Positions 1 through 64,000 of a stretch of 64,000 nucleotides of DNA are shown here, piece by piece (positions within the stretch are counted from its first letter, which is position 1; each line of letters begins with the position of its first letter). Source of the stretch: Amphibalanus amphitrite (Eukaryota > Arthropoda > Thecostraca > Balanomorpha > Balanidae). Location: positions 186,001-250,000 of the forward strand of contig NW_024881981.1 in assembly GCF_019059575.1 (NCBI RefSeq), given 5' to 3'. The translations under genes were made by a program, and so were the position numbers. The notes beneath the pieces were generated by a model. The model was not told where the DNA came from. It made no database searches and was given only the letters and a program-made list of their open reading frames with translations.

Positions 1-718
1 CTCAATGGAGGGAGGGGGTTGCAATGAGGTTTCAAGTAAAAGTTGTCTTATCTGTTAAAATCGCTTTTAAAAAATATTTTCCATCTTTGACGACTTGCAT
101 GCCCAATTATCACCTTCAGCGGTCCGAGTATCATTCAATCTACTTATCGTAATAAAACCGTATGTTACGTTGATCCCTAAAACATCGATGTTTCTTGGGC
201 TATCGTCTCATTGTCACTGCCGCCTCAGCCTTTGTGTTCTTCTACCCACGGTTTGCTTTTTTAGCTTCGTTTATCCGATAGGCATGCATATCTATGAAAG
301 GAGGAATTATCTCGAGAACGATAAACACAGAACACTCCCAGTGCGGGCGGATGACAAACACTGGGATCAATCGGTATCAGTCGCAAATGTTGATAAAGGA
401 ATGACATCGCAGACGTAAATCGTTAAATATAAAAGGCGTCAAGGTTCGGCCGTACTGCAAGATCTTTGTCAGAATCCAATTCGGAAAAAAGGTTTAAAAA
501 AAAACGAAATGGCAGAACAATAGGTATGTAGTATGTACTGCTAAATGACCATTCAAAGGAAACCAATTTCTCGAAAAATACCTTTCTGCCGAAATCGAGT
601 CAGTTCAAGAAAGTAAACAACAACAGAAAAGTGACTGAACCAATGTTTTCCCCAAATTTAAATCAGTACCGCCCGCAAGCATTACATCTTAGACCATCCA
701 AAGCCTAGAGCTCCTCAC
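1..718. other. Intergenic or intronic sequence, no gene seen
   Basis: AT-rich sequence with no recognisable coding exon on either strand. It lies downstream, on the minus strand, of the SPCA-like exon at 719-928, so it is probably the first part of that gene's next intron. I looked for the expected continuation of the ATPase (first membrane segments) and did not find it. Confidence 0.5.
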
Positions 719-928
719 CTGTTCGAGGTACTTTTTCCAGAGCGGGTCGGCGTCTTTGACCTCGAAGCTGTTGGTGCCGTAGACCTTTTGTCGGACGCCG
801 GCCTCTGCCCAGCTGAGGCCGTGCTGCGGGTCGACGCGCAGCCGCTCGGCCACCGCCTCGTGTGTGAGCGCGGCCGCCTCGGCGGTGCGCATCCACATGA
901 TGTCGGCGTCCAGCTGCTGCAGCCACAT
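719..928 (-). CDS. ATP2C1: SPCA-type Golgi Ca2+/Mn2+-transporting P-type ATPase, N-terminal exon (partial)
   Basis: This exon encodes the cytosolic N-terminal region of a secretory-pathway calcium ATPase, which pumps Ca2+ and Mn2+ into the Golgi. From the ATG at 928 it reads 70 codons in frame and ends at a clean splice donor (CAG|GTGAGG, donor at 718-717). The diagnostic part is the end, with a GLSWAEA stretch followed by DPLWKKYLEQ; the PLWKKY motif just before the first membrane segment is typical of SPCA proteins. The upstream part up to about 1240 is also open but GC-rich and unlike the family, so I start at the ATG. The exon could instead begin at an internal acceptor. The rest of the pump (membrane segments, phosphorylation domain) is not in the window and must lie to the left. 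The family call is firm; the paralogue and exact start are inferred. Confidence 0.75.
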
Positions 929-1588
929 GGCGGGGCGCGGCCCGGGCGCGGTCAGCACGAGCGGCGCCGGGGAGGGGGCAGAGCGCGGCCGGCCGGCGAC
1001 ACTCACACACTGGCGGCGCGGCACGACACGGCGCGCGCCGCCGCACTGGCCCAGCGGACCCGGACAAAGATCACTGGCCAACGCACCGATAACTGCCCCC
1101 CGACAGCACCGCCGGCCGCTCACTGCGCCTCCGGAACGACGTGAGACCAGATCTGGGTCGACGGGAACGCTATACCAAAACTTGGGTAGGCATGCCTGAC
1201 ACGCAATGTTATGGTGATGCTCAGTACAAGGCATGCGCATTGCACAAAGTATACAAATCTATGCTGAGTTGAGAAAAACAAGTTGCAAGCTTGAGTTATT
1301 TTAAGATGTCATCACCTCGCACTTAAAAGGCAAAATAATGTATTGTGTATATACCTATCAATCATAACACAAGACTTCCTTTTTTATCACCATTTACCTT
1401 ACCATTTGCCATAATTCATGAGACTTACCTACTTCAGCTTTTAAGGCAAAGCTTTCAAAGCTAGTAATACAGCCACATATATACCTATCTATGCTTACAT
1501 ACAAAACTTCAAACATTCTCTGTCAGCAAAGAGCCTCTGTGTTTATCCGTGTTTGTTTGGCGCAGTGGTGTTTCTGCTCTCGCCTGCA
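929..1588. other. Sequence upstream of the SPCA exon, no further gene seen
   Basis: The first 300 bases are very GC-rich and open in several frames, probably CpG-rich composition around a 5' exon or promoter. From about 1200 it becomes AT-rich. I see no convincing second exon, TATA box or repeat. Confidence 0.4.
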
Positions 1589-1774
1589 GGGCCCTGCTTT
1601 ACGGCACGGCGCTACAGTGCGCTATGCGTATCGTGGTGTTGAGTTTCCATGGAAACATCAACACAGTCAGACGCTCTAACATGGGAGAGCGCCCGAGTTT
1701 GTTGATGTTTCCATAGAAATCCAGTACCATGATGCCGCCAGCGTGCTGTAGCGTCGTTTTGTGAAACAGGGCCC
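1589..1774. mobile_element. Palindromic MITE-like element with GGGCCCTG ends
   Basis: The two halves are inverted copies of each other at roughly 75% by eye. Both ends carry GGGCCCTG followed by a TTTAC/TTTCAC motif, then GCTACAG. The best-conserved part, around ATGGAAACATCAACA, flanks the centre near 1680. Such a nearly complete palindrome of about 186 bp looks like a foldback-type MITE. A convincing target-site duplication was not found, so the superfamily is not assigned. A GGGCCCTGTTTCAC motif recurs at 5062-5075. Confidence 0.5.
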
Positions 1775-3532
1775 AGGTCAAACAGTTCAGAGGCGGCGGC
1801 CGAAAGGCAAAGCTACGCACCGCCAAAGTGACGTCACACACTGTCGTCCTTGTTTGTTTGTTACCTACGTACGCAGTCCCAGCTGAAATATCCCGAAAAG
1901 TGTAGCATTCGACGTGGCTGATGTGATCATTTTTGACGAAGTTATTTACCAAAAATCGGATCCCTACTTTTGGACCTTTGACCTGTCCTCAGAGGTCCTC
2001 AGTTGACCTGAGATTTAAATTGGGCACCAAGGCGCTGCGTCGACGACACGGTTTTTTCACGAAGCTCTTGCTCAACAAGGGGCGATCCCAAGGGCGCGGG
2101 GCTGCCACCCACCGCTGCGAGCCACGGCTATTCTGAGTGGAAACCGGTCGGTCAGGCCAGGGTAAGAACTTATGAGAAGTAAAGTAAAGTGACATTCCCA
2201 GCTCTCGTAGTTCATAAACTCCTGAACCAAATAGTTTAAATCTCAGTTCGGGTTTTAAACATTAAATCGGCGGTGGTAACTTTGTGAGCCTGTTCAATCC
2301 TCGCTAGTCCATCATCTGATTTTTGTGAGAGCTGAGAATGTTAAATATATGAAAGCAAAACAAATTTCTGAGATAAGAGGACATCCTAGCATACCTCTAG
2401 CGAGAGGATACGTATTCGAGTTCATAGAAAAAAAAACCGGTCGGTCTTTTCGCATGTTTCCTACGTTTCGTTCGGTCAGGCCTTCTCCCAGCTTCGTAAA
2501 TCTCGGACGTTCCAGAGATACTTTTGCTCCTGAGAGCACTGCGAGCTGTTGCGATGAAAAGCTAGAAGAGGCATAACGATGTCTCTCCTGTTATACCACT
2601 GCAACAGCCGGCACTTTCTAAGTGGCCCGCCTCCAGTGACTGTGGGGGTCTCCGACACGACAGTCTGCCTCCGCTGGAGCCGGGTTACCTGACCTTCTAG
2701 TGCGCCCGGTCCGGTGACAACTCGACCTCTCCATTCACCTCCGATAACCCAACAAAGGTCGGTGCAAGGTGCTCGGGGGTAACGCCTGAGTCGATCAGAG
2801 TCCTGAGCCGATCTCGCCATAGGTAGTTCAAACCGAGTCTGAATGACAGACCGCAGAAGCTGCGAGTTGCGACCCTTTCCAAATGGCCCATCAACAATGG
2901 CTCGTCTGAATAAGCTGGTCTATCCGCTCACTATGCGTCACATTAATGCATTGGTGATTGGAGAGTGATGCATCGGTATGTGTCGAGCAGTGTATGGAAG
3001 AAATAGGTGCTAGAGAGGTCGACAGGCATAGCAACCACCTGAATATTAGTTTCATTAGTGCAAAATTAGGCATATCAATGTGACATGCACTGCTAGTAGC
3101 GACTTAGCCAACCGCCCCGGGCCTGTTCAAGTGCCCTATGCCATAATGTGTGGCGCCACCTCTTTTTCGCAAACGGCAACTCAGGGGATATACAACGAAC
3201 CCCTAAGCCGCGTCGTTGAAGGTGGTGTCGTTAAGCATGAAAGTGATGACCGGGCGCAGGATAAGCTCTCATTGCGAACAACGCAGCATGTCACGGGTCA
3301 GGGAGAACGAATTGGCACTGACCGTCAGCGCCGTCTTCAGGCGACACCGTGTAACGGGCACTGCCACCTAGCGGTGAAACTGGCACCTGGCCGCATCGGT
3401 CTCGTCAATCGTCCCTATGATGACAAAAGTTCGTGCCGCGAAAGAACCCAGCCTAGCCTGACCTGGCCTGGCATAAAATGAACTATTGTATTGCATTGCA
3501 TTGTCCTAAAACCTAACGACCTATCATACATG
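1775..3532. other. Intergenic sequence, no gene seen
   Basis: Open frames here are short, have no recognisable domains and overlap on both strands. The stretch 3080-3480 is more GC-balanced and could be an old repeat, but no boundaries or inverted ends were visible. Confidence 0.4.
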
Positions 3533-4185
3533 CAGAGTTGGCCTACGTTACGTTATTTTGAAGTTTTCGGTAACCCGTAGCTGTCAGTACCGTTTCGTAG
3601 CGTAATTGGGATGTTTCGGTAGCGTAGTACGGAAAATAATAGAGTAACGTAGGAACTACGAAATGGATTCCGTAGCAATTACAGGTCAGCTGTATTTGTA
3701 TAAGGTACATATTTTTTTCAGTTTACTCATATCGTCACCAGACCTCCGGCCGTTTACACGGATGTGAGACGCCTGCTATATGAATACCACTGAGTCTTTC
3801 TTCCGGCCGGACCGACACCGAGGATTTCCCACAGGTGAGTCCCATGGAATTCCGGAGTTCTATAGCCTTGGGAATTCCCTGTCGGAAGTCCAGGGCATCT
3901 AGCGAGTAGCGCGTAGGCACCGCCGCACCGACGATGCTGCAAAGCGGGCGATCAATTGTGCGCAGTATTTGGCTTACTAGAGACTAACCGTTTCCACTGG
4001 GTAGTGGATGATGACATGTTGCATAACGTAGTACGATAAAACAATTTGCTGCGTTAATTAACAAATACCGTAATTCAGTAACGTAGCAATATATAACGTA
4101 TCGTAATTCGGTATCGTAGTTTTGGCCAAAAAAGCAAACGTAGCGTAACGTAGTGCGTAACGTAGCGTAGCGCAGGCCAACTCTG
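3533..4185. mobile_element. Non-autonomous hAT-type DNA transposon (653 bp)
   Basis: The ends are inverted copies of CAGAGTTGGCCTRCG, and the element is flanked by a perfect 8-bp duplication CATACATG (3525-3532 and 4186-4193). An 8-bp duplication with CAG-starting ends is the hAT signature. Subterminal regions are packed with short variants of CGTAACGTAG on both sides, as expected for hAT transposase binding sites. No transposase reading frame is present, so it depends on an autonomous relative. Confidence 0.85.
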
Positions 4186-4193
4186 CATACATG

Positions 4194-5359
4194 TATATAT
4201 TATATGTGCTCTTGTCCCTACGTACTTAATGACCTACGAACATTTAAATACCCACGCAATTTTGTACTAAGTACCATGTCATTCATGGTATCTATGCAAG
4301 TACATTTGTCATACGAACATTTGCGACGCGACTTTTCGGCCGCAACTTTCAATTGCCAGCGACTGGAAAATAGTCATTCGCCATAGAGCGTAATGTTAAA
4401 ACGGGCCCATCGAGCCGATTCCGCTGAGTCAATCTGCAATAGTAAGGTAGAAAGGCAGGTGGGCCACTGGAAAGCTCTGCGCAGGCTACCTTGACGAAAT
4501 GCCTTGATTCAGCATATTGAATTCATTCCGTATGACGTATCGTTGACCTGAGCGCATCTGAACTATGCTATTGCTGCACGGGCCCTAACAGCCCTCATGT
4601 ATGGTCTTCTCAGTGGGAAGTGGGAACCCTTCACAAGCACTCCTTGGAACTTTACACCCTGTATCAGAAATATCTCACAGTGCAACAAGTAGAAGTAGCT
4701 GGAACCAAGGCCCCAGTACCTATTGGCTATCAATAGGTGCTGGACTATTGGTTATTATTATTATATTATTGGCTATTATTGGCTATTGGCAGTGCCCAAG
4801 TGAGCTCTCATCAAGTAAGGTTGGTACCTTACTGGAAGATTTCCTAGCTACCTTTATGGCCAATACCTCCTGACCTAGTCACACTGCATAAGCAATGTGA
4901 ACAGAAAAACTTTAGGCAAAGGGATGCCTCAACAATAAGATAGGTCACAATGTTGCCTGAACAGTACACACTAATCAACCAACAAGACAAGGCCTGTAGG
5001 CGCAAAGGAAAGTGCTGCACTAAGCTCTTGATGAGCACTTCATTTCATTCATATTTATTATGGGCCCTGTTTCACACCCAGCAGAATGTTCTACCAGGTG
5101 CGACAACACCTCTCTGGTCACATCGCAGACCTAGGATGGCAAAATATTTTGTGAAACACTGACAAAATATTCTACTGAGCAGCATAGCACGACAATCACT
5201 ATTGATCCAAAATGATTTCACACAAAGACTGCTAGAATGCAATGCACCTACTAAACACACTTATTGACTCGTGTTTCTCAAACATACTGTGGGGTGGCAA
5301 ATCCCCAATTCATGCCATTGCATCTCCAATTACATCCCAGCAAGGAAGATACATGAAAC
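4194..5359. other. Intergenic sequence with a solitary GGGCCCTGTTTCAC motif
   Basis: No gene seen. At 5062-5075 the motif GGGCCCTGTTTCAC matches the end of the palindromic element at 1589-1774, and an inverted TTTTGTGAAACA follows at about 5147-5158, so a decayed family member may be present. A short run of TTATTA/TTGGCTA simple sequence lies at about 4725-4795. Confidence 0.35.
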
Positions 5360-5392
5360 CATAGACCTCTGTACACCGTCCAGAGGTCTATG
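5360..5392. repeat. Perfect 12-bp-stem hairpin
   Basis: CATAGACCTCTG is followed after nine bases by its exact reverse complement. There is no U-tract or gene beside it, so no function is assigned. Confidence 0.6.
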
Positions 5393-5871
5393 ATGAAACA
5401 AATTCAGTCACTTGGTACACCACATTGAGAAGCAAAGCAATCGCCATCACAGAAATCTGTCAGGCCATTCTGCTGCACAATATTCTGCCATGACATCACA
5501 ATTCCATTCAGAAGCTCTGCTCTGCTCTGCCCAACGATGCCTTCTGCTCATGCGTCATGGAATAATACTCCAGCACAATTCACAGTGAAACAGGCCTAAG
5601 GACACTTCTCTTTAAGGCACTTACCTCAAGGACTCAAGTAGGTAGATCAAATGAGCCTTGGCTCAAGGCTCAAAAGCAAACCAATCTTCAGGCAAATAAT
5701 CAATTTGCATGAAATCTTTTCTCAGATGACCTAAAACAATAACAAATTCAAATCAAAATGTGAGAGTACAATAAAACAAAGCAAAGCAAACTGCTATGAA
5801 TTGGCTTAAGACGTTTGAAATGTTAGAAAGATTAAGATGTTCACTGGAGCCTGAGCAAGAGCCTAAAAGCC

Positions 5872-6460
5872 AAGCTACACTATGCGTGATCGTCCGGGAA
5901 ATTACATGCGTGATCTGAGCTTTTGCGGGTTATGCAGAAAATCGGTACGCACATGAAGTTCAGCTGATAGGAAATACACAGGGTCGGCTACACTGGGGTC
6001 ACAAAGATTCATTCAAGGAAATCCCAGACGTTCAGTACAGGAAATGGCGGATAGTCAGGACAGTCCGGATGTTCCGTACCAATATAAAGTTTAGAGCTAC
6101 AAACGTTTTTGCAGAATCTGCGAGATTGCGTGATATCATATGAGACAGTTGTTCACGCACTTGGTGCCGGTAGCGCACAGTATGAATCCAAGTGACACAA
6201 TTAATTATTGTTTCTTTAATTTTCATGTGTTGATGTTTAGTTAACAAAACAAGTTATTTATGGATTAAATAATATAGAAAATGGCAAGCTTAAGCGTTTG
6301 TTACAAAACCATCAATTGGTTGTTATTATTGCGTAACGTACAATAATACACGAAAATTCTGGAAAATCGCAAACACCGATGTCAAGGGAGTCTCGCAATC
6401 ACAGGTCTGGACTGCAGATTACGCACATAATTTCCTGGACGATCAATGATAGTGTAGCTT
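5872..6460. mobile_element. MITE-like element with about 45-bp inverted ends
   Basis: The left end starts AAGCTACACTAT, and the right end is its inverted copy (AGTGTAGCTT at 6451-6460). Similarity continues inward through TGATCGTCC, GGAAATTA and TGCG for about 45 bp with a few mismatches. No transposase is encoded in the 589 bp. The duplicated target is not clear, so the superfamily is open. Confidence 0.6.
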
Positions 6461-6591
6461 AACCGCATAATCTTGAGTCAGTCATGTCAGTTGCTGATGT
6501 CGAAGCGTTTCGTGTACACATACATGTTCACCTTTTTTAGCATATTTAAGCCAAAATCCTAATAAATTGCCTAACAATCAATCTAAGTATT

Positions 6592-6659
6592 TAGGGGCCG
6601 TCGATCCCTGCTGAATCCCTGCTGAACCCCTGCTGAATCCCTGCTAACTTCCGTTACAT
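6592..6659 (+). repeat. Isolated end fragment of the giant foldback family
   Basis: These bases match the outermost 68 bp of the right end of the giant element at 25324-25391, including four 11-bp tandem units of the type CCCTGCTGAAT and the terminal CCGTTACAT. The rest of an element is missing, so this is a truncated or excised copy of the same family. Confidence 0.8.
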
Positions 6660-7776
6660 GCATAATTGAGGAGTATCATTTCAATAAAAATTTCAAAGGT
6701 AAAATGCAATTATTCCACAAAATAGCATATTACCTACTCACCGCTCCGTTTTGTCGTAGCCCAACCGCATTGGCCGCAAGCTATCATATTATCAAGGATG
6801 AATAAAATATTTAGGGTTTCCGTTTCACAAACGCTTTATCAAATGACGTCATTAAAAGAAAAAATTGTTTTTTAGATTAAATGTAGGTAAAACTATTATA
6901 CAAAAATGGAAATTAATGCATAGAGTTCAGAAATTGCTAATTTTAAATATATTTTGAACTTTAATAAAAAATGTTCAAACTACAAAAACAAACATGCTGC
7001 CTTGCATGCTGCGGAATAAGCATGTTGTTAGCAAGGCCTTGATGTTAGCAGACAACAATAAATCATTTCATTCAAGAAGGCCCTAAATACCAACTAAATA
7101 CAATCATTTATCTCACTTGTGTCACCAAAGCTGATAGGCCAAGCCAAGACCGTATTTTAGGGTTGTCACCAAGGCCATCTATAGATTGGTTGTCACTAAT
7201 TGTTTCACCAAGACAGTTTTGGACAAGTTTTGGACAAGGTCTTGGTTTTGGATTCCTTCGGACATATATTTCTTTCAAGTTATTATCTTTTTCAGTCTTT
7301 TCTACCGTGTTGCGGTCAGACGATAATGATAACACCACGCCGCTGATATGTATCGCTCAATATTTGTTCTGCAGGTAAGTCGGGAAGACAAATAATTAGA
7401 AAGATACTCAGTCTGGGATTTTGTTTGGAGGCCTGGAGGGTCGGCCGATCTAGATACCTAGAAGAAACCGAATATCGCAGTAGCGGCGGAACACCTTCTT
7501 TTTCCTTCACCGCGGAACAGGACCAAAAGTCTGGGACACTGCCGACTTTTGGTCCCATTCTTTCCATGCAACGCCCATAGGGCTAATGTTAAAATGCCCA
7601 AATCAAAGGGGGGCATGGTGCCCCGGTGCCCTCACCGTTCCGCCGCCTATGGAATATCGAACATGGCGGCCTGACTACACACGTATTCTTTCCTTTTGCG
7701 CAACTTACGACTCAGGGCGACACAGCTCCGATTTCTGGTCTAGAGGACATCTAGTCATCTATCTTCTGGTCTGGCC
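6660..7776. other. AT-rich intergenic sequence, no gene seen
   Basis: Open frames at about 7100-7570 overlap on both strands and show no domain. CCAAGAC/TTGGACAAG-type motifs recur around 7130-7240 without clear element boundaries. Confidence 0.35.
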
Positions 7777-8412
7777 CAGGGTTGCCAGATCCAGAATGGT
7801 CCTTATCGCCAAATTCGCCCCTCGAATTTCGCCAAAATTCGCCAAATAGGATGCGCTGTATAAGCATACGTAGCAGCGCAAGTTGGCGTTCGTGTAACCT
7901 ATCTCGTTTCTCATATTCATCTACATAACAGCGTACCTTAACCAGCGCCAAATAAAATAGCAAAGGCAGAGGTGGGGATCTCGGGGGGGGGGGCAGGACC
8001 CCCCCTGAAAACGAATTACTGCTATGTAAGTCAATGGTACTGCATCCAGCCCGCCTCCATCTGCCCGGCATGGACCCCCCCCCCCCTGACATTTTGACAG
8101 ATCTCCACCCCTGAGCAAAGGTCGTGCGAGATGTGGTTCAGAAGATATTTTCATCAGGAAGATTTTATATTTTAGTGCCTAATATGAAACGTCGGAAGGT
8201 TAAATTAATCAGATTACGAAATATTTCGTAACGATGTTTTTCGCTTTGTTTTGTTTATTTTTTTTTAAATAATATTCGGTTATTTGGAGGCGAACTCGGA
8301 AATTCGCCAATATTTGACGTTTTATCGCCTATCGCCAAACGCCGTGCTTCTATCGCCAATGACTTCCAAAATTCGCCAAATTGGCGACATATCGCCAAGT
8401 CTGGCAACCCTG
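7777..8412. mobile_element. hAT-type DNA transposon, non-autonomous, host of a nested hAT
   Basis: The ends are inverted copies of CAGGGTTGCCAGA, a classic hAT-like terminus. Flanks are near-duplicated: GTCTGGCC before (7769-7776) and GTCTGGGT then GTCTGGCC just after. Subterminal regions are rich in TCGCCAAAT-like repeats on both sides. A second hAT element (7967-8113) is inserted inside. No transposase frame is present. Confidence 0.75.
7967..8113. mobile_element. Small hAT MITE (147 bp) nested in a larger hAT
   Basis: The ends are CAGAGGTGGGGATCT and, inverted, CAGGGGTGGAGATCT. A perfect 8-bp duplication AGCAAAGG flanks it (7959-7966 and 8114-8121). The interior has a long G run near one end and a C run near the other. 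It inserted after the surrounding element at 7777-8412. Confidence 0.88.
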
Positions 8413-8824
8413 GTCTGGGTCTGGCCCGGCCTGGTCAGCGCGTCTCCCGGCGATACTTCAGTTTTTTACATTGAGGTAGCACAATTTTGATGATGCTTCA
8501 CTGTTTCTCCTTGGTCAATTACATAAAAAACAGCTTCAAAACACTTTGATTCGCAACATTTACCGAAATATAATAAAGAAACCACCCTATCGTCAGCACG
8601 CTACGTCAACTGCCACGACGCAAAATGGCGACGCTGTTTTGCCTCTGATGCGCCAGATATGTAACCTTAAGTAATTGGATACGACTACTAAATACAATAT
8701 GCCGATAATAGACTATTTTCCTCCTAGGGGACACTGGGAAATCGGGGTTTTCGGGTGAAGGTGATTGAGAAACGTGTTTGCTAGCGACGCGAACCAATGA
8801 TGTGGCCTTGGCCACAAATAGGGG

Positions 8825-8963
8825 ATATCTTAGGTAAGGGTAAATGGAAAAATGTTAGGTTAAAGAGTTCTGGAATTGTCTCCAGGCCGGCCGAAGGCCG
8901 GCCTGGAGCCTATTCCAGAACTCTTTAACCTAACATTTTTCCATTTACCCTTACCTAAGATAT
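8825..8963. repeat. Near-perfect 139-nt hairpin
   Basis: A 52-bp perfect outer stem (8825-8876 with 8912-8963) is followed by a 4x4 internal loop, a 12-bp perfect GC-rich inner stem (8881-8892 with 8896-8907) and a GAA loop. Such perfection implies recent origin or maintenance. It resembles a small foldback element or a long microRNA/siRNA precursor, but nothing shows it is transcribed. Confidence 0.9.
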
Positions 8964-9004
8964 ACTCCTTTTCGTCCCTAGCGCACAAACCCCTGGAAAC
9001 GTGG

Positions 9005-9151
9005 TAGGTTAGGTTAGGTTAGGTTAGGTTAGGTTAGGTTAGGTTAGGTTAGGTTAGGTTAGGTTAGGTTAGGTTAGGTTAGGTTAGGTTAGGTAAGGTT
9101 AGGTTAGGTTAGGTTAGGTTAGGTTAGGTTAGGTTAGGTTAGGTTAGGTTA
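9005..9151 (+). repeat. Interstitial telomeric (TTAGG)n array
   Basis: About 29 tandem units of the arthropod telomere pentamer, with one GGTAA variant near 9094. It lies between the arms of the composite inverted repeat, so it is internal and not a chromosome end. Confidence 0.95.
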
Positions 9152-9972
9152 TATTTGGTTTGAATCTAACCCCCCCTCCCCCACCCAAAAACCCCGATTT
9201 CCCAGTGTCCCCTAGGATGAAAATAGTTCTTGTTTCAGGATATTGTATTTAGTAGTCGCATCCAATTCTTTTAAATTACATATCTGGCGCATCAGAGGCA
9301 AAAAAATGTCGCCATTTTGCGTCTCTGCAGTGTGTGCGTAGCGCATCAAAGGTGGGGTGATTTCTTTATTATATTTCGGTAAGTGGTGCGAACTTAAGTG
9401 TTTTGAAACTGTTTTTGATGTAATTGGCCATCGAGAAGGAGAAACGATCATCAAAATTGTGTTTCTTTAATGTAAAAAACTGAAGTTTTACCAGTCTCCC
9501 GTCTCCTGCCTCCGCCGGGCTCTGGCCCTGTAATTAATTGGACCCCTGAAGTCCGGATGTAACGGAAGTTAGCAGGGATTCAGCAGGGGTTCAGCAGGGA
9601 TTCAGCAGGGATCGACGGCCCCTACGATTTCGCTGAATTTTGGTGGAGAGGTGCAGAATGGTGTCCTCTATCGAAAATCCTAGTGCCAAAATGCGGGGAA
9701 TCCATCAGGGGGGCCACAAATCCCAAAAAACAGTATGCCCTCAGGGCACAATCGACGAACTTTGAAAACCCTACTTCTAGCCGTCAAAACAGCTAAAAAT
9801 GCACGTCATTCGAAAGAGGACAAAATTTTACGTGCAACGGTAACAAATTTAGGGGGCTAGCGCCCCCCTGAACCGAACAAAACAGCTTCAAATATATCGG
9901 CCCGGGAGTATGCCCTCGGGGCATAAATAAACGTTTTCAACAATTTCAGGCCTATAACATCGACAAAATCCA

Positions 9973-12900
9973 GCAATATGCACATCATTGGAAAGAGCGT
10001 AATTTCCCAAACAAAAAACCCAAGTAACATTTTTCGATGGGGCCCACCTGGGGCCCACGGGACCCAATTGAAATTTGGGCCCCAATGGGGCGGCCCCTAC
10101 GATTTTCTTCAAAATTTGCACAGACACTCTCCTGGCCCCCCTCTTGAATCTGGCTGAAGAAACCTACCGGGGAATCCAAAGGAAGGGGCCCAAAGAGGGC
10201 CCCAAAGAGGCCCTTTCTAAGTATTGCCCCTAATTTCGCGACGAACCCCGGCAATATGCACATCATTGGAAAGAGCGTAATTTCCCAAACAAAAAACCCA
10301 AGTAACATTTTTCGATGGGGCCCACCTGGGGCCCACAGGACCCAATTGAAATTTGGGGCCCAATGGGGCGGCCCCTACGATTTTCTTCAAAATTTGCACA
10401 GACACTCTCCTGGGCCCCCTCTTCAATCTGGCTGAAGAAACCTACCGGGGAATCCAAAGGAAGGGGCCCAAAGAGGGCCCCAAAGAGGGCCCCAAAGAGG
10501 CCCTTTCTAAGTATTGCCCCTAATTTCGCGACTAACCCCGGCAATATGCACATCATTGGAAAGAGCGTAACTTCCCAAACAAAAAACCCAAGTAACATTT
10601 TTCGATGGGGCCCACCTGGGGCCCACGGGACCCAATTGAAATTTGGGGCCCAATGGGGCGGCCCCTACGATTTTCTTCAAAATTTGCACAGACACTCTCC
10701 TGGGCCCCCTCTTCAATCTGGCTGAAGAAACCTACCGGGGAATCCAAAGGAAGGGGCCCAAAGAGGGCCCCAAAGAGGCCCTTTCTAAGTATTGCCCCTA
10801 ATTTCGCGACCAACCCCGGCAATATGCACATCATTGGAAAGAGCGTAATTTCCCAAACAAAAAACCCAAGTAACATTTTTCGATGGGGCCCACCTGGGGC
10901 CCACGGGACCCAATTGAAATTTGGGGCCCAATGGGGCGGCCCCTACGATTTTCTTCAAAATTTGCACAGACACTCTTCTGGGCCCCCTCTTCAATCTGGC
11001 TGAAGAAACCTACCGGGGAATCCAAAGGAAGGGGCCCAAAGAGGGCCCCAAAGAGGCCCTTTCTAAGTATTGCCCCTAATTTCGCGACCAACCCCGGCAA
11101 TATGCACATCATTGGAAAGAGCGTAATTTCCCAAACAAAAAACCCAAGTAACATTTTTCGATGGGGCCCACCTGGGGCCCACGGGACCCAATTGAAATTT
11201 GGGGCCCAATGGGGCGGCCCCTACGATTTTCTTCCAAATTTGCACAGACACTCTTCTGGGCCCCCTCTTCAATCTGGCTGAAGAAACCTACCGGGGAATC
11301 CAAAGGAAGGGGCCCAAAGAGGGCCCCAAAGAGGCCCTTTCTAAGTATTGCCCCTAATTTCGCGACCAACCCCGGCAATATGCACATCATTGGAAAGAGC
11401 GTAATTTCCCAAACAAAAAACCCAAGTAACATTTTTCGATGGGGCCCACCTGGGGCCCACAGGACCCAATTGAAATTTGGGGCCCAATGGGGCGGCCCCT
11501 ACGATTTTCTTCAAAATTTGCACAGACACTCTCCTGGGCCCCCTCTTCAATCTGGCTGAAGAAACCTACCGGGGAATCCAAAGGAAGGGGCCCAAAGAGG
11601 GCCCCAAAGAGGCCCTTTCTAAGTATTGCCCCTAATTTCGCGACCAACCCCGGCAATATGCACATCATTGGAAAGAGCGTAATTTCCCAAACAAAAAAAA
11701 AACAAGTAACATTTTTCAATGGGGCCCACCTGGGGCCCACAGGACCCAATTGAAATTTGGGGCCCAATGGGGCGGCCCCTACGATTTTCTTCAAAATTTG
11801 CACAGACACTCTCCTGGGCCCCCTCTTCAATCTGGCTGAAGAAACCTTCCGGGGAATCCAAAGGAAGGGGCCCAAAGAGGGCCCCAAAGAGGCCCTTTCT
11901 AAGTATTGCCCCTAATTTCGCGACCAACCCCGGCAATATGCACATCATTGGAAAGAGCGTAATTTCCCAAACAAAAAACCCAAGTAACATTTTTCGATGG
12001 GGCCCACCTGGGGCCCACAGGACCCAATTGAAATTTGGGGCCCAATGGGGCGGCCCCTACGATTTTCTTCAAAATTTGCACAGACACTTTCCTGGGCCCC
12101 CTCTTCAATCTGGCTGAAGAAACCTACCGGGGAATCCAAAGGAAGGGGCCCAAAGAGGGCCCCAAAGAGGCCCTTTCTAAGTATTGCCCCTAATTTCGCG
12201 ACCAACCCCGGCAATATGCACATCATTGGAAAGAGCGTAATTTCCCAAACAAAAAACCCAAGTAACATTTTTCAATGGGGCCCACCTGGGGCCCACAGGA
12301 CCCAATTGAAATTTGGGGCCCAATGGGGCGGCCCCTACGATTTTCTTCAAAATTTGCACAGACACTCTCCTGGGCCCCCTCTTCAATCTGGCTGAAGAAA
12401 CCTTCCGGGGAATCCAAAGGAAGGGGCCCAAAGAGGGCCCCAAAGAGGCCCTTTCTAAGTATTGCCCCTAATTTCGCGACCAACCCCGGCAATATGCACA
12501 TCATTGGAAAGAGCGTAATTTCCCAAACAAAAAACCCAAGTAACATTTTTCGATGGGGCCCACCTGGGGCCCACAGGACCCAATTGAAATTTGGGGCCCA
12601 ATGGGGCGGCCCCTACGATTTTCTTCAAAATTTGCACAGACACTTTCCTGGGCCCCCTCTTCAATCTGGCTGAAGAAACCTACCGGGGAATCCAAAGGAA
12701 GGGGCCCAAAGAGGGCCCCAAAGAGGCCCTTTCTAAGTATTGCCCCTAATTTCGCGACCAACCCCGGCAATATGCACATCATTGGAAAAAGCGTAATTTC
12801 CCAAACAAAAAACCCAAGTAACATTTTTCGATGGGGCCCACCTGGGGCCCACAGGACCCAATTGAAATTTGGGGCCCGATGGGGCGGCCCTACGATTTTC

Positions 12901-13154
12901 TTCAAAATTTGCACAGACACTCTCCTGGGCCCCCTCTTCAATCTGGCTGAAGAAACCTACCGGGGAATCCAAAGGAATGGGCCCAAAGAGGGCCCCAAAG
13001 AGGCCCTTTCTAAGTATTGCACCTAATTTCGCGACTAACCCCGGCAATATGCACATCATTGGAAAGAGCGTAATTTCCCAAACAAAAAAACCAAGTAACA
13101 TTTTTCGATGGGGCCCACCTGGGGCCCACGGGACCCAATTGAAATTTGGGGCCC
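9973..13154 (+). repeat. Left arm: tandem 278-bp satellite units
   Basis: About 11.4 units with strict 278-bp spacing, apart from one 12-bp insertion (an extra GGGCCCCAAAGA near 10485) and a 2-bp expansion of an A run at about 11692. Each unit contains about six GGGCCC palindromes. Open frames of 107-166 codons occur on both strands, but 278 is not a multiple of three and the frames recur as a by-product of the repeat, so I do not call genes. Confidence 0.95.
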
Positions 13155-13163
13155 AATGGGCCC
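13155..13163. other. Head-to-head junction of the foldback arms
   Basis: The nine bases AATGGGCCC separate GAAATTTGGGGCCC (13141-13154) from its exact inverse (13164-13177). It is the symmetry centre of a palindrome several kilobases long. Confidence 0.9.
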
Positions 13164-16100
13164 GGGCCCCAAATTTCAATTGGGTCCCGTGGGCCCCAGG
13201 TGGGCCCCATCAAAAAATGTTACTTGGGTTTTTGTTTGGGAAATTACGCTCTTTCCAATGATGTGCATATTGCCGGGGTTAGTCGCGAAATTAGGGGCAA
13301 TACTTAGAAAGGGCCTCTTTGGGGCCCTCTTTGGGCCCATTCCTTTGGATTCCCCGGTAGGTTTCTTCAGCCAGATTGAAGAGGGGGCCCAGGAGAGTGT
13401 CTGTGCAAATTTTGAAGAAAATCGTAGGGGCCGCCCCATCGGGCCCCAAATTTCAATTGGGTCCTGTGGGCCCCAGGTGGGCCCCATCGAAAAATGTTAC
13501 TTGGGTTTTTTGTTTGGGAAATTACGCTCTTTCCCATGATGTGCATATTGCCGGGGTTGGTCGCGAAATTAGGGGCAATACTTAGAAAGGGCCTCTTTGG
13601 GGCCCTCTTTGGGCCCCTTCCTTTGGATTCCCCGGTAGGTTTCTTCAGCCAGATTGAAGAGGGGGCCCAGGAGAGTGTCTGTGCAAATTTTGAAGAAAAT
13701 CGTAGGGGCCGCCCCATTGGGCCCCAAATTTCAATTGGGTCCTGTGGGCCCCAGGTGGGCCCCATCGAAAAATGTTACTTGGGTTTTTTGTTTGGGAAAT
13801 TACGCTCTTTCCAATGATGTGCATATTGCCGGGGTTGGTCGCGAAATTAGGGGCAATACTTAGAAAGGGCCTCTTTGGGGCCCTCTTTGGGCCCCTTCCT
13901 TTGGATTCCCCGGTAGGTTTCTTCAGCCAGATTGAAGAGGGGGCCCAGGAGAGTGTCTGTGCAAATTTTGAAGAAAATCGTAGGGGCCGCCCCATTGGGA
14001 CCCAAATTTCAATTGGGTCCCGTGGGCCCCAGGTGGGCCCCATCGAAAAATATTACTTGGGTTTTTTGTTTGGGAAATTACGCTCTTTCCAACGATGTGC
14101 ATATTGCCGGGGTTGGTTGCGAAATTAGGGGCAATACTTAGAAAGGGCCTCTTTGGGGCCCTCTTTGGGCCCCTTCCTTTGGATTCCCCGGTAGGTTTCT
14201 TCAGCCAGATTGAAGAGGGGGCCCAGGAGAGTGTCTGTGCAAATTTTGAAGAAAATCGTAGGGGCCGCCCCATTGGGCCCCAAATTTCAATTGGGTCCTG
14301 TGGGCCCCAGGTGGGCCCCATCGAAAAATGATACTTGGGTTTTTTGTTTGGGAAATTACGCTCTTTCCAATGATGTGCATATTGCCAGGGTTGGTAGCGA
14401 AATTAGGGGCAATACTTAGAAAGGGCCTCTTTGGGGCCCTCTTTGGGCCCCTTCCTTTGGATTCCCCGGTAGGTTTCTTCAGCCAGATTGAAGAGGGGGC
14501 CCAGGAGAGTGTCTGTGCAAATTTTGAAGAAAATCGTAGGGGCCGCCCCATTGGGCCCCAAATTTCAATTGGGTCCTGTGGGCCCCAGGTGGGCCCCATC
14601 GAAAAATGTTACTTGGGTTTTTTGTTTGGGAAATTACGCTCTTTTCAATGATGTGCATATTGCCGGGGTTGGTCGCGAAATTAGGGGCAATACTTAGAAA
14701 GGGCCTCTTTGGGGCCCTCTTTGGGCCCCTTCCTTTGGATTCCCCGGTAGGTTTCTTCAGCCAGATTGAAGAAGGGGCCGAGGAGAGTGTCTGTGCAAAT
14801 TTTGAAGAAAATCGTAGGGGCCGCCCCATTGGGCCCCAAATTTCAATTGGGTCCTGTGGGCCCCAGGTGGGCCCCATCGAAAAATTATACTTGGGTTTTT
14901 TGTTTGGGAAATTACGCTCTTTCCAATGATGTGCATATTGCCGGGGTTGGTCGCGAAATTAGGGGCAATACTTAGAAAGGGCCTCTTTGGGGCCCTCTTT
15001 GGGCCCCTTCCTTTGGATTCCCCGGTAGGTTTCTTCAGCCAGATTGAAGAGGGGGCCCAGGAGAGTGTCTGTGCAAATTTTGAAGAAAATCGTAGGGGCC
15101 GCTATATTGAGCCCCAAATTTCAATTGGGTCCTGTGGGCCCCAGGTGGGCCCCATCGAAAAATGATACTTGGGTTTTTTGTTTGGGAAATTACGCTCTTT
15201 CCAATGATGTGCATATTGCCAGGGTTGGTCGCGAAATTAGAGGCAATACTTAGAAAGGGCCTCTTTGGGGCCCTCTTTAGGCCCCTTCCTTTGGATTCCC
15301 CGGTAGGTTTCTTCAGCCAGATTGAAGAGGGGGCCCAGGAGAGTGTCTGTGCAAATTTTGAAGAAAATCGTAGGGGCCGCCCCATTGGGCCCCAAATTTC
15401 AATTGGGTCCTGTGGGCCCCAGGTGGGCCCCATCGAAAAATGTTACTTGGGTTTTTTGTTTGGGAAATTACGCTCTTTCCAATGTTGTGCATATTGCCGG
15501 GGTTCGTCGCGAAATTAGGGGCAATACTTAGAAAGGGCCTCTTTTGGGCCCTCTTTGGGCCCCTTCCTTTGGATTCCCCGGTAGGTTTCTTCAGCCAGAT
15601 TGAAGAGGGGGCCCAGGAGAGTGTCTGTGCAAATTTTGAAGAAAATCGTAGGGGCCGCCCCATTGGGCCCCAAATTTCAATTGGGTCCCGTGGGCCCCAG
15701 GTGGGCCCCATCGAAAAATGTTACTTGGGTTTTTTGTTTGGGAAATTACGCTCTTTCCAATGATGTGCATATTGCCGGGGTTGGTCGCGAAATTAGGGGC
15801 AATACTTAGAAAGGGCCTCTTTGGGGCCCTCTTTGGGCCCCTTCCTTTGGATTCCCCGGTAGGTTTCTTCAGCCAGATTGAAAAGGGGGCCCAGGAGAGT
15901 GTCTGTGCAAATTTTGAAGAAAATCGTAGGGGCCGCCCCATTGGGCCCCAAATTTCAATTGGGTCCCGTGGGCCCCAGGTGGGCCCCATCGAAAAATGTT
16001 ACTTGGGTTTTATGTTTGGGAAATTACGCTCTTTCCAATGATGTGCATATTGCCGGGGTTGGTCGCGAAATTAGGGGCAATACTTAGAAAGGGCCTCTTT

Positions 16101-18092
16101 GGGGCCCTCTTTGGGCCCCTTCCTTTGGATTCCCCGGTAGGTTTCTTCAGCCAGATTGAAAAGGGGGCCCAGGAGAGTGTCTGTGCAAATTTTGAAGAAA
16201 ATCGTAGGGGCCGCCCCATTGGGCCCCAAATTTCAATTGGGTCCCGTGGGCCCCAGGTGGGCCCCATCGAAAAATGTTACTTGGGTTTTTTGTTTGGGAA
16301 ATTACGCTCTTTCCAATGATGTGCATATTGCCGGGGTTGGTCGCGAAATTAGGGGCAATACTTAGAAAGGGCCTCTTTGGGGCCCTCTTTGGGCCCCTTC
16401 CTTTGGATTCCCCGGTAGGTTTCTTCAGCCAGATTGAAAAGGGGGCCCAGGAGAGTGTCTGTGCAAATTTTGAAGAAAATCGTAGGGGCCGCCCCATTGG
16501 GCCCCAAATTTCAATTGGGTCCCGTGGGCCCCAGGTGGGCCCCATCGAAAAATGTTACTTGGGTTTTATGTTTGGGAAATTACGCTCTTTCCAATGATGT
16601 GCATATTGCCGGGGTTGGTCGCGAAATTAGGGGCAATACTTAGAAAGGGCCTCTTTGGGGCCCTCTTTGGGCCCCTTCCTTTGGATTCCCCGGTAGGTTT
16701 CTTCAGCCAGATTGAAAAGGGGGCCCAGGAGAGTGTCTGTGCAAATTTTGAAGAAAATCGTAGGGGCCGCCCCATTGGGCCCCAAATTTCAATTGGGTCC
16801 CGTGGGCCCCAGGTGGGCCCCATCGAAAAATGTTACTTGGGTTTTTTGTTTGGGAAGTTACGCTCTTTCCAATGATGTGCATATTGCCGGGGTTAGTCGC
16901 GAAATTAGGGGCAATACTTAGAAAGGGCCTCTTTGGGGCCCTCTTTAGGCCCCTTCCTTTGGATTCCCCGGTAGGTTTCTTCAGCCAGATTGAAGAGGGG
17001 GCCCAGGAGAGTGTCTGTGCAAATTTTGAAGAAAATCGTAGGGGCCGCCCCATTGGGCCCCAAATTTCAATTGGGTCCTGTGGGCCCCAGGTGGGCCCCA
17101 TCGAAAAATGTTACTTGGGTTTTTTGTTTGGGAAATTACGTTCTTTCCAATGATGTGCATATTGCCGGGGTTGGTCGCGAAATTAGGGGCAATACTTAGA
17201 AAGGGCCTCTTTGGGGCCCTCTTTGGGCCCCTTCCTTTCGATTCCCCGGTAGGTTTCTTCAGCCAGATTGAAGAGGGGGCCCAGGAGAGTGTCTGTGCAA
17301 ATTTTGAAGAAAATCGTAGGGGCCGCCTTATTGGGCCCCAAATTTCAATTGGGTCCTGTGGGCCCCAGGTGGGCCCCATCGAAAAATGATATTTGGGTTT
17401 TTTTGTTTGGGAAATTACGCTCTTTCCAATGATGTGCATATTGCCAGGGTTGGTCGCGAAATTAGAGGCAATACTTAGAAAGGGCCTCTTTGGGGCCCTC
17501 TTTGGGCCCCTTCCTTTGGATTCCCCGGTAGGTTTCTTCAGCCAGATTGAAGAGGGGGCCCAGGAGAGTGTCTGTGCAAATTTTGAAGAAAATCGTAGGG
17601 GCCGCCCCATTGGGCCCCAAATTTAAATTGGGTCCTGTGGGCCCCAGGTGGGCCCCATCGAAAAATGTTACTTGGGTTTTTTGTTTGGGAAATTACGCTC
17701 TTTCCAATGATGTGCATATTGCCGGGGTTCGTCGCGAAATTAGGGGCAATACTTAGAAAGGGCCTCTTTGGGGCCCTCTTTGGGCCCCTTCCTTTGGATT
17801 CCCCGGTAGGTTTCTTCAGCCAGATTGAAGAGGGGGCCCAGGAGAGTGTCTGTGCAAATTTTGAAGAAAATCGTAGGGGCCGCCCCATTGGGCCCCAAAT
17901 TTCAATTGGGTCCCGTGGGCCCCAGGTGGGCCCCATCGAAAAATGTTACTTGGGTTTTTTGTTTGGGAAATTACGCTCTTTCCAATGATGTGCATATTGC
18001 CAGGGTTGGTCGCGAAATTAGGGGCAATACTTAGAAAGGGCCTCTTTGGGGCCCTCTTTGGGCCCCTTCCTTTGGATTCCCCGGTAGGTTTC
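13164..18092 (-). repeat. Right arm, first part: tandem 278-bp satellite units in reverse orientation
   Basis: About 17.7 units of the same satellite, inverted relative to the left arm. Between about 15718 and 16830 variants alternate with a 556-bp period (a TATGTTTGGG variant at about 16011 and 16567), so a two-unit block was duplicated. The array is cut at GTTTC (18088-18092) by the first LTR retrotransposon and resumes at 24229. Confidence 0.95.
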
Positions 18093-18269
18093 TGTTGTAT
18101 CGTGAGCCTGGCTACGCGTAGTTCAGTTAGCGACCGCCAGGTGGAAACCGGTCGCCGGTTGTGCGGCAGTCGGCCGCCGGCCCGCGCAGGGCGTGGATGT
18201 GTTCTTGTTGGCTGTGCGCCAAGTGGGCGCGCAATCGCAGACGCGGAATAAAGAACTCACATTATATCA
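18093..18269 (+). repeat. 5' LTR of retrotransposon 1 (177 bp)
   Basis: A TG...CA-bounded LTR with an AATAAA polyadenylation signal at 18247-18252, 17 bases before the LTR end. No TATA box was seen. Confidence 0.95.
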
Positions 18270-18323
18270 AATTGGCGACGAGGATCAGATCAAGGTGAAG
18301 CCTTGGAGCTGTGATTGCGAGTG

Positions 18324-18407
18324 ATGGCGAAACGGACCGGTGATCAGTGCGCGGTGGTCAGTGAGGGCGGACAGGCCACGGACGGTGAGGGCGCAAACGT
18401 TGCTTAG
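18324..18407 (+). CDS. Small upstream reading frame in the leader of retrotransposon 1
   Basis: A 27-codon frame beginning MAKRTGDQCAVV. The same frame, length and stop are kept in retrotransposon 2 at 35658-35741 with two residue changes. Its function is unknown; it could affect translation of the downstream Gag-Pol frame or simply be conserved with the leader. Confidence 0.4.
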   Translation: MAKRTGDQCAVVSEGGQATDGEGANVA

Positions 18408-18587
18408 TACGAATGCTTAGTGCTTAGTATTGCTTAGTATTTTTTATTTTCGCGCTGCTGCTGGTAGTCTGCCTGTCGCGCGGCGGCCGTGGTCGTGGCA
18501 GGATTTCCATGTGATCGCCATTTGTGGCGGCCATGATGCCTCGGCAGTGTGGTGTGCGTGGCGCATGCGTCGGCGTGCTGCACGCTG

Positions 18588-18790
18588 ATTGGTCGGCCGG
18601 GGGTGACGCGCAGCTGTGGCAGCGCGTGTGATTGGCCGATTGGTGCGGCGGGGAGGGCCTCAATGCGGTTTGAGGTGCCTGGTCCCCAAGCGGATAATTT
18701 CGGCGGGAAGCTGGCGCGCGGCCGGGCGGTTCGGGACGAGTGCGCATGCGCGCGCGGTGACGTGCGTGTGACGTCACTACCACGTGACTC
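18588..18790 (+). promoter_or_regulatory. Candidate internal promoter in the leader of retrotransposon 1
   Basis: Three ATTGG (inverted CCAAT) boxes lie at about 18598-18643. A TGCGCATGCGCG palindrome (NRF1-like) is at 18741-18752, a perfect CRE TGACGTCA at 18769-18776 and a CACGTG E-box at 18781-18786. The same set, in the same order, occurs in the leader of retrotransposon 2. That a promoter is present is an inference from motif clustering. Confidence 0.45.
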
Positions 18791-18854
18791 CCCCGTCGAG
18801 TAAAGCGCGGGAAACCGCAGCCGGCAGCGCCAAGACGGGCGCAGGGCGGCGCGG

Positions 18855-19170
18855 TGAGCGGTGACGGTCGGCGTGAGCGGTGGCCGACCGGCGTGAGCGG
18901 TGGCCGACCGGCGTGTGCGGTGACCGGCCGGTGTGAGCGGTGATGCCCGGGGCGGGCCGACCGGTGGAGCGGCGGCGGGCCGACCGGTGAAGCGGCGGCG
19001 GGCCGACCGGTGGAGCGGCGGCGGGCCGACCGGTGGAGCGGCGGCGGGCCGACCGGTGGAGCGGCGGCGGGCCGACCGGTGGAGCGGCGGCGGGCCGACC
19101 GGTGGAGCGGCGGCGGGCCGACCGGTGGAGCGGCGGCGGGCCGACCGGTGGAGCGGCGGCGGGCCGGCCG
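18855..19170 (+). repeat. Minisatellites before gag: 20-bp then 23-bp units
   Basis: A degenerate 20-bp repeat (GTGAGCGGTGGCCGACCGGC) is followed by about nine copies of a 23-bp unit (CCGGTGGAGCGGCGGCGGG core). It is GC-extreme and ends about 30 bases before the Gag-Pol start. A related but different array sits at the same place in retrotransposon 2. Confidence 0.9.
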
Positions 19171-19202
19171 GAGGAACGACGCGCTGGTGAGAGCACGGCA
19201 GC

Positions 19203-22200
19203 GTGATGGATCCAACGGGCATGCAGCTGGTGTCTGCGGGGCCGTACCGGGCAGGCACGGACTTCGAGAAATGGCTGCGAGCGTTGGAGCGCTACATGGT
19301 CGCCATGGACATCCAAGGGCCTACCAGACGGTGCGCCGTGCTGCTACACCTGGTGGGGCCTGACATAGCCGATGTCAGCGACTCCCTGCCGGAAGAGGAG
19401 GCAGAAGGACCGGAGGAAGACGAGTTCACCCGGCTAAAAAGGAAGTTGGTACGGTACCTGGTGCCAAGGAATAACGTCGTGGCTGAACGAGGGAAATTCC
19501 AAGGAATGACAATGGAGCCGGAGGAAAGCCTGGAGGAGTTCCTGGCCAGGCTACGGACCCAAATCCTGCGCTGCGGCTACGAGCCGGCGCAGGTGAACCG
19601 GGAGCTGCGAGACCGCTGCGTCCTGGGCAGCCGAGGCGAGCTGCAGCGGAAGCTGGTGAGGGAAGCGGCACTGAAGGGCGACGAACTCAACCTGGAGGAT
19701 GTCCGGCGGACGGCACGCGCCCACCGGGACGTCATGGACCTGACGACTCGGTTGTCAGGGGCGCCGGTACCGGCTGCGACGGACGGGGAGGCAGTCCAGG
19801 TGGTGAGACGCCAGCGGCGGGCGGAGACGGCCAGGCCGGCCGAGCGCCCGGGACCGGGCTCGTGCTTCGGCTGCGGAGGCCGGGGACACTGGCGGCGGGA
19901 CTGTCCGACGGCCAGGGCGGACTCGGCGCCGGAGAGGGCGCGCCCTCCGGTGGCAGGAGCGGTGCAGCAGCGCGGAGTGTCTCGCCCGCCCGGCCCGGCA
20001 GACGGCGGTCGGCGAGACAGCAGACGCGGCGGACCGCTCGAGAAGAGGAGGTGCTTCAAATGTGGCAGAACTGGACACCTGAAGCGGGACTGTCCAGGAA
20101 TCGGACAGGTGGCGTCCGTGGAGGAGGATGTCGTGATGACGGTGGCGCAGCTGACGAGCCAGGACCGGCTGCCACTGGTAACTCTGTCTGTCAACGGCCG
20201 GGAGACTGAGATGCTGGTTGACACCGGGTCACCAGTGTCGATCGTGGCGGACGGCAGCATCCCGGGACTGAAGCTGAGACCGTCCAAGATGCAGCTACGC
20301 TCGTTCACGGGTCAGCCGGTGCCGGTCCGCGGCGAGGCGACCGTGCAGGCGGAGTATGGCGGCCAGCGGAAGCGGCTGAACGTGGTTGTCAGCGGTCAGC
20401 TCCGACACCACCCGCTGCTGGGGCGCGACTGGCTGCGTGAAATACGTCTGGACTGGCGGTCGCTGCTGCAGGTCAGCGAGGCCAGCAAAGTGAGCGGCGG
20501 GCGGACGCTGAGCTCAGTGACGGCGGCGCACGCAGCAGTGTTTGCAGGGGGCCTCGGCACGATGGAGCAGCGCGCGCACCTGACCCTAAAGCCGGACGCG
20601 GTGCCGCGGCGGCTACCACCGCGACCAGTACCGTACGCGCTGCTGCCGCAAGTGGAGGCCGAGCTGGACCGATGGGTCAGAGACGGGATAGCAAGAAAGG
20701 TCGACCCGTCCGAAACCAGTACAGGCTGGGGCACGCCACTGGTTCCGGTGCCGAAGCCGGGAGGCGGGGTGAGGCTCTGTGCGAGCTACAACCTCACAGT
20801 GAACCCGCAGCTGATCGTCAAGCACCACCCGCTGCCGAAGCCGGAAGATGTGTTCGCAGGGGTGAGTGGCAAGCTGTTCTGCAAGCTGGACCTAAAGCAT
20901 GCGTACCAGCAGATGCCGCTCGATGAGGAGTCTCGAGCAATGACGACCGTCAGCACTCACAAGGGCGAATTCGTCATGAAGAGACTGCCGTTCGGGGTCG
21001 CCAGTTCCGGTGCCCTCTTCCAGGAGGCCATGGACCGGGTCCTGGAAGGACAGGAGGGATGCCGGTGTTACCTGGATGACCTATTGGTGTTCGGAGCGGA
21101 CGAGCAACAGCTGCTGCAGCGGCTGGACGAGATCCTCGGAAGACTGGAGCGGCAGGGCCTGCGGCTGGCGGCGCAGAAATGCCAGCTGGCGGTGCCAGAA
21201 GTCGAGTTCCTGGGGTGGAAGGTGACGGCTGAGGGCATCGCACCGACTGACGGCGGTGTAGCAGCAGTGCTGCAGGCACCGGAGCCGACGGACGTCAGCC
21301 AACTGAGGTCGCTCCTGGGCTCCATCACCTACTTCGGGCGTCTGCTGCCCGATCTGTCGACAGTGCTGGCGCCGCTCTATCAGCTGACCAAGAAGGGCGT
21401 GCCGTGGGCATGGACAGAGCAGTGCGCCAAGGCGGTGGAGAAGGTGAAACGGATGCTGACTAGCCCGCCGGTGTTGATGCGGTATGACCCGGACCTGCCG
21501 CTGAGGCTCGTGACAGATGCCAGCAGTGTGGGTGTCGGCGCGGCGCTGGTTCACGTGACACCGGACGGGGCGGAGAGGCCGGTGATGTATGCGTCACGGA
21601 CGCTGACGCCCACAGAAAGGAAGTACCCACAAGTCGAGCGCGAGGCAGCGGCGGTGTCATTCGGGATAACCCGCTTCCATCGGTTCCTGTACGGGCGGCC
21701 TTTCACGCTCGTGGTGGATAATAGGGCTCTATCCCGGATCCTGAGCCCGGACAGAGACCTGCCGAGCCTGGCGGCTGCCCGCCTCCAGAGGTACGCGCTG
21801 CAGCTGGCGGCGTACAGCTACGCAGTGGAGCTGCGCCGGTCCGAGCACATGCACATGGCCGACAGTCTGTCGCGCCTGGCCATGCCGTGCTCGGGTGTCG
21901 AGCGAGAGAAGATCGACAGAGAAGGAGCCGACGTCAGCTTCCTGTGCTACATGGACGGCGCGGCGCCGGTGCTGACGGCAGAGGCGCTTGCGTCAGCAAC
22001 GCGGCGCGATCCAGTGCTGGCCAGGGTGCTAACGTTCGTCCGGTGCGGTTGGCCGGCTGAGGTCGAGCCGGAGCTGGTGCCTTTCAAGCGGCGCCAGGAC
22101 GAGCTGTCGACGGATGGCGAGTGTCTCGTGTGGGGCGGCCGTGCTGTCATCCCACAGCAGCTCCGGGCGCGGGTGCTGCGTGAGCTGCATGAGGGGCACC

Positions 22201-23630
22201 TTGGCAGCTCAAAAATGAAAAACTTGGCTCGGCGATATGTGTGGTGGCCGGGGCTGGATGCAGAGCTCGAGGGCGCGGCACGCGATTGCGCAGAGTGCAT
22301 GGACAAGCGAGGAGCGCCGCCCCACAGTGATCGGCACCCGTGGGAGCCGGCCGGAGGCCCGTGGGAGCGTATCCACATAGACTATGCGGGCCCCTTCCAG
22401 GGCTTGAACTTTCTGGTGGTGTGCGACAGCTATACCAAGTGGCTGGAGGTGATCCCGATGCGAGAGACGGGCACAGAGAGCACTGTGAGAGAGCTGCGGG
22501 CGATGTTTGCGCGTTTCGGCATCCCCCGCCAACTCGTGTCGGATAATGGTGCTCAGTTCACCTCTGCTCCGTTCGCTGCATTCCTGAGCAACAATGGAGT
22601 GCGGCACGTCAGGGTGGCACCATATCACCCAAGCAGCAACGGAGCGGCGGAGCGGGCGGTGCAAACGGCCAAGAACGGACTGAAGGCGGCCCTGCGGGAT
22701 GGTGGTTCTCTGTCACAGCGGCTGCAGAAGTTTCTGCTGGCCTACCGGGCGGCACCGCACTCGGGCACGGGACGATCGCCAGCCGAAATGATGTTCGGCC
22801 GGAACGTGCGGACGCGGCTGGATACGCTGCGGCCCGATCCGATGGACAGGTTTCGGGATCAGCAGCAACGGCAACGGGAGGCGGCAGGCGGCCGGCACAG
22901 GGAGCTGAACATCGGAGACACGGTGTGGGCTAGATGTTACAGCGGCCCGCAGAAGTGGAGACTGGGGACGGTGGCCGCACGGACCGGACCGGTGTCGTAT
23001 GAGATAGCTGTTGCCGATGCTCTCTGGTCGCGGCACGTCGATCAACTCATCAGCGCGGAGCCAGTGCGGACCGGCCAGCGGGCGGCCGCCGCCGGGACGG
23101 TCGTGCCAGCGGCGCTCGGCGAGCCCGGTGCTGGCGCCAGCGGCGGCGCGAGGACGGCCGTGCCGGCGCCGCCCGGCGCTGCCGGCAGGATCTCCAGCGA
23201 AGGCATCAGGTCGGCTGTACCGGGGGCGATCGGCGGGGCCGGTGCCGGCGCCAGCGGAGGCGACGGTGGAGACAGCCGAGTGGTGACACCCCCAGCGAGC
23301 GGATTCACAGAGTGTAGCGGCGACGCAGCGGATCTGTATCGGGCTGGTCGCCCTCGGGCGAGCGGTGGAGAGACGGTGAGCGAGGCCGAAGGAACAGGTT
23401 GCGCGCGCGGTGGCGCTACTGACGGACCGCCGGCAGCGGTGAGCGGTGCTGGTGGGACCGGCGGCGCGCGCGGTAGCAAGCCTAACGCTTCGCCGGGAGT
23501 GGTGAGCGGCGCCGGTGGGACAGGACATGGCGCGCGCGGCGGCGATTGTAAAGGACCGCCGGCAGAGGTGCGGCGGCGGTTATCCGTGCGTCACTCTCAG
23601 CCACCGAGGAGGTGGATAACTGAGATGTGA
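19203..23630 (+). CDS. Gag-Pol polyprotein of Ty3/gypsy retrotransposon 1 (1475 aa)
   Basis: A single open frame encodes all retrotransposon functions. The Gag part ends with two CCHC zinc knuckles (first cysteines at residues 221 and 284). An aspartic protease follows with a DTGSP motif (Asp340), then reverse transcriptase with the catalytic YLDD (623-626) and RNase H beginning near Asp772. The integrase has a zinc-binding HHCC module starting at His996 and the catalytic triad Asp1060, Asp1114 and Glu1150 (35 residues between the last two). The protein then runs into a Gly/Ala/Arg-rich tail of about 200 residues with no clear domain. The order RT-RNase H-integrase marks Ty3/gypsy. Gag and Pol are fused in one frame, so no frameshift is needed. 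I start at the ATG at 19203, whose first residues match those of the second element. No stop or missing catalytic residue was seen. Confidence 0.96.
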   Translation: MMDPTGMQLVSAGPYRAGTDFEKWLRALERYMVAMDIQGPTRRCAVLLHLVGPDIADVSDSLPEEEAEGPEEDEFTRLKRKLVRYLVPRNNVVAERGKFQGMTMEPEESLEEFLARLRTQILRCGYEPAQVNRELRDRCVLGSRGELQRKLVREAALKGDELNLEDVRRTARAHRDVMDLTTRLSGAPVPAATDGEAVQVVRRQRRAETARPAERPGPGSCFGCGGRGHWRRDCPTARADSAPERARPPVAGAVQQRGVSRPPGPADGGRRDSRRGGPLEKRRCFKCGRTGHLKRDCPGIGQVASVEEDVVMTVAQLTSQDRLPLVTLSVNGRETEMLVDTGSPVSIVADGSIPGLKLRPSKMQLRSFTGQPVPVRGEATVQAEYGGQRKRLNVVVSGQLRHHPLLGRDWLREIRLDWRSLLQVSEASKVSGGRTLSSVTAAHAAVFAGGLGTMEQRAHLTLKPDAVPRRLPPRPVPYALLPQVEAELDRWVRDGIARKVDPSETSTGWGTPLVPVPKPGGGVRLCASYNLTVNPQLIVKHHPLPKPEDVFAGVSGKLFCKLDLKHAYQQMPLDEESRAMTTVSTHKGEFVMKRLPFGVASSGALFQEAMDRVLEGQEGCRCYLDDLLVFGADEQQLLQRLDEILGRLERQGLRLAAQKCQLAVPEVEFLGWKVTAEGIAPTDGGVAAVLQAPEPTDVSQLRSLLGSITYFGRLLPDLSTVLAPLYQLTKKGVPWAWTEQCAKAVEKVKRMLTSPPVLMRYDPDLPLRLVTDASSVGVGAALVHVTPDGAERPVMYASRTLTPTERKYPQVEREAAAVSFGITRFHRFLYGRPFTLVVDNRALSRILSPDRDLPSLAAARLQRYALQLAAYSYAVELRRSEHMHMADSLSRLAMPCSGVEREKIDREGADVSFLCYMDGAAPVLTAEALASATRRDPVLARVLTFVRCGWPAEVEPELVPFKRRQDELSTDGECLVWGGRAVIPQQLRARVLRELHEGHLGSSKMKNLARRYVWWPGLDAELEGAARDCAECMDKRGAPPHSDRHPWEPAGGPWERIHIDYAGPFQGLNFLVVCDSYTKWLEVIPMRETGTESTVRELRAMFARFGIPRQLVSDNGAQFTSAPFAAFLSNNGVRHVRVAPYHPSSNGAAERAVQTAKNGLKAALRDGGSLSQRLQKFLLAYRAAPHSGTGRSPAEMMFGRNVRTRLDTLRPDPMDRFRDQQQRQREAAGGRHRELNIGDTVWARCYSGPQKWRLGTVAARTGPVSYEIAVADALWSRHVDQLISAEPVRTGQRAAAAGTVVPAALGEPGAGASGGARTAVPAPPGAAGRISSEGIRSAVPGAIGGAGAGASGGDGGDSRVVTPPASGFTECSGDAADLYRAGRPRASGGETVSEAEGTGCARGGATDGPPAAVSGAGGTGGARGSKPNASPGVVSGAGGTGHGARGGDCKGPPAEVRRRLSVRHSQPPRRWITEM

Positions 23631-24051
23631 TCGGGTGGGAAAATACGTGATTTTACGGAGATGTGATCGGGCGGAAGGATCGAGCGGAAGAATATGTGAT
23701 TCCGTGTGTCAATAGGTGCCACCGATAAGGTGGATAACAGATGTGATTGGCCAGGGAAAGTGTGGGTCAATTTGTACCGCCGAGAAGGGTGATGACTGAT
23801 TAGTTATTATCGTTTGGAAGTACAGACTGATAAGCAGTGTAAGGGCAGACGTGCGCGACTCTAAAGTCAGTGAATTTGTAGTTATGTTCGTATCGCACGG
23901 ATGTGAGCGATGTCAGTGATCGCACTAAAATAGGCGGCAGTGTTGACGCTGTAAGTGACCGGACTGGATTTGACTAGTTTGTGGTGGCTCGTAGGTTGAG
24001 TAAGTTATGTTTGATAGTTCGATGTTCGAACTCAAATCCAGGGGGGCAGGG
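23631..24051 (+). other. 3' untranslated region and polypurine tract of retrotransposon 1
   Basis: After the stop, degenerate GTGATCGGG/AAGGTGGATAAC-like repeats fill about 150 bases. The purine tract AGGGGGGCAGGG (24040-24051) directly abuts the 3' LTR and is the likely plus-strand primer. Confidence 0.75.
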
Positions 24052-24228
24052 TGTTGTATCGTGAGCCTGGCTACGCGTAGTTCAGTTAGCGACCGCCAGG
24101 TGGAAACCGGTCGCCGGTTGTGCGGCAGTCGGCCGCCGGCCCGCGCAGGGCGTGGATGTGTTCTTGTTGGCTGTGCGCCAAGTGGGCGCGCAATCGCAGA
24201 CGCGGAATAAAGAACTCACATTATATCA
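24052..24228 (+). repeat. 3' LTR of retrotransposon 1 (177 bp)
   Basis: Reads identical to the 5' LTR and is followed by the target duplication GTTTC at 24229-24233, where the 278-bp satellite resumes. Confidence 0.95.
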
Positions 24229-24974
24229 GTTTCTTCAGCCAGATTGAAGAGGGGGCCCAGGAGAGTGTCTGTGCAAATTTTGAAGAAAATCGTAGGGGCC
24301 GCCCCATTGGGCCCCAAATTTCAATTGGGTCCCGTGGGCCCCAGGTGGGCCCCATCGAAAAATGTTACTTGGGTTTTTTGTTTGGGAAATTACGCTCTTT
24401 CCAATGATGTGCATATTGCCGGGGTTGGTCGCGAAATTAGGGGCAATACTTAGAAAGGGCCTCTTTGGGGCCCTCTTTGGGCCCCTTCCTTTGGATTCCC
24501 CGGTAGGTTTCTTCAGCCAGATTGAAGAGGGGGCCCAGGAGAGTGTCTGTGCAAATTTTGAAGAAAATCGTAGGGGCCGCCCCATTGGGCCCCAAATTTC
24601 AATTGGGTCCTGTGGGCCCCAGGTGGGCCCCATCGAAAAATGTTACTTGGGTTTTTTGTTTGGGAAATTACGCTCTTTCCAATGATGTGCATATTGCCAG
24701 GGTTGGTTGCGAAATTAGGGGCAATACTTAGAAAGGGCCTCTTTGGGGCCCTCTTTGGGCCCCTTCCTTTGGATTCCCCGGTAGGTTTCTTCAGCCAGAT
24801 TGAAGAGGGGGCCCAGGAGAGTGTCTGTGCAAATTTTGAAGAAAATCGTAGGGGCCGCCCCATTGGGCCCCAAATTTCAATTGGGTCCTGTGGGCCCCAG
24901 GTGGGCCCCATCGAAAAATGTTGCTTGGGTTTTTTGTTTGGGAAATTACGCTCTTTCCAATGATGTGCATATTG
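24229..24974 (-). repeat. Right arm, last part: 278-bp satellite units
   Basis: About 2.7 further units in the same orientation as 13164-18092. Removing the LTR element and one copy of GTTTC rejoins a normal unit, which confirms the insertion. Confidence 0.95.
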
Positions 24975-25400
24975 CTGGATTTTGTCGATGTTATAGGCCT
25001 GAAATTGTTGAAAACATTTATTTATGCCCCGAGGGCATACTCCCGGGCCCATATATTTGAAGCTGTTTTGCTCGGTTCAGGGGGGCGCTAGCCCCCTAAA
25101 TTTGGTACCGTTGCACGTAAAATTTTGTCCTCTTTCGAATGACGTGCATTTTTAGCTGTTTCGACGGCTAGAAGTAGGGTTTTCAAAGTTCGTCGATTGT
25201 GCCCTGAGGGCATACTGTTTTTTGGGATTTGTGGCCCCCCTGATGGATTCCCCGCATTTTGGCACTAGGATTTTCGATAGAGGACACCATTCTGCACCTC
25301 TCCACCAAAATTCAGCGAAATCGTAGGGGCCGTCGATCCCTGCTGAATCCCTGCTGAACCCCTGCTGAATCCCTGCTAACTTCCGTTACATGAAGTCCGG

Positions 25401-26366
25401 TCGTTGGTGTCCAACTCAGCGCCACACATCACCAATTGGAAAAATCGATGGTTCTTAATTTTTTTTCACCAGCATATTCAGAGAATTAATTGGTATGACG
25501 AGGACATTGTAACAGGCAGATTCCAGACTTCGGCAGGGAATAAGTAGGTACGTAGCTAACTGTCAAAGTTTTGCCGAGCAATAACTTTCTTATTCTAAAT
25601 CCTGTATGACATTGTTGACTTATCTAGCTATTCAGTCATTTATGACACTCTTTGACTTGCTTCGAATGGTTAGTCATTTGACCTTAAAGTAAACGAGATC
25701 ATGACTTGACTGAAAAAAGGTCATACCTACTTGTAAGGGGAGTTGTTGGCAGAAACGCACCAGTTTTACGTTACGTGGTGCGTACTCGTATGTACACTGA
25801 CCAGACAGATCATAATGCATTAGTGTCACATGATCATTTATCATTTTGTACACCTACCTTTTGATGCCTGTAGCGAAGAGATCCGCGGTTGTAAGTCTTG
25901 GATGATAGTTGCAAGCCGTCGTTAGCTGTTATTGAGGATCGGTGGAGCTTCGGATTGATTTCAATGGCAGAACCCCAGGGCAGATTTATTTTAACACAAA
26001 ACCCAATCAGTTTATCGATATGGTGTAACGAAAACATATACGAATAGGTATCTATCTCTTCCAGACATAATGCGCCACGGATAGAGATAATAGTTATTTT
26101 GATGAAAATCAGTGCTTTATCGCAAACATCAAGACCAATATTTCGCGCTCCATCAGTATTGCTATACAATATACATATCTCCTCAATCTGCGACGTCCCC
26201 ATTCCAAGCATAGCCCAACAATCACGGCACACTACAATTACTATCACAACTTGTTAGATTGCATTGAAAACCCACTAGATGAGTCCATGTATATCACATA
26301 TCAAGTCTCAAGATACCGACCGCACTTTCGTCATCTGATGAATAGTGACTAGACTGGTTCCAGCCC
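25401..26366. other. AT-rich intergenic sequence, no supported gene
   Basis: A 137-codon open frame on the minus strand (25834-26247) has no recognisable domain and no splice or start context, so I leave it uncalled. The stretch separates the giant foldback element from the SLC35G1-like exon and may be its 3' flank. Confidence 0.4.
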
Positions 26367-27521
26367 TTACCCGAAGCGGCATATCCCAGGGCGCTTGTCC
26401 GGATCGTCCGGCAGAGAGGCCAACCACTTATTCAGACCAACTAGGATCACCGAGACGATGATCAGCACCATGCCGGCGCCGGTCAGCATGGTCGGCACCT
26501 CGTCAAACAGGATGAACTGCCAGGCGACTGCGAACATCACCTCTGTGACGGTGCGCACCACGGCCACCAGACTGGCCTGCTCGGCGTGACAGGCGCGCGT
26601 CAGACACAGCTGGCCCAGGAAACTGCAGACGCCCAGCGCCACCAGCAGCCCGCACTCCTCCAGAGAGCGCGGCACGTGCACGTCGCCCACGGCCAGGCAC
26701 ACGAACAGCGAGAGCGGCGCCGCCACAGAGGCGAACACGGTCATGATGACGGTAGCCGGCACGCCCTTCAGCAGCCGCATGGTGACGTACACGTTGGCGC
26801 CGGCCAGCGTGCTGGTGAAGGCCAGCGCGGAGCCCAGCAGGTGCGCGCCGCCGGCGTCCGCGCCCGCCGAGCCGAACACCGCCGACGGCCGCGTAATGAG
26901 CAGCATGCCGGCCAGCGTGACCGTCACCGTGGCCGCCTGCAGCCACCCGCACGGCTCGCGCAGGAAGACGCGCGCGAACACGCCCACAAAGACAGGCACG
27001 CTCAGGAGAATGACACTGGCATCGGCCAGAGACATGTTGCGCAGTGCATAGAACTTACACACGAGGCTGGTGGCGCCGAGCAGCGATCGCAGCAGCAGCA
27101 GCCAGCGCCGCCCGCTCGGGAACAGGTGGTGTCGGGAGCTCAGCGCCGACACCAGGCTCGGCACCAGGATGCCCACGAACCGGAACGCGGCCAGCTCGGC
27201 CGGCTCGAACCGGTCCAGCAGCTTCACGAGCACGGAGCACAGCGAGAGGAAGAGCGCCGAACTGGCGGCGTACAAAATACCGGCCTCGCCCAGCCCCAGC
27301 AGAGCTCCGGGGGACGGCGGAGCCTCGACGCCCGGCGCAGGGGCGGGCTCCGTGGGCGAGCTCTGCTCAGAAGCGCCCGGTCCACCGCCAGCTTTTTGGG
27401 GTGTATGTGCGTTGGTGTCATGCGGGTCTCTTTCGTAAACCTCTTCATCTGGCTTCAGGACAATTTGTTTGTACTTGATGTTCTTGAATGTCGTATGAAG
27501 CCACCGGTCTTTTCTGGGACC
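26367..27521 (-). CDS. SLC35G1: SLC35G1-like EamA-family transporter, large 3' exon (partial)
   Basis: This encodes a multi-pass membrane protein of the drug/metabolite transporter superfamily. The exon begins after a splice acceptor (TTTCAG|GGTCCC) and reads about 384 codons to TAA at 26369-26367. A charged, Pro/Ser-rich N-terminal region of about 90 residues is followed by roughly ten hydrophobic segments arranged as two EamA repeats. Family-like motifs are an R-(F)-VGILVPS segment in the first repeat and a LGVCSFLGQLCLTRACHAE stretch in the second. No ATG precedes the open frame inside the exon, so a first exon must lie upstream (right of 27522) and was not identified. The stop overlaps a possible donor (GGGTAAGG), so the gene could continue, although the length fits the usual C-terminus. 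The family is clear; the SLC35G1 orthology and any substrate are inferred. Confidence 0.85.
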   Translation of the reverse strand, partial: GPRKDRWLHTTFKNIKYKQIVLKPDEEVYERDPHDTNAHTPQKAGGGPGASEQSSPTEPAPAPGVEAPPSPGALLGLGEAGILYAASSALFLSLCSVLVKLLDRFEPAELAAFRFVGILVPSLVSALSSRHHLFPSGRRWLLLLRSLLGATSLVCKFYALRNMSLADASVILLSVPVFVGVFARVFLREPCGWLQAATVTVTLAGMLLITRPSAVFGSAGADAGGAHLLGSALAFTSTLAGANVYVTMRLLKGVPATVIMTVFASVAAPLSLFVCLAVGDVHVPRSLEECGLLVALGVCSFLGQLCLTRACHAEQASLVAVVRTVTEVMFAVAWQFILFDEVPTMLTGAGMVLIIVSVILVGLNKWLASLPDDPDKRPGICRFG

Positions 27522-28139
27522 CTGAAACACACATAAAAACTTCAGTTTAAAAGTTTTGCGAGTGTACAGAAGCACTGTTGCACCGATTCTCTCCAGTTTT
27601 CTAGGGGGATAGGCTCCCTATCACCGAAAGCACGCCTAGTGATCGGTGAAGGTGTTACCGGGGAGGTGTGGCATTAGGCACATTATTCCCAATCTTTCAG
27701 GTCTCAGGTTTTTTATCCTTGACGATAACTTTTTATTCCGCTCAAAGTACCGTCTTTCCTTTCAGGCGAAGTTACATACAGTTAATGCTAAGATATTCAG
27801 GCTTCAGCTCATCACTATCTACCTATTTTACCGGCCAATACATATCAATAACATAAGGCCTACCAATATCGATGTAATGAAGGCGTGCTAATTGTAATAT
27901 GCGTACTAATAATGATATGCGTTTTGTATGCATTATGCACTCAAACCGATATACAAAACACGTGAACGTTTCGGAATATATAGAAGTAACGATGTGATTT
28001 AAACCTGCATTTTAATAAAAGACACGTAATTACTGACGCGATAACACACGACGGAGAACCTGAAATCATAAGACATTAATTGTAAACTTCGTTGAGCAAC
28101 ATTCCCATTAGTTTAAGAATACTTTTCCCACCCAAGTGC
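27522..28139. other. Probable first intron or 5' flank of the SLC35G1-like gene
   Basis: AT-rich, with no recognisable coding sequence or repeat. The initiating exon of the transporter should lie here or further right, but no minus-strand ATG with a convincing donor stood out. Confidence 0.35.
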
Positions 28140-29552
28140 AGTCTTGTCTGACATATCCTTCTCCCTCCCCATCTCAGAGCTGGCTGACAGACCACGGATG
28201 ACCCGGCTGCCAAGAAAAGGAACTATGAACAGCTGTGAGCTCGACACTGTCACACTGAGCCTGTGACAGCCTGTCATCTGCGTGGTGATCAGCACTGCAG
28301 CGAACGTCACTGAGTGGAAGGTGCGGAGCTGTAGACGGACCCGGACCGACCTCTGCACAGTCACCCAGGACGGCGCAATGGTGAGTTTTCCTTATAGCCA
28401 ATAAAAGATATGAACGAACGTGGGAATATAGGGTGGAAAGAACACATATTAGATAGTGACGTACAGCTTTATCCAGTAGAATTTCGAGGCCCCGAAACGT
28501 TCATGGCAATTTTTTTTCGTTTCTGAAAGGATGTTTTGAAAAAAAAAGATATCATGGAGTGGGGCATGAAGTTGTCCGTTGTTCACATATAATTGTATGT
28601 ATGGTCTTGTAGGTAGGACTAGGACGTATCTATCCTAAACTCTATACATTATACGTACATAAAGGCTTCGCCAGTTCGATCCCGACCCGGGCCGCGATAA
28701 TTCGCTCACGAGACCACGAGTATTATAAACTTTTATCGCTCAATAGTCAATATGCCCCCGTCTAGAAGTTTTCCCATGAAGTGGTATACAGCTCAAAAGG
28801 TCGAAGGGTCTCTTGTCTCTACAGCACCCTAAGCGATGTCACGCCTTGCCGTCGTCACAGCGAGGTGCGCTCCTATTGACCGGTGACTCACCGTAACGAT
28901 GGCCAGTTACTTAACACCGGCAGCTGGGACGTTTTTCTGTCAAATTTTTTGGTGTTGGTACAGTTGGAGCCTTGGAGAAGATTATAAGATTGATGATCTG
29001 CATGAGATCAAAGGTGGCCTTTAGTGGCGGGATTAGCAACTTAACGTCATGTTTTACCTGGCATATTAGTCTCGACTGCAGTGTGAATTATTTGTTTAAT
29101 GAAACAACGAATAATAACGTCCAAAAGATACTCATCTCTTCCATTTTCTCTAACTTTAGACTATCGTACGGTAATCAGATGATAACTTGATAACATAAGA
29201 TGATCGACATGTGTGTACTATTTCTTAAATAATATCATTTTCCTATGCATTTCGCGCTAACATTTTGTGTTTAAAGCGTCCAACATGTGCACTGTTCGAC
29301 CTAATCCGATTGTTTCCGTGCTTTCTTTGCCTGTGTATTTCTTCAGCATTCATTTGTTTCCTCCAATTCTCATTTAACTTTCTGACATCTCTAGTAGCTA
29401 TTTAAGCCGAATCACTCCGTTCCATAAAATTGAAAATAAATGTTAATTTTTCATATTTCCTGATCCATACACTCGCAAGCAGGTCAACGGCAAAGGGTAC
29501 ATCACGCACACTTTGGCGAACTTCCTCGACGGCCCATTCAGTAAGACTCCGG
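28140..29552 (+). CDS. Weak candidate two-exon gene start (unrecognised)
   Basis: On the plus strand an ATG at 28378-28380 is followed at once by a strong donor (GTGAGT at 28381). A plausible acceptor (CAAGCAG at 29476-29482) precedes an open stretch that would begin VNGKGYITHTLANFLDGPF. Splicing would join the ATG in frame to this stretch. The end of the second exon is unclear, because several GT sites follow and the sequence grades into GC-rich repeats. I do not recognise the protein. The rest of the interval is intron-like, AT-rich sequence. This is a suggestion only. Confidence 0.2.
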
Positions 29553-30014
29553 TGGGCCCGCTCCCGGTGCCAGGCCGGACCGAACCGCGCCCCTCACCTG
29601 CTCCATGGCCCTGCGGCAGGACGGTCAGACCGGCCGCGGCGGTCAGCGCCGATCCTCTCGGTGACCGACTGGCCGGGGAGGCGGCACGCACCATGCTGCC
29701 GCCCAGGTGGCCGCCGGCACACGGGTCACGGCGACGTTACACGACTCGGGGCCGTGACAGCGCCTATCTGACGCCCCGGCCCCACGCGCGGCCCGACCTC
29801 GGACGCAGTCAGCTGGCGCTGTCCGGTCAGTCGATCCGACGATGACGTCACGCGGTCGTCGGTGCCGATTCCGCCTCCCCGCCTGCCATGGATCCATTCT
29901 TGGCACCGACGGCCAACTGCCTCTCCGACTGTGCGACGCGGAGATAAAACGGGACTTTTATGTGAGCGCCGGATGGCGTTTCGTAAGCGTTTTACGACGT
30001 CATCGTCTAGCATT
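29553..30014. other. GC-rich unassigned sequence
   Basis: Open frames overlap on both strands with no domain. It could include the continuation of the weak candidate gene to the left or the flank of the interspersed repeat that begins near 30015. Confidence 0.3.
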
Positions 30015-30240
30015 GTACACTCACCTACTAAGTGATGTTCGCCCCCCGACGGCCCAGCCTTTGACTGGAGCGGTAGACTGCGCCGCCTCACACCTAGGTT
30101 CAGCGGTACAGTATATCCCTCTGGCCTCACGCTCGGCACAGACGCGTTGGGCTGGGTCAGGGACGCGCCGCGCTGCGCTGGCCGCCTTACCACTCATTAC
30201 GGAGCGAGAGAAGCGAGCGAAGTCTTACGTAGAATAACGG
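30015..30240 (+). repeat. Interspersed repeat, copy 1 (second copy at about 43500-43827, inverted)
   Basis: The run from CTCACCTACTAAGTGATG through GACTGGAGCGGTAGACTGCGCC to GGGACGCGCCGCGCTG reappears inverted at about 43600-43827. There an inner segment of about 60 bp is duplicated. Class and full boundaries are unknown. Confidence 0.7.
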
Positions 30241-30289
30241 ACATTTCTGAGTATGAGCGGCCGGCCGGCCGTGGTCACGCTTTTGCGAT

Positions 30290-30850
30290 GCTTATATCTC
30301 AGCAATCACTTGACCGATTTACATGCGGTAATTTTTGTAGGATAGTTTCATCCTTCTACCAAGTATTGGACTATTTCCGATGCATGTGGGTGACCCCTTA
30401 TGCACGTGGCACGTGCAAAACGAAGAGGTGTCAGTTTTGTAACAATTGCAATATCTCGGTAACTACTGGGCCGATTGCGCTGAAACTCGGCATGTAGGTA
30501 GGCACCCACTTGGCAATGCATTTGCATGTGCCACAGTTGGGGTGCTGCTGCACCTGCGCACGTGCAGGGGTCGATTCCAGATCTCGAGAACGGCTGGACC
30601 GATTGCGCTCAAATTTGGTACGCGGTTAGGGACCGGTTAGCAGGGTGCCGTGCAAAAGTCAGTTGGGGCCCATTTTGCACGTCCGCACGTGCAGGGTGCC
30701 GCTTCCAGATCTCCAGAACGGCTGGGCCGATTGTGCTCAAATTTGGCACATCGCTAGAGACCGGTTAGTAGGGTGCTGTGCACAAGTCAGTTGGAGATAC
30801 CCCTCGCGATTTCGCACGTGCAAGGCCCACCCTCTCGCTCGCTCCGTTAG
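30290..30850 (+). repeat. Degenerate tandem repeat, about 128-bp period
   Basis: A core like AACGGCTGGRCCGATTG followed by CTCAAATTTGG recurs at about 30460, 30590 and 30717, with a weaker copy near 30300. Each copy is followed by GACCGGTTAGYAGGGTGC and CGCACGTGCA motifs. Frames through it (RTAGPIALKFGT-like) are open only in part, and I do not call a gene. Confidence 0.7.
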
Positions 30851-30944
30851 TCGCCCCAAAAGGCGTTATGCTGGTTTTATTTTTTATAGGTGGAATGCGT
30901 TGGCGGTTGAACCAGCACGGCTCGTAGGAAATTCATTTCATCCA

Positions 30945-31424
30945 CCAAAGAAACGAAATATACCGTTCGAAAGCTGACGGTGAGCTGATTCCAAAACAGT
31001 ATTTTATATAGAAATCGTTCCATGGCCTTTTTAAGAAATTGCGTTTTTGTAAAATCGTAAAAATCTTTTATTTCATTCAACGAGCTGTCCAGGACAATCT
31101 TTAAATCATAGTCATGTTTTTTTCGATTACCAGTGAAAGCTGAATGCCAAAAGAACAATAGGTATGTAGCGAAAAAGTATTCTGAAATATTAAGATGTGT
31201 CTCTCACAGCCGGCAACAAGGCGCAATCACACAACTCAGTGTCACGACGGATCAAAGTAAGCCACACAAAGGCGTCAAATGACCCTTATCAACGCGCAGA
31301 CCCGGCGCTCTCAGCTGTCTGACGGGCCACAGAAGAGACGTTCGGCTGTCGCTCTGCTAAACAGACGTCATTTTTGTTAGTTTAACAATTCAAGTCGGTA
31401 CTTAAGCAATTCAGGATACCTGAT
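30945..31424 (-). repeat. Solo copy of the 0.5-kb inverted-repeat family
   Basis: Matches, with scattered changes, each arm of the inverted repeat at 50734-52092 (same order of AAAGAAACGA, AGCTGACGGTGAGCTGA, AAAAGAACAATA and CAGGATACCTG). Only one arm is present here. Strand is arbitrary. Confidence 0.8.
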
Positions 31425-32208
31425 AGTCACGAGAGAGAGACGAACCGTGTCAGAGCGATGCCATGCCGTTCATCTCATCCGGATAGGCTACAAAACTGCC
31501 GGTGCAGCTTCAAAACACGGCATACTTCTGCCTTGCCCTCAGAATCTCTGAACATCTGAACCACTCTCATACTTATTCGAAACTTCCTTCCTAATTTTTC
31601 TTCTCCCTTTCTTATGGCATGCCTAATACGAGGCTCATTATAACTATGTTATAACTATGTTTATTGTAGCTATGTTATGAAGAATATGGAATACCTTGAC
31701 GGCTAGATTGGGCTATGGTCCATGTCGACACTTTGCAGCCCATTCATGGCAATATTTCATTAATATTATCAGATTAATATTATCAGAATATTATCTCTAT
31801 ATTCTCAAAAACCCTCCGTGGTGGTCCGTTAGCGAACCCTACGGCCTACCTGTGGCCTTGACACAATGGTCGAAATATCTGGCCGTTGACATTGGTCTAG
31901 AGAGAGAGAGTGAGAGAAACGGTCACGAACAGCTCCTTGGTTCTGTCAGATGCTGGGATTCGCTGACCACCGGCGCCACGCAACCACTGCACTCAGCTGT
32001 TTTCTCCGAAGCGCCAGTGAACGACCTCGCGACCTTCGTTCTCCCCTGCCCGTAGCCAAGCTGTGGCTGAACAAATCCGTCAGCGTTTGAAAGAACTGCG
32101 CGGCAATGGAAAACAACCCCTATCCCGCTAAAAAAGAAGAGTGAGAAAAGCAACAAACCCAAAGTCTGCTCTCACTTCTGTGTTGGCCCGTCTCTTGTGT
32201 CCTGATTA

Positions 32209-32456
32209 CAGGGGCGCGGGAACTACTTTCCGACTGGGGGGGGGGCACACCATAATAGAGGTCAACCTAGGGTACCCCCAAATCTAGTTTTCTCACCGGT
32301 TTTAGGCCACTTATTTTTCACCCCTCGTTTTTTCAACAAAAAAAGAAAACATTTGTAAAAAAAAGTGTGGTATTCCGTCTCAAAGCTGTCCACGGCCCCA
32401 GAGTTGGGGGGGGGGGGGCAAGCTGCCCCCACTGCCCCCTGGCTCCCGCGCCTATG
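32209..32456. mobile_element. Possible old hAT-like MITE
   Basis: The ends CAGGGGCGCGGGA and, inverted, CATAGGCGCGGGA share the inner GGCGCGGGA. Flanking CCTGATTA and TATGATTA agree at six of eight bases. The interior has G runs like those of the small hAT at 7967. Confidence 0.4.
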
Positions 32457-32870
32457 TATGATTATTTATTTAATTGCTTATAAAACGCATCAATCATACA
32501 TCATCACGAGACCCACCACCGCCAGCAGCCACTCGCCCACAAACAAGTGCAGCTTTGTAGGATAACTATATAAACTTTATAGGTAATATAGACTATAAAA
32601 ACTTTATTTATATTGTCCGCGTATGAATTTCGGCCCTCGGGACCCTGCTGGTGGTTCAAGTCCCTAACTACAGGCACGTGGTTATGCCCCGGGGCTCCGT
32701 ATCTCACTCACTACTGGATTCTGTGTGGGTTCCCTCACTTCGAACCGGTCACATGATTTACCTCGCCCGAGGCTTGGTCAAGTGACCCAAGCGCAGACTG
32801 GGCGCTGCGGTGCCATGGGGTCGCGACCTATCGACACTGCAGCCGGCCGGGCCAGGTCAGCCCGCGGGTC

Positions 32871-32940
32871 CGTGGCGCTGTGGTATGGCGTCGGGCTGGT
32901 CTTTGAATTGTCGTGTGTTCGGATCGCACGGGAGTCGTTG
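32871..32940 (+). repeat. tRNA-like SINE head, copy 1
   Basis: From TCCGTGGCGCTGTGGTATGG to GTGTTCGGATCGCACGGG there are A-box-like and B-box-like (GTGTTCGGATC) motifs at tRNA spacing. It is homologous to 33534-33600. It is not a functional tRNA: the acceptor pairing is broken. Confidence 0.45.
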
Positions 32941-33533
32941 CTTTTCTACAGAAAGGAGATCTGTGCTATTGTAACTTGACAGCTGATTGGTTAATAGTTT
33001 CGTGTTTATCGTTGTGTGCCTTACCTGTTTAGTGCTTATGCGTTGCATTTATTTAAATTATCAAGAATACAAAATCATACCTATTGCAGCGACTTGCATA
33101 CCTACTTAGATCCCAGATATTTACAACTGCATAGACATGTCATTTCCTATAATGTTACGTAAATGGTGTCAAAGGTGCCGCCAACATCTCTGCTCGTTGC
33201 ACCAATGCAATAACAAGGACCATTTTCACTTAAGCTTGCATTTGTAAACTGTAGGCCAAGGCCCTACCTGTCACACATAATCTGGCACCCCTGACCCCAC
33301 GGCCGTTAGTTATATCCTTGGCTCCCGGATCTGGCTCCGCCTGTGTTTACAGTGTGGAGTCCTTCACCACCAGTCGGTAGGTCACGTGACTGACCTAGCC
33401 CGAGCCCCGGCTGTCTGACCAGAGTGCGGGCCGCGTGCCGACTGATCGTTTCGCCCACAATTGATACACCTCCGCGGCTTCCGACAAACTTATCTACTTT
33501 CAAATTGGGAGTCTGTGCCTTGGTCTGTGCGTA

Positions 33534-33600
33534 TTCCGTGGCGTAGCAGCAGGGTGCTGGACTATAGATTGGAGGGTTGTGTGTTCGGGCCACGCTGGGG
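33534..33600 (+). repeat. tRNA-like SINE head, copy 2
   Basis: The same start (TCCGTGGCG), an A-box-like TGGCGTAGCAGCAGG, an anticodon-arm-like CTGGACTATAGATTGGAG and the B-box-like GTGTTCGGGCC. It lies in the spacer of the inner inverted repeat at 33328-34039. Probably a decayed SINE. Confidence 0.45.
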
Positions 33601-34225
33601 TGATTGCTTTTGTTGGGAACTTGTTTTTCCTAGCGCGGCAATAAATTAATTCTTGTCCGCCTCGAGACGAAGTCATCATGCTCCTCACGTTTCCCTTTCC
33701 AGACGGCGGTCACCCCACCACACGACCGGTGCAGGTGACGGAAACTCCTCATTCGATTACACCATTTCCGGGGTGACCGTTTGAGCGGCAGGACGGGTTG
33801 TCCTATCGGGACGTTCCCATCCCACTATCGGTACGGTCTCTGCCGCTGCGGCACACCCTCGTAGGCCCGCGCAGACCAGCGTTTTACGCCCGTGGAGGTG
33901 CATCGAAGTCAGCGAAACGATCAGTCAGCACGCGGCCCGCATTTCTGTCACCCGGCCAAGCCTCGGGCTAGGTCAGTCACGTGACCGACCGACCGGTGGT
34001 AAATGACTTAACACTGTAAACACAAGGCGGAGCCAGGTCCAGGCGCTTTGGTCACTTGGCGAGCCTCGGGCGAGGTCAGTCATGTGACCAGTTCGAGGTG
34101 AGGGCTCAGCCACAACTTGTCTGCGAGGCAGGGGAGAACATGGGTCGCGAGGTTGTTCACTGGCGCTTCGGAGAAAACGGTCGAGTGGTTGCGTGGCGCC
34201 GGTGGTCGGTGAATCCCGAGCAATT

Positions 34226-34872
34226 GACAGGTGGGCCTCTCAGCCAACGTTTCCATGGTGGGGGGTGAGGGAGGGGGCCACACAAGTATTTGACCACGCA
34301 TGGTTATCTCGGAAGGTAAGAAAGCAAAAAAGAAAAAGACGCAGTAAAAAGCAATCTATAGCCCACTGTTGGATTTTTCATGGGTCCATCAGATTATCGC
34401 TAAGGTCACTGCAGGTCACCAGCATTAAGATTATCACGAATTCTGGTTCCCCATTTTGACAACTTCTCACAAGCGACGCATAAGTCAAGTCTGGAACTAT
34501 TAGAGCTACAGCGCCGTAGAAGAGCGCATTGAATAGCTCTTTGAGTTTTATTTTGTGTATTTTCTCAGATTGGACCTAGAGTAAATGGTTTATACTCCAG
34601 AGGGCAAAAACTTTCAAAATTTGACGTTTTGCGGGTAGTTTTTCTGTAATAACCTATGGCGTCATGCTTTTATTACGTTAATTTAACCGGATTCGCGTTT
34701 CTTTCGTGAAGACGCGTCAAATGAACCATACTTAATTTACAAAAATGATCTCAGGTCAAGCTCATAGAAAAGGTCATGTTGTGCCTATCAGTCGATTCCT
34801 ATCATTGAGCTGAACGCATCGGTGTTTTTCAGCGTTCTATCATGTTTTATCTAAAGTCATTGTCAAAAACTG
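34226..34872. other. Intergenic sequence, no gene seen
   Basis: AT-rich from 34320 onward, with only short unrelated open frames. Confidence 0.4.
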
Positions 34873-35366
34873 TTAACCCTCGCCGGCACAGGCCATTTTG
34901 CGTCCTTCGACGGCACAAGGGGAGGGGGGGTACAACCCCCCTCGCGTTTCGCCCCTGATCAAGCTACAGGGGCGATCAGGTAGAGTAGAGAAGAGTATGT
35001 AGAGCTTTATGGAAAAACGATCGTGTTGCCCGTCACGAGAGGAAACCGATTATATCCCATTCTTAACCCTCGCATGTGTGCGGCGTTTGCCAGCTTCTAA
35101 CGTGTAGGGTTGTCGGTTGGACCCCCTTGCCGTTTGGCCACTGATCGAGCTAGAGCGTCGCGGAAAAAAAACGAGCGTGTTGCCCGTGACGAGAGAAAGC
35201 TGATGATGCCCAATTTTAAGGTTCTAGGTCATTGGTTGAGTGTCGCTGCTATGGTTTTTTGGGGGGATGCTGATCACGAATATCGTGTTACTTTTGATCA
35301 CAGATGATGTCTTTAAGCATTTAGACCAGGTCAGGTCAGGTCAGGTCAGGTCAACCAGTAGGGGTC

Positions 35367-35603
35367 TGTGGTGTCGCGAGCTGCTCCCCCCCTGCCCCGG
35401 GGCCTGGCGACGCCAGTTGCTCCCCCCTGCCCGGGGGCCTGGCGACGCCATTGGCGGCGCCGGCGCGCAGACGCGGGGTTCGAGAGCAGTCGGCCGCCGG
35501 CCCGCGCGGAGCGCGGTTGTGGTAGTAGCGATCGGTGTTTGGCGCTCTAGGAAGTTTAACGCAATGCGGCTTTGGTTGTGAATAAAGAGCTCACGTTATA
35601 ACA
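35367..35603 (+). repeat. 5' LTR of retrotransposon 2 (237 bp)
   Basis: TG...CA-bounded, with two copies of a CCTGGCGACGCCA-type segment near its start and AATAAA at 35581-35586. It shares short stretches with LTR 1 (CAGTCGGCCGCCGGCCCGCGC and AATAAAGARCTCAC) but is otherwise different. Confidence 0.95.
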
Positions 35604-35657
35604 TCCTGGCGACGAGGATGAGATCAAGGTGAAGCCTTGGAGCTGTGATTGCGAGTG

Positions 35658-35741
35658 ATGGCGAAACGGGCCAGTGATCAGTGCGCGGTGGTCAGCGAGG
35701 GCGGACAGGCCACGGACGGTGAGGGCGCAAACGTTGCTTAG
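35658..35741 (+). CDS. Small upstream reading frame in the leader of retrotransposon 2
   Basis: The same 27-codon frame as at 18324-18407 in element 1 (starting MAKRASDQCAVV), with the same stop. Only two residues differ. Function unknown. Confidence 0.4.
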   Translation: MAKRASDQCAVVSEGGQATDGEGANVA

Positions 35742-35924
35742 TACGAATGCTTAGTGCTTAGTATTGCTTAGTATTTTTATTTTCGCGCTGCTGCTGGTAG
35801 TGTGCCTGTCGCGCGGCGGCCGTTGTCCTGGCAGGGTTTCCCATGTGATCGCCGAAATTCGTGGCGGCCATGATGCCTCGGCAGTGTGGTGTGCGTGGCG
35901 CATGCGTCGGCGTCCTGCACGCTG

Positions 35925-36130
35925 ATTGGTCGGCCGGGGGTGACGCGCAGCTGTGGTAGCGCGTGTGATTGGCCGATCGGTGCGGCGGAGAGGGCCTCAA
36001 TGCGGTTTGAGGCGCCTGGTCCCCGAAGCGGGCAATTTCGGCGGGAAGCTGGCGCGCGGCCGGGCGGTGTGGGGCGAGTGCGCATGCGCGCGCGGTGACG
36101 TGCGTGTGACGTCACTACCACGTGACGCCC
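35925..36130 (+). promoter_or_regulatory. Candidate internal promoter in the leader of retrotransposon 2
   Basis: ATTGG boxes, a TGCGCATGCGCG palindrome starting at 36079, a CRE TGACGTCA at 36107-36114 and a CACGTG E-box at 36119-36124 keep the order and spacing seen in element 1. Confidence 0.45.
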
Positions 36131-36189
36131 CCGTCGAGAAAAGCGCGGGAAACCGCAGCTGCAGCGCCAAGTACAGGCGCAGGGCGGCG

Positions 36190-36470
36190 CGGTGAGCGGT
36201 GACCGGTCGGCGTGAGCGGTGGCCGACCGGCGTGTGCGGTGGCCGACCGGCGTGTGCGGTGACCGGCCGGTGTGAGCGGTGACCGGCCGGTGTGAGCGGT
36301 GACGCCCGGCTGCGGGCCGACCGGTGGAGCGGCTGCGGGCCGCCGGTGGAGCGGCTGCGGGCCGCCGGTGGAGCGGCTGCGGGCCGACGGTGGAGCGGCC
36401 GCGGGCCGACGGTGGAGCGGCTGCGGGCCGACGGTGGAGCGGCGGCGAGCCGACCGGAGAAACGACGTGC
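36190..36470 (+). repeat. Minisatellites before gag in retrotransposon 2
   Basis: 20-bp units (GTGAGCGGTGACCGGCCGGT type) are followed by GGAGCGGCTGCGGGCCGMCGGT units of about 22 bp. The position matches the array in element 1, but the units differ, so the arrays turn over faster than the flanking leader. Confidence 0.85.
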
Positions 36471-36491
36471 TGGTGAGAGGGCGGCGGCACG

Positions 36492-39400
36492 ATGGATCCA
36501 ACGGGGATGCAGATAGTGTCTGCGGTGCCGTACCGTCCAGGCACGGACTTTGAAAAGTGGCTCCGGGCATTGGAGCGGTATATGATCGCTGTTGACATTC
36601 AAGGGCCTGCGAGACGGTGTGCAGTCCTGTTGCACCTGGTGGGCCCGGACCTCGCCGATGTCAGCGATTCACTGCCTGAGGAGGACGCCGAGAGACAGGG
36701 AGAAGACGAGTTTGCTCGCCTGAAAAGGAAGCTAACACGGTATCTGGTGCCGAAGAATAATGTGGTGGCGGAAAGAGGAAAGTTTCAAGGGATGAAAATG
36801 GAGCAGGGAGAGAGTCTGGAGGAGTTCCTGGGCAGACTACGGACGCAAATCCTGCGCTGCGGCTACGAGCCGGCGCAGGTGGACCGTGAGTTGAGAGACC
36901 GATGCGTCCTGGGCAGCCGAGGTGAGCTACAGAGGAAGCTGGTCCGGGAGGCGGCGCTAAAGGGTGACGACCTCTCTCTGGAGGACGTCCGGCGGACGGC
37001 ACGGGCGCACAGGGACGTGATGGATCTGACGACGCGGCTGTCAGGGGCGCCGGCGCCGGCCGAGACGGACGGGGAGGCAGTTCACCTGGTGCGACGCCCG
37101 CAGCGGACGGAGAGGGTCAGGCCGACCGAGCCCCCGGGGCCAGGCACGTGCTTCCGCTGTGGCGGCCGGGGCCACTGGCGGCGCCACTGTCCCAGCGCGC
37201 AGTCGCGGCAGGCCGGCGCGCGGCCCCGGCAGGACGGTGCGCAGCCGCGGCAGGACAGCGGGCAGCCACGGCAGGACAGCGGGCAGCCGCGGCAGGCCGG
37301 CGCGCGGCCATGGCGGGCCGGCGCGCCGCGCTGCTATCGGTGCGGAGAGCGTGGGCATCTGCAGCGTGACTGCGGCAAACAGCGAACTGGCGTGAAGCTG
37401 GTTCAGGACGGCGACCAGGCTGACTGGCAAGTCAGCGCCGTGCAGCCAGCCGCAGCTGAGTGGGCGACGGTCAGGGTGAACGGCCAGGAGTTCACCATGC
37501 TGATCGACACTGGCTCACCGGTGACTATAATCAGCGCGGAGACTCACGTCCCCGGTCTGACGCTGCGGCCGAGTGAGCTGCACCTCACGTCATTCACCGG
37601 CCAGCAAATCCGTCTGCGAGGCGAGGCCGACGTCAACGTGGAGACGGACGGCCGAGCGACACGGCTGCGACTCGTCGTGTCCGACATGGGCTCTCACCGA
37701 CCTCTCATGGGACGAGAGTGGATCAAGGCGCTGAGGACGGCGTCGGGTCTGGAGACGCTGAACGTGTGCCCGGTGGCGACTCAGCCGACGCTGAAGGAGG
37801 TGATGGACAAACACCGTGAGGTGTTCAAAGAAGAACTGGGCAGAATCCCGGTGAAGGTGGCGCTCAGACTGAAGGAAGGCGCCAAACCGGTCTATCGACG
37901 CGCCAGACCGGTGCCGTTTGCGCTACAGCAAGATATCGAGCGGGAGCTCGACAAGTGGCTGGATCAAGGGATCGCCGAGAAGGTGCCTCCTGGACACTTC
38001 TCCGGATGGGGTACGCCGCTCGTACCCATCCCCAAGAAGGACGGCGTGCGGCTGTGCGCGGACTATCGGATCACGGTGAACCCGCAGCTGCAGCCTCTGA
38101 AGTATCCGATGCGCACGCCGGAGGAGCTATTCGCCAGCATACGAGGGAAAAAGTTCTGCAAGCTGGACTGCAGGAACGCCTATCTCCAGTGTGGGCTGGA
38201 CGAAGAGAGCCGAGAGATGACCACCGTGACCACACACCGTGGTGCGATGCGGATGAACCGTCTCCCGTACGGGATCAGCACCTGTGGAGCGCAGTTCCAG
38301 GCGATCATGGACCAGGTGCTGGATGGTCTTCCAGGAGTCGTCTGTTACCTGGACGACGTGCTGATCGGCGCCGACAGTGACCGTGAGCTGATGGACAGGC
38401 TGGACCGGGTGCTGGAGCGGCTGAAGGACAACGGCGTCCGCCTCAAGAAAGAGAAGTGCCAGTTCGGAGTCCGAGAAGTGGTGTATCTCGGTTGGCGACT
38501 GTCTGAGGCGGGTCTGCGCCCGGTGCAAGAGAAGACGGCGGCCGTCACAGCAGCACCTGACCCTCGGAACGTGCAGGAGCTGCGATCTCTGATCGGGTCA
38601 GTCAGCTATTATCAGCGGCTGCTGCCCAACCTGTCTACCGTGCTAGCGCCGCTCTACGCGCTACTGAAGACGGGCGTCAAATGGGCATGGACGGCGGAGT
38701 GCGCCGCGGCAGTGCGCCGTGTGAAGGACATGCTGTCCACGGCGCCGGTCCTGATGCGGTACGACCCCGTGCTGCCGCTGCGGCTCGTCACGGACGCCAG
38801 TGCGACAGGAGTCGGAGCGGCTCTGATGCAAGTGACGCCCGAGGGGCTCGAGAGGCCGGTACAGTACGCCTCCCGAACGCTCACTCCGACGGAGAGGAAG
38901 TACGCCCAAGTGGAGAGGGAAGCCGCAGCCGTCTCGTTCGGAGTGCGGCGGTTCCACCAGTTCCTGTTTGGTCGGCCGTTCACCCTGGTGGTCGACAACA
39001 GGACGCTCTCCAGGATCCTAAACCCGGACCGTGAGCTGCCATCTCTGGCGGCGGCTCGCATGCAAAGGTATGCGCTGCAGCTCGCGGCGTATCAGTACAA
39101 GATCGAGCTGCGCCGGACGGAGGACATGAGGCTGGCGGACACGATGTCCCGTCTGTCGGTGCCGGACGAGGCGGAGAACCGGCTGTCGGCAGAAGAGGAG
39201 GCGGCGTACGGCGGAGGCGGCGTAATGTTCATCGCCGAGCAGGGGCCGTGTCTGACCGCGCAGCAGATAGCAGTGGCCACGCGCCGAGACCCGGCGCTCG
39301 CCCGCGCTCTGGCGGCGGTGCGATCGGGCTGGCCGGCGGTGGTGGACCCGGACCTGGCTCCCTTCAAGAATCGCCGAGAGGAGCTGACGACTGAGGCCGA

Positions 39401-41162
39401 CTGTCTGCTCTGGGGCGGCCGAGTCGTCATCCCGAGCAGCCTGCGCGACACCGTCAAGCGGGAGCTGCATGAGGGTCACTTCGGCTGCACTCGCATGAAG
39501 CAGCTGGCGAGGCGCTTTGTGTGGTGGCCGGGACTCGATGCTGAGCTGGAGGCGCTGGCTCGCGGGTGTCAGGCGTGCGTCTCAAAGCGAGCTGAGCCGC
39601 CGCAGGCGACACGGCACCCGTGGGAGCCGACGGACGGCCCGTGGCAGCGGGTGCATGCCGATTTTGCCGGACCTCTGAAGGGCACCTGGTTCCTGGTGAT
39701 GGTGGATAGTTTCTCCAAGTGGGCTGAAATGATCCCAATGAAGACGACCACGTCCGAGCGGACCGTAGCGGTGATGAGGACGGTTTTTGCTCGTCTCGGA
39801 CTACCACTGGTGCTGGTAACGGACAATGGCCCACAGTTCACGAGCCAGGAATTCGCCCAGTTCGCCAGCTCTAACGGGATCCGACATGTCAGAGTGGCGC
39901 CCCATCACCCATCGTCTAATGGGATGGCGGAGCGAGCGGTCGGCTCGCTAAAAAACTCACTGAAGGCGACTCTGGCAGCAGACGACAGCGGAGGCATGGA
40001 ACTGGCGCTCGCCCGAGTTCTGATGGCGTACAGAGTGACGCCCCACGCCGCGACCGCACGGACTCCCGCTGAGATGCTGTTCGGGCGGAACCTCCGCACT
40101 CGTATGAACCTCATGGTTCCGAGCGCCGAGACAGCTCTGCAGGCGGCTCGGGACCGGCAGCGTGAGACGGCCGGCGGACGGAGCAGGGAATTCGCCGTGG
40201 GAGCTACAGTGTGGGCCCGCTCGTATGACGGTCGTCAGAAGTGGGTCCGCGGCACGGTGGTCGCCCGCCCCGGTCCCGTGTCGTATGAAGTGGACGTGGG
40301 ACACGTGATCTGGTCGCGCCACGTTGACCAGCTGTTGGCGGCGGCGGCGGACCCAGGGAACAGCGCCGGCGGTGACGTCAGAGCGGCCACCGGCGGTAGT
40401 GTCCGAGCGGCGACCAGTGGTGACGTCAGAGCGACGACCGGCGGTGACGTCAGAGCGACGACCGGCGGTGACGTCAGAGCGACGACCGGCGGTGACGTCA
40501 GAGCGACGACCGGCGGTGACGTCAGAGCGACGACCGGCGGTGACGTCAGAGCGACGACCGGCGGTGACGTCACAGCGACGACCGGCGGTGACGTCAGAGC
40601 GACGACCGGCGGTGACGTCAGAGCGACGACCGGCGGTGACGTCACAGCGACGACTGGCGGTGACGTCAGAGCGACGACCGGCGGTGACGTCAGAGCGACG
40701 ACCGGCGGTGACGTCAGAGCGACGACCGGCGGTGACCGGGCTGGTGGCGCCGGCGGCAGCGCCGGGCGCCCTGTCGGAGACGATCGCGCCAATGGCCTCG
40801 GTGACGGCAGCCGCGCCGGCGTCGCCGGTCAGGCCTGTGACCGGGGAGCAGTCGGCCTCGGCCGTGCCGGTGATCTCGGCGGCGGCGGGGATGCCGGTGA
40901 CCCCGGTGGCTACGGCCGTGCTGGTGACCCCGGCGGCGGCGGTAGTGCCGGTGACCTCAGCGGCGGCGGTGATGCCGTCAGCAGCGGCGGTAGTGCCGGT
41001 GACCTCGGCGGCGGCGGTGATACCGGTGACCTCAGCGGCTACAGTCACACCGGCGGTGGCGGTGACGGCGGCGGCAGGGGCGGCGGGGACACTGAGGGCC
41101 CCTCGCAACGCCGTTCCGCTCGGCGCCGGAGGTGCCCGAGGCGACTGATCGCCGAGGTTTAA
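36492..41162 (+). CDS. Gag-Pol polyprotein of Ty3/gypsy retrotransposon 2 (1556 aa)
   Basis: One open frame in the usual Ty3/gypsy order. Gag carries two CCHC knuckles (first cysteines at residues 220 and 281) separated by a QPRQDSGQPRQAGARP repeat region. The protease has DTGSP (Asp339), reverse transcriptase YLDD at 619-622 and RNase H from about Asp768. Integrase has the HHCC module from His993 and the triad Asp1057, Asp1111 and Glu1147. Beyond integrase the tail is very unusual: fourteen 8-residue units of the type GGDVRATT (40368-40735 in the DNA), then a Gly/Ala/Asp-rich stretch ending in a basic patch. The N-terminal Gag is close to that of element 1 and similarity falls through Pol. 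No broken catalytic motif was seen, so the element may be functional. Confidence 0.96.
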   Translation: MDPTGMQIVSAVPYRPGTDFEKWLRALERYMIAVDIQGPARRCAVLLHLVGPDLADVSDSLPEEDAERQGEDEFARLKRKLTRYLVPKNNVVAERGKFQGMKMEQGESLEEFLGRLRTQILRCGYEPAQVDRELRDRCVLGSRGELQRKLVREAALKGDDLSLEDVRRTARAHRDVMDLTTRLSGAPAPAETDGEAVHLVRRPQRTERVRPTEPPGPGTCFRCGGRGHWRRHCPSAQSRQAGARPRQDGAQPRQDSGQPRQDSGQPRQAGARPWRAGAPRCYRCGERGHLQRDCGKQRTGVKLVQDGDQADWQVSAVQPAAAEWATVRVNGQEFTMLIDTGSPVTIISAETHVPGLTLRPSELHLTSFTGQQIRLRGEADVNVETDGRATRLRLVVSDMGSHRPLMGREWIKALRTASGLETLNVCPVATQPTLKEVMDKHREVFKEELGRIPVKVALRLKEGAKPVYRRARPVPFALQQDIERELDKWLDQGIAEKVPPGHFSGWGTPLVPIPKKDGVRLCADYRITVNPQLQPLKYPMRTPEELFASIRGKKFCKLDCRNAYLQCGLDEESREMTTVTTHRGAMRMNRLPYGISTCGAQFQAIMDQVLDGLPGVVCYLDDVLIGADSDRELMDRLDRVLERLKDNGVRLKKEKCQFGVREVVYLGWRLSEAGLRPVQEKTAAVTAAPDPRNVQELRSLIGSVSYYQRLLPNLSTVLAPLYALLKTGVKWAWTAECAAAVRRVKDMLSTAPVLMRYDPVLPLRLVTDASATGVGAALMQVTPEGLERPVQYASRTLTPTERKYAQVEREAAAVSFGVRRFHQFLFGRPFTLVVDNRTLSRILNPDRELPSLAAARMQRYALQLAAYQYKIELRRTEDMRLADTMSRLSVPDEAENRLSAEEEAAYGGGGVMFIAEQGPCLTAQQIAVATRRDPALARALAAVRSGWPAVVDPDLAPFKNRREELTTEADCLLWGGRVVIPSSLRDTVKRELHEGHFGCTRMKQLARRFVWWPGLDAELEALARGCQACVSKRAEPPQATRHPWEPTDGPWQRVHADFAGPLKGTWFLVMVDSFSKWAEMIPMKTTTSERTVAVMRTVFARLGLPLVLVTDNGPQFTSQEFAQFASSNGIRHVRVAPHHPSSNGMAERAVGSLKNSLKATLAADDSGGMELALARVLMAYRVTPHAATARTPAEMLFGRNLRTRMNLMVPSAETALQAARDRQRETAGGRSREFAVGATVWARSYDGRQKWVRGTVVARPGPVSYEVDVGHVIWSRHVDQLLAAAADPGNSAGGDVRAATGGSVRAATSGDVRATTGGDVRATTGGDVRATTGGDVRATTGGDVRATTGGDVRATTGGDVTATTGGDVRATTGGDVRATTGGDVTATTGGDVRATTGGDVRATTGGDVRATTGGDRAGGAGGSAGRPVGDDRANGLGDGSRAGVAGQACDRGAVGLGRAGDLGGGGDAGDPGGYGRAGDPGGGGSAGDLSGGGDAVSSGGSAGDLGGGGDTGDLSGYSHTGGGGDGGGRGGGDTEGPSQRRSARRRRCPRRLIAEV
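40368..40735 (+). repeat. 24-bp coding minisatellite with a CRE in each unit
   Basis: Fourteen in-frame units each contain the palindrome TGACGTCA (the cAMP-response element consensus) and encode GDVRA or GDVTA plus TTG. The array keeps the Gag-Pol frame because 24 is a multiple of three. It also leaves the opposite strand open, which explains long minus-strand frames here. Confidence 0.95.
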
Positions 41163-41341
41163 AATGTGTTTGTTTCCACGTTCCGACGCGTAATGTGTTT
41201 GTTTCCACGTTCCGACGCGTAATGTGTTTGTTTCCACGTTCCGACGCGTAATGTGTTTGTTTCCACGTTCCGGTTTAAAATGTGTTCCGTTTTAAGGGCG
41301 GCAGGTCAAAGTGAATGTGTTCCGTTTTAAGGGCGGCAGGG
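41163..41341 (+). repeat. Short tandem repeats and duplicated purine tract before the 3' LTR
   Basis: Four 29-bp units of AATGTGTTTGTTTCCACGTT type are followed by two copies of GTGTTCCGTTTTAAGGGCGGCAGG, the second abutting the LTR at 41342. AAGGGCGGCAGGG is the likely polypurine tract, so the tract and its upstream context are duplicated. Confidence 0.85.
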
Positions 41342-41578
41342 TGTGGTGTCGCGAGCTGCTCCCCCCCTGCCCCGGGGCCTGGCGACGCCAGTTGCTCCCC
41401 CCTGCCCGGGGGCCTGGCGACGCCATTGGCGGCGCCGGCGCGCAGACGCGGGGTTCGAGAGCAGTCGGCCGCCGGCCCGCGCGGAGCGCGGTTGTGGTAG
41501 TAGCGATCGGTGTTTGGCGCTCTAGGAAGTTTAACGCAATGCGGCTTTGGTTGTGAATAAAGAGCTCACGTTATAACA
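41342..41578 (+). repeat. 3' LTR of retrotransposon 2 (237 bp)
   Basis: Reads identical to 35367-35603 and is followed by the duplication GGGTC at 41579-41583, where the host repeat continues. Confidence 0.95.
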
Positions 41579-42481
41579 GGGTCGTGACGGATATTCGTAG
41601 TACCTGTCAACCGCCTCTGACAACTTCGTAACATGTTACGAAGGCACCAAAACTAATTCGTAAATGTTCAAATGCTTTCTAAATTCGAATTCATCTCCAA
41701 AAACTAGCCTAGAAACATGTAAAACTCGAAAAAGTGAACCGAGGTCACCAAAGATCAATGACCTGACCTGACCTGACCTTCAGGTGACCTTGCCATCCAC
41801 CCTATTGCATGGGAGCAACACCAAATCACATGTATGAACGTTTGAAACCACGAAAAGCTTGCAAACGCGCGGAATGCGAGCCGACATACGCCGAATCGCG
41901 CTTCCGGCCAAACATGGTCTCGGAAAGTAGGTCACATGTCAACGGTCATTTTGGTCAGGGTCATGAAATTTTCAGGGTTGATGTGAAATTGATCAATGCG
42001 AGGGTACTGAAAGTTTTGTCGCAATCGGCTGCTTTTTACGCGAGTTATTCGCGAGAAGCCTTGGGCGGGAGGGGGGTGGCGGGTGCCGTGCCACTGCCGT
42101 GCCACTTCCCCCGTGCCACTGCCGGCGAGGGTTACGGAGACGTATCATGATGTGAGATGACTTCAGGGGCATAAAATGGGTCAAGTGTGGGTGCAACCGG
42201 GAAGCAAAATTCAAAAAAAAAAAAGGTCAAGTGTGGAATTTTGTGATTCGGTGTGCCATATTCACCTGCATCCGGGTGCCATCGCTAAAAAGAGAAGCAT
42301 TTTGACCTGACTTTATGATGTGACCAGGTGTCAACAATTCCAGACACGATACGAAATTCATAAGTTGTGCCAAGTTTTGCGTCGCTGTGCGCCGCAGTTT
42401 CCGTTACAGACACACACAAACATTGGATAGTGTGGCCAAACCTTCTCCCCCCACCCCACCCGGGAGAAAATAAACGATATA

Positions 42482-43465
42482 GGGTAAGGACTAAGGTGCC
42501 TAATTAGCGACCCCTTTAATTTGAACCGTCATTGCTCACGCTCTGTGGGTGCCACTGTATTACTGGCTTGATTTTCGGAGAGATCGTTCATTTTTCTATT
42601 AAAATATAGTCATTTTCTGCCCCAATATTCATTAACTTATTTGTAGTGAGCATTTTGGCAAACCATTGCAAAAAACGCTAAAAGGGAACTCTTCCCGTTT
42701 AGCGACCGCGGAGGGTCGCTAATAAGTCTATGGGTTTCCCCATATTAAAAATGGCAAAAAATGCGAGGCCTGAAAAGATGAAATATGATATCAAAAAGGT
42801 AACCTATACGCAAAGCACTCAATCACTCGAACATGCCCGTTTATCCAACACATTTACGTAAGTAAAAACTGATCACGTGATGCACCGAAGGCGAAAAGAA
42901 GGCGGAAACCCAAATTTTGCGGGCTATCTCGTATGATATTCGAGGTCCGCGCTGAATTCGGCACCCCTGCAGTCGGTGACGACATTTGGCATCCCCTGCC
43001 ACACATTGCAAGCTTCAGCAACACCTCATTTTCATTTCTCTCTTTTCCCCTTTCTTTCCCTTCTTGAGCTATTTGCGACCATGTCAGGCGCAAATAGGAA
43101 ATATGAGTTGCGACACATTTTTAACCGCCATGCTGTGCACAGTTGAGCGATTCACTATGGGAAAGCGGCAATCAATTGAAAAAGGAATGTCGATTCAGAA
43201 TAAAAAAGGTGCATCATCCTAATGTGCATCGCTTTTCATCAGAGAAGGCCCAAACATACACGTTTTGGATAAGAAACTCGTCATTTTTATATAAACTCAC
43301 CTGAAACGTCCCACCAGAAACATCGACGACCGGAAAATAATTCAAAATGATAACCAAAGTATGGCTGACCTTTTGACGATGTTTTTACCCTGTTTTCTCC
43401 TGCCAGTTTTTCTGTAGGGAGGTAGGTCGCAAATCGGAAAGGGTCGCTAATTAGGCACCTTACCC
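42482..43465. mobile_element. TA-flanked non-autonomous DNA transposon (about 984 bp)
   Basis: The left end is GGGTAAGG then, after a 5-bp insertion, GGTGCCTAATTAGCGACCC. The right end is the inverted GGGTAAGGTGCCTAATTAGCGACCC. TA lies on both sides (42480-42481 and 43466-43467), which fits Tc1/mariner-type insertion. A GGGTCGCTAAT motif also recurs inside near 42715. No transposase frame is present. Confidence 0.7.
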
Positions 43466-43499
43466 TAAATTGCTATAACTAATCTCACTGAGCTAAATG

Positions 43500-43827
43500 C
43501 GATCGTGACCACTTACAAGCATCATATTTGAGTCGACACAGAAAGACCAGCGATTCGCAGCAGCCAGCAGGCCCCCTATAGCCACAGATATGTGACTGTG
43601 AGCGATAAGGCAACCAGCGCGGCGCGTCCCTGACCCGGTCAAACGCGTCTGTAGCGAGTGTGAGGCCAGAGAGATATACTGTGCCGCTGAGCCTGGGTGT
43701 GAGGCGGCGCAGTCTACCGTTGAGGCCAGAGGGATGTGCTGTGCCGCTGAACCTGGGTGTAAGACGGCGCAGTCTACCGCTCCAGTCAAACGCTGGGCCG
43801 TCGGGGGGCGAACATCACTTAGTAGGT
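43500..43827 (-). repeat. Interspersed repeat, copy 2, with internal duplication
   Basis: Inverted match to 30015-30240. A segment of about 60 bp ending GGCGCAGTCTACCG is present twice (about 43661-43722 and 43723-43784). It directly abuts the 3' tail of the LINE at 43828. Confidence 0.7.
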
Positions 43828-46470
43828 GAGTATGTATGTATGTATGTATTCACATCGTGCAATCGGTCCATGAACACATGGCTATTATGATTGACATGTC
43901 ATAAAAACGGAACATCGGGATTCAGTTGCACAACTAACACACACACTCACGCACACACACTCAGCTCACATCACATTTGTACATCGCGCTACTCGTTTTG
44001 TTGTTTTGCCAGAAGATGTTTGCGGAGTTTTAGCCTGAACTCTCGCGTTCCCATGTTGTGGAAACTCGGCGGCAATTCATTGTAGCCCGTGACGGCAGAA
44101 AACAGAAATCGTCGGCGTCCCGATTCCGTCCGTATTACAGGTCTCTCCAGCATGTCAGCCTGTCTGGTAACACGGCGGTGAATGCTACCCCGGGTCACGA
44201 GGCTACTGTACAGGGTTTCAGGCTGGCAAGCTGACAAAATCTGTTTTAACATGGTCAGAGAGTGGTAGAGGTGCAGATTTTTTGCTGACAGCCACTTCAG
44301 CGTTCTCAACACGTCACTGATGTGGTCGTATTTGCGGCGGCCTGAAATAACGCGTGCGCCGAAGTTGAGCAGTTTCTGCAGTCTCGCCATTTGTGTGGTG
44401 CCGCACACACCATATACACTAATACAGTAGCGCACCGATGAGACGACGAGTGCCTGTACAATGGTAGCGAGCGTATCCGGTGGAAGCGCGTGCCTACTGT
44501 GGCTAAGTCCGCTTAGTAAGCCGGTGCATCGTCTCACAACGTCGTCCACATGTGCCGAAAAAGTCATATTTCTATCAAAAACTACGCCAAGGTTTTTGAC
44601 AGTGACGGAACCGGTAATCGTAGCCCCCATAAACTGAACCCGTGTCGGAGGCATCGAGCGGAGATTTTGACCTGTTCCAATGACGAGCAGCTGTGTTTTG
44701 TTAGCGTTAACCTTCAGTCCATTTTTACGAAACCATAATGACAACACTTCCAGGTTCCTCTCTAGTCTAGGGACCAGTTCACCGTCACTGGGCCTACCAA
44801 ACACTGCCATTTGCACGTCGTCAGCATACTGCACGAGACAGCGGTCGTGGGCAATATCTGCATCGAGGTACAGCGGCATGTCCGCTGCGTAGACAGCGTA
44901 CAGCAAAGGACCCAGCGCAGATCCTTGATACGTGCCTATCGGGTTCAGTAGAGGCCTCGAGAGCGTACGACCCCCATCCGGTGTGCTTATGAGGACCTGT
45001 TGATAGTGTCCCGACAGATAGCTCTCGAACCAGCGCACATCGACATTATACTGCATGAGTTTAGTGAGCAGCCGGTCATGTGGAATCACGTCAAAACATT
45101 TAGACATGTCTAGCAAACACAATAGCGCCACCTGTCGGTTGTCCATAGCCTCGAATATACGGTCGGTCATGGTCAGCAGCGCTGTGTCGGTAGAGTGACC
45201 GCTTCTGAAACCGTGCTGGCAGGGTGGGAGTAGGTGGTGAGTCGAGAAGTATTCGAACAGTTGTTCGTATACTACTCGTTCCGTTATCTTGGATATAGTT
45301 GGGAGGATCGAAATGGGTCGATAGTTGGATGTTTCAGTGGACTTTGGTGACTTTTGGATGGGATGAATATAGGTAAGTTTCCAGGATAGGGGTACAGTGT
45401 GGGAAGCCAGACTGGAGTTCACAATATGTGTGATGACGTGATATATATACGGCAGACAGAGCTTAACGAACCGCACGCATAGACCGTCGGCACCGCACGC
45501 CGAGCTACCGTTCATTTGCGCCACGGTCGCCACCAAACTCTCAGGTGTCACCGTGCGCACCACAAACCGGCCGGTAGACACGCGCGCCAGGCGCACCGGC
45601 AGCTCCGGACCCGATGTATCCACCTGGCGGGCGGTCACGGTTCCGACACTGGCGAAGTATCGGTTCATGGTGTCAGCATCAGCGCCGGGCGCCGGTCTGG
45701 TCGGCTGTTTGGCTGAAATGACAGGTCGTATGGTGCGCCACATCGAGCTCCGTCCGCTGGCCAGGATGCGCCGATGTATTTCCTCGCTGGTGTCTCGGCG
45801 TATGGCTGCTCTCACGCGGCGGTTCAGCTCCTTGTAGAGGGGCCGGTCACCGCTACGGAGAGCCGCCCGTCTCCGCGCCATGAGCTCCTTTGTGGCCTCG
45901 GTGACGGGGGGAGCGGTCGGGTTACGAGCCTTGAACCGTTTAGCGGGGGCGAGATTGTCAATAATCGGTAAGGCCGCCTTCACAAAGTAGTCCCACTGAG
46001 CCTCCGGCGCGGTACTCTCGAACACCGGAGACCAGTCTACACACTGCAGCAGCCGGCCGGCCTCTGCCACGTCCAGTTTACGCCAGCACCGGGCCGTCGA
46101 GCTACAGCGCGCCGGTCGGTAATCTGGCACCGTCACAAGCACCCGTGACCACCGATGTGGGCTAAAGTCACAGTGGAGCGATCCAGAGCGCACTACCTCA
46201 CTGTTACTGCATATCACGTCGATTGTCGATCCCGACGGTTCGTAGGTGGGGCCGCGAATGTGTTGCTGCAGGGAATACGTGAAGAGCAGCTCCCGCATCC
46301 TGTTGGCCGCAGTGCTGTTGTTGCCGTCGGACATATTGATGTTGACGTCACCGGTCAGGAAGATGAGTCCACTGTGCCTGGTCAGGATGTATTGCACCTG
46401 CCGTTGAGTGTACTGTGTACGAGGTCGGCGAAGAAGAAATAGATCTCTTATTGTAAAGGCACTGCAAGTT
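43828..46470 (-). mobile_element. 5'-truncated LINE (CR1/Jockey group)
   Basis: A non-LTR retrotransposon on the minus strand. Its 3' end is marked by a short CATA/ATAC microsatellite (about 43830-43850), a type of tail seen in CR1-like elements. Its coding frame runs back to about 46470, where a stop is reached in the middle of the endonuclease domain, so the 5' part is missing. Clear target duplications were not found. Confidence 0.8.
43989..46470 (-). pseudogene. LINE ORF2: partial endonuclease plus reverse transcriptase
   Basis: The frame is open for over 800 codons up to the stop at 43991-43989. It begins inside an apurinic-type endonuclease domain: the GDVNINM, STIDVICSN and DFSPHRW motifs of its second half are present, the first half is absent. 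The reverse transcriptase has NYRPISILP, HGFRSGHSTDTALL, the LLDMSKCFD box and the catalytic YADD. The C-terminal region includes GRRRFLFSAVTGYNELP, as in arthropod CR1/Jockey-type elements. There are no internal stops. Only a GTG, not an ATG, is found near the start (46397), in keeping with 5' truncation during reverse transcription. It cannot make a full ORF2 protein. Confidence 0.88.
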
Positions 46471-47223
46471 TACTCCGGCCTCGCCCGATAAACTTCTGTC
46501 ATATGCAGAAGACTTTGAAAAGGCAATGAACAAAAGGTTAGCTGGCATATCAATGTGCAATGTGCATTATGCGATGTTTTCAGTCATAGCGGGAAGCCAA
46601 AAAAAAAAGTAAAGATGGTCAGTGCCACACATTACACATTCGGCCTACAGCATCAAGACGACATGATAACACATTGCCAGAGTCGAAATTTCTCGGGATT
46701 TATAAGCGCTTTAGCATTTAAAATCAGTTTCTATGACATGATACGAAGTGCATTGTACATGCATTGCACACTGCGCACAACAAAACATGCACATGGCCTG
46801 CTGGCAAGACTAATGTTCATTAACCCTATCCAGGCAAATGACCTCGGGCCGCATCACTCTGCGTCCCGAACACCGCAGGCTGGGTCGATGGACCCAGCCA
46901 GACCGTTTCGACCCGACCCGCGAGACACGACTGGATGGATTCCTCGACAGATTGTCCTCGGAACAGATACTGTCCGGGAGTATTCAATCTATACGATGCA
47001 ATAGAGAACCAACACAAACCGAGCTCGGTTACCGAGCCCTAACCAATAATCATTCCTTTTACGTTATTTTATTTGCCTATTATAAGCCGTCTACAGATAA
47101 ACTCGAATCCATGTCAGGATGCCGATGGTATGATACGATCGTAACACATCGAGGCGGGAGGCAGAGCCTATTTTAAGGGAATTTGACTGGGGGGGCAACC
47201 TGGAAAATTGTCTTTAATAATCC
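46471..47223. other. Intergenic sequence, no gene seen
   Basis: AT-rich, with a moderately GC-rich patch at 46850-46990. No recognisable domain or repeat boundary. Confidence 0.4.
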
Positions 47224-47484
47224 ATTAACCCTCGCCCGTATTGGTGTTTCCAGTAGCGAGCGTATAGGGGGGGGGGGGTCCGTTGGACCCTCCCCCTTGC
47301 CGTTTCGCCCCTGATCGAGCTAGAGCTTCGCGGAAAAAACGACCGTGTTGCCCGTGATGAAAGGAAGCCGATTATACCCAATTTTAAGGTCCTAGGTCAT
47401 CGGTTGACCTTCCAGGTCAGGTCATTGACCCAAAAGTCGGGAAAATCGGGACCTGTTAGAGCGTCGTAAAGAGTGGCTGCTATG

Positions 47485-47714
47485 TGAGATGATGTTTTTA
47501 GTACTCCAGCGTATAGACTCAGAGGTAGAGCATTGGAGCGCTAATCCAAAGGCCCGGGGTTCGAGTCCCCGTACAGCCCAAATCTTTAACGAGCTTGCAA
47601 AAGATGACTGATGTCATCACTGTCAACCGTGGAAGCCGTATGGCTACCCATCTACGCTGGAGTACGAAAAACATCATCTCACGCTCTCAGTCCCAGCGGA
47701 TAAAAACAACACCT
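47485..47714 (+). mobile_element. SINE-like insertion: tRNA-like core inside a 29-bp inverted repeat
   Basis: Flanked by a perfect 16-bp duplication AAGAGTGGCTGCTATG (47469-47484 and 47715-47730), as left by LINE-type retrotransposition. The left arm 47485-47513 pairs with 47653-47681 with one mismatch. Between them is a tRNA-like sequence, and after the right arm an A-rich tail (ATAAAAACAACACCT). An RNA hairpin precursor copied by a LINE would explain all parts. I do not recognise the family. Confidence 0.75.
47507..47580 (+). other. tRNA-like sequence (degenerate, anticodon loop GCGCTAA)
   Basis: A perfect B box (GGTTCGAGTCC) lies in a fully paired T arm (CGGGG/CCCCG). The 5-bp anticodon stem TTGGA/TCCAA is intact with loop GCGCTAA, giving GCT if read conventionally. 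A D-arm-like CTCAGAGGTAGAGC is present. Only the last three acceptor pairs form, position 33 is C and the variable loop is short for a serine tRNA. It is therefore more likely a SINE head than a working tRNA gene. Confidence 0.5.
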
Positions 47715-48184
47715 AAGAGTGGCTGCTATGGTTTTTCGGGGTGCTGATCACGAATATCATGTTAGTTATGATCATAGATGATGTCTTCATGCATTTAGGC
47801 CAGGTCAGGTCAGGTCAGGTCAACCAGTAAGGGTTTTGCCGGGTATTCGTAGTAGGTGGCAACCGCCTCTGACAGCTTCGTAACATGTTACGAAGGCACC
47901 AAAACTACTTCGTAAATGGTCAAATGGTTGCTTAATTCGAATTCAGCTCCAAAAACTAGCCTAGAAACATATAAAACTCGAAAATGTGAACCGAGGTCAT
48001 CAAAGGTAAATGATCTGACCTGACCTTCCGGTGATCTTGACACCCACCCTAATGCATGGGAGCAACATCATATCCCATGTTTGAACGTTTGGAACCACGA
48101 AAAGACTGCAAACGCGCGGCTAATGCGAGGCGACATACGCCGAATCGCGACCTCGGCCAAACATGGTGCCATGGTGCTAGGCTG

Positions 48185-48720
48185 CCGGTGCATCTGAAAG
48201 AACTGTGGTGCCCCTGACAAGCCTGAAGTTCCAACGACAGGCCCGTGGTGCCCCTGACAGGCCCATGATGCCTTTGCGAGGCCGGTGGTGTCCACTTGAG
48301 GCCGGTGGTGCCCCTGGGCCCTGACAGGACTGTGGTGCTCCTGACAAGCCTGGAGTGTCCCCGACAGGCACGTGGTGCCACTAACAGGCCCAAGGTGTCC
48401 CAGTCCCTGCGAGGCCGGTGGTGTCCCTGCCAGGCATGTGGTGTCCATACTAGGCCTCTGGTGCCCCTGACAGGTCCGTGGCGCCCTTGCTAGGCCTATG
48501 GTGCCTCTGGCAGGCCTATGGTGCCCCTGGCGGGCCTGTGGTGGTACCCCTGACAGGCCCAAGGTGGTGCCCCTGCGAGGCCGGTGGGGCCCCTGGCAGG
48601 TCTGTGGTGCCCCTGGCAGACCTATGGTGCTCTTGCTAGGTTGATGGTGCTCCCAACAGGCCTGTGGTGCCCCTGACAGGCCGGTGGTGCCCCTGGCAGG
48701 CCTGTGGTGTCCCCGGGCCC
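48185..48720 (-). repeat. 20-bp minisatellite
   Basis: About 25 degenerate units of TGGTGCCCCTGRCAGGCCYG. Open frames on either strand (Thr/Gly/Ala-rich) are by-products and show no domain. Confidence 0.9.
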
Positions 48721-49780
48721 CAAGAGGGTGGGGGGTCATGACCCATATGACCCACCCTTAGATACACCACTGGTCATTACTTACAGACTGACTCATTTGA
48801 CATCCATTGCAAAACAAGTCACAGTAGTTACGTAGTATGTTTGTCACCCTGTTCCTTTATGCCCATTCTTATAGTGGGCAAATCTCGACGACTAGGGGGG
48901 CAATTCTGTTGAGTGCGGGGGCATTTGCCCCCCCAGTTAACATGTTAAAATAGGCCCTGGCGGGAGGAGAAAGAAGCACGACGACGTTCCCCTCGGCCTC
49001 GGCATCGTCACTCCGTTCTCTGGACTTACGTATCTCAGGTCATGAAAGGTCTCTACTCTAGCAGTTTTTTACGATAAGTTGATGGACATGCTAGAGCGAG
49101 GAACACACCCTGGGTGCGTTCAGCTCAACGACACGGATCTACTTATATGCAACATGACCTTTTTCCGGTCAGGTCATGACCTTAACCTTAGGTCAAGTTT
49201 TCAGAAGATCTTTTAAGGTCAAGTTGTAATTCATTCGACGCGTCTCGCTCAGAGGAACACGATGCCGGCAAAGTCAATGTCGTGCCAGTTTTAAGCCCAA
49301 TCGCAGAAAAAATATTTTGCCACGAAAACGTCTATCTTATTTCTGTGCTGTGGACGCCAAACCGTTCATCTAACTATTAACGGTTTTTATCCGTTGGAGG
49401 TTAAACCGTTGACCGGTCAAATCTGAGAAGACATAAGAAAAAGAGTTTTAAAAAAGCTATCGTCCACTTTATCTGAGATGTTCTAACTTTCTTAGTTCAC
49501 GAGCTGTGAGCAAACTTGCCCGAAAAATAGGTAATGGCAAAACCGTGAAAATATGACTTTCGGAGCACGGATGACTCTGGTGACCTAACCTTCTGCCTGA
49601 ACTAAAAAAGCCGGATTTTTTTTTTAAAGAATATTTTTGAAGACCTTTCGACCGTCGCTCACGGTGTGCCACTGAGTGGCCACTGGCCAAGGACCGGAGT
49701 TAGGGGGGAGGGGAGGGGCGGGAGGCGTAAAATGCCCTTCCCCGTGTCTCGACGACTGAACCATCATCCTGAAGCGGGTG
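48721..49780. other. Intergenic sequence, no gene seen
   Basis: No coding signature. AGGTCA-type pentamers recur around 49165-49195. Confidence 0.4.
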
Positions 49781-49924
49781 ATCCATTCATTCGTTTACTC
49801 ACTCATTCATTTATTCAGTTACTCATTCAGGTATGCATGCATTCATTCATTCATTCATCATTCATTCATTCATTCATTCATTCATTCATTCATTCATTCA
49901 TTCACTCATTTACTCATTCACTTA
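49781..49924 (+). repeat. (CATT)n microsatellite
   Basis: A nearly pure CATT tetranucleotide run, interrupted by ACTC and TTAC variants at both ends. Confidence 0.95.
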
Positions 49925-50595
49925 TTTCGTTTGATCTCTATAGCTTGGCTTTTATAATCGAGAGTCCACAAAGCAATAAAAGCACACGAATAACACATGG
50001 AGGCGAATGGAAAGGGGCGTGAAACGTCCGCTCTCACTCGGATAATCCGTTCAATAGCCTCCATAGCTCCTATATCACCATTACGTGAAAATGTCCCCCT
50101 CTACCTCAGATAATCCATTTAATAGCCTCCATAGCTTCTATCAGCATTATATTGCGGGATTTTAACCTCGAATCATGACCTTACAAAGCTGCTAGATATC
50201 AATAAACATCCATTGTCTCGTTTGCAATGCGGAAATGACAAAAGGCAAGAAACTTCTCCCAGATTACAAGATCCGCCGGATTCAGCCGAACGTGAACGTG
50301 ATCCAAGGCCCTAAATGCATCCGACTTATGATGTCATGACTCGGTGACCTGACCAGACAACTGAAGTTTTTTCTTTGATTTGCGATTAGCCCGGGCGGTC
50401 ACCTCTAAGCGGAGCCTGGCACCCAAAGGATTAGTCTGATGGAGTCCCATGTCTAGCGTGACCGTCCGACCGGCGGCCGGCCGGGGCGGGGCGGGGCGTA
50501 GATCGGACTGCAATCGATCAGTCGAGCGGCGGGGCGGGAGGGGAGGGGTCGGCGTTTCCAGGGCGGCCGCTCGATACCAACACCTGGCGCCGAGT
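49925..50595. other. Intergenic sequence, no gene seen
   Basis: AATCCGTTCAATAGCCTCCATAGCTCCTAT at 50043-50072 is imperfectly repeated at 50111-50140. The last 150 bases are GC-rich. No exon recognised. Confidence 0.35.
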
Positions 50596-50733
50596 CCAGT
50601 GTCGGCGTTAGTACGGTCCAGTGTCGGCGCCAGTTCGGTCCAGTGTCGGTGCTAGTTCGGTCCAGTGTCAGCGCTAGTACGGTCCAGTGTCGGCGTTTGT
50701 ACGGTCCCAGTGTCGGTGCCAGTTCGGTCCAGT
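50596..50733 (+). repeat. 22-bp minisatellite
   Basis: Six units of CAGTGTCGGCGYYAGTWCGGTC lie directly against the left arm of the large inverted repeat. Confidence 0.9.
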
Positions 50734-52092
50734 CACGGTTCGTCGGAAGGTCATCTCAGGCTCAAAAGAAACGATATATACCATTCGAAAGCTTACGGTG
50801 AGCTGAATCCAAAAATGTATTTTTTATCAAAATCGATCGATGGCCTTTTTTGAAAATTGCGTTTTTGTAAAAACTTAATAATCTTTTGTTCAACGGGCTG
50901 TCCCGGACATTCTTGAAAACATAAACATGTATTTTTGAGTTCCAGTGAAAACTGAACGCCAAAAGAACAATATTTAATGAAGCAATATTTCCAAACATTA
51001 ATATGCGTCTCCCACAGCCCGCAGCCGAAAATAAGGCGCAATCACACAGCTCAGTGTCACGATGGACCAAAGTCAGCCACACAGAAGCGTGAAATGACCC
51101 TTATCGACTCGCAGACCCGGCGCTCTCGGCCCGCCTGACCGGCCACGGAAAGAACGCTCGGCTCTCGTTCTACTAAACAAATGTCAAAGTTGTCAGTTTA
51201 ACTGTCCACATCGCTATTAAAGCTATTCAGGATACCTGTGAAGAAAATTCATTGTTCTGTCATCTTCACATCATGCATTAATTTGCATCTGTTCATGTCT
51301 ACTTTGCTCAATTGAGCTTGGTATCATGCCCATATAAGGAAAATGGGCCGCGCTGAAATGTCAGAGGCTGCACCGGCCTCAGCTCGGGTGGAGTGGGGGT
51401 GGCGCCCGGCGGGGCAGGGTAACCTTTGACCGGTCGCACGGCCGAGCAGCTGTCACCAGTACAGCCTCTGACAGTGAAACCCCGCTCACTTCCCCTGCGC
51501 GGACACTGATCGCAGCTGGATGGAACAAAACATGTATAAGAAAAATGTAAATTAAAGCATGTTGTAAATCAAGCAGAACAATGAATTTTCTTCACAGGTA
51601 TCCTGAGTAACTTTAATAGCGATGTGGACAGTTAAAGTGGCAAATATTACATTTGTTTAGTAGAACGAGAGCCGAACGTTCTTTCCGTGGCCGGTCAGGC
51701 GGGCCGAGAGCGCCGGGTCTGCGAGTCGATAAGGGTCATTTCACGCTTCTGTGTGGCTGACTTTGGTCCATCGTGACACTGAGATGTGTGATTGCGCCTT
51801 ATTGTCGGCTGTGGGAGACGCATATTAATGTTTGGAAATATTGCTTCGCTAAATATTGTTCTTTTGGCGTTCAGCTTTCACTGGAACTCAAAAATACATG
51901 TTTATGTTTTCAAGAATGTCCGGGACAGCCCGTTGAATAAAAGATTATTAAGTTTTTACAAAAACACAATTTTCAAAAAAGGCCATCGATCGATTTTGAT
52001 AAAAAATACATTTTTGGATTCAGCTCACCGTCAGCTTTCGAATGGTATATACCGTTTCTTTTGAGCCTGAGATGACCTTCCGACGAACCGTG
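50734..52092. repeat. Large inverted repeat, 0.52-kb arms, 314-bp spacer
   Basis: Arms 50734-51259 and 51574-52092 are inverted copies at well over 90% by eye, starting at CACGGTTCGTCGG and ending in GAAGAAAATTCATTGTTCTG. A related single arm lies at 30945-31424. The arms hold open frames of up to 106 codons, but these recur with the repeat and show no domain. It may be a foldback-type transposon or an inverted duplication of a dispersed repeat, and lies about 350 bp before the MINDY4 start codon. Confidence 0.85.
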
Positions 52093-52446
52093 CAGTGTCG
52101 CTTCAGCCGGATTCCACCGGCACCACTAACAGTGGCGGTTCGGGAGGTCTACCGAGGCAGTGCGGTGGACAGAGAGCTCCGGTAGTCATGGCAATGTAGT
52201 GAACTATGTTAGCCCTGTCAGAGGCAGTGCGGCGGCGGCCCGATGTGACAGAGGTTCTGCGGTGAACGGGGAGCATTGGGGAGTCCAGTGCGCCGGACAG
52301 TACCAGGGCAGTGTCCAGGTGCCGGGGGGCAGTGATTGGACAAAGCGAAACTGGTGGCGACTGGTGTCCCCCCTGCCGACCCGTCCCAGTGTCCTGTCGG
52401 CGGCGATGCGGCGGCGCTGGGTGGACGGAGCGGCGCCGGCGGTGCC
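52093..52446 (+). promoter_or_regulatory. Probable promoter and 5' untranslated region of MINDY4
   Basis: GC-rich, with many CpGs and GGCAGTG repeats, running directly into the first coding exon. No TATA box was seen. Whether the transcript starts here or within the inverted repeat cannot be told from sequence. Confidence 0.35.
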
Positions 52447-55400
52447 ATGAGCGCCGATAGCCGCTCTCAGCTCCAGCTCCAGCCCGCCGTCGACTCGTAC
52501 CGCCAGCGCAAGAAGAGCGACTCGCTCAGCGGATTGTCACTGCGCTTCGACGCCAGCTGTGAGTCAACTTAACAGGGCGGCTAAATATATATGACCTAAG
52601 GTCAAGGTCTTGACCAGACCCAAAAAGGCCAGGTTCGGCTTATTAGTCGATTCGCACTGTTGAGATTGACACATATTAAATGTTCACATCGTTCCAACGT
52701 GACTTTGTAATAAGTTGCTATCGAAAACTGTTAGTAGATTTATGTTTAGTTCGTGTATCCGCTCAGAGGCATGATCTCTGTTGAGGGGTGTAATTTTTCG
52801 GTTCAGTATTCGATGAACGTTCAATAAACTGCGTTCAAGAGAATTTAGCATGACTTTTGTCCGAAATAGGCGCCAAGAAACATGAGATCGGCGGCATAGA
52901 TTGTAGACCAGTAACCACCCAGTAACATGACCAAGGGTGCCTTTTGAATAATTGCACGCAATAACACCTATGGATGTCATATTGGAATAAATTGCTCTGC
53001 AAATTGACGCATTGCAGACGAACGTACCTACAACGCTATTTATGCGAAATCTGTTTTGGCAAAAAGTATATAGCAAAATCACAGTAGTTTCATTTGAACG
53101 ACACATTCGAGCTATGTAAATTTTTAACGGGAATGACTTCCGATGAAACGTTCAACCCAAGGCAGATGTAAATAGGTAATTTGCCGGGGTCAGTGTTGGC
53201 TACGGTCACGCTGTCCGTGCATTTGTGTCTCGGTATATCGGCGCCAAATAATGCATCATTTGCTAGGTGATAGCAACCTGCAGTCTTTGAGAGATACGTC
53301 ATCAGATGTATGCCAAAAATAGGCTTCAGCGAATGAATGACAATCTTTTTTTCTTTCTTCCAGTTGGTAGTGGCGCAGTACGCCCGCTTACGTGCCGTTA
53401 CGGACTCAGTCGAGGTTCTTCTCAACAGGAAGCACCATCGCAGCCACCGTCAGCGCCGAGTACTTCGGACTCTTCTTTCGCGAAGTCTCCGCTCGGACTG
53501 GCTTCCAGTTCTTACGACAACTGGGACATCGTGCGCGTCGCTGAGCACCGCTTCACTCGCAAAGAGGCGACGGGACACGCTCTGGACGACGCTCGCCATG
53601 CACTCAGCGAGACGTTTACATTCGGCTCCCGTCAGGTAGCGCCAGCGGTACCCTCTCTGACAGATTCATGGCACCGTTCTCCGACCAGCACCAGCCACCA
53701 AGACACCGCTGCCACTGACGGGATGCGTCGCGCGACTGGTGACCGAAAGCTGCGTCCGACGCGACCTCATGGCCCACCAAGTGCCATGATGATCCGTGGT
53801 CATGCTGTTGGGCCACAGGTCGCGGCGCGCAATCCTTTCGACAAACAGCCGGCTGACTCCGGTCGTCACGGCGCGGTCGAAGATGGGGCCAATCGCGAAG
53901 TGCTCAAACTCTCCCAGGAAGAGCGTGAGCGACAGCGCATCAGAGCCACTATGGCCAGTATGCGGACTGAGATGATGGGGACTGGAGCCACGGATGATCC
54001 GTCGCTCGGTACTCGCTCCTCGGGGCTGATAGAGGAGGCAGCGAGCCGCGGAGCACGCATCCGACAATCGCGCGAGCTGCGCATCACGGGAGGTGTACAG
54101 TCCACCAGCGATACGTGGGGGCCGCGTCAGCCAGCGCCACCGAGGCGCGGCAGTGCGATGCAGGGCCCGCCCCCGGTCCCCTCACACGAGCTGTTTGCGC
54201 GCACCGAGACCCGCGCGGTGCGTCCGGCGGCTTCTGCCCAGCCGGTCACCCAAAGTGCCTTAGGGTTTGACACGTGGACGGTGAGACGCTCCTCGCTGAC
54301 GTTCGGTGGGGAGCAGCAGTCGGAGTCGGCCCCTCCGGCACCACAGAACGATCAGCGCCACATGTTCGGCGACCTGGAAATTGTTGACGACGATACGATG
54401 GGGGAACTCGTGTCCGACTTCGCGACAATGGGCGGCAAGGGGTCGGTAGCGGCTCGGTCACCAGTGAAGGGAACACCCATCACAGAGCAGGAGGGGTGCA
54501 AGCTGAAAGAGCTCATGCTGGGTTCCACGGCAATGAGCTTCAGCCCGGAATGGACAAAGCAGAACTTGTCATTCAACAAGACAGAAAACATCACATACGG
54601 AATTGTCCAATATAAGGTAAGTCTATGGAAAGGCGGATAGTTGATGTTTTATGCATAGTTTCAAGCGCTTGGAAAAGGGTCATGTCAATTAATGATTTGT
54701 TAAGTTGAAATAAGTACGCGCATGAATCATACAATGCAAAGGTCAGAGACATTCCTGGACCACCGGCAGTTTCGCACCGTGTTTTGGCGTTATCTCGATA
54801 TGATCGCTCCAGTGTCGCTACAATGGAACGTATTCACTAAGTGCAATGTGCATCTATGCTCCTCGTGCACCGGCAGGGCGGTCCGTGCGGCGTGCTGGCC
54901 GTGCTGCAGGCGTACGTGATGAAGGTGCTGCTGTTCGGCTCCCAGCTGTGCTCCGTACCGCCAGCCTCGGACGCCCACCGGCCCTCCAGCGACGAGCAGG
55001 GCGCCGCCCTGACCGCCGCCATCACAGAGATCCTGTGGAAGTGCGGACACGGCGAGGCCACTGTTGCACTGTGAGTTGAGAGATCATGGCTCGTTTACTG
55101 AGGAACTTCCACATCGTGGGTATCTTTTATCACGTCTTAAAAGTAAATTCATACATTAAACGTCGACAGGTGATCGCACTTTATTAGCTCACTGTCAATG
55201 TCAATAAGAAACAATAAAAATACAGCCGTCTGAGTTCTACAGAAGCGAGATGAGAATAAGCAACGGCAAATCGCCCACCGTGCCGCGTCCGCTGACGGTG
55301 ACGGTGCCGGCCGTCAGGTCGTCGGGTCGGAGTCAGTTCCCGGGCGGCGGCCGGTACCGGGCGGACGGTATCACGGAGACGCTGCAGCTGCACCGAGTAT

Positions 55401-57224
55401 CGGCCGTGGCGCCGCTGCTGGCCTACGTGCGCGACCAGCGGCGCCAGTTCGCCGCCGACGCCGGCTGTGTGCTGCTCACCTACTCAGCCGTGCTCTCACG
55501 CGGCATCGACAGGTGAGACGGTCTGCTCTCACGCGGCATCGACAGGTGAGACGGTCTGCTCTCACGCGGCATCGACAGGTGAGACGGTCTCACGGGCGAC
55601 GGCTCACCGTTTATCGTATTCGCAGAGTTCGATAACGTGAACTTGGGATATCGATATTTCTAAGTTCGATAGGAAGGAATATGAACGTCGGATGCCGCCT
55701 CCTGTAATCGAGCTTGTATGAGGCTGAGCCGCCGTTGCGTGTGGCCGATACTGATTGAGCCAGCTGTGATTTAGACTGAATGTAACTGGGCCTAACTGTA
55801 ACTGTTGGCCGTGATATATTGTTAAGACTACTGACCTCCTGATTGCTAATTAACTGTGTGTGTGTTTGTGGGGGGGGAGATATGTATCTGTATGCCGCAT
55901 GGCGATGCTGAATAAACAATAATAATACTAATAATATAGCCTGAGCTGTGGCAGAGATTGACCGTGACTGAACCATGCTCTGTAACCGAGGCCGAGTATG
56001 ACTTATCCGGCCGTGACTGATGCCGCAGCGTTAAACGGGACATGGACGTGGCCACCAATACGGTGATCGGTCGGCACGGCTACTGCACCCAGGAGCTGGT
56101 GAACCTGCTGCTCACCGGCACCGCCTCGTCCAACGTGTTCGACGGCACCGTCCGGCTCGGCGAGGGTGCCGACGTCACCGTCCTGCGCGGCGTCGACCAG
56201 CGCAGCGAGATCGGCCTCCTCTCGCTCTTCGAGCACTACAAGTCCTGCGAGGTGCGGGTCGCGGTGTGAGCGTGTGGTATGCAATGTTTATCAAGGATTG
56301 TGTGTTAGCGCGGTAAGTGGTAACCCATGTGACCGTGACATCACTGCAATGTTAAGTAGGTGCTGTAAGATTCTCACGCAACGACTGGACATTTTGCATA
56401 ATCCCTCACGAACCGCCACGCTTCATTTTCGCTTCTGTGTCCTTGTAACATTGATTTTCAATAGACATGGACATTTGATTTAGTCTCAGTTTTGTATGTC
56501 GCTTCGTTCAGTCTTTGTAGTTGAATTTTGGTGCCTTTGAAGGTGAATGTGATATCCAGTATCCAAGTACATTCACCATTTACCTGACCTGTTCCGCCTT
56601 TGACGGCAGGTGGGCTCCCACCTGAAGTCGCCGCAGCTGCCGATCTGGGTGATACTCAGCGAGTCCCACTTTACGTGCCTTTTCTCCGGCGACCGACGGC
56701 TGTGTCAGCAGCCGCCCGAGGCCGGCCGGTTCGACCTGTTCTACTACGACATGCTGGCCAGGCAGGACGACGAGATTCGGCTCACCGTAGGTCAGTGGGC
56801 TGCCGAATAAACACGCTGCATTTGGCGTTTCAACCCTATTTCCCAAAAAGGATACTAAATCGCTCGAAGCACCTTATGCGTCGAAAGCGATTTTCGACAA
56901 CAATCAGCTCTAAAATGCTTTCTTTTTTACCCTTTACTCTGCTCTTACGTCGCATCATGGCGGAATACACCCCCGTTTTTACATGATTGCTGTCGACATA
57001 ATCATAAATGTTCTACATTACGAAATGACGTGGCAGTATCACCCGTGGTGGCGGCTGTTTTGCTGTTACTGACCCGCTGATGTTTTCCAGAGTACGGCGG
57101 TGACCCGTCGGCCGAGCTGCCGGCAGTGCGGCCCGGTGAGCTGGTGCCCCCGCTGGAGCACTGCCTGCGCACCCGCTGGCCGGCTGCTAAGGTCAGCTGG
57201 AACGGCTACGAGCCCATCCTGTGA
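52447..57224 (+). CDS. MINDY4: MINDY4 (FAM188B) ubiquitin carboxyl-terminal hydrolase, complete, 7 exons
   Basis: A cysteine deubiquitinase; MINDY enzymes trim Lys48-linked ubiquitin chains. Exons: 52447-52558, 53364-54616, 54877-55070, 55243-55512, 56029-56251, 56610-56790 and 57091-57224. All have GT-AG borders and compatible phases, giving 788 residues, near the human length. Residues 1-420 are mostly disordered, Ser/Arg-rich and specific to the lineage. The catalytic domain starts near residue 425. Exon 3 opens with the active-site motif GGPCGVLA (Cys459); exon 5 has [17 protein letters not shown] followed by [13 protein letters not shown]; exon 6 carries the catalytic histidine in SESHF (His704). 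The C-terminus [18 protein letters not shown] matches the family end. The start ATG is the first in frame in a GC-rich exon; an earlier start is possible. A 33-bp triplication covers the exon 4 donor (see repeat at 55491). It converges with the protease gene on the other strand, stop to stop 1.3 kb apart. Confidence 0.93.
55491..55589 (+). repeat. 33-bp triplication across the exon 4 donor of MINDY4
   Basis: Three perfect tandem copies of a unit that includes the last 22 exon bases and GTGAGACGGTC of the intron. Each copy has an identical donor (GACAG|GTGAG) at 55513, 55546 and 55579. Use of the second or third donor would read into an in-frame TGA. Confidence 0.95.
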
Positions 57225-58517
57225 GCCGGCCGGCCGGCCCGCCTCGCCTCTGACCTGCGGATCGCTGTCCCGTGCCTCACGCCCAGACCGGTATGGTGCC
57301 AGTGGACACAGTTTTCTGCACTCGTTTGAATGTGCTGCTGTTCGGGTGGCCTTCGAATGCCATCCTGATGTAACACACGTTGGGGATCACGTGGCTGGCA
57401 TTGGCCACTATGTCCCGTATGATCTGTACAATCTCTATTACCGCTGTTTACAGTGGTTGCAAGTGAATCATCGAAGGTGCTAGAACCGCTCACTCTTCTA
57501 GTCTTAATCTGTCGATATGAATAGTCATGTCATTCGCGACTCTACTGTAATTCTATCGATCCCTTAGTAGACGAACTCTGAAGCCGCGCTCTAGTCTATC
57601 CCGGGCCTCTTCTCCCGGGGCGCCACAGTCATCGTTTTGATAATGACGTTACTTCGTTCATGGTGCTTATTGTAACAACTGGGTATAGGTTTTTCTACTG
57701 GAACAAGATACCAAGCCAAAGAGCAATTGTTATTACGCTGAGATATTGAAGATGAAAGCGAGGCCTAATGAAACAATAGTGACAACTTGTACACGATTAC
57801 GTTACAAATTAATTCCAAAGACAAATAGGTACCACGCTGATTTTTTTATGCCCTACCTCATTCTGATTGAGGTAGGCGGCAGCTCAGATGTATGTCGCTC
57901 AAAAACTGCTGTCTGGGCGGTTGTGCCTTTGCACTCGAGTATTACACCGTTAGGTATGGGCAGGAGCATCCTCTAATCACATGACCTCAGAGACACAATA
58001 TAAGACGTTTAAAGCGAATGCGTCGTGTTTTATGCCCCTTCATGTCATCAGAGCATGAATTACGATGTCAGCACATAGTAGCTTATAGCTAACCGGGGAA
58101 CCTCAACGCTGGACATCACAGCAACTGGTGAGGGGAAGTAGTACTTACATTGCGGGTGACCAGTGTTTCGGCTTTTCTTTTCGTGTATTTCCGCTCCACG
58201 AAACAATATCATAGTTCATATTCAGTTTTTCCCCGGATGATGCATCCCATAACAAAATTTGCAAAGTCTCTGACATGAACACGACATACCACATGTTAGG
58301 CACGGACGAACGAAGCCTAACCCATCGTGTCGCTTTAAGTGAACACATCTCAAGGCACATCGCCGATCACGACACAAATCACACTCGAAATCACAAATCA
58401 GCGTCCAAAACAGACCTTTCTCGACGAAGGCAACCTCACACTTGTGGCGAGGGTTGAAGCAACACGGCGAGTTTCGAGCGGAGACCGAATCTTGGGGAAG
58501 CCGAGCCGCGGCGCTCT
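57225..58517. other. Convergent 3' flanks of MINDY4 and the CLIP protease
   Basis: Contains the 3' untranslated regions of both genes. No other exon is seen, and no unambiguous AATAAA was noted close to either stop. Confidence 0.45.
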
Positions 58518-61500
58518 TCAGTCGGTGTCGTGCAGATGGCTGGTGATCCAGTCGAGGTATTCGCTGACTCTTGTGTACACTCCGGGCACTCTGGCGTCGG
58601 CACATTTGTACCCGAACGACACCACACCGATCGTGTAGAAGTACGGTCCCGACGGCGACGGGAACATCATCGGACCGCCGCTGTCGCCCTGTCGAACAGA
58701 ATGCGTGCAAACAAAGTGATTCAAATGATGCATCCCATAACAAAAGCAACTTCGAGGTTCCATGGGGCGAAATATTTGGTGCAAAACCAAAGCACTAACG
58801 GCATATGAGTGGTAGTGTCTAGTGATTCAAAAGAAACTGAAGAGCAGAATGAAAACAGAATATCAGTGTAGGAGAGAAGCAAAGAATTGTAAGCAGCGCA
58901 CAAGAAGGCGGCATGCGGACGGACCCAGTGTTTATCTTACCTGGCACGAGTCTTTCCCGGGGCTCCTGGCGCAGAGCACCTTGTCGGTAATGGTGATCTG
59001 CCTGAAGCGCGTGTAGCGCCGTGAGCAGGCCTTTTTCCTCATAACACGCACCTGGGTGTGCAGCAGTTTGGCGCTAGCGGAGCCCCCTGAAGAAAAGGCG
59101 TACACAATTAATGGTAATATATTGAAATATCGCGTCGGTGTCTGTGCTAAACAGCTTGTGCGTGTCATCGGGTATCCCATAGAGCCCGCTTTGATTGTGT
59201 GACTTTTTTATTGTTCCATCGTTTTACCAAAGACACATGATATATGTTTGAACGTTGAGCGTATCTTTTTGAAAGCTGATTTATTCAGCTATGACTTATG
59301 AGTATAATGTCATTAGAATAATTGAGGGATTTAAATATGAACTTTAACTGAAGATAATTAGCAGCGTTCACTGAAGCGGGTACTTACTGTAGCTGGTAGC
59401 GCCCCATCCGGCAATGAAGGGCTTCTTAGCGTCAAACACCATGGTCCTGACTTCGTCTTCAAACGGCAGACAAACTGTATGCCTTGCATCTGTAACGATA
59501 CAGGTTTGGTTTGAGAATCTTCATCGATACCAAAGAGCCATCAAGCGAACTCACAGTTGAACTCCCCGGCAGTAAACTCAGTTGGATTTAACCCGGTAAA
59601 CTCAATTTAACTTTAGGCCCAAAACCGAGTCAAACTCTACCAGTTATAATAATAAAACCACAGTTCAGCTGAAATATCTACCGGTTCTAGTCATAGTTAA
59701 ACAACTCCACCGACTCTAAACTCGCAGTTGAACTGATACCTCGATCTGCTCCAAACTCACAGAACAACTCTAACGGCTATAAACTCTCTTGGATATAAAC
59801 TCAATTCAACTCTACACGCACACTTGAACTCCACCGGCTGCAGGTAAACTTACAGTTGAACTCCACTGGCTCTCGCAGCACCAGGATGGCGATGTCGTTG
59901 GCGAACGTGCGGTTGTTGTACTCCTCGTGGATCCGGTGCTCCTTGATGCCGTAGTTGATGGCCGTGTCGACGTCTGTGTCGTTGGTCAGATCGTGGTCGC
60001 CGATACGGGCCCAGTTTCTGCGGCAGACATCGTCAGACAGTCATGACTCATTGGATACATAGACAAGTGGTGATCCAAATACAGGAAACACAAAGCTAAT
60101 GTGGTAGTGTAATGCCTGGCCGGTGATCGTCTAATTGTCAATTGTGGTGCACTTTCGGCGAAAGCATGAACAAAAACGTTGTCATTTACGTTTGCCTCAC
60201 TTTCCTTCGGGTCGGGCGACTGGATACTACCGACACCGAAGATCGCGCCCTCTTCAGTCCATACATCCGTACCTAATCATTCATCAGTAATCAGTAATCA
60301 GTTATGCAAGTGGGCCCTGAATGGAGAGGCAATTCAACGGTCTGTCCAGCCTTGGAACGTCCGTCGGTGGTCGGGCCGCCGGCCTGGCATGCAGCCCGTA
60401 CTCACAGGCTGTCCTCCTTGCCCTGGACGCAGTGGGCCGCCGTCAGCACGTGCTTGTTGGTGATGAGCGCGCCGCCGCAGTGGAAGTTGATGTCGCCGTC
60501 ATGCGAGTCGTAGCCCAGGGCGGCCATCCACGGCCACTCGGCTGTAATCATCGCGGTCACTCTCAGTCGGATGTGTGACACCGTTTCCCAAGGACGTTGA
60601 GCTCAGCACAGCTTTTTTGTCTCACGAATAGTGGCCAAAGGCCACTGCCCACTGCCACACCATTTTGCTCAATACTACAAGAAATTAAGAATACTATCGA
60701 AGTTTAAAAATAACGTTGAGTATGAACTTACATTAATTCTATGGAAACTATCTGAATTGTATGTGCATGAAGTATTAAGATGGCACTTCAGACGGCCAGC
60801 AGACAAATGTCATGTCATGTCATGAGAATCTCGCCACATTAAATACCGTTGAGCTTATGGTAAACTACTCACCGACTTCCGACTCCACGCCGCCGACAAT
60901 GCGGACGCCGGTGACGTTGCGGTAGCCGCAGCGGGGCGGCCGCGGCAGGATGTAGCCGGTCGCCTGCGCTGGCTCCTCGGTGGTCGGCACAATGTCCGTG
61001 TCACCGGCCGGGGACGTACCACCGTCCACCGCAGCGTCAGTGGACGCGGTCGTCTCCGCCTCCTGGCCGACCTCCTCTGCGTCCGAGTCCGAGTCGGAGT
61101 AGTCAGAGTCGGGATCGCCCTCCGAGGTGAAGTCCTTCTTGGTCCTCGACGGACGTTTGCTGCTGGACTGGGTAGGGGCGGGCTCCGTCGATGGCTCGGT
61201 GGGGGGTTCCGTCGCGACGGGCGCAGGGGTGGTGTCGGGTGTCGTGGGGGTGGGCGCCGTGGCGACTGGGGTGGGTTTGGCAGCGAAGGGTTTGGCGGCC
61301 GGTGCGGTGGACGGTGTGGGTGGGGCGGTGGACGGTGGGGGTGGGGCGGTTGACGGTGGGGGTGGGGCGGTCGACGGTGACGGTGGGATGGTGGGTGGCG
61401 GGGGTGGGACGGTCGATGGTGAAGTACTCGGTGTAGTACGCTCTGTTGTAGTTGTCGTGGTTGTGGTAGTAGTGGTGCTGGAAACCGTCGTACTTTCTTC

Positions 61501-62680
61501 TACAACAGCAGGTCGGACTGGTCTCCGTATGAGGTTATTCGGACAGCAATACATCGGTATGTTCGAGTTGACATTCCTGCATTTGATGGAGTTGAGTAGG
61601 TACAGCACTCTGCGTGTGAGTCGGCTGGTCAGCCGTTTCAGCGGCGGGCAGTGGTTCATTATGACACAGGTGCCGGCGAGTTTCCGCGGCGGGAACAGGC
61701 ACCGGAAGTTGTCGGAGCTGCGGCCGGTGAGCTCCAGCTCGTCCTCGCCGTACTGCTCGCCGTCCTCAATCTCGTCCTCGGGGAAGTAGAAGCCGCCCAT
61801 GATGTCGTCCTCGTCTTTCTCTGATGGCGCGATGACGTGGTGCTGCTGCCGCTCCGGCGTCACCGGCGGCAGGACGGTGATGCGCGGCCGCTGCCTCACG
61901 CCGCTGATACGGCGCGGGCCCACGGCCACTCCGTCTGTCGGCGACGACTCGTTCACAGCGCCGGGCTCCGGCGGAGCGCCCTCCGACGACAGCGGCACGC
62001 CCGCCGGCTCCTTCTCCACAATGCTGGTGGGCGACGGCCGTGGCGACGCAGGTGTTACCTCCTCATCAGGGAAATAGAAGCCTGAAACACAAACGGGTGT
62101 GGTTAACTCAAGATAAAAGTGTGTCGGTGGCCGTTGCCGTCTAAATCATAGGACATCTTTGATCTTCTTGCTTGATTTATTTGAACTAACAGTATATGCG
62201 TATTGCAAGTCTCATAGCCAGACGGTGGAATGCTGGCGTTTGGGAAGGTGGTTACTGTCGTTCAGCTTCTGTCTGTTGTTTACGAACATATACCAGATTC
62301 CGTGCAGCTCCTGGTGCAGCGTATCCCCGCAGAGAGCTATTAGATGAAACTATAGACATAGGCGACACTTTTGAGATGCTATAGCGCATGCGACACCATG
62401 CCGTCACACGTTTCTGGACGCCCATCTACCGCCGGCCCCGCTAAGTGATCAGAATCATCAGCACGCGTCTTGAACACGGAGATTGAAACCGAATAGTTCC
62501 TCTTTCGTTTTGCCCGCCCTTTGCCCTCTTTGGACTCTGATGAGCAGACACTTCATGCAGCAGAGCCTAAGTACAAAGCACTAATGCCTACCTCTACGGA
62601 AGGCAAACATACTGACCTTGACACGTGACTGACGGACTGAAGACGAGCAGCGCGAGCACTGCCGCGCACAGCAGCTGCAT
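58518..62680 (-). CDS. Secreted CLIP-domain trypsin-like serine protease, complete, 7 exons
   Basis: A zymogen of the arthropod extracellular protease cascades (clotting, prophenoloxidase or Toll-type; which one is unknown). Exons on the minus strand: 62680-62617, 62081-60873, 60541-60406, 60017-59854, 59489-59388, 59086-58941 and 58688-58518. All have GT-AG borders and matching phases and encode 663 residues. Exon 1 is a signal peptide ([17 protein letters not shown]). Exon 2 holds an acidic region, one CLIP domain (cysteines at 149, 160, 166, 189, 200 and 201), a long Thr/Pro/Ser-rich linker and the activation site GVR|IVGG (cut after Arg415). The catalytic triad is His461 (LTAAHC), Asp511 (NDIAIL) and Ser610 (GDSGGP). 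An Asp six residues before the serine (KDSCQGDSGGP) predicts cleavage after Arg or Lys. SFGYKCA is typical of clotting-enzyme-like CLIP proteases. The linker is longer than usual and includes an 11-threonine run. The motif GFYFP occurs twice (22-26 and 118-122). Confidence 0.93.
61170..61490 (-). repeat. Low-complexity linker coding sequence (Thr run and PPPPSTAP repeats)
   Basis: Within exon 2 of the CLIP protease, ACC/ACT codons encode a threonine run, followed by several PPxPSTAPP units of 24-30 bp. The region is likely O-glycosylated and length-variable. The minus-strand frame is the real one; the plus-strand Gly/Val-rich frame is its shadow. Confidence 0.85.
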
Positions 62681-63791
62681 CTGAGGTCACAGAGCGACCG
62701 AGGGGGTCAGGTCAGGGCACCGACAGCACAGACTAGCACAAACACAGGTCATCCGTCCTTCCCTTCCTCAGAACAAACCCATCGGCATCCCCTCACACTT
62801 CCCTTTCCCGACTAGCTTCTTCCAGAGAACCCCTTCCAGAGAACCGTTGGTGAGGACATCCGACATTGACAAGTCCTTATTGAACGACATCCTCTCCGGT
62901 ATGACCTTGTGAGCGGCAGGGCGGGCTGTCCCATCGGGATATTCCCGTCCCACCGCGCCGCAGCGGTCTCTGCCGGTGCGGCGCACCGTCGGTGGTCCGC
63001 TCAGTCCAATGTCGACACCCTATCAAGCATCATTCCATAGCTCTGCAACGGCCTTTTCAGGCCGAAATAGCTTGCTCCCCGTCCCTCTCCCCAAGGTGCA
63101 GATTTCTCTAGGTGGGCAGCTGCAGGATGCTTGACTTGGTTCCGTCGTTGAACGGCACGATACAAAAATTTCTTCCCATATCGGTTCAGTGACATTTGAA
63201 GGATAAACAAGTCGCTTCGGTTATACGCGGCTAGCCGAACGGTTTGTTTATATGCACACTAACAACCACGGTGTCGCGTGTGAAAACCTTGACGTCAATT
63301 GCAGACATTTCCATTTAGTGATGAATCAAGAATAAAAACTCGGATACATAATCATCTTACCCAGCCGAACGGGTTGCCACTTCGGCCAGTTTATGGGCCG
63401 GGCTAAATCATTAGCTAGACGCCTTTTGGCTTGTAGGAGACCTACGAACTGGCGCTACAATGAGCAGTGCTTGCACTCTGCGCCCGTGCGGACTGAGATC
63501 CAAGCGAAGTTGCGCGGGATTCCTTCAAACGCACTCATTGCGAAGTTATTCATATTGTAAGCGAAATAATTTTGACACCCTGCTCGTCATCCAGATACAT
63601 CAGTCGACAGAAGGCTGACCTGAGAAGGGGCTACTTGACTGTAGGTAGACCTCCAGACAATCAGGCCTACGGCTGCTGAGATAAAACATTCAAACGTTAC
63701 CATGTCCGATCAACCGGCCCCCATATAGCTCGATGTGCTTTCTACAAAAGACGGGCCAGCCTACTGCCACTGCCATCCACTGTCAACCTAC
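62681..63791. other. 5' flank of the CLIP protease, no gene seen
   Basis: No TATA box within 100 bases of the start codon. GTGAGCGGCAGGGCGGGCTGTCCCATCGGGA at about 62910 resembles GAGCGGCAGGACGGGTTGTCCTATCGGGA at about 33783, so a dispersed repeat fragment is present. Confidence 0.4.
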
Positions 63792-64000
63792 CTTGTGCCG
63801 GGCGTTTGACGGGTCCTTGGTAGATGAGTTCGTACTTCTTCAGCGCCGCGCTTCACGATCAGAGGTTTCCAAAGACAGACTCTGCTGAAAGAAGAGTCTG
63901 CTGCCGCTGCAGAAGTCACGGCTAGCACCACGCGGACGCTGCCGCCGTTCAGAGGCTCCGTATCACTGCCGTCGGCGGTGCCGGCTACCGAGTCCGTCTG
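63792..64000 (-). CDS. Possible exon of an unrecognised gene, cut by the window end
   Basis: A good donor (CACAAG|GTAGGT at 63792-63787) ends a GC-rich stretch on the minus strand. One frame is open over the whole 209 bases (it includes VRVVLAVTSAAAADSSF). A second frame, open only after an in-frame stop at 63855-63853, reads LKKYELIYQGPVKRPAQ, which looks more protein-like. An acceptor-like TCTTCTTTCAG lies near 63888. I cannot tell which frame is real, and neither is recognised. Confidence 0.25.

Follow-up and report, generated by a model that had tools for sequence, protein, structure and literature searches.

Organization of the Element

The window, that is, the whole 64,000-nucleotide stretch of Amphibalanus amphitrite DNA that was analysed, contains at 9557-25391 a copy of a foldback element that is interrupted by a retroelement with identical LTRs. 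Its tip, ATGTAACGGAAGTTAGC, is present exactly at 9557 on the forward strand and at 25375-25391 on the reverse strand, and the target duplication GAAGTCCGG is repeated without change at both borders (9548-9556 and 25392-25400). The window has 3 words within three mismatches of the 17-base tip, where 0.12 would be expected. The left end domain (9557-9972, forward strand, 416 bp) is formed by the 17-bp tip, 3.8 copies of an 11-bp repeat (9571-9612) and a degenerate unit (9616-9874), and is followed by the left array (9973-13160, forward strand), with 11 full units of 278 bp and one partial unit. The centre of the palindrome (13107-13211) is represented by a 48-bp perfect inverted repeat (13107-13154 and 13164-13211) that encloses a 9-base loop (13155-13163). 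The right array lies on the reverse strand and is split into an inner part (13164-18092), which comprises a partial unit at the centre, 17 full units and the inner piece of an interrupted unit, and an outer part (24229-24975), which holds the remainder of the interrupted unit and two full units. A later Ty3/Gypsy-like retroelement (18093-24228, forward strand) separates the two parts, with identical LTRs of 177 bp and a duplication, GTTTC, at 18088-18092 and 24229-24233. The right end domain, again of 416 bp, occupies 24976-25391 on the reverse strand. An additional end belonging to this family, which is 68 bp long and 100% identical to the element end, is found at 6592-6659 on the reverse strand, with no partner end in the window.

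Once the retroelement and one copy of its duplication are subtracted, the element measures 9,694 bp, in agreement with the first-pass annotation, which had described a foldback element of about 9.7 kb made of opposed 278-bp satellites, with the tips and 9-bp duplication given above. The "some 32 units" of that description correspond to a left arm of 11 full units, a right arm of 19 full units and one interrupted unit, and two partial units at the centre. Its two facing arms are likewise present, but they are unequal, with 11 units against 20. The G+C content of the unit is 52%.

The two ends differ at 5 of 416 bases (98.8% alike). They had been described as unique ends of about 415 bp, which is accurate as to length but not as to their independence from the array. 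In particular, 9616-9874 is collinear with about one 278-bp period, with 157 of 230 aligned bases identical, and its alignment score to the unit is 56, against a maximum of 41 among 500 shuffles; under each of three scoring schemes, none of 300 controls from the window reached the end-to-unit score. As judged by these alignments, each 416-bp end contains a degenerate 278-bp unit, and hence the ends are related to the array. Neither the end nor a single unit is remarkable in its folding energy.

The proposed lack of coding capacity is also borne out, as none of the five reading frames scanned in the array matches a Pfam family above cut-off, with two weak ribosomal-protein matches below it. A search for a transposase in ten reading frames of the window, some of them close to the single end, gave nothing above cut-off. 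No RNA family reaches its gathering score in 9000-26000, and one pattern searched in each of the viral and prokaryote collections found no match. The genome contains 111 Mutator-like matches (PF10551), none of which, by eye, lies within 100 kb of the tips listed, and the tip is absent from all four of the 111 loci that were read. No transposase linked to the ends of the family was found among these matches.

The Family in the Genome

The exact 32-bp tip is present in 182 copies in the 807.5-Mb genome to which the window belongs, with none for the reversed control. Both ends were read in 35 copies; of these, 30 are bordered by a perfect duplication of 9-10 bp and 5 have none. Mutator-like (MULE) target duplications span 8-11 bp, a range that includes the lengths found here, with 26 of the 35 copies having 9 bp and 4 having 10 bp. 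Empty sites exist for both copies tested: that of the window copy, on contig C21, is identical in 335 of 355 columns and holds a single copy of the target, GAAGTCTGG, while the C545 copy has 12 full or near-full empty sites that are 96-100% identical.

The same layout, end-array-array-end with no coding middle, is observed in the window copy and in 20 of 20 copies fetched whole, which were picked from end pairs less than 10 kb apart. The apparent size of two large copies, C936 and C10, is due to retroelement-like insertions in their arms rather than to a middle domain. Among the 20 fetched copies, unit numbers, taken like the array structures as assembled, span 2+2 to 6+26, and the lengths of the two arms are uncorrelated across copies (r = -0.16). 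Two features of the foldback class are present: the window copy and all 20 fetched copies have long terminal inverted repeats that contain tandem repeats, and insertion is accompanied by a target duplication (the 30 of 35 copies and the two empty sites). Further copies sharing the ends and duplications, as well as variable unit numbers, had been set as checks in the first-pass annotation for its view that array and transposon are one unit, and these checks are passed. Collectively, the common ends, the duplications and the empty sites support the view that here satellite array and transposon are one mobile unit.

Centre Junctions

The head-to-head centre is joined differently in most of the copies read, with 16 different junctions among 21 copies (the window copy and the 20 fetched), a pattern that would fit a centre renewed through the repair of DNA breaks. 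Overlaps of at least 2 bp are present at 9 of the 16 junctions, against 17% expected for random junctions; these overlaps derive from alignment ends, and those of L033 (17) and of the window copy (7), which are the largest, include mismatches. The other 7 junctions carry inserts of 2-31 bp. The junctions look like products of end joining. Neither the differences in centre from copy to copy nor the degenerate unit in the ends had been part of the first-pass annotation.

Some junctions are found at several sites: one in L041, L043 and L048, and in opposite orientation in L045; others in L034 and L050, in L039 and L049, and in C936, C1745 and C1437. Outer flanks are unrelated between copies having a common junction. 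Since some junctions recur at unrelated sites, joined copies transpose. Within such groups the arm lengths differ, while the order of several marker variants is kept. The centre shared by C936, C1745 and C1437, at three unrelated sites, is a separate high-copy repeat of 471 bp, which suggests that the element can mobilise other DNA.

Relation to Known Systems

No paper combining "278 bp", satellite and foldback was found in the literature searched. Judged from published descriptions, the closest known systems are Tetris of Drosophila and the Mutator-like Tm1 and Muta1, and kinship of the family with the Mutator superfamily is probable. Tetris of Drosophila virilis is described as a non-coding foldback element with 8-10-bp duplications, whose long terminal repeats consist of an outer flanking domain and of units of about 220 bp expanding to satellite arrays; a stretch of 37 bp forms the link between the flanking domain and the unit, and fibre-FISH showed long arrays between two outer domains (PMC4079207). 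On that description the present family resembles Tetris in being non-coding, in duplication length and in the succession of outer domain and tandem units, but Tetris also has inner and middle domains, whereas no middle domain is present in the 21 copies here; moreover, the terminal repeats reported for complete Tetris copies reach at most 1,735 bp, and the Tetris units are AT-rich (PMC4079207), whereas one arm of a fetched copy here has up to 26 units, the 278-bp unit is not AT-rich and the centres are copy-specific.

Tm1, a Mutator/Foldback family of root-knot nematodes with 9-bp duplications, is reported to have similarly composite ends, with a terminal motif and short tandem repeats unequal in number, but its tandem repeats are of about 14 bp, the elements are short and some copies include a transposase (PMC3169594). 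The word GATTCAG, common to Tm1 and to this family, is no proof of kinship because it is attained by 437 of 20,000 shuffled 11-mers. Muta1 and other Mutator-like families of Aedes aegypti, with 8-9-bp duplications, likewise have a terminal motif followed by subterminal tandem repeats (9-15 bp) and many non-autonomous derivatives with foreign middles; full-length members have a transposase, and satellite-sized arms are not part of the description consulted (PMC5225508). Galileo, of the P superfamily, is also described with long terminal repeats that contain tandem units of about 210 bp, the unit number of one arm varying independently of the other (PMC3573991, PMC4168063). It differs in its P-type transposase, in its terminal repeats of up to about 1.26 kb (PMC3573991) and in its duplications of 7-8 bp (PMC4168063), for which a preferred target is reported in D. 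willistoni, while all 30 perfectly duplicated copies here have 9 or 10 bp.

Origin of the Palindrome

The reading we favour, and consider probable, is that the family consists of non-coding cut-and-paste foldback transposons with satellite-array arms, whose centres are remade by repair. A transposase, most likely Mutator-like, would be supplied in trans and act on the tip and the 11-bp repeats. After the excision of a copy, or a break in its palindrome, copying by repair would proceed inward along both arms and often halt early, and the two unfinished arms would then be joined through microhomology or by short-insert end joining, giving a new centre. The joined copy would subsequently transpose as one unit, while unequal exchange may extend and shorten the arms. 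The outcome would be that the satellite arises, persists and spreads in the form of transposon arms. The five of 35 copies with no duplication weigh against this reading, as does the absence of the tip from the four Mutator-like loci read. We infer, in particular, that the centre is remade by end joining following either incomplete gap repair or breakage of the palindrome; the copies read, none of which is an intact progenitor having a middle domain, fit both routes alike. A more specific version, put forward tentatively and at somewhat less than even chances, is that the family builds its own palindrome anew, with excision and incomplete repair joining outer-anchored satellite arms at fresh microhomology, so that the satellite is a by-product of repair that is generated, lengthened and dispersed in this way.

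Microhomology junctions and short inserts are equally predicted if copies transposed with an intact centre that was later cut, by hairpin or cruciform cleavage, and rejoined, the junction differences being then unlinked to transposition. Long palindromes are indeed prone to breakage, but the four junction groups present at several sites imply that new centres also pass through transposition, which limits this explanation and leaves it rather unlikely.

The unit variants of the window copy bear on whether the arms were joined independently. Its innermost units, L11 and R19, have three derived variants in common, two of which are absent from every other unit, a better fit to copying across the fold than to the joining of independent arms. 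Pairing of units in mirror order from the centre outward gives a permutation p of 0.047, a signal that rests on the innermost pair (3 of 5 shared variants). These data, together with the perfect 48-bp inverted repeat at the centre and two variants shared by the innermost pair of L040, would be expected if snap-back DNA synthesis copied one arm onto itself and generated mirror arms at each centre. Yet the two innermost units have no rare variant in common in 19 of the 21 copies, which makes fold-back copying weak as a general rule and, on the whole, improbable, even if it could hold for single copies such as that of the window. Two other arrangements were rejected in the same copy: the arms do not form two separate pools (between-arm mean 5.24, within-arm 4.84 left and 5.42 right; permutation p 0.54), and the variants of the right arm have no fixed period (best lag 8, not significant over lags 1-12, 0.21). 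In the right arm, a run of three matching neighbours is significant (0.007, post hoc).

Finally, although arrays and palindromes are difficult to assemble and unit numbers are those of the assembly, an inverted plain satellite array or an assembly artefact is very improbable given that copies are numerous and dispersed and that target duplications and empty sites are present, and a chimera is rejected on account of arms that differ in length and unit variants, of outer flanks that differ between sides and of identical junctions recurring on separate contigs at independent sites.

Implications

How satellites originate and become scattered is a long-standing question. For the favoured reading, of transposons with satellite arms and repaired centres, a single assembly offers numerous copies of the same satellite that are marked by their insertions, and in every one the repair junction can be read and the arms have lengths of their own. 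The system thus allows one to count how often long palindromes are rebuilt, to follow their repair route and to look for any tie between array growth and transposition. If the more specific version given above also holds, the satellite would be generated, lengthened and dispersed through the repair of a transposon.

Structure of the window element

The element at 9557-25391 lies between two copies of GAAGTCCGG and consists of two 416-bp end domains, which differ from each other at 5 bases, and of two opposed arrays of a 278-bp unit, with 11 full units on the left and 19 full units plus one interrupted unit on the right. The centre, with two partial units, is a perfect inverted repeat whose 48-bp arms enclose a 9-base loop. 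Inside the right array is a Ty3/Gypsy-like retroelement (identical 177-bp LTRs, GTTTC duplication), without which the element measures 9,694 bp. The unit has six GGGCCC sites versus a shuffle mean of 0.75 and a maximum of 4 (2,000 shuffles), and the arrays (9973-18092 and 24229-24975) hold 188 of the 207 sites of the window; GGGCCC is also found at the centre.

Among foldback transposons the element is of the Tetris kind, for which published work already ties the arms to satellites (PMC4079207). Tetris, as far as its description goes, has inner and middle domains, whereas the present element has neither and its repeat unit is a different one. Copy-specific centre junctions were not found described in the literature consulted, most of it surveyed by title.

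A mobile family

The family transposes as a unit. In the 807.5-Mb assembly (2,644 contigs, including the window as G000:C484:186001-250000), the 32-bp tip, i.e., the outermost end sequence, has 86 forward and 96 reverse occurrences, versus none of the reversed control; a tip domain alone, recognized by sequence match to the end of the window element, lies at 6592-6659 of the window. The first-pass annotation had claimed 9-bp target duplications, and these extend to most of the 35 copies with both ends read, being perfect over 9 bp in 26 and over 10 bp in four, and absent from five (L036, L041, L043, C961 and C1745). Empty sites were found for both copies looked up. That of the window copy, on contig C21, has the flanks joined around a single GAAGTCTGG, with 335 of 355 alignment columns identical. 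The C545 copy sits in a repeat with 12 insertion-free matches (199-200 of 200 bases covered, 96-100% identity), one of them, on the same contig, being 100% identical.

Twenty paired copies below 10 kb were fetched whole and, like the window copy, all follow the order end, forward array, reverse array, end. Bases beyond end domains and units number -8 to 31 in 19 of the 20; in L050, whose right end domain is interrupted, they number 672. The variation in unit number suggested for checking at first pass is indeed present, as arms in these copies range from 2+2 to 6+26 units; left and right arm lengths are uncorrelated (r = -0.16, 21 copies including that of the window). Among larger copies, C936, read whole in five pieces, reaches 21.8 kb because of two insertions within its arms, which have long reading frames and look retroelement-like by eye, and its centre holds a 471-bp repeat; C10, read at the middle and outer ends, owes its 13.1 kb to a single LTR-bounded insertion next to a bare centre. 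No coding middle was present in any copy read.

Centre junctions

The junction where the forward array stops and the reverse array starts was located in 21 copies and takes 16 distinct forms. Nine junctions overlap by at least 2 bp, versus 17% of random unit/inverted-unit joins. The overlaps are approximate, as read from alignment ends, and mismatches lie within the two largest (L033, 17; window copy, 7). Seven junctions have inserts of 2-31 bp, and the insert common to L039 and L049, as well as that of L044, repeats nearby unit words by eye. Three junctions recur: one in L041, L043, L048 and, in opposite orientation, L045; one in L034 and L050; and one in L039 and L049. The fetched copies have unrelated outer flanks: over 60 bases, no pair among the 20 exceeds 35/60 identity. 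In a fourth group (C936, C1745 and C1437), 1 kb across the centre, 471-bp repeat included, is 99.8-99.9% identical and the 1.5-kb left flanks are unrelated; C936 has a 9-bp duplication and C1745 has none. That the same junctions turn up at independent insertion points speaks for their being real and heritable.

The 471-bp repeat (L072:1815-2285), which occupies the centre in these three foldback copies, is high-copy, with 1,107 first-look candidates in the genome, the 40 scored being 98-100% identical.

Change in the arms

The arms go on changing after the centre is joined. Copies with one junction differ in unit number (10+14, 7+13 and 6+11) and keep, by eye, the order of several marker variants. 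A block of about five units is repeated in L039 by eye, and a two-unit block (units L07-L08 and L09-L10 of the left arm) in the window copy, where distances between units are similar between and within the arms (p 0.54). The innermost units of the window copy have three derived variants in common, two of which are unique to this pair within the copy; innermost pairs share no rare variant in 19 of 21 copies, and mirror copying is therefore rejected as a general rule.

Proposed mechanism and transposase

In this family the arms meet without a middle domain, many of the centres resemble end-joining products, and centres are inherited. The tip and the 11-bp repeats behind it are putative transposase sites. 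Most likely, repair after excision would copy inward along each arm and stop early, and the unfinished arms would then be joined, a course known as abortive gap repair. The palindrome centre may instead break and rejoin, which would give similar junctions.

Mosquito Mutator-like families are described with 8-9-bp duplications and, for most long-end families, 9-15-bp subterminal repeats (PMC5225508). The genome has at least 111 Mutator-like domain matches (150 of 204 candidates scored). One such locus, L079:959-3075, has imperfect inverted ends built of tandem units of ~15 bp; scanning of nearby positions gave a duplication of 9 bp, CCGTACTAC. By eye, no domain match lies within 100 kb of a listed tip, in a list that past contig C617 lacks tips with A or G in front, and the tip is absent from all four Mutator-like loci read; across these listed tips and four loci, no transposase linked to the family's ends was found.

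Other elements in the window

A second inverted-repeat element at 8442-9501 has arms of about 306 bp, 83% alike, and a 29-copy array of TTAGG, the arthropod telomere repeat; GTCTCCCG stands on both flanks, and contig C21 has the site once, without the element. At 7778-8414, the opposed words CCAGGGTTGCCAGA and TCTGGCAACCCTGG look by eye as if they bounded a further small element with inverted repeats. A 1,359-bp near-palindrome at 50734-52092 has tips that are identical over 20 bases (CACGGTTCGTCGG...) and is flanked by a duplication of 4 bp, CAGT; a related arm (79-80% alike) lies at 30912-31422. A second Ty3/Gypsy-like retroelement (35367-41578; 237-bp direct repeats 100% identical, 1,561-aa frame) is related to the one within the foldback element. 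A CLIP-domain match was also recorded, which together with the TTAGG array would point to an arthropod host.

Origin and spread of the unit

Over bases 9616-9874 the end is collinear with roughly a full unit in circularly permuted form, with identity at 157 of 230 aligned positions. The alignment score is 56, versus a maximum of 41 in 500 shuffles; when the consensus unit was used, all 300 window controls scored below the real alignment under each of three scorings. The outermost 60 bp, a 17-bp tip followed by 3.8 copies of an 11-bp repeat, are unlike the unit. Given this relatedness in sequence, the unit probably arose when part of the end domain was duplicated; a like origin is proposed in the description of Tetris, on the basis of a 37-bp stretch (PMC4079207).

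A 36-bp word of the unit has 2,097 exact matches in the assembly. The first 100 of these to be listed were counted by us: 87 belong to arrays that have an exact tip, and the other 13 do not. Judging from these listed places, the satellite is therefore largely carried by the foldback element; free arrays of the unit, outside elements, may also exist.
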